Shown here piece after piece: positions 1 to 45,779 of a stretch of 45,779 nucleotides of DNA. The first letter of the stretch is position 1. Every line of letters starts with the position of its first letter. A model generated the notes under the pieces. The model ran no database searches. It had not been told where the DNA came from and worked only from the letters and a program-made list of their open reading frames with translations. Source of the stretch: an uncultured Planctomyces sp. (lineage in GTDB: Bacteria > Planctomycetota > Planctomycetia > Planctomycetales > Planctomycetaceae); the NCBI GenBank assembly GCA_937904325.1, contig CALGTK010000068.1, positions 1 to 45,779 of the forward strand. The letters are read 5' to 3'. A program made the position numbers and the translations under genes.

Positions 1-533
1 AGCCGTCGAGTTTCAAACGGCAGGAACCGATCCGCACGTGGGACAGCGTTGACGTTGCGGTCACTTATGACAACGGGATGCGAGGAGACTACAACAACAA
101 CTGGATCAACCCGGCGGAGTTCGAAGGAGCAGTCAATCAGGAAATCGAGCTTTACGGGATTTACGGTCGAGGCATCGTCGACCAGCAGGAACGCGGCTAC
201 CGCGAAGCAATTATCGGCGACGGTTCACGAACTCGAAACCCGTCATTCGGCGGTCGGATTCATCACCTCGGCGGGCATCCTGAAATCTTTGGATACGGCA
301 AGGCGTCAATTGCGGCGGGATTGCTGGCCATCATTCGTCGCCGACTCTTCGGGGACACAGTGGCGGACCTGGAAGGAACCTATCCAGACGCGGATAGTCA
401 GCGAGATATTGTACAGGTGATCGAAGCAGCGTCCGTCGTTGCCGAAAAGAACTTTGAGTGCTTCCAGGCAGGACGTGGAACGCCAGTTTCAGCTTTGCTG
501 AATGATTCGGAAATCCAGATTATTGAGCCGTAG
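1..533 (+). CDS. Gfo/Idh/MocA-family oxidoreductase, C-terminal part (5' end outside window)
   Basis: The plus frame is open from the window edge (first full codon at position 3) to the TAG at 531-533, giving about 176 residues with no start inside the window that fits a complete enzyme. The visible part resembles the C-terminal half of planctomycete Gfo/Idh/MocA dehydrogenases: an aromatic-rich strand region (YDNGMRGDYNNNW) followed by GIYGRGIVDQQERGYRE and a final helix with IEAASVVAEKNFECF. The NAD(P)-binding Rossmann half would lie upstream and cannot be checked. The family oxidises or isomerises sugars and polyols with NAD(P), usually in the cytoplasm. It converges on the neighbouring PVC dehydrogenase gene. 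The ATG at 78 is internal to the family fold, so I do not take it as the true start. Substrate unknown. Confidence 0.7.
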   Translation, partial: PSSFKRQEPIRTWDSVDVAVTYDNGMRGDYNNNWINPAEFEGAVNQEIELYGIYGRGIVDQQERGYREAIIGDGSRTRNPSFGGRIHHLGGHPEIFGYGKASIAAGLLAIIRRRLFGDTVADLEGTYPDADSQRDIVQVIEAASVVAEKNFECFQAGRGTPVSALLNDSEIQIIEP

Positions 534-543
534 CTTTGCTCGC

Positions 544-596
544 CTGACAACTGAAAGTGTCCTTGACGCAACTGCCACTTTATGGGCTCTTGTCAG
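544..596. repeat. Nested inverted repeat between convergent genes
   Basis: CTGACAA at 544-550 is complementary to TTGTCAG at 590-596, and inside it AAAGTG at 554-559 is complementary to CACTTT at 576-581. The structure sits between two convergent genes and overlaps the stop codon of the leftward one. It could act as a bidirectional terminator, but neither strand has a U-tract after the stem, so this is only a weak call. Confidence 0.3.
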
Positions 597-3500
597 TTGA
601 GTTGGCCGTTCCTTTGATCGACTTCACAAAAGTGATCACATCAGCGAGATCCTGTCGCCTCAGATCTTTCTCAAGGCCGACAGGCATCAGGGAGAGGCCA
701 GTTGAGATCAGCTGATCGATGTTGCTTCTCAGGATGACGTCCTGTTTTCCTTCGGCACGTTTGAGTGTGATGCTGCCCGCGGACTCGGTGGCGATGATGC
801 CGTTGTAAACTCGACCTTGATCGGTGATGACGGTGTAAACGTTGAAGTTGGGTTGCGCTTCGCGATTCGGGTCGAGAATCGAAACGAGCAGATCGGCATC
901 TGACTTGTTCTTCACGGATGCCAGGTCTGGAGCCACCTGCTGGCCGACGTTGTCAGCTCGATGGCAGGCGGAACAGATCTTCTTAAAGACCGTCTTTCCT
1001 CGTTCAGCATTGCCTTCAAGGTTGAGGACGTCCTGATAACCAGCCACCACCCTCGCTCGGTCCGAGTTGACGTCGGCGCCGAACAGCTTACGGCTGCGGG
1101 TGCTCACCGTCGTATTCGGGTGGTTCATCAAGAGTTGCTTGCGGTCGCGTGTCAGGTCGCTTCGCTTGACGGCCTCCGACTCGACGGCCTGGAGTAATGT
1201 CTGAATTCTCGACGTTTTCACAACGAGTGCGTCGACGACGTCACGCCGGACCTGTGGGCTGTAACTTTTCCAACCGGTCAGAAGTGTTGAGGCAATTTCG
1301 CCGGAATCATGCTGGGCGAGCGCGGCGACGGCCGCTCTCTGAAGCGGCGGCGGAGTCTGGGGCGAAAGAAAGCTCGGTAATGCGATTGTTGCCATTGTTA
1401 CATCGGCGAATGCCAGCAGACGAATGGCAGATTCCCTTTCGTTCAGAGAATTTTGATTGTTTCGGCCTGACTGAACAGCGTTAGCAAAAAGCGTTCCGAC
1501 CTCGTTGCGAGCCTTCTCGGAAACTGAGGTGTCTGCAAGTAGTTTGCTGACGGACGAGCCTCGGGCGGCGAGACCTTTGCCGATCCCATTGAGAATTGCC
1601 TGTTGAACTTTCGTCGAAACTTCTCCACCCGCTATCGATGACAGCATTGTGACAGCGCTCGTAGTCTTCGGATTTGATCCGGCGATCTGTCCGAGTTGAG
1701 ACAGGAGAGTCAGGATACGAGCGGAGTCGGATTGGTCGCTGGTGATCAATCGCTGTGCCAGTTTATCAGCGGTCCCGGCGACGGAAGATAGTATGGCTGT
1801 CCGCGTGTCTGTGCCGTTTCCGACGTCGAGTGCGAGACGAGCAAGGCCTGCGATTGCTCGGTCGTCCGACGTTTCTCCGAGCGTTAGAGCAAGCTGAAAT
1901 CGGACGTGTTCACTGGGGTCATTGGTGAGGAGGAGCAGGGCACTGAGGATGTCTTCATCGAGTCGTTCCGTGAGAAACAGTTCTGATAGCTTCACGGCGT
2001 GAGCGCGAACTCGTGGGTGCTTGTCATTGATGCCCTGTCGAACCTGTCGCGGTTTCAGTGATCCAAGACTTTGCAGCCCGTAGAGAGCGTGAACCCGGCC
2101 CAAAGGTCTTTCTGAGCCACTGAGAATCTCGTGAAGCGTAGGGACTGCATCTCGATTCTGGCGTTCGTTCAAGAGTCGCATGGCAGTCATTCGATGCCAG
2201 GCGTTGTTGTGGTTCACCTGAGATGCGATCTGTAGAATCGGCATGTCCCCGAGCGGTTGCGGGCGAATTCGTTTCATGTCCGGGCTGACGAGGCGGTAGA
2301 TTCGGCCGCGATCATGCCCACTGGTCAAGTCAAGAAATGCCTTGATTTCTGCGGGGATCGAATACGGGTGCTCGATCGTTTCGCGATACATGTCGAGCAT
2401 GTAGAGCGAACCGTCGGGAGCATTCACAAAATTTACGGGACGAAACCAGTTGTCGGACGAGCGAAGGATTTCTTCGTTCTGATCGGCTCGCTCGGCACGG
2501 TAGACGACGCCGTCTGTGTTGACGGTTTTACGGTGGACAAGATTTCCGCCTACGTCGCCCACAAACGCGTTACCGCGAAATATTTCGGGGTAGGCATTTC
2601 CTCGATAGATGGTGATTCCCGTCGCCGACGTAAAAAATCCGACCGGGTATTCAGTCGGAACCGCTCCCTTCTTTTTGGATGGATCGAGCGGAATGAATTC
2701 CCACGCCCCGTCGTCGTTGATGACCAGCTTGTAGCCTTTGTCGGCGGCACGCCATTTCTGTCGGACGATTCGCCACGGTTCCGGCGGACTGAGCCGAAAA
2801 ACAGGAGCACTCGCGCCGTCAGTTGCGATGCTTCGAATCGGGCTCGGAGCTGCGATGAACGGGTTTCTCGCCAGGTATTTTTGAGGAAAGACGACCTGTT
2901 GGATGTGGTTGCTGTTGCTGCAGACGAATCGCGTTCCCCAGTCGTCGATCGAATGTCCAAACTGCAGACCGCCGGTGACAATCTCGAATTCTTCGGTTTT
3001 GGGATCGAAACGCAGGTCGCCACTACCGACGGCAAACAGCGGCTTTCCTCGATGCAGCAGCTTCTTCGGATTTCGACCGGCGGAAAACGTGATCTTGTTG
3101 TCGAGTCCCCAATGGAGCCCGTTTGTGAGTGCCTGTACGTTGTCTCTTCCGAATCCGGAAAGCACGATTTCTCGAACGTCTGCTTTGTTGTCTCCGTCGG
3201 TGTCTTTGAAATAGTAGAGGTACTGCGGAGCAAGGACGAAAATGCCGCCGTTGTAACAGCATACAGATGTCGGCCAGCTGATCTTGTCCGCATAAACGAC
3301 GCTGCGATCCATCTTTCCATCGCCGTCTGTGTCTTCGAGCAGGCGAATAATTCCTGCATCCTTTTGTCCGCCACCTGCTGGATTGAGCCGAGTAGGCTCC
3401 TGAGAAAATGGATAGCCGTGCATTTCGGCCACGAACATCCTGCCGAACTCGTCGAAGCACGCGGCGACGGGATCGGAGACGAGTGGTTCAGCTGCGACAA

Positions 3501-3702
3501 CTTCGAGCTGGAATCCGCTGGCAAGACGAAACGTCTTCAACGCATCGGCCGAATTGGTATGTGAAATGCGCGGCATGTCGGCCTCGGTGACCTTGCGAAT
3601 TGCCGCGGCATCAGCGGCAAATGTCGTCCGCGTGACGTCAATCGATCCTGACAGAAAACTTGTGACGGCAATCAGGTAAGCAAGCGTCCAAATGCGGTGC
3701 AT
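580..3702 (-). CDS. PVC-type membrane-bound dehydrogenase with HEAT repeats and C-terminal cytochrome c
   Basis: A 1040-residue exported protein. Residues 1-30 look like a Sec signal peptide. Residues about 50-450 match the PVC 'putative membrane-bound dehydrogenase' beta-propeller, with the family signature around GFQLEVVAAEPLVSDPVA and two calcium-loop-like DTDGDG/DTDGDN motifs. Residues about 470-860 are HEAT-like helical repeats. The last 131 residues start at a heme c motif, C910-S-A-C913-H914, with a candidate axial Met1006 in a SLMPVG loop. The family is thought to oxidise sugars or alcohols outside the cytoplasm and pass electrons to its heme; the substrate is unknown. AAGGA lies about 8 bases before the ATG and supports this start. 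It is homologous to the second half of the 1481-residue fusion at 18067-22512. It is followed at its 5' side, 28 bases away, by the esterase gene, so the two may be co-transcribed. Confidence 0.85.
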   Translation of the reverse strand: MHRIWTLAYLIAVTSFLSGSIDVTRTTFAADAAAIRKVTEADMPRISHTNSADALKTFRLASGFQLEVVAAEPLVSDPVAACFDEFGRMFVAEMHGYPFSQEPTRLNPAGGGQKDAGIIRLLEDTDGDGKMDRSVVYADKISWPTSVCCYNGGIFVLAPQYLYYFKDTDGDNKADVREIVLSGFGRDNVQALTNGLHWGLDNKITFSAGRNPKKLLHRGKPLFAVGSGDLRFDPKTEEFEIVTGGLQFGHSIDDWGTRFVCSNSNHIQQVVFPQKYLARNPFIAAPSPIRSIATDGASAPVFRLSPPEPWRIVRQKWRAADKGYKLVINDDGAWEFIPLDPSKKKGAVPTEYPVGFFTSATGITIYRGNAYPEIFRGNAFVGDVGGNLVHRKTVNTDGVVYRAERADQNEEILRSSDNWFRPVNFVNAPDGSLYMLDMYRETIEHPYSIPAEIKAFLDLTSGHDRGRIYRLVSPDMKRIRPQPLGDMPILQIASQVNHNNAWHRMTAMRLLNERQNRDAVPTLHEILSGSERPLGRVHALYGLQSLGSLKPRQVRQGINDKHPRVRAHAVKLSELFLTERLDEDILSALLLLTNDPSEHVRFQLALTLGETSDDRAIAGLARLALDVGNGTDTRTAILSSVAGTADKLAQRLITSDQSDSARILTLLSQLGQIAGSNPKTTSAVTMLSSIAGGEVSTKVQQAILNGIGKGLAARGSSVSKLLADTSVSEKARNEVGTLFANAVQSGRNNQNSLNERESAIRLLAFADVTMATIALPSFLSPQTPPPLQRAAVAALAQHDSGEIASTLLTGWKSYSPQVRRDVVDALVVKTSRIQTLLQAVESEAVKRSDLTRDRKQLLMNHPNTTVSTRSRKLFGADVNSDRARVVAGYQDVLNLEGNAERGKTVFKKICSACHRADNVGQQVAPDLASVKNKSDADLLVSILDPNREAQPNFNVYTVITDQGRVYNGIIATESAGSITLKRAEGKQDVILRSNIDQLISTGLSLMPVGLEKDLRRQDLADVITFVKSIKGTANSTDKSP

Positions 3703-3730
3703 CGTCGTGTCCTTATTGTTTACTGAACTC

Positions 3731-5833
3731 TCAATTTAACTTCTTGACAATGTCGTCGGCGCTGAGTTTCGGAATTACGGAGAACTGTCCAGTTGCCCCG
3801 CACAGTTTGTAAATGTGGCTCGTTGGATCGAACGTACCATCAAGTTCCGCGTCAGAGAGCGGAGTACCGGAGCCGCTGACAGTACCGCAGATGGTCAGCT
3901 TGTTTGGAGCGATAAGTGCGGCGATATGTGAAATGTCGCCGACGTCTCGAACAATGCCGTTCGGGAGAATTCCCAGCCGCTGGTTCTCGTACGGAGTGTC
4001 GCTGATGAAACTTCCCAATGATTCAAAGGTGACTGTGTGATTGATACGGCGGTCCAGGGCGGCAGCACACAGGGCTACAACTCCGGCAGGCCCATGGCCA
4101 ATGACCGTAAGATTTTCGTCCGCGTAGCCTCGATCGGCCAGGACGGTGATTGCCGTACGAAGATCTCGAACCCATTGCCCGAGCAGCGGTCGGCCAAGAA
4201 TGAGCGACCACTCTGCTGTATTGTGGTCGGGAGCTCGCCGAATCGAGTCTCCTGGGGGGGCGTGCTCGCCGGTTGCTCGCAGGCTAAGTGAAACGACACG
4301 GCGGCCAGATTCGTGAACTGCTCGGGCAAGCTCGTTGTCTGGAAGTTCGGATGCTCCCTTAAGGCTTAAGACAATGACGGTACCGGGCCGTTGTGGAGCT
4401 TTTCCGATTGAGTGCGTGGCTGTGAGTTGGATGCCAGCCTCAGGTTCAAACAAGAGTTTCTGCTGTGGCGAGGTTGCCGGCGGAGTCACTGAGACACTGG
4501 ACGAAGGCTTTGTCCCTTTCAGCACTTTCATGTTGAGCGTTCTTCGCAGTCTGGATGCTGTAGTCAGCCACTTATCCTGATCGACTGGCGCTGTTTTCAG
4601 CTCAAGTAATTCCCTGGCTTCGCGAGCAGCGAAATTCGGAATCGTCATCCAGTCGTCAGGGCGAGTCTCGCCCGGGAAACATCGCAGTGACTCGGGATCC
4701 TCAGTTTCCATGGTCGCTTCCGAGATCGGTGAACCGTCTCCTTCACCCTTCAGGTGCTTCGTCATCCAACCGTACATTGCTTCGCGCATGGGCTGGTTGT
4801 AGTCGTGTGGGGATTCAAAAACGGCGTGCTTGACACTGCCTGGGAGCTGATAGAGTCGGTACACCGGTCGGACGAATGCCAGAGACTTTTTCGCTTCGCC
4901 TACCGAGAACTGAAACGCGTCCCGCGTCGCACTGACGATCATGAGTGCTCTCGGGGCGGTCAGACTCAGTACGCCCCACTCTTCGGTGAAGGAGAGTGCT
5001 CCGGGGACGACTTCGCACATGCAGCACGCGGCTCCCAGGTACGCCTTGTAGTTGCCGACCGAGCAAACCGGTACGACGGCTTTGAACCGTTCGTCGAACG
5101 CGCCGGCGTACATCGATTGATTGCCGCCGCCGCTCGCTCCGGTAATCCCCAGTCGGGGGCCAGCGACCTCGGGTCGCGTCAGCATGTAGTCGACCGCTCG
5201 CTGATTCTCGTACACCTGCAGACCGCTAAGTGGGCGACCAATCGGGTAGAGAGTCGCCGCGACCATCTCGCCGTGATACTCGCCGAGCGCCTTGCCGATT
5301 CCTCGTTCACCGGCGCCGAACGCGTCAACGGCCAGCACGAAAAAGCCGAGTCTGGCCAGGCCGATGCAGCGGGCCTGAACGTGAGGATCCTGCTTCGCTC
5401 CTTTCCAGTGCCCATGCACGCAGAGTACTGCGGCATGCTTGCCCGGCTGATTCGGGACGTACGCGTTGGCGGTCATCCAGACATCCGGCAGCGTCTGAAA
5501 GATCACCTTCTCAATACGGTACTTGTCGCGTTGAATGGTACCGAGGACTTTAGCATTCAGTGGAGCATCATCCGCTGGGAATCCACCCCACGCCTGTAGA
5601 AGTTTTCTTCGAATGGCGACCCGGCGGGTTTTCCATTCGTCGAGAGTTGCCGGCGGCTGATCGTCGAGGTGCAGTGCATCAGTCTGTGAACGCACAAACT
5701 CAAGAAAAGATTGAGGTTCTGCAGCGTGTATGAGGTTGCTTCCGAGTCTGCCTGCGCCATCAGGAATCGACGAAAGGGTTAATGACAGCGCAAGGACGCC
5801 CGCAGCGACAAAGAGGGCAGTTGGAATTCGCAT
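3731..5833 (-). CDS. Secreted acetyl-xylan-esterase-like alpha/beta hydrolase, two-domain
   Basis: About 700 residues with an N-terminal signal-like hydrophobic segment. The first half (about residues 85-370) is an alpha/beta hydrolase: an oxyanion-type VHGHW motif near residue 140, a nucleophile elbow G-A-S-G-G-G with Ser234, an Asp in SATRDAF and a His in SPHDYNQ that could complete the triad. It resembles acetyl-xylan esterase/dienelactone-hydrolase-like carbohydrate esterases that remove acyl groups from polysaccharides outside the cell. The second half (about 420-700) looks like another hydrolase fold, but its elbow reads G-H-G-P-A-G without a serine, so it is probably non-catalytic. I chose the second of two closely spaced ATGs because GGAG sits 6 bases before it and directly abuts the first (which would end at 5839). 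Neighbours are a PVC dehydrogenase and a sulfatase, consistent with carbohydrate breakdown. The exact esterase family is not certain. Confidence 0.75.
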   Translation of the reverse strand: MRIPTALFVAAGVLALSLTLSSIPDGAGRLGSNLIHAAEPQSFLEFVRSQTDALHLDDQPPATLDEWKTRRVAIRRKLLQAWGGFPADDAPLNAKVLGTIQRDKYRIEKVIFQTLPDVWMTANAYVPNQPGKHAAVLCVHGHWKGAKQDPHVQARCIGLARLGFFVLAVDAFGAGERGIGKALGEYHGEMVAATLYPIGRPLSGLQVYENQRAVDYMLTRPEVAGPRLGITGASGGGNQSMYAGAFDERFKAVVPVCSVGNYKAYLGAACCMCEVVPGALSFTEEWGVLSLTAPRALMIVSATRDAFQFSVGEAKKSLAFVRPVYRLYQLPGSVKHAVFESPHDYNQPMREAMYGWMTKHLKGEGDGSPISEATMETEDPESLRCFPGETRPDDWMTIPNFAAREARELLELKTAPVDQDKWLTTASRLRRTLNMKVLKGTKPSSSVSVTPPATSPQQKLLFEPEAGIQLTATHSIGKAPQRPGTVIVLSLKGASELPDNELARAVHESGRRVVSLSLRATGEHAPPGDSIRRAPDHNTAEWSLILGRPLLGQWVRDLRTAITVLADRGYADENLTVIGHGPAGVVALCAAALDRRINHTVTFESLGSFISDTPYENQRLGILPNGIVRDVGDISHIAALIAPNKLTICGTVSGSGTPLSDAELDGTFDPTSHIYKLCGATGQFSVIPKLSADDIVKKLN

Positions 5834-5839
5834 TCTCAT

Positions 5840-5843
5840 CTCC
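5840..5843 (-). promoter_or_regulatory. Shine-Dalgarno GGAG deciding the esterase start
   Basis: GGAG on the minus strand touches the first ATG (5837-5839) but is 6 bases from the second ATG (5831-5833). Normal spacing therefore favours the second start. Confidence 0.5.
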
Positions 5844-5888
5844 GTCAGTCGGGGAATTTCTCTTGAACAAACGCTGCCGATCAGATTG

Positions 5889-7481
5889 TTACTTCTTGCG
5901 AGGCTTGATTGCTGGAGCGTCGATCGGTCTCAGCGGAAAGATTTCGGAGGGAACGCGTTCACTCTTCATCATAACGACGAGGTCCTTGACGATGCCGGGG
6001 TTCTCGTCCGCAACGTCGTGCTTTTCGCCGATGTCGTTCGCGATGTTGTACAGCTCGACCTGCATGTTCCCTCTGGTCATGTTCTGGCGGACAGCCTTCC
6101 AGTCGCCGACTCGAATCGTCTGCTGACCTCCGTAGCTGGGGAACTCGCGGTAAAGGAACGGTCGATCTTCCTGTTCGTTTCCGAGCAGCGTTGGTGCGAG
6201 GCTGATGCCATCGATATTTGCAGGAGCTTTGACCTTGCCTCCGGTGAGTTCGAGGAGCGTTGGCATCCAGTCTTCAAAGCCACTGATGCGATCGTTGCTT
6301 GAACCTGCTTTAACATGACCCGGCCAGCGGACGAGAGTCGGCACTCGAACGCCGCCTTCGTACAGCGAACCTTTCAGGCCTCGCAGTTCGCCGACACTCT
6401 TGAAGAAGGTGTAGTCGACTTCCTTGTCCAGATGTGTCGTGCCGTTGTCTGAGCTGAAGACGACGATGGTGTTGTCGGCAAGTTTCAGTTCATCGAGCAG
6501 ATTCAACAGGTTTCCGATGTAACGATCCATGCGTGAGATCATGGCTGCATAGGCGGCGCGCGGAGTGAAGTGAGGCGTGTACCCGTACCCGCCGTCGCGG
6601 GTGAACGGCGGATCCTTCCACTCGAGGTCCAGGTAAGGCTTCAGTTCTGCATCCGGAACATGCAACGCGACGTGAGGAATGACTGTCGGGTAGTACAGAC
6701 AGAACGGTCGGTCCTTGTTGTCTCGTACGAATTTGAGAGCCTGCTCGTTAATGCGGTCCGGCGCGTAGTCCTGCCCCTTGAACACGTCATAGCTGCGGGG
6801 GTCCGCCGAGTCAGCTCCCTTTGCAAGGCTCGAGTGACCGGGTACTGGCGGTTCATTCTTCAGTGGGAAATGCTTGTAGTCATTCCAAAGGTACGACGGG
6901 TAATAGCTGTGAGCGTGTGACTGGCAGTTGTAGCCGAAGAACCGGTTCACTCCCTGACGCAGTGGTTCCCCGGTCGACGCCGGGCCGCCCAGTCCCCACT
7001 TGCCGAATGCCCCAGTGACGTAACCCTGTTTCTGCATCAGCTCGAAGATGGTGACTTCGTCGTCGGGGATCGGCCATTGACCTTCTGGCGGCGTGCCTTT
7101 GTTGCTGCGAACGTATGCGTGTCCGGGATGTTTCGCCGTGACCAGCACGCAACGAGAAGGAGCACACACCGCGTTTCCGCAGTAGTGCTGCGTGAGTTTC
7201 ATGCCTTGCGAAGCCAGGCGGTCCAGGTGTGGAGTTTTGATCAACTCCTGCCCGAAGCTGCCGAGTTCTCGATAACCAAGATCGTCTGCCAGAATGAAAA
7301 CGATGTTCGGACGTCTTTGTGATTCAGCGGCAGCGGCCGCATCACTCTGTTGGCCGGTCAAGATTTGTCCGAAGACGACTAGAACAGCAATAATTGCGTA
7401 GACCTTCAACCCGTACTGTTTCGTTGGAATTGCCAGCAAGCTATGGGGTTGCGATATTTGACCGTGGTTGCTGAGTTTCAT
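5889..7481 (-). CDS. Secreted arylsulfatase (S1 family), CAPSR active site
   Basis: About 530 residues. A hydrophobic export segment (near YAIIAVLVVFG) precedes the sulfatase domain, which opens with NIVFILADDLGY (metal-binding Asp66-Asp67). The formylglycine motif is C106-A-P-S-R110, followed by CVLVTAKHPGHAYVRSN, where the usual TG(R/K) is TAK. Later landmarks include FGKWGLGG, a SSDNGTT metal-site segment and RVPTLVRWPG. Sulfatases of this type cleave sulfate esters and need a formylglycine-generating enzyme, which is not encoded here. The frame stays open back to an ATG at 7529, but an SD-like GAGAAAG precedes the ATG at 7481, which I prefer. The esterase lies 55 bases downstream. Substrate is not readable from sequence; sulfated carbohydrate is the contextual guess. 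Confidence 0.88.
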   Translation of the reverse strand: MKLSNHGQISQPHSLLAIPTKQYGLKVYAIIAVLVVFGQILTGQQSDAAAAAESQRRPNIVFILADDLGYRELGSFGQELIKTPHLDRLASQGMKLTQHYCGNAVCAPSRCVLVTAKHPGHAYVRSNKGTPPEGQWPIPDDEVTIFELMQKQGYVTGAFGKWGLGGPASTGEPLRQGVNRFFGYNCQSHAHSYYPSYLWNDYKHFPLKNEPPVPGHSSLAKGADSADPRSYDVFKGQDYAPDRINEQALKFVRDNKDRPFCLYYPTVIPHVALHVPDAELKPYLDLEWKDPPFTRDGGYGYTPHFTPRAAYAAMISRMDRYIGNLLNLLDELKLADNTIVVFSSDNGTTHLDKEVDYTFFKSVGELRGLKGSLYEGGVRVPTLVRWPGHVKAGSSNDRISGFEDWMPTLLELTGGKVKAPANIDGISLAPTLLGNEQEDRPFLYREFPSYGGQQTIRVGDWKAVRQNMTRGNMQVELYNIANDIGEKHDVADENPGIVKDLVVMMKSERVPSEIFPLRPIDAPAIKPRKK

Positions 7482-7711
7482 TTTATCTTTCTCTGAGGTT
7501 CTAATCATGCTGGGGTCTGAATGCTGCATAGACTAAGCAGGCCGGATTCACTCCGCGTTTGATTATCGAATTCTGTGCAAGACGGCACGACTTCACAAAC
7601 GACAACACTCAAGTTCCACGGGCATTTCCTGACGATTGGCCCCGATCTGGAGTCGCCTGACAAAATCTGGAAAGAAATCCGTCAGAATTCAACGACAGCG
7701 ACAATACTTTC

Positions 7712-7718
7712 AGGAAGG
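7712..7718 (+). promoter_or_regulatory. Strong Shine-Dalgarno AGGAAGG before the sigma-factor remnant
   Basis: AGGAAGG ends 5 bases before the ATG at 7724. A preserved ribosome site in front of a truncated gene indicates that it was once a translated gene and fixes its start. Confidence 0.6.
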
Positions 7719-7723
7719 CTGTT

Positions 7724-7903
7724 ATGACACAAGAGGACCAGCGGCAAAGATTCACCGAGGTCTTCCAGCGCACACAGCATCGCATTTATGGGCTGTGCGT
7801 CACGTTGCTTGGGAGTCGCCATGATGCCGACGGGATCTTTCCAGGAAGGCAGCCTTCTAATCCTGGTGGGCGAAAGGTCGTGCGGGCGGCAATTGCTTTG
7901 TAG
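7724..7903 (+). pseudogene. Truncated ECF sigma-70 factor remnant (N-terminal region only)
   Basis: A 59-codon frame with a strong SD. Residues 1-38 look like the start of planctomycete-type ECF sigma factors: MTQEDQRQRFTEVFQRTQ, then HRIYGLCVTLLGSRHDADGIF, which is the region 2.1-2.2 helix pattern (intact relatives continue with an A/D-D-I/V-F-Q-E-T-type motif). After GIF the sequence changes to PGRQPSNPGGRK and stops at 7901-7903; the rest of region 2 and all of region 4 are absent. A complete factor is roughly 170-190 residues. No anti-sigma or LamG/FecR partner follows. It lies between two sulfatase genes and on the opposite strand, so it may be the relic of a local regulator. A functional 59-residue peptide is possible but unlikely. 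Confidence 0.65.
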
Positions 7904-8045
7904 CTGAAACACAGGTAGTCGTCGCAATAAATGTTAACGCTACGCCGATCCAAATCTGCCTTCGGAAATAACTCCTCGTTGAACCAGCCACGACCAACAA
8001 CTCGTCAACGACGGCAGCGTTCATCGGATTGTTTTCAGGATTCAC
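7857..8045 (-). CDS. Possible small membrane peptide (hypothetical)
   Basis: A 62-codon frame starting GTG (alternative ATG at 8024) lies 39 bases downstream of the second sulfatase and on its strand. It encodes a short N-terminal segment (NAAVVDELLVVAG), a single hydrophobic stretch (IWIGVALTFIATTTCVSA) and a short basic tail. I recognise no family. It overlaps the 3' end of the sigma-factor remnant on the other strand by 47 bases, has no clear SD, and may be chance or decayed DNA. Confidence 0.2.
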   Translation of the reverse strand: MNPENNPMNAAVVDELLVVAGSTRSYFRRQIWIGVALTFIATTTCVSATKQLPPARPFAHQD

Positions 8046-8084
8046 GCCCGCTTATCCACGGTCCTGGAGTCGCAGGTGCGCCGC

Positions 8085-9506
8085 TTAGTATTGAAAGGAC
8101 TTCTGCCAGCGGGAAAACTCTTCGGCGAGTTCAGTGACGATCGCGGCGTGAGAATCGGCGAGGTTGTGAGTTTCCGACGGATCAGTCGCCAGGTCGAACA
8201 ACTCCCACGGGCGGTTCTGCTTTTCTCGAACGATCTTCCAGTTGCCTTTTCGGAGTGCGGCATGCGATCGGTATTCAAAGAACATAGATGCGTGCGGTGA
8301 CGGGCTGTTTCTGCAGAGTGTGGGAAGGGGATCTTTGCCGTCGAAATCGACCTGAGATGGCAGATTTGCGCCGGCGATTTTCGTGCAGGCTGGCAGCAGG
8401 TCCGGAGACCAGATTGGCTGAGCAATGACGGAGCCAGGTGTGATCTGTGTTGGCCAGCGAGCCATCGCGGCGACTCGAAGTCCGCCCTCCCAGCACGTAA
8501 CGCCGCCGTGTCGGAGCGGTATGTTTGAGCCAACATCCAGCCCTTCTCGATTCAACCGGAATGCTCCGTTGTCCGACATGAAAAACACAAATGTGTTTTC
8601 AGATGCTCCGGTTTGATCCAGCGCCGACAGGACGCGACCGATCGCGACGTCGAGGGAGTACACGACGGCTTCATATCGTTTTTCAGGATCAGATTCGTCG
8701 GGCAAATATCCACACGCGTCGAATGCCCAGTCCGGAGCCTGCCAGACGTTTGGTTCGCCGCGTGTCTTGTTGCCCGCCGTCGGGAAATGGGGCGAGTTAA
8801 ATGGGAGGTAACAGAACCACGGTTCGGCCGCTTTCGACTTTCTTCGCATAAAGTCGATGGCGGCGTCAGCGAAGATGTTCGTCGAGTATTCACCTTCCCG
8901 GTGCAGTTCTTCCGTGCCGCTGTAGAGGTCGTGTTTCTCTCGATAATTGTGGAAGTAGTAGTCGAGATTGCCCGACGCATGCCCGATGAATTCATCGAAG
9001 CTGCGTTCCGTCGGCCGTGAACCCTCTGCAAATCCGATGTTCCACTTCCCAAAGCATCCCGTCACGTACGGAGTCGGAGCATTCTTGAGTATCTGCGGAA
9101 TCAGAATCTCGTCTTGGCTGAGACCAACTCCGTAATTGCCGGCGACACCGCCGAGTTGATTCACCAGCCCATGCCTCTGGGGAATCCGTCCAGTCAACAG
9201 GCACGCTCGCGAAACCGTGCAGGTCGGCGAGGCTGTATAGAATCCCGTCAGCCGCGCCCCCTGCGTCGCGAGCCGATCAAGATTCGGAGTCGGGATTCTC
9301 GACTTCGGGTTGTAGCACTGAAGGTCGCCGTAGCCGAGATTGTCAGCTGTGATGATCAGAATGTTCGGTGGCCTGACAGAGGGCGAGTTGTTCTCGCCGG
9401 CGACCAGCAAACCGGGGCGCATCAAGCTGGCGAGCAATGTGATATACACGCAAACACTTACCGCTGAAATTCGAGAGGATTGTTTCAGCCTGTTTATCGA
9501 AGACAA
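8085..9506 (-). CDS. Secreted sulfatase (S1 family) with atypical CTVSR motif
   Basis: 473 residues with an N-terminal hydrophobic export segment (about residues 14-36). The sulfatase core begins NILIITADNLGYGD. The expected formylglycine site reads C96-T-V-S-R100, followed by ACLLTGRIPQRHGL, so the consensus proline is valine. Further family landmarks are FGKWNIGF, FMSDNGAF and RVAAMARWP. Everything else looks like an intact hydrolase of the arylsulfatase/alkaline-phosphatase superfamily. The start is TTG: GGGAG lies 6 bases before it, and no in-frame ATG occurs before the signal segment. It is divergent from the DUF1501 pseudogene and upstream of the other sulfatase. Whether the CTVSR cysteine is converted to formylglycine cannot be read from sequence. 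Confidence 0.85.
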   Translation of the reverse strand: MSSINRLKQSSRISAVSVCVYITLLASLMRPGLLVAGENNSPSVRPPNILIITADNLGYGDLQCYNPKSRIPTPNLDRLATQGARLTGFYTASPTCTVSRACLLTGRIPQRHGLVNQLGGVAGNYGVGLSQDEILIPQILKNAPTPYVTGCFGKWNIGFAEGSRPTERSFDEFIGHASGNLDYYFHNYREKHDLYSGTEELHREGEYSTNIFADAAIDFMRRKSKAAEPWFCYLPFNSPHFPTAGNKTRGEPNVWQAPDWAFDACGYLPDESDPEKRYEAVVYSLDVAIGRVLSALDQTGASENTFVFFMSDNGAFRLNREGLDVGSNIPLRHGGVTCWEGGLRVAAMARWPTQITPGSVIAQPIWSPDLLPACTKIAGANLPSQVDFDGKDPLPTLCRNSPSPHASMFFEYRSHAALRKGNWKIVREKQNRPWELFDLATDPSETHNLADSHAAIVTELAEEFSRWQKSFQY

Positions 9507-9512
9507 TGTTCG

Positions 9513-9517
9513 CTCCC
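9513..9517 (-). promoter_or_regulatory. Shine-Dalgarno GGGAG supporting a TTG start
   Basis: GGGAG on the minus strand ends 6 bases before the TTG codon at 9504-9506. It is the main reason for using a non-ATG start for this sulfatase. Confidence 0.5.
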
Positions 9518-9747
9518 GTGATATTCGGATGATCGAAGGAAACGGAGTTTACTCCGACAAACCAATCGAGTCTAAACACTGCCCGGTCCTTTCACGTGGG
9601 CCGAAGCTGGAATCGAATTTCCGTCTGTAATGCAGGTGCGAATCACGCCCGGTGTTGCAATTTGGATGACGATAGAGGATCACGTAGGAGACAATCGGTT
9701 TTGAACTTCGGCCGTGATGGACAGAATCCATGCCCTCACCTCTACGG

Positions 9748-11094
9748 ATGAATTTCCCGTCAATTTCGCGACGCAGTTGTCTGAAGCTCGGCTCGTTGGC
9801 GCTTGGAAGTCTGACGTTAAGCGACCTACTGGCTTTGCGCGAGACGAACTGCTTGCACTGGATGAGTTCGACAGCGTGCGCCATGCACGAGCCCATAGTT
9901 CGGTGTGGCGAGAAGACTACAACGGTTACCGCCCGCACAGTTCGCGTGGCGGCTTGCCCCCAAACACGTTCACGCAACGCTGTGCTGATTCCGCTCCGTT
10001 CGCTGCGAGAACTCCGCTCCATCAGCACAGCGACATTACCCCTGTTACCCAACACGTACTCTCATAACACCAGGATCACAAACGGGGGCATTCCAGCACG
10101 ACGCGATCGATCACCCCGGCGGAGCCTGGCGTATTCTTACGGGGCGTCCGCCGGCGCATATCAGTGACAACGAGACAAAGTTCCCCTCCATCGAAACGAT
10201 CGTGTTGAAGGAGCGAGAGTCCCACACCAGTGGAATCCCGGCATCCATCGCTAACACGCGACGGCGGATTGGAAAGCGGCTGCGTACCTTGGGGCGAAAT
10301 ACAATCCGTTTATTGTCGATGAAGATCCGAGTCTGCCCACGTTTTCGATCCAGAATCTCTGGGCTTTACCTGAACTCGCCGGGCGAATGGGAGACCGGAC
10401 GCAGCAGCTTGGATCATTGGACCATTTTCGCCGAGAACTCGACCTGACGGGAGCGATGGACGCGATAGATCAGTATGGCCAGCAGGCCATCGATCTGGTG
10501 TCCAGCGACCGAGCCCAACGGGCGTTCGACATTCAGCAAGAACCCGCTTCGCTCCGTGATCGCTATGGTCGAACGGAATGGGGCCAGCGTTTGCTGCTGA
10601 AGCGACGCATGGTCGAAGCTGGTTGCAGTTTTGTGAACGTGGAACTGCCCGGTTGGGACGATCACGGTGATTCCGGAATGATCTTCGACAATATGTGTCG
10701 GCGTCTTCTGATGTACGACCAGGCGGTGTCCGGTCTGATCGATGATGTGCACGCACGAGGTCTTGAGAGGAACGTCATGATTGTCGTCTGATGAGAATCT
10801 GGTCGGACTCCCGTTCTCTGCAAACGCCCGAGTCGTGTCGCGAAAATTGGACGTGACCATTGGCCATCGGCCATGTCATTTCGGGTTTCCGATGGCGGGA
10901 TGCAAACCGGCCAGGTGATCGGCTCCACCGACTCAAAGGGCGGCGCTCCCAGAAAAAATTCGCTGGATCCGAACGACCTCCTGGCAACGGTCTACAGTTT
11001 TTTGGGAATGGATCTGGATCACTCATACCCCGACCGCAGCGGTCGTCCGATGCCAGTACTGCCATACGGACGCCCTATCGCGGGATTGACCTGA
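9748..11094 (+). pseudogene. DUF1501-family gene, disrupted (IS3 scar, frameshift, tandem stops)
   Basis: The pieces, in order, cover most of a DUF1501 protein. The start has a Tat-like SRRSCLKLGSLALG. Near 10110-10200 there is HPGGAWRILTGRPPAHISDN. After a frame change near 10270 come YLGAKYNPFIVDEDPSLPTF and the long segment to 10788 (GWDDHGDSG, then NVMIVV). Two consecutive TGA codons at 10789-10794 stand where relatives have MG of an MGEFGRTP-like motif. The same frame then continues through GRDHWPSAMS, GGMQTGQVIGSTDSKG and the family's usual end SGRPMPVLPYGRPIAGLT. After residue 30 or so the N-terminal region is replaced by an IS3-type transposase fragment (9837-10067). The gene is therefore certainly broken. 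It lies tail-to-tail with an intact DUF1501 gene at 11230-12450. Confidence 0.9.
9837..10067 (+). mobile_element. IS3-family transposase remnant (OrfB C-terminus) inside the DUF1501 pseudogene
   Basis: In a different plus frame from the surrounding DUF1501 coding, about 76 codons ending at TAA 10065-10067 read ARDELLALDEFDSV, then WREDYNGYRPHSSRGGLPP, then TPLHQHSDITPVTQ. The WR-DYN-RPHSS-GGLPP pattern is the C-terminal end of the integrase-type transposase of IS3-family elements. The DDE catalytic core, the OrfA part and recognisable terminal repeats are missing, so this is a scar of an insertion that was mostly deleted. The left junction falls between the DUF1501 Tat-like leader and ARDELL. 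Confidence 0.75.
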
Positions 11095-11229
11095 CATGGC
11101 TGCGGCAATGGCTCAGTGTCACCGCTGGACTGCCCGGCAGTAATTGCATGGCTTGTGAACGAGCATGCCAATCGACGGAACCAGCCAACGGCACAGTGGG
11201 AGACAGGGCTTTCGACTGTTGTTTCGCCG

Positions 11230-12450
11230 TCAGCTTTGCAGGGCTGGAACAGACGCGAACTTTCCGCCGAGAATTGGAGCACTTTCAACACCCAGCCACT
11301 TGTCAAGAATAGTGGCATAGACCTGCCGGAAGTTGGTGTGAAATTTCACGTCGCCGTCCTGAAGATCGGTCAGGCTGGGGTGTTTGCCGATCAGGCCTGG
11401 TGCGACACGATTGCCGGCAAGGAAAACCGGTGCGGCGGCTCCGTGGTCTGTCCCCTCACTCGCGTTCTCTTTCAATCGCCGTCCGAACTCGCTGAACGAC
11501 ATCGTCAGCACGCGGTCTCCGTGACCATGCTCGTTGAGATCCGTGACGAATGACTCCAGTGCTCCGCTAAGTTCTCGGAGCAACGCAGCATGGGCTGGGG
11601 CCTGCCGGGAGTGCGTGTCAAAACCGTCCAGCGTTACGTAGTAAATTCGAGTCTTCAGTCCGGAATCGATAAGTTGGGCGACCGTCTTCAACTTCTGTGC
11701 AAGGCCACTGTCTGGATAGGTGATTCCCGGTTTGTAGTTACCGCTGGCTGCTTCAATCTGCTGACTCGCTGAAAGAGCGGAACCCGTACTCGACTGAACA
11801 AAGCCAAGCAGGTCGTCTCCGGATGACGTGGTGCCGCCAATTCTGGTGACGGCCTCGCTGAGCTTCTTAGACTGATCCTTGAGGCGGAATCGGTCCAGCG
11901 ATTTCACCGATGGGACACGGATACTCTGCGAGGACAATGCCAGGGGCTGCTTTTCGTGGCCGAGATGGATGGCCGGCAGGTCAAGGGCCTGACCGGACTG
12001 ATTTGCCTCCAGATACCGCCCAAGCCAGCCATCAGTGCGTACGGCAGTTTTACGTCTGCAGGTATGCCAGATATCCATCGACTCGAAATGGGACCGGTTT
12101 GGGTTTGCGTACCCAACACCCTGAATGATGGAGAGGCGGTTCTCCTCAAGCAGCCTGGATAGTCCCTGAGCGGCTGGATGAAAACCGTACGAGCTGTCGA
12201 TCTTCAGTGCGTCACTGGATTGAACGGCCAGGGTTGGACGAGCTTTGCGGTACGCGTTTTGTGTGAACGGAGCAACCGTGTTCAGTCCATCGTTTCCACC
12301 AGAGAGCTGAACCATCACCAGGATCGTTTCGTCGTTCGGTTGCGAAGCCGCGACACCCGCCTGGAGAAGGAATTCCGGGACTGCTGCCCCAAGTGAGACA
12401 ACCGCCGATGTCCCGATTGTTTGCGTGAGAAAGCTGCGACGGGTGGTCAT
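11230..12450 (-). CDS. DUF1501 domain protein with Tat signal
   Basis: 406 residues. It begins MTTRRSFLTQTIG, a twin-arginine-type leader with a hydrophobic stretch to about residue 35, so export in folded form is likely. Family landmarks are VQLSGGNDGLNTV, LDGFDTHSRQ, SFSEFGRRLKEN and GTDHGAAAPVF. DUF1501 proteins belong to the alkaline-phosphatase/sulfatase-like fold group, but their reaction is not established. The gene starts 21 bases after the stop of the DUF1800 gene; DUF1800-DUF1501 pairs are a recurrent arrangement in many bacteria and suggest a joint function. It converges on a broken DUF1501 relative on the plus strand. Confidence 0.88.
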   Translation of the reverse strand: MTTRRSFLTQTIGTSAVVSLGAAVPEFLLQAGVAASQPNDETILVMVQLSGGNDGLNTVAPFTQNAYRKARPTLAVQSSDALKIDSSYGFHPAAQGLSRLLEENRLSIIQGVGYANPNRSHFESMDIWHTCRRKTAVRTDGWLGRYLEANQSGQALDLPAIHLGHEKQPLALSSQSIRVPSVKSLDRFRLKDQSKKLSEAVTRIGGTTSSGDDLLGFVQSSTGSALSASQQIEAASGNYKPGITYPDSGLAQKLKTVAQLIDSGLKTRIYYVTLDGFDTHSRQAPAHAALLRELSGALESFVTDLNEHGHGDRVLTMSFSEFGRRLKENASEGTDHGAAAPVFLAGNRVAPGLIGKHPSLTDLQDGDVKFHTNFRQVYATILDKWLGVESAPILGGKFASVPALQS

Positions 12451-12471
12451 GACTGGAACTTTCGAAAGCTC

Positions 12472-13869
12472 TTAGGCGAGATGGAATTGCGGGACAGTGC
12501 TCATGGTGTGGATGAGTTCAGCGATGCGTTGAGACTTATTTCCAGTCGCCGTTTCCACGACATCGATCAGCCCGGCGCGCGCTGTGCCGTCAAAAGGAAC
12601 AGCGAGCAATTGTTCGTCGAGCCAGGCGACGAGTTTGTCGGAAGCTGAGACTCCGTTTTGCTGCGCCAGCATTTCAAGGTTATTCCCGGCAAATCGGGTT
12701 GTCTCGTGTCTGAGGAGCTGACCAATCAGATTCGATCGCCCCAACAGAGTCGACGTGTTTATCCAGGTTCGACCACCATCCCATCCCTTTACGTTAGGCG
12801 GATAGAAAACGGCCTGACCGATCTCCTCAAGACCGCGTGCAACGAGTTCGAGATTCGTCGAACCGTGCAGGCAACGCAGCAATCCGATGCCCAGTTCGAC
12901 CGGTGAGCGCACTTTCCTTCCGACGGTGGATTGAGAGTAAAACAGGTTACTGGCAAGAATCCGTTCGACGACCGGTCCGATCCGAAGCTCTGACTGACGC
13001 AGTAGCCTGGCAAGCGGTTCGACCAGTTGCTCTGGGGCGGCCGGTTCGTCAAAAACAAAAAAGCGAATCAACTTCCGGGCGATGAAACGCGGCAGCGCTT
13101 TCTGATTCAGTACGACGTTGACGCCCTCTTCGCCGCCGAACTTACCGGATTTGCCGAGGATGGTTTTGACACCTGTGTCGTGCTGATACTTGTTGAAACG
13201 GAATTTCTTGCGGCGGACTTCCCAACCTGAAAAGCAGCGTGCCAGCTCCTGAATATCCCCTTCGGTGTAGTTTCCCTCGCCCAGACAGAACAGCTCCATG
13301 ACTTCGCGAGCGTAATTCTCGTTGGGATGAGCTTTGCGGTTGGTCGTTGAGTCGAGGTAAATCAACATCGCGGGGTCGCGCGAGATTTCCTGGGTCATTG
13401 CGCCGAAGTTACCGAGAGCGTGGTGGCGAAGCAGTTGATTCTGGGTGAACATCATCTCCGCATCATCGACTTTTTCAGCTCCGGTGGCGAAATGTCCGTG
13501 CCAGAAGAGTGTCAGTTTCTCGAGTAGCGGACTTGTTGAAGCCGCTTCGCCGCCGGACCACGGCGAGTTAAGCATTCGATGCAACCACCAGGCCGCGAGA
13601 TTTTGCGAGTTGCCTGTGGCGAGCATTGCTGTGGCCAGAGAGTCCGTCTCCGGATCACGCTGCGAAGCCTGTTTTGCATTCTCGACGAATGCATGGGCGA
13701 TTTCGGCCGGAGATTGTTTGACAAGATCGTTGAGTTCTCTGGATGTCGCTCCGAAACCGGCGCGGCGACACAAATGTGCTGCCAGACGTCGATTCCAAGG
13801 CTGTTCGGTCGAGGGTTTGAAGGTCGACCAGGCCCAGTTGGGATCAATGGCTCCGATGTCTTGTGGCAT
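12472..13869 (-). CDS. DUF1800 domain protein
   Basis: 465 residues without an obvious signal peptide in this reading. The family pattern is clear: RRLAAHLCRRAGFGAT near residue 28, LTLFWHGHFATGAEKV near 135, NENYAREVMELFCLGEGNYTE near 200 followed by ARCFSGW, and a C-terminal half with PPNVKGWDGG. DUF1800 proteins have no settled biochemical role. The start codon is 8 bases after the stop of the DUF3352-like gene, and the stop is 21 bases before the DUF1501 gene, so the three form a tight leftward operon. The lack of a visible leader is odd, since its partner carries a Tat signal; export as a complex or a mis-assigned start are both possible. Confidence 0.88.
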   Translation of the reverse strand: MPQDIGAIDPNWAWSTFKPSTEQPWNRRLAAHLCRRAGFGATSRELNDLVKQSPAEIAHAFVENAKQASQRDPETDSLATAMLATGNSQNLAAWWLHRMLNSPWSGGEAASTSPLLEKLTLFWHGHFATGAEKVDDAEMMFTQNQLLRHHALGNFGAMTQEISRDPAMLIYLDSTTNRKAHPNENYAREVMELFCLGEGNYTEGDIQELARCFSGWEVRRKKFRFNKYQHDTGVKTILGKSGKFGGEEGVNVVLNQKALPRFIARKLIRFFVFDEPAAPEQLVEPLARLLRQSELRIGPVVERILASNLFYSQSTVGRKVRSPVELGIGLLRCLHGSTNLELVARGLEEIGQAVFYPPNVKGWDGGRTWINTSTLLGRSNLIGQLLRHETTRFAGNNLEMLAQQNGVSASDKLVAWLDEQLLAVPFDGTARAGLIDVVETATGNKSQRIAELIHTMSTVPQFHLA

Positions 13870-13877
13870 GTCGCACT

Positions 13878-15650
13878 CTAATTCTTCGTTTGAATGGACA
13901 GTTCAAGTTTCAGTTCGCCGCCGGTTGTTTTCATGTCGAACGACATTCCTTTAAAGAGGGTCAGCGATTCCAGAAGCAAACCGATTTCATGTTGAGACTC
14001 TTCGCGAGTCTGACCTTTCTTGATCATGTTCTGAGCGACAAGCTGATCACGGTTATCGTCGAGAGCTTCACTCAGCGTGTTTGCATTAAGCCGGATTGCC
14101 GTATTAGACGCTGCGCCGCGAGTCGTCTGCGCATTCTGTGTGGCGTCGACAAGGTCCTTGGCCATTTGCTTTGTACTGGCGATGAAGAACCAGTCTTGAG
14201 CGAACGCCAGCGATGGCGAGAAGTTAAACTGGATTCTTGCTCGCTCTGATTCTTTCTCATCGGGCTCGGGGACGAATGAAGCAGTGTAGATTTTGTTGTC
14301 GCGGTAGATATCGATATCCTGGTCGAGTTGGGGGTTCCCCTGCATGGCTCCGATAATGTTTAGAAATCCGACCATGCTCTGAAATGTCCGACGTAGCTCT
14401 GTCTGGGTTTCTTCTGCGTTTTCAAGATGACCTGCCAGGGCGAAACTCGGCAACTTGAGAGCGGGTTTTGGCATGACATCATTGAAATCCTGACGGTTGA
14501 CGAGAATCTGCATTGCCGGGCCGAACGAGCCAAGGACGTCTTCACCAAAGTCTTTGCCGGCAAAGAATGTTGTCAGGTTGGCATCGGCCTTGGCAAGTTC
14601 GTCATTCATTCGCTCATCGAACAGATCTCCCGCCCGCAGCCACATTTCGGAAACTTTTCGATACGTACTGATTGAAAGAATTGTCGATTCGGTGTCGAGT
14701 GGAGGATCGGCAGTGCCGTTTCCATCCGGGCCAAACCAGTATTCACGGAACTCTTCAACCCATTGGTTGTCGTGAGGTGCGGAAAGCTCCAGTCGAGTCG
14801 ATTTGCCGGTGACATATAACGATGCTGTCACGTACGGAGTCTGGCGAAGGTTGGTCAGAACTCCGCCGAACAGGAGTTCTGCAATTGGATTTTCGGTCCG
14901 ATTTGGTTCAAGACCTTTGGCGAGTCCAGCGTCGCGAATCGTTCCAAGGTCGACCCAGCTCCAGACTGTTGGCTCGCCGCTGATCGACTTGCGTGCGGCG
15001 GCGAAATTGTCACTGTCCTGAATCGATGCTCGAGCACCATCGAGCAGTGTATCGAGAACTTTCTTTCCCAGTTCATCTTTGTTGGACATGACAATCCATG
15101 GCCCAACGATTGCGAAACGGGCGTCGTTCTTTCCATAAACCGTGACTTCGCGATACTCGTCTTCGGGCAACGGTTCGTTCCCCTTTGAGCGAGCATCCGC
15201 TCGACCGAGTTCGATCAGCGTGTTGGCTGTACTTTGGAGCTTGTCGGCATCGGCTGATCGAACGAGAGCGACGACGCCTTCCGTTTCCGGATCAAAAGCA
15301 ATCGTAATGCCGCCACCGAGTAATGTGTCGTAGGCCTCACGCCACTTCATGCCGATCTGTGTTTCAATGTGCGTACGAATTCCAAGGAACATCATGTAAC
15401 CCGGGTTCGAAATTGCTTCGTTGTACTGTGGTTGCTGCTGAACTTTCTTCCAGACGTTGTGTTCGGTCAGCGTCGTCAGCAGCTGATCCGGGTGCGGCAT
15501 CTGAGCTACGGCCAGGCAGGATGCTGGCAGCAGCTCGAAAGCCGATCTTTCGTCGGTGTTCAGGTCAGCCTGGGCGTTCGCATTTGAGTGAGCGACTGCG
15601 GTGACCAGCAAACCGCAGAGCAACGATGCAGCCGAGAAGTGTCGAGTCAT
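13878..15650 (-). CDS. Exported DUF3352-like protein, function unknown
   Basis: 590 residues with a clear Sec-type signal peptide ending near ANAQA (residues 1-27). The body opens with LLPASCLAVAQMPHPDQLL, a pattern seen in planctomycete exported proteins annotated as DUF3352-like. It contains alternating strand/helix segments and no catalytic motif that I can identify. It is first in a three-gene leftward operon with DUF1800 and DUF1501. No heme, metal or lipobox motif is visible. The ATG has only a weak purine stretch upstream. Confidence 0.55.
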   Translation of the reverse strand: MTRHFSAASLLCGLLVTAVAHSNANAQADLNTDERSAFELLPASCLAVAQMPHPDQLLTTLTEHNVWKKVQQQPQYNEAISNPGYMMFLGIRTHIETQIGMKWREAYDTLLGGGITIAFDPETEGVVALVRSADADKLQSTANTLIELGRADARSKGNEPLPEDEYREVTVYGKNDARFAIVGPWIVMSNKDELGKKVLDTLLDGARASIQDSDNFAAARKSISGEPTVWSWVDLGTIRDAGLAKGLEPNRTENPIAELLFGGVLTNLRQTPYVTASLYVTGKSTRLELSAPHDNQWVEEFREYWFGPDGNGTADPPLDTESTILSISTYRKVSEMWLRAGDLFDERMNDELAKADANLTTFFAGKDFGEDVLGSFGPAMQILVNRQDFNDVMPKPALKLPSFALAGHLENAEETQTELRRTFQSMVGFLNIIGAMQGNPQLDQDIDIYRDNKIYTASFVPEPDEKESERARIQFNFSPSLAFAQDWFFIASTKQMAKDLVDATQNAQTTRGAASNTAIRLNANTLSEALDDNRDQLVAQNMIKKGQTREESQHEIGLLLESLTLFKGMSFDMKTTGGELKLELSIQTKN

Positions 15651-15981
15651 TTGGTTATCCCATAAGCCTGAAAGCGCAGAGCGTCGATGTGTCGAAGACT
15701 CACAACTGTGACCAAACCATTCTACCTGAGTCCCACCACTTGGGTTTCAGCAGTCGATAAACACGGTCTCATATCTGTGGAAAAATGTACCAATGGATTT
15801 GCCAGTACTGAATTACCGGCAGATGTCGACTAAGCGACCGACAATGAACTGAATTCGATGGCTGTAATTTCCCGTGCTTCTCAGCTTCACACGACATTTG
15901 TTTGACAGACTCTAACCAATGCACAGGCAGAGCTGGTGGCATTCTTTGGAAACGAGCTGCCTGGGAATCAAGGGGTTTGTG
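15651..15981. other. Intergenic region, nothing recognised
   Basis: This gap lies between the DUF3352-like gene start and the PhoD-like gene stop, both leftward. It must hold the operon promoter, but I see no convincing -35/-10 pair, RNA gene or repeat. Confidence 0.5.
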
Positions 15982-17853
15982 TTATTTTCGGTCGAGCGAA
16001 ATCGCCTCGGCGTAGGCTAGTTCTCCGGTCTTCCCGTCGAAGTATTGAAAAATGGCCTGCGGGTGTGGATAAGCGACCCATCGTTTTCCGCCCAGCTTTT
16101 TCGGCTGATTGAAGACATTGTTTATCTGTACGACGCAATAGTGAGGGTACAATCGGTCCAGGCGTGGGATGTCTGGAAGGATGTAGCTACTCCAGCGGAT
16201 GTCGCATTCGCGCGGGCCGAATTTGAATTTGCCCGTAGCTGGGCGGTCGCTTTCGTCGTTTTTCGGAACGTGGTTCACGCTGTTGTGCGGTCCGCAACAG
16301 AACTCCCACACGTTTTTCGTGACATTGATTGCGAAGCTGTTGTGCAGGTCTCCGGTCATGACGAAGACTTTCTTGCCAAGTTTGTCCCACTCGTTGATAA
16401 GCAATTCACGTTCATCGAAGAAGCCCGTCCAGGCTTCTTCTTTGTTACCGGCAGCTTCGAAGCCACCAGCGCCTGAGTGAGGAATCATGAAAGGAACGGT
16501 CGAGACGACGAAGAAGAAGTCAGCGTCGCTGCGTTTCATCGATCGAAGCAACCATTCGCGTTGTGGCTTGCCAATCATTGAGATACCCGGCTTGTCTCGC
16601 TGAGTAATGTCGTGCATGTCCCGATCGCCGCGAGTGTCCAGCAGGAAGAATTCGCAGTTGGAAACTTTGAAACTTCCGTAGCTTCGGCGGCCGATCGAGT
16701 AGCTGAGGTCCATGTCGTCGACCTTGGCGGGCATGTGCAGACGCAGGGTGTGGGCATCGACGACTTCCAGAATGTCGTAAACGTACGAATTCTTATTGCC
16801 ATCGTCGTTGTCGTATTTGAGGTCGTTAACGCCAGCCTCGGCCGTGCCCCAGTGAACGTGCAGGTTCAGCATTTCTTTCAATGGAAGTCTGGTGAAGTCG
16901 ACATTCGAATCGACGAGCAGATCGCTGCCAGCCTGCATGCTGGCTTTGCCGTAATGAATGTCCTGGTTGTGCTCCATCGGGTTCGCCCAGCCGAGGTAGT
17001 CGTACCATGCATGGGTGCCGATGTCGCGGAAGACTGTTCGGCGATGACGCTTGCCGGCTTCGGCGGATCCCCAGATGTCGTTGACGAGTTCATGATCGTC
17101 GAATGTGAAATAGCTTGGCACGTTGCGATGCCATTTCGATAGTTCGACACTTCGGCTGAGGTAGAGTTTGTAATTTTCCCAGACGCCAACGACTGTCGGC
17201 ATGACTTTTACAGACAGCGGATAATCTTCTGCTCCTTGCACCAGTCGCCACGCTTCTGGCTGATAGGTTCGTAGTTCCTCGTAGAGCCAGTCGCCGTTCA
17301 TGATGTGAAAGTGAACTTTGTCGACCCAGTCACGGTTTAAGTTTTCGTAGGTCGGCGATCGATGTCCCATGCCGTGCAGCGGATTTTGATTCGCGCACGA
17401 ACCGATCTGAAACTTGAAGTTGAACAGCCCTTTTGGATTGTATTCTTCGTTTCTGGTGTCATCGGCACTGGGCAGTGTTTGAAAAGTGCCAGGCAAACCG
17501 TGTGGTCGTTCGTTGACCCAAATCTGGTAGTGATATCGAGTGTCCGAATTCAGCTTTGCCAGTTTCACGGTGCCGGTGTTGTCATGCCCGAGTTCTGTCG
17601 TGCCGGGCTTACTGACCAGGGTGAGCTTGTTTCGCTTCGTGCCGTAGTGAACTTCGAATTTTCCCGGGTCAGACGTCCGTCCCCAGACAACGACAGAATG
17701 AGCCGTCGGATTCCCCAGCATCGGCCCATGAGTCAGGCGAATTGGATCGCGGAATGCCCGGGCTGTCGAGCAGAGTCCCACAACAAGAACTGCCGCGAAA
17801 AAAACGTGATGGGAAAACTTGAAGGATGGCTGAAGCTGACAAATTGGTTTCAC
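15982..17853 (-). CDS. PhoD-like alkaline phosphatase/phosphodiesterase, exported
   Basis: 623 residues with a signal peptide (about 1-33, ending near STARA). Residues about 38-130 form the Fn3-like N-terminal domain of the PhoD family (THGPMLGNPTAHSVVVWGR). The metallophosphatase domain shows IGSCANQN, then HIMNGDWLYEE, YFTFDDHELVND and a C-terminal MTGDLHNSFA, which fit the metal-ligand blocks of PhoD enzymes. These hydrolyse phosphomonoesters or diesters outside the cytoplasm, using Fe/Ca in characterised members. The start codon is GTG with a weak GAG upstream. It stands alone between the DUF3352 operon and the sulfatase fusion and may be a phosphate-scavenging or substrate-dephosphorylating enzyme. 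Confidence 0.82.
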   Translation of the reverse strand: MKPICQLQPSFKFSHHVFFAAVLVVGLCSTARAFRDPIRLTHGPMLGNPTAHSVVVWGRTSDPGKFEVHYGTKRNKLTLVSKPGTTELGHDNTGTVKLAKLNSDTRYHYQIWVNERPHGLPGTFQTLPSADDTRNEEYNPKGLFNFKFQIGSCANQNPLHGMGHRSPTYENLNRDWVDKVHFHIMNGDWLYEELRTYQPEAWRLVQGAEDYPLSVKVMPTVVGVWENYKLYLSRSVELSKWHRNVPSYFTFDDHELVNDIWGSAEAGKRHRRTVFRDIGTHAWYDYLGWANPMEHNQDIHYGKASMQAGSDLLVDSNVDFTRLPLKEMLNLHVHWGTAEAGVNDLKYDNDDGNKNSYVYDILEVVDAHTLRLHMPAKVDDMDLSYSIGRRSYGSFKVSNCEFFLLDTRGDRDMHDITQRDKPGISMIGKPQREWLLRSMKRSDADFFFVVSTVPFMIPHSGAGGFEAAGNKEEAWTGFFDERELLINEWDKLGKKVFVMTGDLHNSFAINVTKNVWEFCCGPHNSVNHVPKNDESDRPATGKFKFGPRECDIRWSSYILPDIPRLDRLYPHYCVVQINNVFNQPKKLGGKRWVAYPHPQAIFQYFDGKTGELAYAEAISLDRK

Positions 17854-17984
17854 GGTGTTGTCTCGTGTTTTGATAATTGATTGAGTTAGCGACGCCCAAC
17901 GTCAGCGTGGCAAATGATGATGGGTAAGAATAGCTATGCAGCGACTCGCCAGCTATCAAGGTCGCCTTGTCGGGGTTTCTGCGA

Positions 17985-18064
17985 AAACTTCGCACGCGAA
18001 GGCGTTAAAGAATGAAGATGCAACGCCCCCATTATTCTTTGGGTCTTAGCGCCGTTGCGTGAAC
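17985..18064. repeat. Intergenic repeat-like tract with inverted repeat
   Basis: CTTCGC-AC-GCGAAG at 17988-18001 is a perfect 6-bp inverted repeat. Read on the minus strand, the tract contains CACGCAACGGCGCTAAGAC followed by CCAAAGAAT. This resembles the dispersed 'CGCAAAGGCGCAAAGACGC'-type intergenic repeats I recall from several bacterial phyla, including planctomycetes. It lies just after the stop-codon side of the sulfatase fusion. Confidence 0.35.
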
Positions 18065-18066
18065 CT

Positions 18067-21000
18067 TTATCTGGCTGTAGTTGCCTGACGTTTTATTGTT
18101 TGGTCACCTTTAAGAAACTCCAGCAGGTCGGCCATGTTCTGCAGTGTGACGTCTTTCTCAACGCCTTCAGGCATTAGAGAAACATTGCTGGCGCGGATAA
18201 CGTCGATCTCGGCGCGGCCGATGGTTTGCTCTTTGCCTTCAGCCATTCGCAGGACAACGGCTTCGTCGGTTTCTGACACGATCAGCCCGTTGAAGACTTT
18301 TCCGTCCACGGTTGCCACTGTGTAGGCAGTGAAACGCGGCTCAACTTTTGAGTTCGGATCGAGAATGTCGTATAGCAGTGCGAGTTTCGATCTGTTTCGG
18401 ACATCGCTCAGGTCTGGTCCGACCTGATGCCCTTTGCCGTTGATACGGTGACACTTCGAACATGTTTTCTCAAAGACCTTCGCGCCGGCTGCGGGCGATG
18501 CTTCATGTGACAAAGCTGGTTGGTACTTTTTCGCGACAGCCTGCCGGTTGGATGAGACGGCGCCGCCGAACAGCTTCTTTGCCTGCTCACGAAGTTTTGC
18601 ATCTGAATGCTTCAGCAGCCGGACACGTTGGTCGATACTGAGCGCGGCAGGCCTCATTGTTCCTGCGGTCATGGCGTCAAGTGCGAGCTTTGTCGATGTC
18701 GTGCGGCGAAGTAGTAGCGTCAAGGCTGGCGCTCGTACTGCCGGCCCCAATTCCTGCCAGAGGTCGAGGACTATTCTCGCGGCGGATTCTGAGCCGTTGG
18801 CAGACAGAGCGTTGAGGCAGGCAGTCTGTACTTCGACTGGCTGGTCAGTTTCGAGTAATTCTTCAAAAGCTGGCGCAGCATCGGCAAACGGGCGGTAGGC
18901 GAGCAGCTCAACTGCGGCTGCTCGGCCAGCGGCAGGCTGTTTTCGGTCCACAGCGGCCTTTTGACTCTGAGCGAGCAGTTCTCGCATTCCCGCTGCCGCA
19001 TTCTTCAAACTTTCTGGAGGATTGTTCAGTAATAACGGTAGACTCAACCGTTTAAGGTCGCCTCGGTAGCGAGGCAGTCCCTGACCGAGACCGCTGATCG
19101 CCGCCGCCTGCCACCATGTGTTTGACGATTCGGAAATGGCTGTCGTACCGCCTGCCAGTGAGGTGAGAAGTTGCGACAGTTCGGTGACGTCGCCTCGAAC
19201 GCCTACGACGGTCGCCAGTCGTTTTACTAGCTGAGCACGTGCCGCACTTCCGGCAGCGACAAAGTCTTTGTTCGTGATGAGGGCGTTCACGATTGCTCCC
19301 GAGTGTTCGCTGGTTGATGTCAGTAGACCACTGACGAACCACGAATCTTCGCCGTCAGTCATCGCCAGGTAGGTCAGCAGTTTGGATGCTTCGGGGCGTT
19401 TACTTTGGCCCAGCGCGATGGCGACCTGAAATCGGACACTGGCATCCGGATCTTTGGCAAGTTCGGCCAGCCTGTTGAAGATCGCTTCATCGTTGTTGAT
19501 CCAGCGAATGGAAAGCTTGACTGCATCGTGGCGAACATGCGCGTCAACATCTTTCATCGCATGTGCGACGGCAGTGGCCGACGACGCACCGAGAGTGTTC
19601 AGAGTCCAGAGAGCGTGCAGGCGGGCTGTGGCATTGGGATGTTCCCGGAGGATTCTTTGGAGTCCAGACGTAACTTTCTGGCTGTCGGAATTGTTTGTGA
19701 AACTCTCGAATTGCTCAACGAGCAATCGCTGACCAAGGTACTGTTTCCACCCATTAGGCGACTCCAGCAACTTTGTCATATCGTTGAGAGATTTCGGTGG
19801 GGTGAACGGTTCGGGCCTCGCGCCGCTCGGAATGATCCTGTAGATGCGGCCTCGGTCTTCACCCGCTCGCCAGTCGAGTTTTGCGGCGATTTCTGGTGGA
19901 AGAAATTTGGGATGCTCGACCCACAGTCGGTACATGTCGGCGAGGTAGAGTGCTCCGTCAGGGCCGTTCGCGAGGCTTGCCGGACGGAACCATGTGTCTG
20001 TTGAGGCGATGAAGTCAGCCTGCGGTCGGGCTCGCTCAGCGGTGAGCCGCAAGCCATCGGGTCTGACGATTGAGCGAGTGACCAGATGGCCGATTGGTTC
20101 ACAGACGAGGACGCTGTCCTGAAACGTGCCGCGGAGCAGGTCACCGGTATAAGCAGTGACTCCGCAGGCCGAGGTGTGTGTGCCGGCGTGCGAGAGGTAG
20201 TTACTTTTCATTTTGACAAGTGGGTAAACGCGGGTGTCGCCACCGGATTTTCCGACGTCGTAATGAGCGGCTGCTGTGATCACGTACGGGTTTCGCTTGA
20301 GGATCGCCGGTGGCAACAGTGTCGTCATGATTGGATTTCGGTTTGTGCAGTAGAACCGGTTTCCCCAGCGGTCGACCGTGTTTCCGAACTGGCCCATGCC
20401 GCTGTCGGCTTCAAACTCCAGCGTCAGTGGATTGAAGCGGAGATCTTTCCGTGGCATCGTGACTGGTTCGCTTTTGGAATTGGGCGACGTAATTTTTCCC
20501 GGTCCGTAGTTGAGGTAAATCCAGTTGTCCATTCCCCAACGCGGATTACCGATCTGCATTTGCGGATGAGCTGGTGTAAAGCCATCAAACAGAACTTTTC
20601 TGACATCTGCTACGTTGTCGCCGTCGGTGTCTTTCAGAAAAATGATCTGTGTCTGCGCTCCGACAATCAGCCCTTCGCGAAATGGCATCAGACTGTGTGC
20701 GAACGTCAGCTTGTCAGCGAAGACGTGTCGCTTGTTGACCTGGCCATCGCCGTTCGTGTCTTCCAGGTAGACGACTCTGGATAAAGGATCGCCGCCGTCT
20801 TCCGGGCCGATGGGATAGTCGCCGTACTCGACGACAAACATGCGGCCGCGCTGGTCGAAGGCGATGGCTACCGGGTCTTTGACGAGCGGTTCGGATGCCA
20901 CCAACTGGATTTCAAAGCCTGGCTCAATCTGAAGAGCGGCGAGCGAATCCGCTGGCGATTTAGGGGGGGCGGTTTTCTCTTCGACCCAGTGTCGGCCTCC

Positions 21001-22512
21001 CCGGACACCTTCTATGACTTCCAGTGCGTTCTTCTGCAGAACCTGCTGCTGAGGCTTGCCGTCGATTTTTCCGGGCTTCCGTTGTCCGGTGCCCGCTTGT
21101 CCTTTGTCGCCGAGGTCCTTGCGGGCCAGGTTTGCAATTTGAGTCAGTTGAGCAATCACTTGTGGATGAGCGTCTGCAACGTTCTGCTCGCACGAGATGT
21201 CGTCGACGACGTTGAACAGCAGCGTTTCCGATGGCTTGCCTTTTCGGAAATGTGGATGCCCGGCAGCAACTTCGATGGGCAGAAACATCTTCCACGGACC
21301 CGATCTGACTGCCTGTAATTGATCCTGGTGATAGTAGTAGTAAGCGCCGTGCGGGGTCTTGGCGCCCGTTTCTTGGTACAGCAACGGAGTTATGTCGTGC
21401 CCGTCGATTTTGCGATCTGCCGGAGCGTTGCCTCCTGCAAGCCTGGCGAACGTTGGCAGAAGATCCATTGTTGATGCCAACGCGTCGCATGTTGTGCCGG
21501 CAGGAACTTTGCCAGGCTGCCAGACAATGGTGGGAACCCGGAAAGCGCCTTCGCTGGTTGTGTAACCTCGACCGTGGAGCGGACGATTGGAGCCTCGGCT
21601 GAGATCAGAGAGGTCGCGATTGATCGGCGCTCCGTTGTCCGACGTCCAGATGACAAGCGTGTTTTCTGCGATACCCAGTTCTTTGAGCTGGTCCAGCATC
21701 ACGCCCATCGACCAGTCGAGTTCTTCGATCGAGTCTCCCCAGGGGCCGTTCTTACTTTTGCCTTTGAATTGCTTACTTGAAAACGGTGTCTTGGTGCTGC
21801 CGGGCATGGCCTGTGGGAAGTACAGGAAGAATGGCTCATCTTTGTGCTCGGCGATCCACTCCATCGCTCTTTCGGTGTAGCGTTTGGTCAGGCCATCCCG
21901 GTCACACGGAGCTTCGATGACCGTTTCGTTTTCCATAAGCGGCAGCGGCGGCCACTGCGAGCCGTCTTTGTCCCAGACACGTTGGGTCATGTCGTCTGAG
22001 TAGGGAACTCCGAAGAACCAGTCGAAGCCTTGTTGCGTTGGCAGGAACTCCGGTTGATCACCCAGATGCCATTTTCCAACAATCGCGGTTGCGTATCCTT
22101 GTGCTTTTAAGACTTCGGCGACGGTCACTTCGTTCGGATGCAGTCCGTACTGCGAAACGGGACGCAGCACCCAGCCGTCGCGAGGGTTAAGATGCATGCC
22201 GACTCGTTGCGGGTAGCAGCCAGTCATGATGCTGGCGCGGGATGGCGTGCAGACTCCCGCAGTCACGCAGAAGTGTGTGAACATACGCCCCTCCTTCGCC
22301 ATCCGGTTGAGACCTGGCGTGCGATGCAGCGTCGATCCGAAAGGTTCGATGTCGCCGTACCCGAGGTTGTCGCAATAGATGACGATAAAGTTGGGTTTGT
22401 CGGTGGTAGCGGTGTTTGAATTCGCAGCGACGGCGTGCCGCGAGGCAGTTGTCGTGCTGAGCAGGGTAGCTGCGACGGCGAACAGACCCATCAGGCGAAT
22501 GCGATCTTTCAT
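18067..22512 (-). CDS. Sulfatase fused to PVC dehydrogenase, HEAT repeats and cytochrome c
   Basis: One uninterrupted 1481-residue frame. A signal peptide (about 1-30) is followed by a full sulfatase: NFIVIYCDNLGYGD, formylglycine motif C88-T-P-S-R92, VGKWHLGD, WTSDNGAP and RVPTIVWQPG. From about 515 a PVC membrane-bound dehydrogenase propeller begins (GFEIQLVASEPLVKDPVA, DTNGDG and DTDGDN loops), then HEAT-like repeats (about 960-1320), and a cytochrome c with C1351-S-K-C1354-H1355 and candidate Met1447. The second half aligns by eye with the stand-alone protein at 580-3702, including an identical 131-residue heme module. No frameshift or stop marks the junction near residues 465-515, which is a low-complexity linker rich in Gly, Lys and Gln. 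The likely role is coupled desulfation and oxidation of a sugar outside the cytoplasm (inference). GGAG lies 8 bases before the ATG. Confidence 0.85.
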   Translation of the reverse strand: MKDRIRLMGLFAVAATLLSTTTASRHAVAANSNTATTDKPNFIVIYCDNLGYGDIEPFGSTLHRTPGLNRMAKEGRMFTHFCVTAGVCTPSRASIMTGCYPQRVGMHLNPRDGWVLRPVSQYGLHPNEVTVAEVLKAQGYATAIVGKWHLGDQPEFLPTQQGFDWFFGVPYSDDMTQRVWDKDGSQWPPLPLMENETVIEAPCDRDGLTKRYTERAMEWIAEHKDEPFFLYFPQAMPGSTKTPFSSKQFKGKSKNGPWGDSIEELDWSMGVMLDQLKELGIAENTLVIWTSDNGAPINRDLSDLSRGSNRPLHGRGYTTSEGAFRVPTIVWQPGKVPAGTTCDALASTMDLLPTFARLAGGNAPADRKIDGHDITPLLYQETGAKTPHGAYYYYHQDQLQAVRSGPWKMFLPIEVAAGHPHFRKGKPSETLLFNVVDDISCEQNVADAHPQVIAQLTQIANLARKDLGDKGQAGTGQRKPGKIDGKPQQQVLQKNALEVIEGVRGGRHWVEEKTAPPKSPADSLAALQIEPGFEIQLVASEPLVKDPVAIAFDQRGRMFVVEYGDYPIGPEDGGDPLSRVVYLEDTNGDGQVNKRHVFADKLTFAHSLMPFREGLIVGAQTQIIFLKDTDGDNVADVRKVLFDGFTPAHPQMQIGNPRWGMDNWIYLNYGPGKITSPNSKSEPVTMPRKDLRFNPLTLEFEADSGMGQFGNTVDRWGNRFYCTNRNPIMTTLLPPAILKRNPYVITAAAHYDVGKSGGDTRVYPLVKMKSNYLSHAGTHTSACGVTAYTGDLLRGTFQDSVLVCEPIGHLVTRSIVRPDGLRLTAERARPQADFIASTDTWFRPASLANGPDGALYLADMYRLWVEHPKFLPPEIAAKLDWRAGEDRGRIYRIIPSGARPEPFTPPKSLNDMTKLLESPNGWKQYLGQRLLVEQFESFTNNSDSQKVTSGLQRILREHPNATARLHALWTLNTLGASSATAVAHAMKDVDAHVRHDAVKLSIRWINNDEAIFNRLAELAKDPDASVRFQVAIALGQSKRPEASKLLTYLAMTDGEDSWFVSGLLTSTSEHSGAIVNALITNKDFVAAGSAARAQLVKRLATVVGVRGDVTELSQLLTSLAGGTTAISESSNTWWQAAAISGLGQGLPRYRGDLKRLSLPLLLNNPPESLKNAAAGMRELLAQSQKAAVDRKQPAAGRAAAVELLAYRPFADAAPAFEELLETDQPVEVQTACLNALSANGSESAARIVLDLWQELGPAVRAPALTLLLRRTTSTKLALDAMTAGTMRPAALSIDQRVRLLKHSDAKLREQAKKLFGGAVSSNRQAVAKKYQPALSHEASPAAGAKVFEKTCSKCHRINGKGHQVGPDLSDVRNRSKLALLYDILDPNSKVEPRFTAYTVATVDGKVFNGLIVSETDEAVVLRMAEGKEQTIGRAEIDVIRASNVSLMPEGVEKDVTLQNMADLLEFLKGDQTIKRQATTAR

Positions 22513-22750
22513 CAGGACTTCTCCGTATGGCGTGTGACGCTGCCCACAGATTGAGCTTGCGAGTTCATAGTTCGTCGATCTACGTGGAAAATGGCCTGCT
22601 TGGAAAACGGCGGCCAGATTTTGTGTGAACGTTACGAGAGTGATGTTCCAGGCTCAAACGGGTTGAAAGCAGGTGCTTGATGTGAACAGAATGTCTGCAG
22701 TTCGGTGCTGTTTTACAGAGGGTGTACGACCATCTCTCGAATATTCAACC

Positions 22751-22758
22751 AGGAAGGG
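22751..22758 (+). promoter_or_regulatory. Shine-Dalgarno AGGAAGGG fixing the DUF1559 start
   Basis: AGGAAGGG ends 6 bases before the ATG at 22765. It rules against the longer GTG-initiated reading that begins at 22705. Confidence 0.65.
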
Positions 22759-22764
22759 CAAAAT

Positions 22765-23721
22765 ATGGAGCGTGCCAGAAGCCCCGGAACGGTCGATCGC
22801 AGACGTCAACGTTGCGCCTTCACTCTGATCGAGCTCCTGGTTGTTGTCGCGATCATCGGCATCCTGGTTGCTCTTTTGTTGCCAGCCGTGCAGCAAGCTC
22901 GCGAATCTGCTCGTAACACACAGTGCAAAAATAACCTGAAGCAGATGGGTGTGGCGATTCACAATTTCCACGACCAGCACAGTGCATTGCCTCCGTCTCG
23001 AAACTACGACCATTACACCACGTGGGCATTCCTGCTTCTTCCGCATCTGGAAAACTTCAATCTGTTTGCAACGTGGGATTCAACACTTAAATATTACTAC
23101 CAGAGTGACGAAGCCAGACTGACTCGGGTTTCCGTTTACTTCTGTCCAAGCCGCGCCGGACCGCGGAATCCCAGCACGCGAAACGACGACATCTTATCGC
23201 CGTTTGAAACGAGTGGGCATGTACCAGGAATTGTTGCCGATTACGCCTGTGTTGCCGGGTACGGTCGAGGGTGGAACTGGATTAGTTCAAGGGGCGCCAT
23301 GATTATAGGCGACGCGACAACGGAGCCTCCCACACCAACGGGGAGTTATGCACCTCCTGGAGCAGTCCTTACAACATGGCGTAGTCGTACTGCGTTTCGG
23401 GATTTGACTGACGGGCTGACACACACTTTTGTCATTGGCGAGAAGCACTTCCGTTCGCGCAACAGTGGAATTGCACCGGAAGATGGCGCGATCTACAACG
23501 GCGATCATCCCGGTAATTTCTCCCGCTGTGGCGGACCTGGTTACCCGATTGCAAAGTCGCCGCTGGAAGCGTACAGGAACAACTTTGGTAGCGCCCATCA
23601 TCAGATGTGTAACTTCCTGCTCGCCGACGGCAGCGTGCGGGGAGTTAACGTTTTGATTGCCACGGACATTCTCGGGCGGCTGACTGTTCGGAACGACGAC
23701 GAAATTGTTTCAGAATACTAG
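22765..23721 (+). CDS. DUF1559 pseudopilin-like protein
   Basis: 318 residues. A type IV prepilin-like leader occurs at about residues 15-42 ([19 protein letters not shown], with F-T-L-I-E at the cleavage region), followed by [23 protein letters not shown], the hallmark of planctomycete DUF1559 proteins. The C-terminus carries the family end motif [12 protein letters not shown]. These proteins are strongly expanded in Planctomycetes; they are presumed to be processed by a prepilin peptidase and to sit at the cell surface, but their role is unsettled. It is one of the few intact plus-strand genes, diverging from the sulfatase fusion and converging on the lipoprotein gene, so it is probably transcribed on its own. 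Confidence 0.92.
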
Positions 23722-23739
23722 CGGTTTCACGTGTCGTAC

Positions 23740-24222
23740 TTACTCGGTCCCGTATTCTTCGAGCATGGTTTCGTCCACCTCTCCTTCTTTCAGCGGAGGA
23801 GGGGCGTAGTCGACTTCGACCAGAATATTATTTGGCGATGGCTTGACTTCGAATGCCAGAGGCGACGTTTTGAAGTCGCTGAATTTTGGATCGAGGGCTG
23901 GCGGTGGTATTAAACCAGGTCTTTCGATGCCCGTGCCAATTTCGTAATTGGCAATTACCGCAGCGCGATGCTTGCCAGCGATGGCGCCGTCTTTAGCTTC
24001 ATAAGTACCGAGCTGAAACGTTCCGTCGTCGTTGATCTCTCCTGACGCCGTGATTGGTCTCTTTTGATCGAGAGTTTCGAATTCAATAGTTCCTTCGGTT
24101 AAAGGCTTGCCATCCGGGTAAACAACGATGCCGTGGACAAGGAATGTTTCAGGCTGACTGTCACATCCCGAAAGGAGCAGGAGCAGCACGCCGGATCCTG
24201 CAAGTTTTGAGCAGTGCGACAT
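23740..24222 (-). CDS. Small transthyretin-like lipoprotein
   Basis: 160 residues. The N-terminus is a lipoprotein signal with lipobox L-S-G-C20. The mature part begins VHGIVVYPDGKPLTEGTIEF and continues with GEINDDGTFQLGTYEAKDGAIAGKHRAAV, the carboxypeptidase-regulatory/transthyretin-like beta-sandwich common in planctomycete lipoproteins. These are often found next to DUF1559 genes, as here, though usually on the same strand. The C-terminal tail is acidic (EGEVDETMLEEYG). Function unknown; a surface or periplasmic binding role is possible. It converges on the DUF1559 gene with only 18 bases between stops. Confidence 0.78.
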   Translation of the reverse strand: MSHCSKLAGSGVLLLLLSGCDSQPETFLVHGIVVYPDGKPLTEGTIEFETLDQKRPITASGEINDDGTFQLGTYEAKDGAIAGKHRAAVIANYEIGTGIERPGLIPPPALDPKFSDFKTSPLAFEVKPSPNNILVEVDYAPPPLKEGEVDETMLEEYGTE

Positions 24223-24417
24223 CGTGAAAGCTCTTCGAAGAATGGCCAGAATATAACCTCAGACGAGTTCGCCGAGTGATGAGATCTCGCGAGTAAAACC
24301 GTACCAACTGTGTACAATGAAAGTGCGAGCGTACGTAGAGACTGACTTTCCGGCTAACGCACTCGCCGTCGAATTCTTGTTGTTTGATTTCCGCGTTTTT
24401 TTCAGTTGCGGGTCTGG

Positions 24418-25614
24418 ATGTGTACTTCGTCGAACCAATGGTATGTCGAGATGTCGGCCGGCATCACGCTGGGGCCGATGCCGTTTGCCGCCGTCGTCGA
24501 ACTGGCCGAAACGTGCGCGATCATACGCGACGATCGTGTCCGGGAGGAATCTTCCATGGATTGGAAGTCGGCGTACCACGTTCCCGGACTCTTTTCCGAT
24601 GCGGAAAATTCAGGCACGGATAGCGGAGTTGTTTCGCTGTCGGACTGTGAAGTCGCTAATTATGCAGACGAGTCCACAACCGGCAGGCACGTAAAGTTCG
24701 ATGAAGCCACGCCCGCGTCTGCTGCCACCGACGGAGTGATCCGGCTTGACGGTTTTGAAGTGTTGCTCGGAGAGTCGGAGACAATTTCGGCCGACGATGT
24801 GGATGATCCAGCGTCAGCATTGCTCAGGGCTGCTGCCAGTTTGAAAACAGCCGAACCAACGCCGACACATCCCGAAAAGGTGAAGTCGAAGACCAAGGTC
24901 AATGGAGGGCAGGGCGGAACTTCAAAGCCGAGCCTCAGGCTCGAAATTTCTGACGACGTGATACCTCAGTTGGACATTCCAGCTGAGGCGCCGCTCAATG
25001 TTCCATCACCAGAACCTGCTCCCTCACGCACGCTCGACGTACCTGAAAGTTCAACGATTTACACCGAGCCTGAAGCGGATGCCCGCGACGAGCGTCCGCA
25101 GCTCGATCTGGCAGCGCTGGTGAGCGAGGGTGTAAAGGACGAAGTTGCTCCGACGTCTCCGAATTCCGCCGCAGGGCCGCCACAATTAAATCCGACAATT
25201 CAGCCGTGGCGGCCTCCGACTAATCGATTGAAACTGCTTATCGTTCGAGGTTGTCTGGCCCTTGCTGCCGTGATCGGCGCGTGGTTACTTTTCTCGCCGC
25301 TGACGCCTGACATGGAAGTGGCGACTTACCATCAATACGCCTCGATTTACCAGGAGTATCAGACCTTTGCCGAATTGTCCGATTCCGGCAGCTGGTCCCA
25401 ATTTGCAACACGAGCGAAATCCGAGCTTGACGAATCGCTCCCTGATCTTGAAGCCGTCTCCGTGCCTGGAGAACACAGCAAGAGCCTGCTGCTCTACGCC
25501 GGTCGAGATCTCCGCACTGCTCTCGACCTGAATCTCGGAGTGGTCAACCCCCACGCAGAACGCCTTGCCGGCTTCTTCGAACAACTCAACGAACTGCACG
25601 CTTCGGGCGAGTGA
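24418..25614 (+). CDS. GYF_2-domain membrane protein
   Basis: About 398 residues. The N-terminal 50 residues match the bacterial GYF_2 (DUF4339-type) pattern: QWYVEMSAGITLGPMPF, then a VVELAE helix, DRVREESSMDWKSA and YHVPGLF. A long acidic, Pro/Ser-rich region with low predicted order follows (about 60-265). A single membrane segment lies at about residues 271-291 (LIVRGCLALAAVIGAWLLF), and a helical domain of roughly 100 residues ends the protein. GYF domains bind proline-rich peptides in characterised proteins; the partner here is unknown. The frame is open back to a TTG at 24406, but I prefer the ATG at 24418. SD is weak. Domain order suggests a cytoplasmic GYF_2 and an extracytoplasmic C-terminus. 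Confidence 0.7.
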   Translation: MCTSSNQWYVEMSAGITLGPMPFAAVVELAETCAIIRDDRVREESSMDWKSAYHVPGLFSDAENSGTDSGVVSLSDCEVANYADESTTGRHVKFDEATPASAATDGVIRLDGFEVLLGESETISADDVDDPASALLRAAASLKTAEPTPTHPEKVKSKTKVNGGQGGTSKPSLRLEISDDVIPQLDIPAEAPLNVPSPEPAPSRTLDVPESSTIYTEPEADARDERPQLDLAALVSEGVKDEVAPTSPNSAAGPPQLNPTIQPWRPPTNRLKLLIVRGCLALAAVIGAWLLFSPLTPDMEVATYHQYASIYQEYQTFAELSDSGSWSQFATRAKSELDESLPDLEAVSVPGEHSKSLLLYAGRDLRTALDLNLGVVNPHAERLAGFFEQLNELHASGE

Positions 25615-25650
25615 CCCGGAAGCTGCCTCAGGCTGAAGACGAAGCTGTCA

Positions 25651-27057
25651 TCAGGCGATGATGTCATCGATGACGTGCCCGTGGACGTCAGTCAGACGAA
25701 AGTCCCGGCCGGCGTGACGGTAGGTCAGGCGTTCGTGATTCAGACCGAGCAGGTGCAGGATCGTCGCATGAAAGTCGTGAACGTGTACAGCGTCTTCCTC
25801 GATGTGATTACCAATGTCGTCCGTACTGCCGTAGACGATCCCACCTTTCACGCCTCCACCGGCCATCCATCCTGAGAACGCGTCCGGATGGTGATTTCGA
25901 CTCTTCGTTCCCTTGCCGTCCTGAGCCCAGGGAGAACGGCCAAACTCCGTGCAGAAAACCAATAGAACGTCGTCCAGCATTCCACGTTGCTTGAGGTCGC
26001 GAATCAGGGCGGCGATTGGCTGGTCGACTCGCTTTGCATATTTGGTATGCGAACCGATGTCGCGGTGTGCTGAATCCCAGTTGTCGCGACAGGCTCCCAC
26101 GGAGTCAACAATTTCTACAAAGCGAACGCCAGATTCGACAAGCCGCCTGGCCATGATGCACTGGGCTGCGTACGAGCGTCGGTCCCCCGGTTTGGCTCCA
26201 TAGAGTTTGAGCGTTTGTTTCGATTCTTTGCTCACGTCCAGAACTTGTGGTGCAAGATCCTGCAGCCCCTTTGCCGTACGAAAAGTATCCTGCCGGCCGA
26301 TCAGTCGTGGTGCGAGTGCCCGTTGTTCGAGATGCCTTTGATTCAGAGATGCCAGAAGTTCGAGCTCCATATTCTGAAGCCTGGCCGGCGAGTTCGGTTT
26401 TAGATATGGCAACGGTTGGTCGCCGGGCATCACCTGCACACCTGAGTGGATCGCTGGCAGAAAGTTGGAATTCCAGATCATCGGCCCGTTGTACGGTCGG
26501 TGCTCACTGATGACGACGTGTCCGGGCAGTTGCGGATTCTCCGTACCAAGACCATAGCTGAGCCATGAACCCAGACTCGGCATCGGTACATTGGTGCTGC
26601 CTGTATGAAGTTGCAGTGTTGCTTCGCCGTGGTCGCGATGATCAGAGTGCAGAGATCGGATCAAAGCTGCTTCGTGCATCACGTTTCGGATGTGCGGAAA
26701 AAGGTCACTGACCGCGGTCCCGCATTCTTGATTGGGACGGAAATTCCAGTTGGAAGCTTTCAGGTATCGTTCGTGCTTGACCTGTTGAGGAGCGGCATTG
26801 GCTGGCGAACCAATCGGTTTGTCATGGTCGCGCGTCAGCCTTGGTTTTGGATCGAATGTGTCGACGTGCGAGAATCCTCCGGACATGTAAAGCACGATTA
26901 CGTGTCTAGCATGCGGTTGACGATGGGGCGGCTTGGTGACGTGGGAGATGTCAGCGCTAGCGTGGGTGTCGCTGAGCACTGGCAACAAAGAAGCTGCAGT
27001 TCCGGCGGAGAATGTTTGTAGTGCGTGTCGACGTGAAAATTTGCGATTATGCGACAT
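25651..27057 (-). CDS. DUF1501 domain protein with Tat signal (partner of PSCyt1/DUF1553 gene)
   Basis: About 468 residues from the ATG at 27057, which places a twin-arginine-type leader (SRRHALQTFSAG) at the very start. The frame is open back to a TTG at 27126, but that would overlap the upstream gene. Landmarks of the family are VLYMSGGFSHVDTFDPKP, HSDHRDHGEATLQLHTG, FCTEFGRSPWAQ and SRNHHPDAFSGWMAGGG, ending in a GLNHERLTYRHAGRDFRLTD region like that seen in planctomycete DUF1501 proteins. It follows the PSCyt1-DUF1549-DUF1553 gene by 58 bases, the standard planctomycete pair, so the two products very likely act together outside the cytoplasm. Biochemical activity is not established. Confidence 0.88.
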   Translation of the reverse strand: MSHNRKFSRRHALQTFSAGTAASLLPVLSDTHASADISHVTKPPHRQPHARHVIVLYMSGGFSHVDTFDPKPRLTRDHDKPIGSPANAAPQQVKHERYLKASNWNFRPNQECGTAVSDLFPHIRNVMHEAALIRSLHSDHRDHGEATLQLHTGSTNVPMPSLGSWLSYGLGTENPQLPGHVVISEHRPYNGPMIWNSNFLPAIHSGVQVMPGDQPLPYLKPNSPARLQNMELELLASLNQRHLEQRALAPRLIGRQDTFRTAKGLQDLAPQVLDVSKESKQTLKLYGAKPGDRRSYAAQCIMARRLVESGVRFVEIVDSVGACRDNWDSAHRDIGSHTKYAKRVDQPIAALIRDLKQRGMLDDVLLVFCTEFGRSPWAQDGKGTKSRNHHPDAFSGWMAGGGVKGGIVYGSTDDIGNHIEEDAVHVHDFHATILHLLGLNHERLTYRHAGRDFRLTDVHGHVIDDIIA

Positions 27058-27115
27058 CGGCGAGAACCTGAAGGATTGAGAACTTGAAGGATCGAGACAC
27101 TGGAAAGCTGGAGAG

Positions 27116-29776
27116 TCAGTCGACAAAGAAAAACTCGTTGCTGGTCAGTATGGTTCGAGCAATTGCTGTCCAGGTCTGTCGCCTGACATCGCCTTTGCGG
27201 TGCTGCTTGCCGCTGTGTTTTTCGAACTGCTGGATGAAGGTTGTCAGTTGGGTCAATTCGTCGTCGTCCGATTGTCGCCCATAAGCAAGCTGGAAAGTGA
27301 AGTTCACCCGATCGACAGTAGAATTCCGTTCACGCATGATTCGTTCGGCGAATGACTCTGCCTGTCTTCGGATGAAGGTGGAATTCATCAGGAACAGTGC
27401 CTGGCCGGGCACATCAGAACTGGTCCGCTGCGATGTTGTCTGGCTGGTGTCAGGAGGATCGAAGAGACCAAGAAAGGAATGGTCGAACAGGCGTTGAGTC
27501 AGTAGATAGACGCTGCGTTTGTTTGTTTCGTGTTCCATATGAAATGGACCGTTCAAACCGTATCGTTTTTTGTGCCACGCAGGCAGAGGATGCGGACCGC
27601 CCTGAGTCCGATCCAGTTGCCCGTTAACGAAAAGCATCGCATCGCGAATTGCCTCAGCTTCCAGGCGGCGTCGCGGAAAACGCCATAGATACCTGTTGGT
27701 TGGATCGACGGAAGGAGCGTCAATTTGCCTGTCAGAACTTGCGAAATTCGCACCGCTGACCTCAGGGGCACTCTCGTCGACCACAGACGCAAGGCGGTAG
27801 CTACGAGTCATGACGATGCGGCGGTGCAGTGCCTTCAGTGACCAGCCATCGTGATTAACAAACTGTTCGGTAAGCCAGTCGAGAAGTTCAGGATGTGATG
27901 GCCGTTCGCCTCGGATTCCAAAGTTATCCGGTGTCGCGACCAGTCCTTGTCCAAAATGGCGTTGCCAGATTCGGTTCACGATGACTCGGGGGACGAGTGG
28001 GTGATCAGATTGCGTCAGCCATCGAGCCAATTCAAGACGTCCTGAGCCGTTAGTAATTCGTGGAGCATCAGGTCCATCGATTACCTGCAGGAAACGCCGC
28101 GGAGTGACTGGGCCCTTACGCGCCGGTTCGCCTCTTCGTTGCACGTTGGCGTCGCGCGGCTGTCCTTCGCCGACACCGAACACCATTTCGACGGGTGGGT
28201 TCTCTGCGAGCCGCTCCTTCTCCTTTTTCAGCCACGCGAGGCCGTGCAGCATTAATTCCCGAAATCGGCCGGAGTGCCTGCCCAGCAATTCATCGCGCTG
28301 CTTCGTCAGGTCGTCCGTTGGGGCACCGGCAGTCTTAGCTTTCTGCCAGTCAAGTTTCACTTTCTTGAATTCATCAAGCGTCGGCTTCAGCCATGGTCGG
28401 AAGTGATTGTTGATCTGATATTCGTAGCGAGTGATCGTCTCCCAGAACTCGTCAACCAACTGCTTTGCATTGGGGGCGACGGTCGCCGGAGCCAGTGCAG
28501 ACGGCGATTTTTCTACAGACATCCCCATCCACGGATAAGTCGTACTATTGAAGATGCCATACAGTCCGTAGTAGTCAGTTTGCAGAACCGGGTCGAAGGG
28601 GTGGTCGTGGCAGCGCGAACATCGCAGCGTCAGCCCCAGCAATCCTCGTCCCAGTGTGTCGATTGTGTTTTCGATCGTGAGGTGCAGTTGATCGTTTTTT
28701 GAGTTTCCAAATCGTTGGGACAGAGAAATGAAACCGGTTGCGACTACGAGGTTTCGCACTTCGTCGCTCTTGGCTGTCGAATTGAGAGCCGTTTTAGACT
28801 CCGTTTCTTCAGATGTTGAAGCGAGCTTTCGGGCGAGAACGTCACCGGCAATCTGCGCTTGCAGAAATGTGTCGAACGGCATGTCGGCATTCAGTGCGTC
28901 GATCACCCAATTGCGATAACGCCACGCATCGGGGATTGGAATATCGCCGACATCGCCTTGCGTGTCGGCATATCGAGCGACGTCCAGCCAGTGTCGGCCC
29001 CAGCGCTCGCCGTAGTGAGAAGATCGAAGGAGGCGGTTAATCAGAGATCTCCAGGCGTCATCGTCGGAACGCGGATCGGCAACGAATTCTTTGATCTCGG
29101 TCGGCGTCGGTGGGAGTCCAGTCAGGTTAAAAGTGATACGCCTTATCAGTGTCCGGCGATCTGCTTCGCGCACTGCGGTCAGATGTTTTTTCCGCCGTTC
29201 GTTCTGGAGAAAACGATCGATTTCGTGGCCTGCCCAACGAGCGTCGTCGACCTTCGGCGGAGGGACCAATTTCCGGGGCTTGAACGACCAGTGGTCAGTT
29301 TTAACTGTTTTGCCTGTGAGCTGTTTCTCCAGTTCAGCCTCTGGCAGCCCGTCAACGAGCTTCGTTCTGGGCCAGACCGCTCCATCGTCAATCCATCTTG
29401 CCAGTACTGAAATCTCTTCACGTGAGAGGCGGTTGTTCTCGTCTGGCGGCATGCGGAGTTCTTTGTGCGTCCATTTTACCGCTCGAATCAGCACGCTGTC
29501 CTGTGATCGTCCCGGCAGAATGGACGGACCGAAATTAGCGCCTTTCAGAAGATGTTCGCGCGAAGCGATGGCGAAGGAAGATTCGTCGGTGTCATCACCC
29601 GCATGGCAGTCAAGACACTTCTGAATCAGAAGCGGCCGGACAGTGTTTTCGAAGAAGTGTTCCTGCTCACTTCGCTTTGCTGGTGAAGTTGTCTCTTCAC
29701 CAACGGCTTGAGAAAAAGCGATGGTTGAAAGGATGATTACCAGCCAGCTAAGGCCGCGCGAGATGGCTTGCAGCAT
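27116..29776 (-). CDS. PSCyt1-DUF1549-DUF1553 planctomycete cytochrome protein
   Basis: About 886 residues from the ATG at 29776, which directly precedes a signal peptide (LSWLVIILSTIAFSQA). A planctomycete cytochrome c domain follows with C54-L-D-C57-H58 and a later LRMPPD segment that may supply the axial Met. Next comes DUF1549 (about 170-380, EIDRFLQNERRKKHL, ITFNLTGLPPTPTEI, HWLDVARYADTQGD) and then DUF1553 (about 555-860, LARWLTQSDHPLVPRVIVNR, WQRHFGQGLV, HPELLDWL). This three-domain order is the textbook planctomycete architecture. It is assumed to be a periplasmic heme protein involved in polysaccharide or sugar oxidation; the reaction is unknown. It lies 61 bases after the 1537-residue fusion and 58 bases before its DUF1501 partner. 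A longer TTG start (29848) would overlap the upstream gene and is rejected. Confidence 0.9.
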   Translation of the reverse strand: MLQAISRGLSWLVIILSTIAFSQAVGEETTSPAKRSEQEHFFENTVRPLLIQKCLDCHAGDDTDESSFAIASREHLLKGANFGPSILPGRSQDSVLIRAVKWTHKELRMPPDENNRLSREEISVLARWIDDGAVWPRTKLVDGLPEAELEKQLTGKTVKTDHWSFKPRKLVPPPKVDDARWAGHEIDRFLQNERRKKHLTAVREADRRTLIRRITFNLTGLPPTPTEIKEFVADPRSDDDAWRSLINRLLRSSHYGERWGRHWLDVARYADTQGDVGDIPIPDAWRYRNWVIDALNADMPFDTFLQAQIAGDVLARKLASTSEETESKTALNSTAKSDEVRNLVVATGFISLSQRFGNSKNDQLHLTIENTIDTLGRGLLGLTLRCSRCHDHPFDPVLQTDYYGLYGIFNSTTYPWMGMSVEKSPSALAPATVAPNAKQLVDEFWETITRYEYQINNHFRPWLKPTLDEFKKVKLDWQKAKTAGAPTDDLTKQRDELLGRHSGRFRELMLHGLAWLKKEKERLAENPPVEMVFGVGEGQPRDANVQRRGEPARKGPVTPRRFLQVIDGPDAPRITNGSGRLELARWLTQSDHPLVPRVIVNRIWQRHFGQGLVATPDNFGIRGERPSHPELLDWLTEQFVNHDGWSLKALHRRIVMTRSYRLASVVDESAPEVSGANFASSDRQIDAPSVDPTNRYLWRFPRRRLEAEAIRDAMLFVNGQLDRTQGGPHPLPAWHKKRYGLNGPFHMEHETNKRSVYLLTQRLFDHSFLGLFDPPDTSQTTSQRTSSDVPGQALFLMNSTFIRRQAESFAERIMRERNSTVDRVNFTFQLAYGRQSDDDELTQLTTFIQQFEKHSGKQHRKGDVRRQTWTAIARTILTSNEFFFVD

Positions 29777-29837
29777 TGGTGTCTCTGAGTTTGTGCCAGG
29801 GTTTCGCTGGAGAGTTTGTTGTGCCGTTAACGACTTC

Positions 29838-32800
29838 CTATTCAACAATCATCTCGCCGTTCATGACAAGCCAGTGGCCGGGGAAGGTGCAGAGGTAGGG
29901 GTAGCTGCCCGTTTCTTTCGGGGCTGTGAAGTAGATGATGGATTCGTCTTTGGGAAGTACGACGTTCGTGTAAGCAAGTACGTCTTCGGTTTTCGGGATA
30001 TAATGCCGGATGGCGGCTTCCGGATCGGAGATCAGCTGGTTGGACAGCCTGCCGACTCTTTCCATCGTTCCGGGTTTGAGCAACGCCCAGTTATGCGGGA
30101 CGACGTCCGGATTCAGAAGTTTGAACTCGATGAATTCGCCCGGTTTGACTGTGAATGACCTCGTTGCAAACGAAAGATTGCTGGCTGTTTCGATGGTGAT
30201 CTGGCGGCCGCCCTTGCGGCGTTTTGTATGAGGGTTAGGCACGCTGCGAGTGGCCATCGCCAGGTCCGCGTGAATGGGATGGGGGTTAATCGTCTTGTTG
30301 GATAGGTCCAGCAGTCCCGGCGCGTCGGTAAATTGTTCTTCTCGCAGTTTGTGCACCGTTGCGAACAGCTCGTATGTTTGCCCCTCTCCAGTTTGAAGTC
30401 GCAGATGGAGCTGGTTGACCGGCTGCAGTTCGGGCATTTCCAGGAACAGCCCCTTGCCGTCATACACGACGTGCGCGGAAGAAACTGGCACGTGGTCGTG
30501 GCCTCGCATCAGTGGATGCTTGCTGGAGAATTCCGGCGATCCGTACGCGCCGCTGTAGCGATAATTCCAGGCTTGTGCGAAATGATTGTTTGCCTGCGAT
30601 GCGATCGTCGTATCGATCGGCTGGGAGAAGTTGATCAGCACTCCGTTGCGGAAGACCTTGTAACCAACGGGAAGTTGCACGGGATCACCGGTGTAGCGAA
30701 CTCGTTGGAAGCACCCGGTCTGAGGTGTGTAGCTGCCCCAACCCTGCATCCCAGTCACGTAAAGCTGGCCATCGTGCGGCGAGAATCGACCGCGGTGGAC
30801 GCCGGAAAGAAACTCACCGGGAAGAGGAACGTTCGCGCCTTGAATCTGACCATCAACTTCGTCTTGCAGTGTTAGAAAGTGCGAACCGGTTCCGAAGGAG
30901 AAATGAAGCAACTGGCCTTTCAGGGGGCCCCATCGCTCACTTGTCACCGTTTGCTGACCGCCTGCTGAGTTGTCGATGCCACGCGGAAAGTAAACGAGCG
31001 GCAACTTAGGTGTTTGCCCATTCTTCGGTCCGCGAAATCCAAAGAACGGTGATGCTTCAGCCGTCTTACTACTGTCCGGTTTGAATGCACAGATCATCGT
31101 CGAAGGAGTCCACGAACCCTCGGAGCAGGGGACCGTGATTAAACCGTCTGATGTCAGTCCGATGCCGTCTGGGTTGCGGAATCCTGTGGCGACGACGTCG
31201 GCCTGCTTGCCGTTGGATGAGATCTGCACGATCCCCTGGTTGCCGGACGCCGTGTAAAAGTTGCCGGTTTTGTCTCGTTCAAGGCCGCAAATGAAATCGT
31301 GTCCGGCAGCAGAAGTTTCGAACGCGTTGGAGAAGCAATGGTAATAGTCGGCTTCACCGTCGCCGTTGAGATCGTGCAGGCGAGTGAGCTGGTCACGTCC
31401 CATGACAAAGATGCCGTCCTCGTCGATGATCATTCCCTGACAGTGGTGAAGTCCTGACGCGAATCGATTCCACGTAGCTTTCTTTGATGGGTAATCGAGG
31501 CCTGAAACACGCCACACATCTCCGTGCATCGTGCAGACAAGTGCGGAGCCATCGGGAAGAAAACCAAGGCCACCGCCAAACATGGGGACATTCCACGGCG
31601 TTTTCTTCGGGAGCTGGATGGTGTCGACAGAGTAGGGCGATGTGTCTCCATGAACGATGTCCGTCTCGAACGTTTCGGGCCATTGCGGCTTACTCATACC
31701 GATTCGATCAGCCAATTGATGTTCGGATGCCGGACCGGCGACTCGAATAAACTTGCCGTCTTCGATCCAGGGGGAATCGAAATACTCGGTATCACCGATC
31801 TGGTACGAGAAGACGATCCGATTGTCGACTCGATGATAACCCCGATAAGTGAACGGCTCGTTTACTTTGGTCCCTTCAGGGCCGTTGCCGCGGTCGGGGT
31901 TTGGATGAGCCTGTCCATCCATCAGCACGCCGTGCAGGAAGCCGTGACGAACAGACGAGAACTTAAGGAAGCCACCTTTCCAGACAGCATCGTAAGACAG
32001 CGTGTCAGGATTGAAGCAGCAGGCCAGTTCACCGTCGTCACCAAGTTGCACGCAGATTCCTCGTGGTACCGTGACGCCGTCGCCGCGGAAGATGCCGGCC
32101 TGAACCGTTCCCAGTTTCGCCTCATTCCAGACGCCACTGGCCCAGGTCGTTTCGTTCTGGTTGCCCCAGTGCCCGAGTTCTCCGCCGTCGAGGCCGGGAT
32201 ACTCCATCAGCAGTGGCGGGACGGGCTTACCAACCTGAGCCAAAGCCCTGAAATGGTCGGCTTCCTTGGCGTAGAAATCGTAAATGCGATCGCGGTTGAC
32301 TGTATGTTGCCAGCTTGGCCAGCCTTCAGGATGCAGCGGCTTGCGGTCAAAATCGAAAGCTACCGGTCCATGTAGATGAGCATGCGTGTGCTGGATGATC
32401 GACTTGACGTCCGACATTGAAATGCCGTCCGGCGTGCCGAGTCCGATCAGAAAACTCAGCAGGTCACGCAATTGAGCTTTCGACATCGTGGCCGTCAGGT
32501 TGTCCGGCATCAGCGTGCCGATCTCGCGTCGGGCTTCGATGTCGTCTTTGGGGATTCTGACGAGCTGATCCTTCAGCCGCGTTGAATCTTTCAGATGCAA
32601 CTGCTGGTCGTCTTCGTTGACGATGTAACCGCGGATGGATTTTCCTTCTGAGGTGACAACGAGATGAGCGTTGAACTCCGGCTTAACGTGACGCTTTGGC
32701 CAAAGTACCGATTCAATGATTTCGTGAGGCTTGCGTTGATTGCCGATTTCGTTGAGCGGCGGTCCGACGGTCCCTCCGTGACTTCCAAACTTGTGGCAGT

Positions 32801-34451
32801 TCAGGCAAGCTGACTTTGCGTTGGCAAAGACCATGATCCCTCTCGCTGCGTCACCATGTTCCTTCGCGTCAGCGAGCAGTTGCGAAACAAGTTCAGGGGT
32901 GTACTCGGGAACTTTTACCATCGGTGCCGAGTTGTCTCCGTGAGACGCAGTCTGATGGTCCGCGTGTGAATTCTCAGACCTGGCCCAGGCCAGCAACGTG
33001 GACTCGTCTTTTGGCGGAGCGTGAGCCGTCGTTGAAACCGACTTCCGGGCACCCGTGCTGATCCTTACCCACTCGGGCAATCCAGAGCTGCCAATGCTAC
33101 CTTCGACCAGTTTTCCGATCGCAAAGCCGCCTGGCACCGTGGCTCGTCCGGCCGATACAACTTTCTGACTGGCGACAAGCTGTCCATCGACAAATAACCG
33201 GATCAGTTTGGATTCGTAAGTCATCGCTACGTTGTGCGGCTTGCCGTCGCAAATCATCGCCGCTGAAGTTGTATGATCAGGGGTCAGTCCCGGTGTATAC
33301 ACGGTGAGGTTACCCGAGCCATTCATTGTGAACAGTTCCCAGTGCTCACCCGATTGTTTCGTATCGCTGGCAACGATGATGTTGTAGTTGCTTCGCGAGG
33401 GCAGTGTGACTCGTGCTTCGACGGTGATCGGGGGAGTTCGATATTCGGTCTTTCCTTTGAGTAACACCCCCGCAACGTTCTGGTGTGAACTCGGGGATGA
33501 GGCATCAGACTGTGGTGACCATGTTCTGGGAGTTGGCTTCGGCCCGGGTTGTTTGCCGTCGAGTTGTGGAAGAATCCAGTCGAGACCATCGAGGTTATCC
33601 TGCAACCGTTGCTCAACGTCGTCCTGAGTGTGGCCGATGATGCCGATCGGTCCGTCGTAGCCAGAGTCACGAATCGTCTTCAGCAGCGAAACATCCAGTT
33701 CGCCTTCGCCGAGTGGCAGGATCTTCTTTCCGTGCTTGTCACCGTCTCGCGTGATCCCGTTCAGGTTCAGGCAAAGCAGAAACGGCTTCATTGCCTTGAG
33801 GTTAGCTGCAAAGTCATCGACACGACTGTGCGAGTGATGCTGGTTGTAAACGATACCAACGTGCTCGCCGTTGTGATGCTTTCTCAAGTATTCGCAGACC
33901 GCGACCAGGTTCTCCGGTTCGCCGCCCCATCCGCCGTGGTTATAGAGTCCGACCTTGCATTTCATCTCACGGGCTGTTTCGACCAACGGCAACATCTGAT
34001 TCGCGGCTGCTTTGACGTGGTCTTCCTGAGTCGCACTGTTTAGCGGGCCGATCATTCTCCAGATCTGCGGATGCAGGTCGTGCTTCTTGAAGAGTTTGTA
34101 CGCTTCTGCATGCCCGCCCCAGAAAGCGAAGTACTCGATGCCGTGCTTTTTGTATTCGAGAATCTCCTGTTCGAATGTTGGCACATGCTCGTTTCGCCAA
34201 TCGTAGGCAACTTTTTTCAGCCCCAGCTTCGCACACATCGCCGCCCGCTCCGCCGGGCCACGTTTCTTCCCATCAAAAGGTACAATGCACCAGGCAACAA
34301 GATTGTTCCGTGCGAACAGTCCGTTGGATTCAGGGGCGGAATGCGAATCTGTCGAAGTCTGATCGCTGACAATGCCGGCAATGGAAACTGCAGATAAATT
34401 CAACGCGCATAGAGTGAACGCGAAACGTCGGAATCGTCGTGCTGATGACAT
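29838..34451 (-). CDS. Giant fusion: TIM-barrel isomerase-like, LamG-like, cytochrome c, beta-propeller, azurin-like copper domain
   Basis: 1537 residues from the ATG at 34451, which has GAGG 8 bases upstream and begins a signal peptide (RFAFTLCALNLSAVSIAG); an open frame extends to 34598 but lacks such support. Residues about 45-300 resemble the sugar phosphate isomerase/epimerase (AP-endonuclease-2) TIM barrel. About 330-465 resemble a LamG/concanavalin domain (VEARVTL, HNVAMTY, LFVDGQLV). About 535-672 form a PVC-type cytochrome c with C549-L-N-C552-H553 and candidate Met648. About 715-900 resemble DUF6797-like exported proteins. About 960-1290 form a sorbosone-dehydrogenase-like beta-propeller (GLGFLPDGSALVCTMHGDVWR). 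The last 110 residues are cupredoxin-like with His1453, Cys1521, His1526 and Met1530, in the azurin-style C-TFPG-H-WLV-M spacing. It is the first gene of a leftward trio with PSCyt1/DUF1553 and DUF1501. Role inferred: sugar-acting redox enzyme carrying its own electron path. Confidence 0.82.
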   Translation of the reverse strand: MSSARRFRRFAFTLCALNLSAVSIAGIVSDQTSTDSHSAPESNGLFARNNLVAWCIVPFDGKKRGPAERAAMCAKLGLKKVAYDWRNEHVPTFEQEILEYKKHGIEYFAFWGGHAEAYKLFKKHDLHPQIWRMIGPLNSATQEDHVKAAANQMLPLVETAREMKCKVGLYNHGGWGGEPENLVAVCEYLRKHHNGEHVGIVYNQHHSHSRVDDFAANLKAMKPFLLCLNLNGITRDGDKHGKKILPLGEGELDVSLLKTIRDSGYDGPIGIIGHTQDDVEQRLQDNLDGLDWILPQLDGKQPGPKPTPRTWSPQSDASSPSSHQNVAGVLLKGKTEYRTPPITVEARVTLPSRSNYNIIVASDTKQSGEHWELFTMNGSGNLTVYTPGLTPDHTTSAAMICDGKPHNVAMTYESKLIRLFVDGQLVASQKVVSAGRATVPGGFAIGKLVEGSIGSSGLPEWVRISTGARKSVSTTAHAPPKDESTLLAWARSENSHADHQTASHGDNSAPMVKVPEYTPELVSQLLADAKEHGDAARGIMVFANAKSACLNCHKFGSHGGTVGPPLNEIGNQRKPHEIIESVLWPKRHVKPEFNAHLVVTSEGKSIRGYIVNEDDQQLHLKDSTRLKDQLVRIPKDDIEARREIGTLMPDNLTATMSKAQLRDLLSFLIGLGTPDGISMSDVKSIIQHTHAHLHGPVAFDFDRKPLHPEGWPSWQHTVNRDRIYDFYAKEADHFRALAQVGKPVPPLLMEYPGLDGGELGHWGNQNETTWASGVWNEAKLGTVQAGIFRGDGVTVPRGICVQLGDDGELACCFNPDTLSYDAVWKGGFLKFSSVRHGFLHGVLMDGQAHPNPDRGNGPEGTKVNEPFTYRGYHRVDNRIVFSYQIGDTEYFDSPWIEDGKFIRVAGPASEHQLADRIGMSKPQWPETFETDIVHGDTSPYSVDTIQLPKKTPWNVPMFGGGLGFLPDGSALVCTMHGDVWRVSGLDYPSKKATWNRFASGLHHCQGMIIDEDGIFVMGRDQLTRLHDLNGDGEADYYHCFSNAFETSAAGHDFICGLERDKTGNFYTASGNQGIVQISSNGKQADVVATGFRNPDGIGLTSDGLITVPCSEGSWTPSTMICAFKPDSSKTAEASPFFGFRGPKNGQTPKLPLVYFPRGIDNSAGGQQTVTSERWGPLKGQLLHFSFGTGSHFLTLQDEVDGQIQGANVPLPGEFLSGVHRGRFSPHDGQLYVTGMQGWGSYTPQTGCFQRVRYTGDPVQLPVGYKVFRNGVLINFSQPIDTTIASQANNHFAQAWNYRYSGAYGSPEFSSKHPLMRGHDHVPVSSAHVVYDGKGLFLEMPELQPVNQLHLRLQTGEGQTYELFATVHKLREEQFTDAPGLLDLSNKTINPHPIHADLAMATRSVPNPHTKRRKGGRQITIETASNLSFATRSFTVKPGEFIEFKLLNPDVVPHNWALLKPGTMERVGRLSNQLISDPEAAIRHYIPKTEDVLAYTNVVLPKDESIIYFTAPKETGSYPYLCTFPGHWLVMNGEMIVE

Positions 34452-34715
34452 CTTCGCCTCGTCAAGGAAAGTAACCGATTGAGGCGGCATCATCGAAGAT
34501 GATCGAACATAACGCCAACCAACCGAGTTTGTTATGTGAATCAATTGGCATCGGATGCGTTGCTGGAAACAGTTTAGTCGGTCGTAGCGTCCCGCCACAT
34601 GAAGATCTAGCGGATGAATATTTTGTGATCGTACATCCGGCTGTTTACGGTCGGGCCACTGATTTTACGACGATTTAATCACTCAGCTGTCGTGAACTGA
34701 TCAGTTCGCCGGGTG

Positions 34716-35046
34716 CGTCGCAATACGCCAGAAGTCACGTACAGCATGAGCCGTAAAGGTAACTGCTGATACAATGCAATGACGGAGATTGTTTTCATTA
34801 CGCTGAAACAGGAACGAGTCTACCTGAAAGACTACGCGAGACGATCCGAGGACCGTTCAATTTTCTTCAACAACATCGCACGCTTCTACAATCGACTTTG
34901 CCGGCATTCAGCCCAGGGCAATGAGTCCTGAGCGATATGAATTGGCGCTGCGAGACGGCCAGCGATGGCACAACTTCCGGACAATAAATACCTTTTCCCT
35001 GAAACGCATAGCTCGCGCCCACGAAAACTGTGGAAGTTCAATTTGA
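34716..35046 (+). mobile_element. IS3-family transposase remnant (second, different subgroup)
   Basis: In plus frame from 34716, RRNTPEVTYSMSRKGNC is followed by an in-frame TGA (34767-34769) where intact relatives have an aromatic residue before (D)NA. The frame then continues YNAMTEIVFITLKQERVYL, and next FYNRLCRHSAQGN. At 34921 the frame shifts and reads MSPERYELALRDGQRWHN to a TGA at 35044-35046. SMSRKGNC-x-(D)NA, FYN-R-HS and MSPERYE are the last part of the IS3 OrfB integrase domain. The element has lost its N-terminal two-thirds and carries at least one nonsense and one frameshift mutation. I could not identify terminal inverted repeats. The stretch 34452-34715 between it and the fusion gene shows nothing else. 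Confidence 0.78.
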
Positions 35047-35145
35047 GCTTAGCCGGGTGGACTGACAGCTGTCGATCCTGCCTGGATTATACGATGGCAC
35101 AAGGTTGAGCAAATCTAAACTGGGCGATGTCAATTTCGCTCCTGC

Positions 35146-35718
35146 CTACCAGGGGGCGTCCATCATGTCGACGATGCGGCGGGCGGTTTGTTCGATGCTG
35201 TCCTGGGTGGCAGTGGCCAGGGAGTGGCCGACTTCGGGGGCGAAGTCGGACTGCGTGAACAGCGAAACCGTGTTAGCGTCCAACAGGACGTCCTGTTGAG
35301 AGATGATCCGGCCGTTGCGGAGGTCTTCCCATTTGACCCGGACGGTCATCCCGAGCTGCAGTTCTCGCGGATCGTCAAATCTGTTTTCGCCGAGCACGGT
35401 CTTACCGACGTTGACGATCGTTCCGGTCAGTCTAGTCTGAGCTTCCGAGCCGTGCACGATGCGCATGGCCGTTCGCTTCTGAATTTCCTTCTGCACGGCT
35501 TCGGTCAGCGGGTACTCAAGCTGCCGACGGAAGGTTTCATTGCGGAAGATCGGAACGGCGATCGTTGTCAGCTGCGCATCGTGGGCGGGGCCGACCAGAT
35601 ATCCGCAACCGGAAGTTGCCAGGCAGATCAGCCCGATCACGGATGGGAGAGCGAAGCGTCTCGGAGGAGAGAGCCGGCGTGCCGGAGTCGTTCTTTGTTG
35701 AAAAAGAATTTCCGGCAT
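35146..35718 (-). CDS. lptE: LptE-like LPS-assembly lipoprotein
   Basis: 190 residues. A lipoprotein signal ends in lipobox T-S-G-C38 followed by GYLVGPAHDAQLTTIAVPIF and NETFRRQLEYPLTEAVQKEIQKRT, a pattern of planctomycete LptE/RlpB-type proteins. The rest shows the expected beta-sheet/helix alternation, for example TRLTGTIVNVGKTVLGENR and LQLGMTVRVKWEDLRNG. LptE plugs the LptD channel that inserts lipopolysaccharide in the outer membrane. AAAGGAG lies 11 bases before the ATG. It is 52 bases downstream of a BamD-like lipoprotein gene, so two outer-membrane biogenesis lipoproteins appear to share one operon. Confidence 0.78.
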   Translation of the reverse strand: MPEILFQQRTTPARRLSPPRRFALPSVIGLICLATSGCGYLVGPAHDAQLTTIAVPIFRNETFRRQLEYPLTEAVQKEIQKRTAMRIVHGSEAQTRLTGTIVNVGKTVLGENRFDDPRELQLGMTVRVKWEDLRNGRIISQQDVLLDANTVSLFTQSDFAPEVGHSLATATQDSIEQTARRIVDMMDAPW

Positions 35719-35770
35719 CGACAGTTTGCTCCTTTGTCAGTCGATGCTCGTTGCATCAACGCTTTCGTGA

Positions 35771-37264
35771 TTACAGTCGTACTCGGCCAACGCCAGCCGG
35801 AGGAGAGGTCGACTCGTCGTCGAAGATTGGTTGGCGATTGGGGAATACCTGGTTGCCCTGCTGGTCCGAGCGTCTGTCTTTGATTTCCGGAACTTGCTGG
35901 AACGGTTTAGCGGCCTGAGGCTGTGCTTCATCCAAAGGACGAAGCGGGAATGACGAAGGTACCGATTGAGCGTCACCACTGACGGTTACTCCGAGTTCGG
36001 CGAGCTTGGCCCGAGCTCTTGGTGCGTAGGATGTGGTCGGGAACTTCTTCAGAATTTCCTTGCAGGAAATATAGACGGCTTTCGGCTTCCGTTTTTTTTC
36101 GTAGAACTCGGCGTTCGCCCATTCGGCTTTCGCTTTGGCTTCGTTGATGTATTTCAGTTCGGTCCGCACTCGATCTCCTTCAGGGAGATCGGGGAACAGT
36201 CGCAAAGCCTGCTCTTTGAGTTGTTCTGAGTCCAGTAGCAACTGATCATCGTAGGCGGCTCCCTGGTAAGACATCAGCTTAACGTGTGATCCGAGAATGA
36301 ATGCGTTCTGCAAGTGCGGACTCTTTGGGAATTGTTCACGAAGGATCGTGAAGAGACGATCTGCTTCGCGATACTTTTCGCTTCGCAAGTGGTACGTTGC
36401 GGCAAGCATTAGTGAGTCGTCAGCTAACGGGCCGGATGGATCGTTCAGCCAGATTGTCTTGAGGGCTTTCAGAGCGTGCCCACCTTTGTCGAATACAGGT
36501 TTGCTTCGATCTGTGAGGTTTGGCAGAGCGTTGAAGCGGCTCTCGGTCTGCTGCGAAGAGAGCGGAGCATCACCGGCTCCTTCTTCGGCGTTGACCTGGC
36601 GGATTTCGTCGGTGGTGGCAAAGCTTTCGACGCCGAGCCACTGTTTTGAAATTTCAAACAAGCGACCGGTCGACTCGTCCATGTATCGCGTCGACGGATA
36701 GTCCTTGACCAGCATTTGGTAATTGGATGCAGCGTCAGCCAGCGAATTCTGCTGAAACTGACTCTCGGCCAGGTAGAAGACAGCTTCTTCGCGGATTGGA
36801 TCGTATGTCGGACGGTCTTTGTCGCTGTTGCCGAAGATGGTGACCTTGGACCGGTCGCGTTTCTTCGCAATTTTCGAGAAGCCGCGAGCTGCGGCACCGT
36901 ACTGGCCTTCGTCAAACTGCTTTTGTACAACTTTCAGTGCCGCATGATCCTTCTGGTCTTTCGGGGAAATGTCGCGCGACGCGGTTCGCTTCATTGCTTC
37001 ACGCTGCAGTGGACCGATGACGTCATCGACGTTTCGTGGCGAGTCGTCGTCCTGGTCTCGCAGAGCGGTCGCATCGATTCCTGGGCTTCGTCCAGTGATA
37101 CTGGATATCCAGTTTGCAGGCGACGGTGGCGTCCACATCGTATGGCAGCCGGTCAGAAGCAGGGCGGGCAACGTGAACGCAATCACATTCTTGAAGCGAC
37201 GAATGTTTCTGTCGATTCTCGATTGAGACACGTGGCTTGATTGATGGAAGAAAATTGGGGTCAT
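35771..37264 (-). CDS. BamD-like TPR lipoprotein (outer membrane assembly)
   Basis: 497 residues, longer than the roughly 245 residues of the E. coli protein. A lipobox L-T-G-C40 closes the leader (FTLPALLLTGC). TPR-like helical pairs occur at about 110-220 (AALKVVQKQFDEGQYGAAARGF, EEAVFYLAESQFQQNSLADA, MLVKDYPSTRYMDESTGRLF) and again at about 285-430 (DDSLMLAATYHLRSEKYREA, TYCF-free YISCKEILKKFPTTSYAPRA-type helices), as in BamD/YfiO. The two TPR blocks are separated by a linker of about 60 residues. The C-terminus is Pro/Gln-rich. It lies between recO and the LptE-like gene on the same strand. BamD itself helps fold outer-membrane proteins; the added length is typical of planctomycete versions, in my recollection, so the exact role is inferred. 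Confidence 0.65.
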   Translation of the reverse strand: MTPIFFHQSSHVSQSRIDRNIRRFKNVIAFTLPALLLTGCHTMWTPPSPANWISSITGRSPGIDATALRDQDDDSPRNVDDVIGPLQREAMKRTASRDISPKDQKDHAALKVVQKQFDEGQYGAAARGFSKIAKKRDRSKVTIFGNSDKDRPTYDPIREEAVFYLAESQFQQNSLADAASNYQMLVKDYPSTRYMDESTGRLFEISKQWLGVESFATTDEIRQVNAEEGAGDAPLSSQQTESRFNALPNLTDRSKPVFDKGGHALKALKTIWLNDPSGPLADDSLMLAATYHLRSEKYREADRLFTILREQFPKSPHLQNAFILGSHVKLMSYQGAAYDDQLLLDSEQLKEQALRLFPDLPEGDRVRTELKYINEAKAKAEWANAEFYEKKRKPKAVYISCKEILKKFPTTSYAPRARAKLAELGVTVSGDAQSVPSSFPLRPLDEAQPQAAKPFQQVPEIKDRRSDQQGNQVFPNRQPIFDDESTSPPAGVGRVRL

Positions 37265-37353
37265 CCGTGAACCCGCTTATTGAATTGAGTGGAGAGATGG
37301 GAAGAGGGGATGTCGCGATGACTCGGAGTGTTGAGCCGAAGTGAAGGGGTGTC

Positions 37354-38100
37354 TCAAAACTTAAGGTATCTGAGACTGCTGGGGCGACGTCCGATGATGT
37401 TTGAAATCGTTGCCGTCATAGTAAATCGCATTTCGCGAAGCTGTATTGGTGATGCGGTGATGCGAGAGGTCAGGGAATCGGGACCGGCTGCAAGATTTTT
37501 GATCAGTGCGATGGTGCCAGCCTGAATTTGCTGGTCATTAAAGTCGGTGCTTGGGCATCGCGGGCAGAGCAGCCCACCCTGCGACACTCGAAAGGTTTGT
37601 GTTTCGTTGAAGTTGATCGAATCGCTGCAGTGAACACACTCGTCAAACGATGGCAACTGCCCAATTTCGTGAAGCGCGACCAGTTCGAACTTAAGAAGTG
37701 AAAGGTGGACATCTTTGCCTTGTGCAAACTGCTGCAAGGCCCACACCGCCGAATCGAAAAGAGTCTCGTGGGGGTCGTATTCTTCAGTCAATCCGGCGAG
37801 TAGTTCAGCGACGTAGCACCCCGCGTAGAAGCTATTCAAGTTGTCTGGAGACGGTCGGAATCGATCGGTCAGACTGGCTTCTGTGAGGATGTCCAACGCT
37901 GTGCTGGACTTGCGAAGAAACACTATTCGACACGTCGAAACAAGGTCAAGAGCAGAGTCGAATGGGCCTTTGAGACGCTTTCCGCCCTTGGCGATAGCGG
38001 ACGTTTTTCCGAATTCACGCGTGAAGAACGTGACAACTCGGCTGGTATTGCTGAAGTCAGCCAGTCGGATCACTATCGCGTCTGCTTTTTCGGATTCCAC
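37354..38100 (-). CDS. recO: DNA repair protein RecO
   Basis: 248 residues. The N-terminal OB-fold region reads ADAIVIRLADFSNTSRVVTFFTREFGKTSAIAKGG. A helical domain follows (SFYAGCYVAELLAGLTEEYDPHETLF), then the RecO zinc finger with C155-V-H-C158 and C179-P-R-C182. RecO works with RecF and RecR to load RecA on gapped DNA coated by SSB. The length and domain order are normal. The start is GTG, with GGAG 7 bases upstream. It is 89 bases upstream of the BamD-like gene on the same strand and may share its transcript. Confidence 0.93.
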   Translation of the reverse strand: MESEKADAIVIRLADFSNTSRVVTFFTREFGKTSAIAKGGKRLKGPFDSALDLVSTCRIVFLRKSSTALDILTEASLTDRFRPSPDNLNSFYAGCYVAELLAGLTEEYDPHETLFDSAVWALQQFAQGKDVHLSLLKFELVALHEIGQLPSFDECVHCSDSINFNETQTFRVSQGGLLCPRCPSTDFNDQQIQAGTIALIKNLAAGPDSLTSRITASPIQLREMRFTMTATISNIIGRRPSSLRYLKF

Positions 38101-38602
38101 GCGTCGACTCCGTTCGACCGTTGTGAGTGTACTGCCAGGTTATAGATGGATCGTAGCCAGGCACCGTCGCGACACAGAGGGTAACGGCTATCGCATTGGT
38201 CTCGTGAAGCTAGTTTGCGCATTTGATTGAGATCTGTTCGTTCAGGGTGGAATTGAACAGAATGGAATTGGAAATGTGTGGCGTGCTTGATCGTGTTCGT
38301 CAACTGCGACTTGAACGAACGCGGCGTAGCCTTATCGAGTCGCGAATATTTTGATTTGCGATTGAAGTTCAGCCATCATTGGTGGCGGAGATTTTCAACG
38401 GCAGAAACTGGTTAGACTTGTTTGCCAGTGCCCAATCATTCGATCGATATGCAGGTCACCCTGTTGATGGTAAAACTCAAACACAGAAAACGGCGATTCC
38501 AGAAGGCTTAAGAGCACCGGCAATGTACGTTTTGGCGTGGCGGCAGTTGGCACGCTGCGATAAGCCATCTGGTTGATCGTTCCCCGTTTGGGTGACGAGG
38601 CG
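38101..38602. other. Intergenic region, nothing firm
   Basis: This gap lies between recO and the HTH repeat protein. On the minus strand TATAAC (plus 38139-38144) could be the -10 of the recO promoter, but no matching -35 is visible. A 76-codon leftward open frame at 38073-38303 overlaps the recO start and has no SD or recognisable protein features. Confidence 0.4.
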
Positions 38603-40519
38603 CTACTTGAGGCCCATCATGTCGACCATCGGGCCAGCCACAGCACCGTACTCGCCAGCCTGCCAGACGTAGCGGACGAGATCGAAGGTGACTCCCGTGC
38701 AAACGAGCATCAGGATTGTCGTTACAAGTACGCAGGCGAAGACGCCCATGCCCCAGTCCTGTTCGACGGGGCCTCGCATCACGCCGCCAGCGGCTGCGGG
38801 GGCTACGAAGTCTGCGGCTCCGTCTTCAGAGGCGAATGACTCGTCGAAGTCGTCCTCGTCGGCCATGAATTCTTCGTCGCCGAAGTCGTCTTCAATTTCG
38901 TCGTCTTCTCCGAGTAGATCGTCGTCGTCTTCGAACTCTTCGTCAAAGGCTTCGGCCGCATCCAGGTCGAACGTTTCTTCGCTGTCCGTACTTTTCTTCT
39001 TGATCATTGTGGCGGCGCGATCCTCGGCCTCGTCGTCTTCGTCGTCGAAAAGTAGAACACTGGTGTCAGAACTGCTGTCGCCTTCGAGGGCTCCTAGTTC
39101 GAAGTCGCTTTCGTCGTCGTCATCGACTCCGTCGAAAGCGGACATTTGAACCATCGTGTCGGAATTGCTCTCGTTGCTCGCTTTTCCGAGATCCATTGGT
39201 GGGGCTGTTGCGGCGAGATCGCCTGCGTCGAGCGAGATTCCGCTGTCGGTTGGGGCGTCGAGCGAGATTCCACTGTCGGCACCCATGTCGAGCGACAAAC
39301 CGCTGTCTTCGTCGGCTGCTATAGAGATGTCGCTATCGGTTCCGACGTCGAGTGCGATTCCGCTGTCGTCTGCGACGTCGAGTGCGATTCCGCTGTCGTC
39401 TGCGATGTCGAGTGAGATGCCAGAGTCTTCCGCGACTTCGAGTGAGATGTCGCTGTCGCCACCAGTGTCGAGGGCGATTCCGCTTTCATCCGCACCAAGT
39501 ACGATGCCGGCATCAGTGCGGTCGACCAGAGCGACGTCGCTGTCGCTGCCGGGCTCGAGATTCGGTGATGGCGACAAGAGCCGCACGTCGCTGTCGGAGT
39601 TAGACGTTTGCAGCCGCACGTCGCTGTCGGAGTTAGACGTTTGCAGCCGCACGTCGCTGTCGGATTCTGTTTTGATAAGCCTCACGTCACTGTCGAGGCT
39701 GAGATCCTCGGCAGTGATACCTTCGGGCTCCGAAGGCAGTTTTACGTCGCTGTCTGATCCAGTACTTACCATCGCGACGTCGCTGTCTGAATTCGGGCCA
39801 AGGCCAAGGTCAGGAGCATCGCTGAGAATCATTGGTTGAGTCTGGTCGAGCAGGCGGACGTCGCTGTCTGAATCGGCTCCCGGAAGAACGACGGCGCTGT
39901 CTTCTTCGTGGTCAAGGTCAACAGACAGACGGACATCGCTGTCGGATCGGGCGAGGTCGAGTACGTCGTCATCGTCGTCTTCGAGAACAAGACCGTCTTC
40001 GCTGGAATCACTCAGCGAGACGGGAATCTCGACGCTGGCGCCTTCTGAGCTGTCGTCGTAGCTCAGTGCAATTTCGTCATCCGAGTCGCCAAGGGACAGA
40101 GGGATGTCGATGCTTGAATCGGACAAGACGTCGTCGCCCGAATCACCGAGTGGCGCGCTCATGAGTTTTGAATCAAGTACGAGTCGAACGCCGCTGTCGG
40201 ATGCTCCTTCCTCGAGATCATCGTCATCGCTGAAGACCTTGCTGTCTTCTTCCTGCTTACGGATGATCGTTGGCTGTTCCGAGATGGCACCGTCGTCGGC
40301 CAGGACGTTGCCGTCGTTAGCGTCCATCAGCGGGACTTCAGGGCTGGAATTCAACTGGACGGTGCGACCGTATTCGTCGACGTCTTCCTGGCGGAACTTC
40401 CAGTTTCCTCGGTCAGCAAACCCGCGGATGTTACCGTCGGAACGTGCCTGCTTGAGGCTCTCTTCCGAGATTCCAAGGATGTCAGCGGCTTCCTGAAGAC
40501 TGAGATACTTCTTTGCCAT
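38603..40519 (-). CDS. Excisionase-type HTH protein with long acidic repeats and C-terminal membrane segment
   Basis: 638 residues from the ATG at 40519. Residues 3-55 are an excisionase/MerR-like DNA-binding domain (YLSLQEAADILGISEESLKQ, then GNWKFRQEDVDEY). The rest, to about 585, is very acidic and repetitive: about ten copies of SDSDV[RAK][LM] between residues 107 and 331, then nine units of a 10-residue DSG[IL][AS]LD-type repeat at 344-433, then Asp/Glu-rich tracts. A single hydrophobic segment at about 591-615 (MGVFACVLVTTILMLVCTG) ends 23 residues before the C-terminus. The arrangement suggests a membrane-tethered DNA-binding protein. HTH proteins with such tails occur in other planctomycetes, as I recall, but no function is known to me. 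The frame is open to 40621; I use the ATG that directly precedes the HTH. Confidence 0.75.
   Translation of the reverse strand: MAKKYLSLQEAADILGISEESLKQARSDGNIRGFADRGNWKFRQEDVDEYGRTVQLNSSPEVPLMDANDGNVLADDGAISEQPTIIRKQEEDSKVFSDDDDLEEGASDSGVRLVLDSKLMSAPLGDSGDDVLSDSSIDIPLSLGDSDDEIALSYDDSSEGASVEIPVSLSDSSEDGLVLEDDDDDVLDLARSDSDVRLSVDLDHEEDSAVVLPGADSDSDVRLLDQTQPMILSDAPDLGLGPNSDSDVAMVSTGSDSDVKLPSEPEGITAEDLSLDSDVRLIKTESDSDVRLQTSNSDSDVRLQTSNSDSDVRLLSPSPNLEPGSDSDVALVDRTDAGIVLGADESGIALDTGGDSDISLEVAEDSGISLDIADDSGIALDVADDSGIALDVGTDSDISIAADEDSGLSLDMGADSGISLDAPTDSGISLDAGDLAATAPPMDLGKASNESNSDTMVQMSAFDGVDDDDESDFELGALEGDSSSDTSVLLFDDEDDEAEDRAATMIKKKSTDSEETFDLDAAEAFDEEFEDDDDLLGEDDEIEDDFGDEEFMADEDDFDESFASEDGAADFVAPAAAGGVMRGPVEQDWGMGVFACVLVTTILMLVCTGVTFDLVRYVWQAGEYGAVAGPMVDMMGLK
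39221..39490 (-). repeat. Coding tandem repeat, nine 30-bp units
   Basis: Residues 344-433 of the HTH protein are nine units of exactly ten codons, each with a D-S-[GD]-[IL]-[AS]-[LI] core. Adjacent copies are nearly identical at DNA level around 39345-39420, pointing to recent duplication. Confidence 0.85.
39579..39664 (-). repeat. Coding tandem repeat, 33-bp unit x 2.6
   Basis: Two perfect 33-bp copies (39579-39611 and 39612-39644) plus 20 bases of a third encode the repeated SDSDVRLQTSN undecapeptide. Confidence 0.9.
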
Positions 40520-41406
40520 GAGTCTCGACCAGTCAGTAATACAAAAAGAAACGGCGGTCAGTCTGTCGTGGTTGGCAGACTTCGAGTCACTTTGACGGCG
40601 TGCCAGCAATACGGCACGCATGTTCTGGAATTCATTCTAAAGACCACTCTGACGGACACAACACCCGACTCTGATATCCAAATTTAGAGATCGATGGTTA
40701 CGTATGTTTCAGCCTCAAGCGATTTCGTACGTGGCATCCTCATTAATGGTCTGTGCCTTACATTATCCGGTTCATCGGCTGTCGGCGCGGAACAATTGAG
40801 AATCCAGACAGCAATCAACCGGGGTCTGGTGGCGGAATTTCCGAGTTGTCAGGTTATTGCTTTTCGGAGGGAAGTAACGCTGATAGTTGACTTGCGGCCG
40901 ATTATCGGCGTGAACGGTTCAACCTGTCGCGTACTGTGAGATTCCGGTTGCCTTCACATATCGAAATTTGTGAGTGTCAGCCTTAAAGGGTTGATGGCAG
41001 TGGCGATTGAGTCACTTGACCGACTGCCTGTGTCGAGAGAAGCGTCGTGACTCGCGGAAACGTCAATTCTGATACAGGTCGTATTGCTGATTCGTCGATA
41101 ACGACTGCTGCGATCCCGTTCAGCGAAGGGATGGTCAGTGGCTTCGAAACGGCGAGTCCTCCTGAAGTAACCGGGTATAAGCCGAAGGGACGATTTTCAA
41201 GTTTCTGGGGCCAGGATGATTCCGCGATGCTTCAGCAGGCAGACCGCCAGACGAAATGGCGCACCTGCGGGAGAAATTTATTTTCTGGCGGAACACTGGT
41301 TTTTCGCAGCAACATTGTATGGGGTCACTTTTGATGTCGCAGATTAACGCCGCTGCCGGTCGAAGTCGCCGGTCGGCGTGAGTTCCTGATGACTGGAATT
41401 ATTGCG
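40520..41406. other. Intergenic region of about 0.9 kb, no firm gene
   Basis: Two plus-strand open frames, 40694-40939 (ATG) and 41047-41334 (GTG), encode 81 and 95 residues without recognisable domains, signal peptides or convincing SD sites. ACGCCG at 41347-41352 pairs with CGGCGT at 41374-41379 around an inner CCGG/CCGG, a possible hairpin after the SDR gene without a U-tract. The region should also hold the HTH-gene promoter, which I cannot place. Confidence 0.4.
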
Positions 41407-42228
41407 TCACGAAGGCCAGCACTGGGATCCGCCGTCGACTCGTAACACCTGTCCGGTCACGAATTGTCCCATTGGCCCGGCGAAGAATTCGACGACTCGC
41501 GCGACTTCGTCGACAAGAGCGATCCGTTCCAGTGTTCCTGACTCGGCCATTCGGCCATGGTCAACTTCTCTCGTGCCGAGAAATCGGCCCGTTCGTGTGT
41601 CGCCAGGAGCGAGGCTGTTTACCGTGACTTCGTAAGGTCTAAGTTGAAGAGCCAGACACCGCGTGTACTCGACAACGGCCGCCTTTGCTGTCGAGTAAAT
41701 TGCCGAGTTGGCATTTCCCCGGAAGGCGGCGATGGAGCTGATGTTGATGATTCGGCCGGTCTTTCGTTCCATCATGCTTCGAGAGACGTGCTGGTTGATG
41801 AAAACAGTGCTTAGCAGGTTTCGATCCATCACCGACCGTACGTCTTCTTCTTTGATCATGACGGCGTCGTTTGGGTCTGGTTTGCCCCCCCTGGCGGCTA
41901 TGTCGCCTCCGGCGTTGTGGACAAGGATTTCGATTGGCCCCAAAACGTCGGTGGCTTCCTGAACGATACGACCAACTTGTTCATTGTCGGTCAGGTCTCC
42001 GAGCACGCGGACAGTTTTCACTCCGTGTTGCTCGCCGATTTCTCGAGCGGTATCGGTGAGTGTGGTTCCTTCGCCGTACTCGGCCGGGCCGTTCTCACGC
42101 ATGCCATGTATGCCAACGTTGCACCCGAGGTTTGCGAGCGTTTCAGCAAACGCTCGTCCCAGCCCTCGTCCTGATCCAGTGACAATCGCCGTTTTTCCTG
42201 CCAGAAGTTTTCCTGATGAGTCGCTCAT
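41407..42228 (-). CDS. SDR-family oxidoreductase (FabG-like)
   Basis: 273 residues. A classical short-chain dehydrogenase: cofactor motif T17-G-S-G-R-G-L-G24, HNAGGD at 104-109, catalytic Ser164/165 in INISSIA, and Y178-S-T-A-K182. The C-terminal part continues with NSLAPGDTRTGRF and ends VLRVDGGSQCW. These enzymes reduce or oxidise alcohol/ketone pairs with NAD(P)H in the cytoplasm; FabG-like activity on acyl-ACP or action on a sugar or polyol are both possible. Two insertions relative to the shortest family members (around residues 42-60 and 108-125) are seen. It follows the VWA gene by 32 bases on the same strand, so co-transcription is likely, though no functional link is evident. Confidence 0.88.
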   Translation of the reverse strand: MSDSSGKLLAGKTAIVTGSGRGLGRAFAETLANLGCNVGIHGMRENGPAEYGEGTTLTDTAREIGEQHGVKTVRVLGDLTDNEQVGRIVQEATDVLGPIEILVHNAGGDIAARGGKPDPNDAVMIKEEDVRSVMDRNLLSTVFINQHVSRSMMERKTGRIINISSIAAFRGNANSAIYSTAKAAVVEYTRCLALQLRPYEVTVNSLAPGDTRTGRFLGTREVDHGRMAESGTLERIALVDEVARVVEFFAGPMGQFVTGQVLRVDGGSQCWPS

Positions 42229-42260
42229 AGGTGTTCGGATTTCCGTGTTTGCTGTGCGGT

Positions 42261-45155
42261 CTAATTCTTAAACCGACGACGAGCCTGTTTACGAGCTTGC
42301 TCGAAGACGGATGCCGTAGTCTTATCAGAAGTGAGTTCTTTTGCCCCTGCATCTGCCCCTGACTGAGCAGTCGATTGCCGAGTTGTCCCCGTTTCAGTGG
42401 CAGCCGTATTTTTCTGCTTGTCAGCAGTGCGAGATCGCGCGGCTCTTGCAGTGCGGCGACGTTGCCGTGCGGCTTTGAACCTGGACAGCCAGCTTTGGGA
42501 CGCGGTATTCGTCGATTCTGCTTGAGCTGGTTTATCAGCCATAGGCGTTTGTGCTACTTCGCTAAGTCGTTGCCAGAGTGCGAGACGCCGCCCGGCGATC
42601 TCCATTAACAGGAAGACAATCCCGGCAATCATCAGCGGGGCGAGAAGTGCGACGGTTCGTGCTGAACGTGGCGGATTCTCAAAGATACTCATGACGTCAG
42701 TTCGAAGTTCGCCGCCACTGAGTTCCGCAATTCGCGACAGCACGTCGCGGCCAGCAGGCATTCCGATCCTGGGTGCGAACTCGGGTGAATACGGCAGTGT
42801 TACTGTCGGACCGCGGGTAAATGTCCGTTCGCCAGTCTTGACCAGTGTCCTGTAAGTCCCAGTCTGGTCGAGACGAAATCGCGATTCCAGTTCATGAGAA
42901 CCTGTCCAGACGAAGTCCGGCCGCATGACTTTTTCACGTTCCTGACCAGGCGGGACGATGATCAGTTCTGGGTTTAGCGTTTTCTTCTGGTCGGGGCGTT
43001 CTGGATCAAGTTCAAGCGTGACGATGGCGTCCTGGCCGGATTGCTCGACTTTGATAAAGGCATCGGACGTGCCGCCGCCGCCCAATAGCCATCGGACGTG
43101 GGTGACAAGAAAGTCTTCATACTGATTCCACGTTCCAAACTGGCCGGAAAAGTTACCGTCGACTTCGAGGGTAATCGCGGAAACTCGACCAAGTCCGCGA
43201 TACCAGAACGACGACCACGGTGCCTGATACTCGTCCTGCGAAAGCACCGCCGCAGTAGCTTCAGGGCGAAGGTAGCTGAGGTTGTAACCACCGGACCTGG
43301 GAAAACTTCCGCTGCCGAGATTACCCATCAGCAACGCATCGGGAACGCGAGTGCCTGGAATTCCGTCTGGCTGCGTTTCCGGGTCCCGCTCAATGAACGT
43401 ATTTCGGGCGATGCTCATCGTATCTTGAGCAAACAGTCGCGGCAGTTCCTGAGCATCCGACGTAAACATAATATTGCCGCCGCCGAGCCTGGCGACATCT
43501 TCTAACAGTTTCGCATCAACGTCTGTCTTTTCGCCCAGACCGATCACGCTGACTGTAATGCCGGAATCGGAGTACTTCTTCAGTAGCGTCTCGTACGCAC
43601 CAGGTTCCTCGCTGTCCTGGGCATCGGAAAAGAGAATGATGTGCCGAGTCGAGTAGCCTTCGGCCTTCATGAGTTGCGAGCCAGCCTCGACGAGGGCTTC
43701 GTAAACGAAGATGCCGCCGCCCATGCTCTGGATGCCGAGTACCTTGCTGGCGATATATTCAGGGGCATCGACCGGCGACATGGGCATGATCACATGTGGT
43801 GAGCTGTCGACGGCGATCACTGAGATCATGTCCTGGCTCGACAACATTCGGACGCACTCGGCAGTGCCCAGGTTGGCGAGGTCCATCTTGGTTTTGCCGC
43901 CATTGACCGGAGCCGTCATGCTGCCTGATCGGTCGAGAGCGACGGCGATCGCGACTCGAAGTTTGCGATTTTCTTCACGCAGTTCCATTGAAACCGGCAG
44001 GATCTTTTCGAGCGGGCTCTTGAAGTAGCCGCCCGTTCCAAAGCTGCGTTTACCTCCGGTCATAAGAAGGCCGCCACCGAGATCTTCGACGAACTGCGTC
44101 AGCCGTTCCATCTTCAGTCGTCCGAGATCTTCAGCGGGGACGTTCTCCAGGACGATGGTTCGATAGCGGTCGAGCGAATCCTGAGTGAGCGGATGATTGG
44201 TGGCCTTTGACGTGTCGACCGGAATCCTGGCGGCTTTGAGTGCTCGTTCGAGGTTGCCTGTCTGGCCGTCAGAATTAAGTAACAGCACACGTGGCCCGCC
44301 ATCGACGCGGACAATGCCCGCGCCGGTGTTGTTTTCGGGCAAAGGGTCATCTTCAAGTATCAGTTTTACGGAGTAGTTGTGCAGCCCGCCGTCTTCGAGC
44401 AGGTCGCGAAACAGCAGCCTGTTCATGCCAGACGTGAAGTCGGCGTCACGACGAGCGATTTCACGACCGTCCCGAATGACCTGAACAGTGCCCGTTGCCT
44501 CGCGGCCAGCGTGAACCCACACGGAATACTGAAACGGTTCGCGAGGTGTGACCGTTTCGGGAAGCAGGACTGATTCAATCGCGATGTCGCCAACCTGCAA
44601 CCGTTCAAATTCACGAGCGTCAACTGGAACTCCCTGCTCCATAGCACGCCGAGCCGCAGATTCGGGGTTGGCACCGTTCGCTTTGCCGTCAGAGAGCACG
44701 AGGATGCGTGCCGGTCGATCGGCATCAATACGGTCCAGCGCTGTCAGGATGGCGGCATTCAAATCACTGCCGTTCGGATTGATGTCCTTCGTAAATTCCG
44801 TATGACTGATTTGGTTGGAGAGTTCATACTCGACTCTGGAATCAGTTCCGAAGGTGACCAGCGAAAGACGATCGCCGCTCGTCGAAGTTGTGGTTACATG
44901 ATCCTGCAGATTGAGAATCAACTCTCGAATATTGTCCCGAGCCGCCGCCGACTGAGACAGCGACTGATCAGCCACAACGACAACGTCAACACCACGCCCC
45001 CCAACGTTGATTCGAGGGCCTGAGAGAGCAACAACCAAAACCACCAGCAGCGCAACCCTCAACCACCCGGTGACTCCGGTTGCCTGTCCAAACCGGCGGT
45101 ACAGAAACCAGACTGGAATGGAAAGAATCAGAAGTTCTGGAAACTCAAACTGCAT
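42261..45155 (-). CDS. Membrane protein with two von Willebrand A domains and a glutamine-amidotransferase-like segment
   Basis: 964 residues. N-terminal hydrophobic segments (about 7-20 and 31-46, WLRVALLVVLVVALSGP) are followed by a VWA domain with MIDAS D63-Q-S-L-S67 and a VLSDGKAN strand. A beta-rich region follows (about 190-285), then a Rossmann/GATase1-like segment at about 286-390 (RVLLLNSDGQTG, GGGLLMTGGKRSFGTGG). A second VWA domain has D408-R-S-G-S412 and ILFSDAQDSEEPG. A further membrane segment lies near the C-terminus (LLAPLMIAGIVFLLMEIAG), and the tail is strongly basic (RQRRRTARAARSR). This architecture matches bacterial BatA-like or 'glutamine amidotransferase' VWA proteins often found near MoxR ATPases; no MoxR is in the window. 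Function is unknown; a metal-dependent protein-binding role is inferred. Confidence 0.85.
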   Translation of the reverse strand: MQFEFPELLILSIPVWFLYRRFGQATGVTGWLRVALLVVLVVALSGPRINVGGRGVDVVVVADQSLSQSAAARDNIRELILNLQDHVTTTSTSGDRLSLVTFGTDSRVEYELSNQISHTEFTKDINPNGSDLNAAILTALDRIDADRPARILVLSDGKANGANPESAARRAMEQGVPVDAREFERLQVGDIAIESVLLPETVTPREPFQYSVWVHAGREATGTVQVIRDGREIARRDADFTSGMNRLLFRDLLEDGGLHNYSVKLILEDDPLPENNTGAGIVRVDGGPRVLLLNSDGQTGNLERALKAARIPVDTSKATNHPLTQDSLDRYRTIVLENVPAEDLGRLKMERLTQFVEDLGGGLLMTGGKRSFGTGGYFKSPLEKILPVSMELREENRKLRVAIAVALDRSGSMTAPVNGGKTKMDLANLGTAECVRMLSSQDMISVIAVDSSPHVIMPMSPVDAPEYIASKVLGIQSMGGGIFVYEALVEAGSQLMKAEGYSTRHIILFSDAQDSEEPGAYETLLKKYSDSGITVSVIGLGEKTDVDAKLLEDVARLGGGNIMFTSDAQELPRLFAQDTMSIARNTFIERDPETQPDGIPGTRVPDALLMGNLGSGSFPRSGGYNLSYLRPEATAAVLSQDEYQAPWSSFWYRGLGRVSAITLEVDGNFSGQFGTWNQYEDFLVTHVRWLLGGGGTSDAFIKVEQSGQDAIVTLELDPERPDQKKTLNPELIIVPPGQEREKVMRPDFVWTGSHELESRFRLDQTGTYRTLVKTGERTFTRGPTVTLPYSPEFAPRIGMPAGRDVLSRIAELSGGELRTDVMSIFENPPRSARTVALLAPLMIAGIVFLLMEIAGRRLALWQRLSEVAQTPMADKPAQAESTNTASQSWLSRFKAARQRRRTARAARSRTADKQKNTAATETGTTRQSTAQSGADAGAKELTSDKTTASVFEQARKQARRRFKN

Positions 45156-45672
45156 ATAGTGTTTTGGTTCTTCGTTTTGAGAGGCAGGTCGGGAATAACA
45201 GGTGCTCCGACATCAAATGTCGAAGATTGGTGACGGTTCTGGCCAACATGATGTGCGGTAGAAGTTAATGTGAATTTGAGGACAGTCGCCGGTCCCCGCT
45301 TGATCGGGATTATGGCAGCTTTGATATCCGAAGTCGTCCGCCACTTCCTGATCTCAGCGGTAAACTGCGAGATTTGGTCACCCGAGTCTTGTTGCCGGTA
45401 GTGTCAGCTACGGTTGACATGCCTGCTTCACCGGCAAGCAGTCCCGAGTTGGAGCACCTGCCACCATGCCTCAGACGAGTCCGCCAGCCAACTTGACACT
45501 CCAGTCGCACGAAACTAAGTTTCGCGCGTCGTCGACTGACGTTTCGGCTGGACGCCATAAATCAAGAAGCTGACGAATTAGTCGCAATATTCTTGAGAAT
45601 GGTCCCTTTTTCTGCCGATGACAGATTCGGATCCTCTTGAGGCAATCTTGCCCCAGAGGTGTACCCAGCATC
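45156..45672. other. Intergenic region before tRNA-Ala
   Basis: No protein-coding frame here shows family features or a ribosome site. The region separates the leftward VWA gene from the rightward tRNA and so must contain both promoters. Confidence 0.4.
45493..45521 (+). promoter_or_regulatory. Possible sigma-70-type promoter upstream of tRNA-Ala
   Basis: A perfect TTGACA at 45493-45498 is followed after 17 bases by TAAGTT, a poor -10. It lies about 150 bases before the tRNA and overlaps a small inverted repeat (CGAAAC-TAA-GTTTCG). Weak evidence. Confidence 0.25.
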
Positions 45673-45745
45673 GGGGGATTAGCTCAGTTGGGAGAGCGTC
45701 TGGCTGGCAGCCAGAAGGTCAGGGGTTCGAGTCCCCTATCCTCCA
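45673..45745 (+). tRNA. tRNA-Ala (anticodon GGC)
   Basis: The 73-base cloverleaf folds completely by eye: acceptor GGGGGAT/ATCCTCC (one G-U pair), D stem GCTC/GAGC, anticodon stem TCTGG/CCAGA with loop CTGGCAG giving anticodon GGC, five-base variable loop, T stem AGGGG/CCCCT with loop TTCGAGT, and discriminator A. It reads GCC and GCU alanine codons. The 3' CCA is not encoded (the sequence continues CTAAG) and would have to be added by a CCA-adding enzyme. Confidence 0.95.
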
Positions 45746-45749
45746 CTAA

Positions 45750-45779
45750 GGCATCGCCAGTGACTGGCGGTGCCTTTTT
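45750..45779 (+). terminator. Rho-independent terminator of the tRNA gene
   Basis: GGCATCGCCAG (45750-45760) pairs with CTGGCGGTGCC (45764-45774) over 11 bases with one G-U pair and a TGA loop, followed by TTTTT to the window end. It starts 4 bases after the tRNA. Confidence 0.9.

Follow-up and report, generated by a model that had tools for sequence, protein, structure and literature searches.

A planctomycete protein family combining heme c, DUF6797, a beta-propeller and an azurin-like copper domain in one chain

The gene studied here lies in a window of 45,779 nucleotides, by which we mean the whole stretch of DNA analysed, and encodes a single chain of 1537 residues (Table 1). It starts with an ATG at 34451, and a Shine-Dalgarno-like GAGG is found 5 nt upstream, at 34457-34460. 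Along the chain we identified, in order, a signal peptide, a TIM barrel of the xylose-isomerase fold, a LamG domain, one heme c domain, a DUF6797 region, a six-bladed propeller and an azurin-like domain. The original prediction, made from the letters alone, had proposed an exported protein with all of these domains except DUF6797, which it overlooked; Pfam and NCBIfam profile scans returned its TIM, LamG, heme and copper domains, a weak propeller match, and DUF6797 in addition. The residues that it named (C549, C552, H553, M648, H1453, C1521, H1526 and M1530) are all found at the positions given, and the N-terminus has the appearance, by eye, of a Sec-type signal sequence, consistent with the export of a single chain.

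Table 1. Features of the gene and of its neighbours in the window.
Feature	Position	Strand	Evidence or remark
Complete gene, encoding an exported multidomain redox protein of 1537 aa	29838..34451	-	Open reading frame
Sec-type signal sequence, residues 1-26	34374..34451	-	RRFRRF, then hydrophobic AFTLCALNLSAVSIA, boundary before G; read by eye from sequence
Xylose-isomerase-like TIM barrel with replacements at the canonical metal ligands, residues 45-312	33516..34319	-	Profile and structure
LamG / ConA-like domain, residues 333-480	33012..33455	-	Laminin_G_3 339-453 (9e-11); missing in 19 TIM-keeping relatives
TIGR02603-type cytochrome c domain, residues 533-675 (profile match 533-668)	32427..32855	-	80 bits against a cut-off of 68.15
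Heme-attachment motif C549-L-N-C552-H553	32793..32807	-	72/72 rows
Met648, predicted distal heme ligand	32508..32510	-	72/72 rows; aligned to M292 of Kustd1711
DUF6797 region, residues 700-930 (Pfam core 812-891)	31662..32354	-	PF20601 1e-12, 48.7 bits against a cut-off of 24.9
Beta-propeller, residues 938-1254	30690..31640	-	Core model; conserved H1051, R1092, R1220, W1238, R1250, R1252
Azurin/auracyanin-like cupredoxin, residues 1414-1537	29841..30212	-	Pfam Copper-bind 1420-1537 (7e-8); core model
Copper ligand H1453	30093..30095	-	72/72 rows
Copper ligands C1521, H1526, M1530 (CTFPGHWLVM)	29862..29891	-	72/72 rows
Neighbouring PSCyt1-DUF1549-DUF1553 protein, overlaps the gene end	27116..29848	-	Pfam; system membership not implied
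Neighbouring DUF1501 protein	25651..27126	-	Pfam; system membership not implied

A scan of GTDB species genomes identified 154 relatives of the 1537-residue protein, indicating that the multidomain chain is not a product of chance or of sequencing error, and is a planctomycete family. We read 79 loci, at 71 of which both the heme and azurin domains could be aligned to the window protein, giving an alignment of 72 rows. The eight ligands of heme and copper are identical in 72/72 rows, down to about 44% core identity; as the rows were picked for having heme and azurin, the 72/72 measures residue conservation and leaves whole-domain losses uncounted. Each of the 72 chains contains exactly one CxxCH. 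The reading frame, predicted to be uninterrupted, is open along all 1537 residues, and the same uninterrupted frame is found in dozens of independent genomes; a frameshift, which would have split the chain, or a chimera was rejected on this ground. One relative (L023) is split, in that one MAG only.

The two genes that follow on the same strand encode a PSCyt1-DUF1549-DUF1553 protein and a DUF1501 protein. In this genome (G000), the PSD1 (DUF1553) profile matches 125 times across 8 Mb; one unexplained class of heme proteins is thus extremely expanded, and with so many copies the PSCyt/DUF1501 neighbourhood is uninformative. We rejected the pair as an operon clue, since the number of loci with a PSD1 protein nearby (15 of about 79) does not exceed what chance would give, roughly 0.25 per 16 kb, a rough expectation that is taken from one genome (125 copies, 8 Mb) and applied to flanks many of which are shorter. 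No conserved operon pointing to a pathway was found at the loci read.

For the heme domain, we identified a counterpart in Kustd1711 of Kuenenia stuttgartiensis, both by profile (E 2e-24) and in the model of the core (7zs0, Z 16.8, 28% identity). The crystal structure shows M292 of Kustd1711 to be a heme ligand (PMC11791136), and M648 is the residue aligned to it, so that the proposed heme c with Met648 is borne out as His/Met ligation by homology. Kustd1711 is a diheme protein consisting of two heme domains alone, whereas the present chain has one heme domain inside a large protein; the hemes of Kustd1711 itself have potentials of about +350 mV in the calcium-bound state. The chain was modelled as two overlapping pieces. 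The core model has a pLDDT of 89.5 and a pTM of 0.80, the latter saying only that the placement of the domains is fairly confident, and the N-terminal piece has a pTM of 0.39, leaving the placement of the TIM barrel and LamG undefined.

For the copper domain, the core model contains the cupredoxin fold on which the original prediction depended. It matches auracyanin A (2aan; Z 19.0, 118 residues superposed at an rmsd of 1.4 A, 29% identity) and, at a Z of about 17, the azurins. With auracyanins A and B and azurin the domain shares the fold, the four type-1 ligands and the C-x4-H-x3-M spacing, and it differs from them in being fused to a propeller and a heme domain. The predicted azurin spacing is accurate for C-x4-H-x3-M and off by one for the first histidine: the offset from H1453 to C1521 is 68 (as in 71 of the 72 rows from first His to Cys), leaving 67 residues between them, not 68. 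The TIGR02695 azurin equivalog cut-off is missed, at 31.8 of 105.1 bits. The top Foldseek match of the core is nitrous oxide reductase, which likewise has a propeller followed by a C-terminal cupredoxin; however, its cupredoxin is a binuclear CuA site with two cysteines, whereas that of the present protein is of type 1, and C1521 is the sole cysteine of the domain. Kinship with nitrous oxide reductase was rejected, as the likeness is one of domain order only (query TM-scores 0.11-0.17) and the single cysteine does not fit.

The presence of a beta-propeller, also predicted, is supported by structural matches and by a weak profile match, of DUF7133/TIGR02604 at residues 995-1087 (TIGR02604 scoring 23 bits where the cut-off is 122). 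Searches with the propeller sequence returned NHL-type matches only, and in the core model the sugar-dehydrogenase propellers 2ism, 3a9g and 3das (Z 17.1-18.1) are level with designed and NHL propellers, all three kinds falling within Z 17-19. We collected 40 paralogues with DUF6797 and the propeller from other planctomycetes and from this genome, none of which (0/40) matched the azurin model. These azurin-less proteins retain H1051, R1092, R1220, W1238, R1250 and R1252 without exception (40/40), suggesting that H1051, R1092, R1220, R1250 and R1252 are likely to form an active or binding site. A propeller loop, D1027-x-N-x-D-x-E-x-D1035, is conserved across the aligned family and may resemble a calcium loop.

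The N-terminal parts of 39 paralogues were scanned, and contained DUF6797 in 39/39, LamG in 19/39, ThuA in 10/39 and a 3-keto-disaccharide hydrolase domain in 4/39, indicating that the DUF6797-propeller module has repeatedly been joined to carbohydrate domains. These fusions, together with the role proposed for DUF1080 proteins in periplasmic 3-keto-sugar chemistry (PMC9007349), are suggestive of a carbohydrate substrate. However, LamG, ThuA and 3-keto-disaccharide hydrolase domains are common in planctomycetes, and their fusion is therefore weak evidence for a substrate. We additionally observed chains of more than 2000 residues with LamG, DUF6797 and the propeller (L145, L146, L147, L151 and others), one of which (L145) carries ThuA in front of these domains and PA14 and cytochrome c behind them.

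The sugar-dehydrogenase-like fold of the propeller raises the question of whether the protein is a PQQ-dependent sugar dehydrogenase of the GSDH/AA12 type that carries heme and copper acceptors of its own. A joint profile of the family and its paralogues matched GSDH with a probability of 94.6% (E 6.9e-8 for one pair), and in this alignment R1092 falls on the conserved arginine of the GSDH G-x-R-N motif; the paralogue L162 matches Pfam GSDH at 2e-5, and a paralogue score of 24.5 bits was obtained against a cut-off of 25. Against this, the propeller profile of the family alone matched GSDH with a probability of only 1.3%, H1051 is displaced by one column from the GSDH histidine in the alignment, and the 1537-residue protein itself has no match to Pfam GSDH (PF07995) at E 0.01. 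Moreover, PqqE is absent over cut-off from this genome, which is 99.87% complete, and was found over cut-off in just 1/199 planctomycete genomes sampled, although the propeller family is widespread. The sole pqqE (G097:C59:21099-22139) scored 546 bits, indicating that the PqqE model works. An endogenous PQQ enzyme is improbable given the missing PqqE here and in 198/199 of the genomes sampled, uptake of PQQ from outside is possible, and we consider a PQQ dehydrogenase as a whole to be quite unlikely. We consider it likely, however, that the propeller is a distant relative of the PQQ sugar dehydrogenases.

The TIM barrel has a clearly xylose-isomerase-like fold, with matches of the model to UlaE (Z 19.7) and YcjR (Z 18.5), a probability of 98.6% between its profile and 18 isomerase-family proteins of this genome (hhalign), and a match to Pfam AP_endonuc_2 at residues 135-282 (8e-7; 29.4 bits, short of the cut-off of 31.1, and 33.2 bits, over it, in the genome scan). 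There are 37 AP_endonuc_2 matches in this genome, and only this protein is a strong match to the family's own TIM profile, the next having an E of 1e-6. The Glu-Asp-His-Glu metal ligands of the superfamily map to Y170, N203, N229 and I272; across 52 TIM-bearing proteins the first three never vary, while L or I occupies position 272. With all four ligands replaced, canonical isomerase chemistry appears unlikely. The same 52 proteins share an invariant set of pocket residues (N171, H172, W175, H205, H206, H208, N231 and H274) in the motifs YNHGGW, NxHHxH and NLNG; judged by its sequence, the pocket is strongly constrained yet has no canonical isomerase site.

An active sugar isomerase was accordingly rejected, the metal site having been lost. 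The proposal of the original prediction, that the barrel acts on sugar and feeds an electron relay, is most improbable for its isomerase: besides the changed metal positions, isomerisation yields no electrons, and of the 71 relatives 19 are intact except that they lack the barrel, their core being complete without it. The further remark that a TIM barrel behind a signal peptide is unusual is weakened by stand-alone homologues with signal-peptide-like starts, of about 290-360 residues, in other planctomycetes. The neighbours of their genes (sigma factor, histidine kinase, VWA and UPF0047) have no theme.

A second enzymatic role for the barrel would be as part of a bifunctional 3-keto-sugar enzyme, in which the propeller would oxidise a glycoside at C3 and the TIM domain would cleave or epimerise the 3-keto product. 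This would fit the closeness of the fold to the 3-keto-glucoside epimerase YcjR, the invariant pocket, the ThuA and 3-keto-disaccharide hydrolase domains of the paralogues, and the periplasmic 3-keto chemistry with DUF1080 partners that has been proposed elsewhere from genetics (PMC9007349). It is nevertheless very doubtful, with all four metal ligands of that TIM superfamily gone, and with the barrel and the core occurring independently in several genomes, such as G024, which holds the TIM domain alone, and G121, which holds the core alone. In two further genomes (G194 and G137) the core and the TIM domain are encoded by separate genes, and no separate TIM gene was found beside the core-only genes at the loci read.

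We identified three architectures in the family: TIM, LamG and core in 33 proteins, the window protein included; TIM and core in 19; and core only in 19, with one truncated row scored as having the TIM domain and one uncertain row set aside. These are interleaved on a tree of the core, with 17 label changes against about 33 in shuffles, and two relatives (L047 and L059) that have no LamG are nested in clades with TIM and LamG. The TIM and LamG domains have been gained or lost repeatedly over an intact core, and the usual conserved and evolutionary unit is heme c-DUF6797-propeller-azurin. However, one relative (L205:2060-6454) consists of TIM, LamG, DUF6797, propeller and azurin with no heme domain, and another (L206:2749-6273) is permuted to DUF6797-propeller-azurin-heme, indicating that the heme is not strictly required and that its position is not fixed.

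The heme-azurin pair is found three more times in genome G000, in each case with azurin before heme: in a 372-residue minimal protein (L209:2875-3990, C222), in a GDSL-DUF7133-HEAT-azurin-heme chain (L207:1687-5646, C173) and in a DUF7133-HEAT-PA14 azurin-heme protein (L208:2-3757, C22). The pair thus recurs in this genome as a portable theme, with its order reversed. The heme-to-copper relay, proposed originally within one chain, could be intermolecular. The recurrence of the pair in other frameworks, and on its own, is what would be expected of a portable electron-transfer cassette, and the whole protein might accordingly be a non-catalytic scaffold for electron transfer or sensing, on which the propeller, LamG and TIM domains bind partners or polysaccharide and the heme and copper shuttle electrons between other enzymes. 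The lost TIM metal site and the absence of PqqE would suit such a scaffold, and the strict conservation of the propeller histidine and arginines in azurin-less paralogues argues against it, suggesting a functional pocket and not a platform alone; we consider it rather unlikely.

The reading that we prefer, tentatively and with a probability of roughly 45%, is that of a secreted, probably periplasmic, self-wired oxidoreductase, with a site in the propeller feeding its own heme and copper and with optional carbohydrate modules. The DUF6797-propeller module would bind and oxidise a small, probably carbohydrate-like substrate, in a putative site built from H1051, R1092, R1220, R1250 and R1252. The electron would then be taken up within the same chain, by the His/Met heme c and by the azurin domain, and the azurin domain may dock on a soluble cytochrome or oxidase, like free azurins. 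This genome encodes a heme-copper oxidase subunit, and such an oxidase, reached via a soluble carrier, is a possible electron sink. The TIM barrel, with its conserved Asn/His pocket in place of a canonical metal site, and LamG would be optional front ends that grip or process carbohydrate. It is also conceivable, if rather unlikely, that the protein is a PQQ-independent, single-chain sugar oxidase or dehydrogenase, in which the DUF6797-propeller pair would act as a catalytic module of a new type, its cofactor either new or built in, wired to the heme c and type-1 copper of the same chain and served by interchangeable carbohydrate front ends.

We file the family with the PVC-type heme-propeller proteins, as a variant, and not among the azurin equivalogs, the isomerases or the PQQ dehydrogenases, as it lacks a defining feature of each of these. 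Like the PVC-type heme-binding CxxCH proteins (TIGR02604/DUF7133 with TIGR02603), it is a secreted PVC-phylum chain with a propeller and a TIGR02603 heme domain. It differs in that its heme domain lies ahead of DUF6797 and of a propeller of another kind, in that a type-1 copper domain ends the chain, and in that no HEAT repeats were matched in the 1537-residue protein. The 40 planctomycete DUF6797-propeller proteins share the pair and the same histidine and arginine residues, often with LamG and cytochrome c, but are fused to ThuA, 3-keto-disaccharide hydrolase or PA14 domains and not to this TIM barrel, and have no azurin. The soluble PQQ sugar/aldose dehydrogenases (GSDH, PF07995) have the propeller fold and the G-x-R-N motif in common with the present protein, which differs in having no Pfam GSDH match and in coming from a genome without PqqE over cut-off.

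The heme domain and the cupredoxin fold are each known; for their combination and order we found no description, and in the literature searched no paper describing azurin-heme fusions in planctomycetes or DUF6797 was found, which is not proof of absence. One widespread family locks heme, copper and a sugar-dehydrogenase-like propeller into one polypeptide, and its simpler natural relatives, which have the core alone, no LamG, TIM as a separate protein, no heme, or the heme in another place, would let the modules be examined one by one. Should the propeller prove catalytic, the family would provide a biochemical handle on DUF6797 and its class.

We additionally noted other genes of the window, all on the reverse strand. 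Between the DUF1800 and PhoD genes lies a 590-residue open frame with no Pfam match (13878-15650). Another enzyme-heme fusion is found at 18067-22512, as a chain of 1481 residues with a sulfatase domain, a DUF7133 propeller, HEAT repeats and cytochrome c. Finally, the region at 580-7529 encodes a DUF7133-HEAT-cytochrome c protein adjoined by an acetyl-xylan/glucuronyl-esterase-like protein and a sulfatase, and these genes are possibly a polysaccharide cluster.
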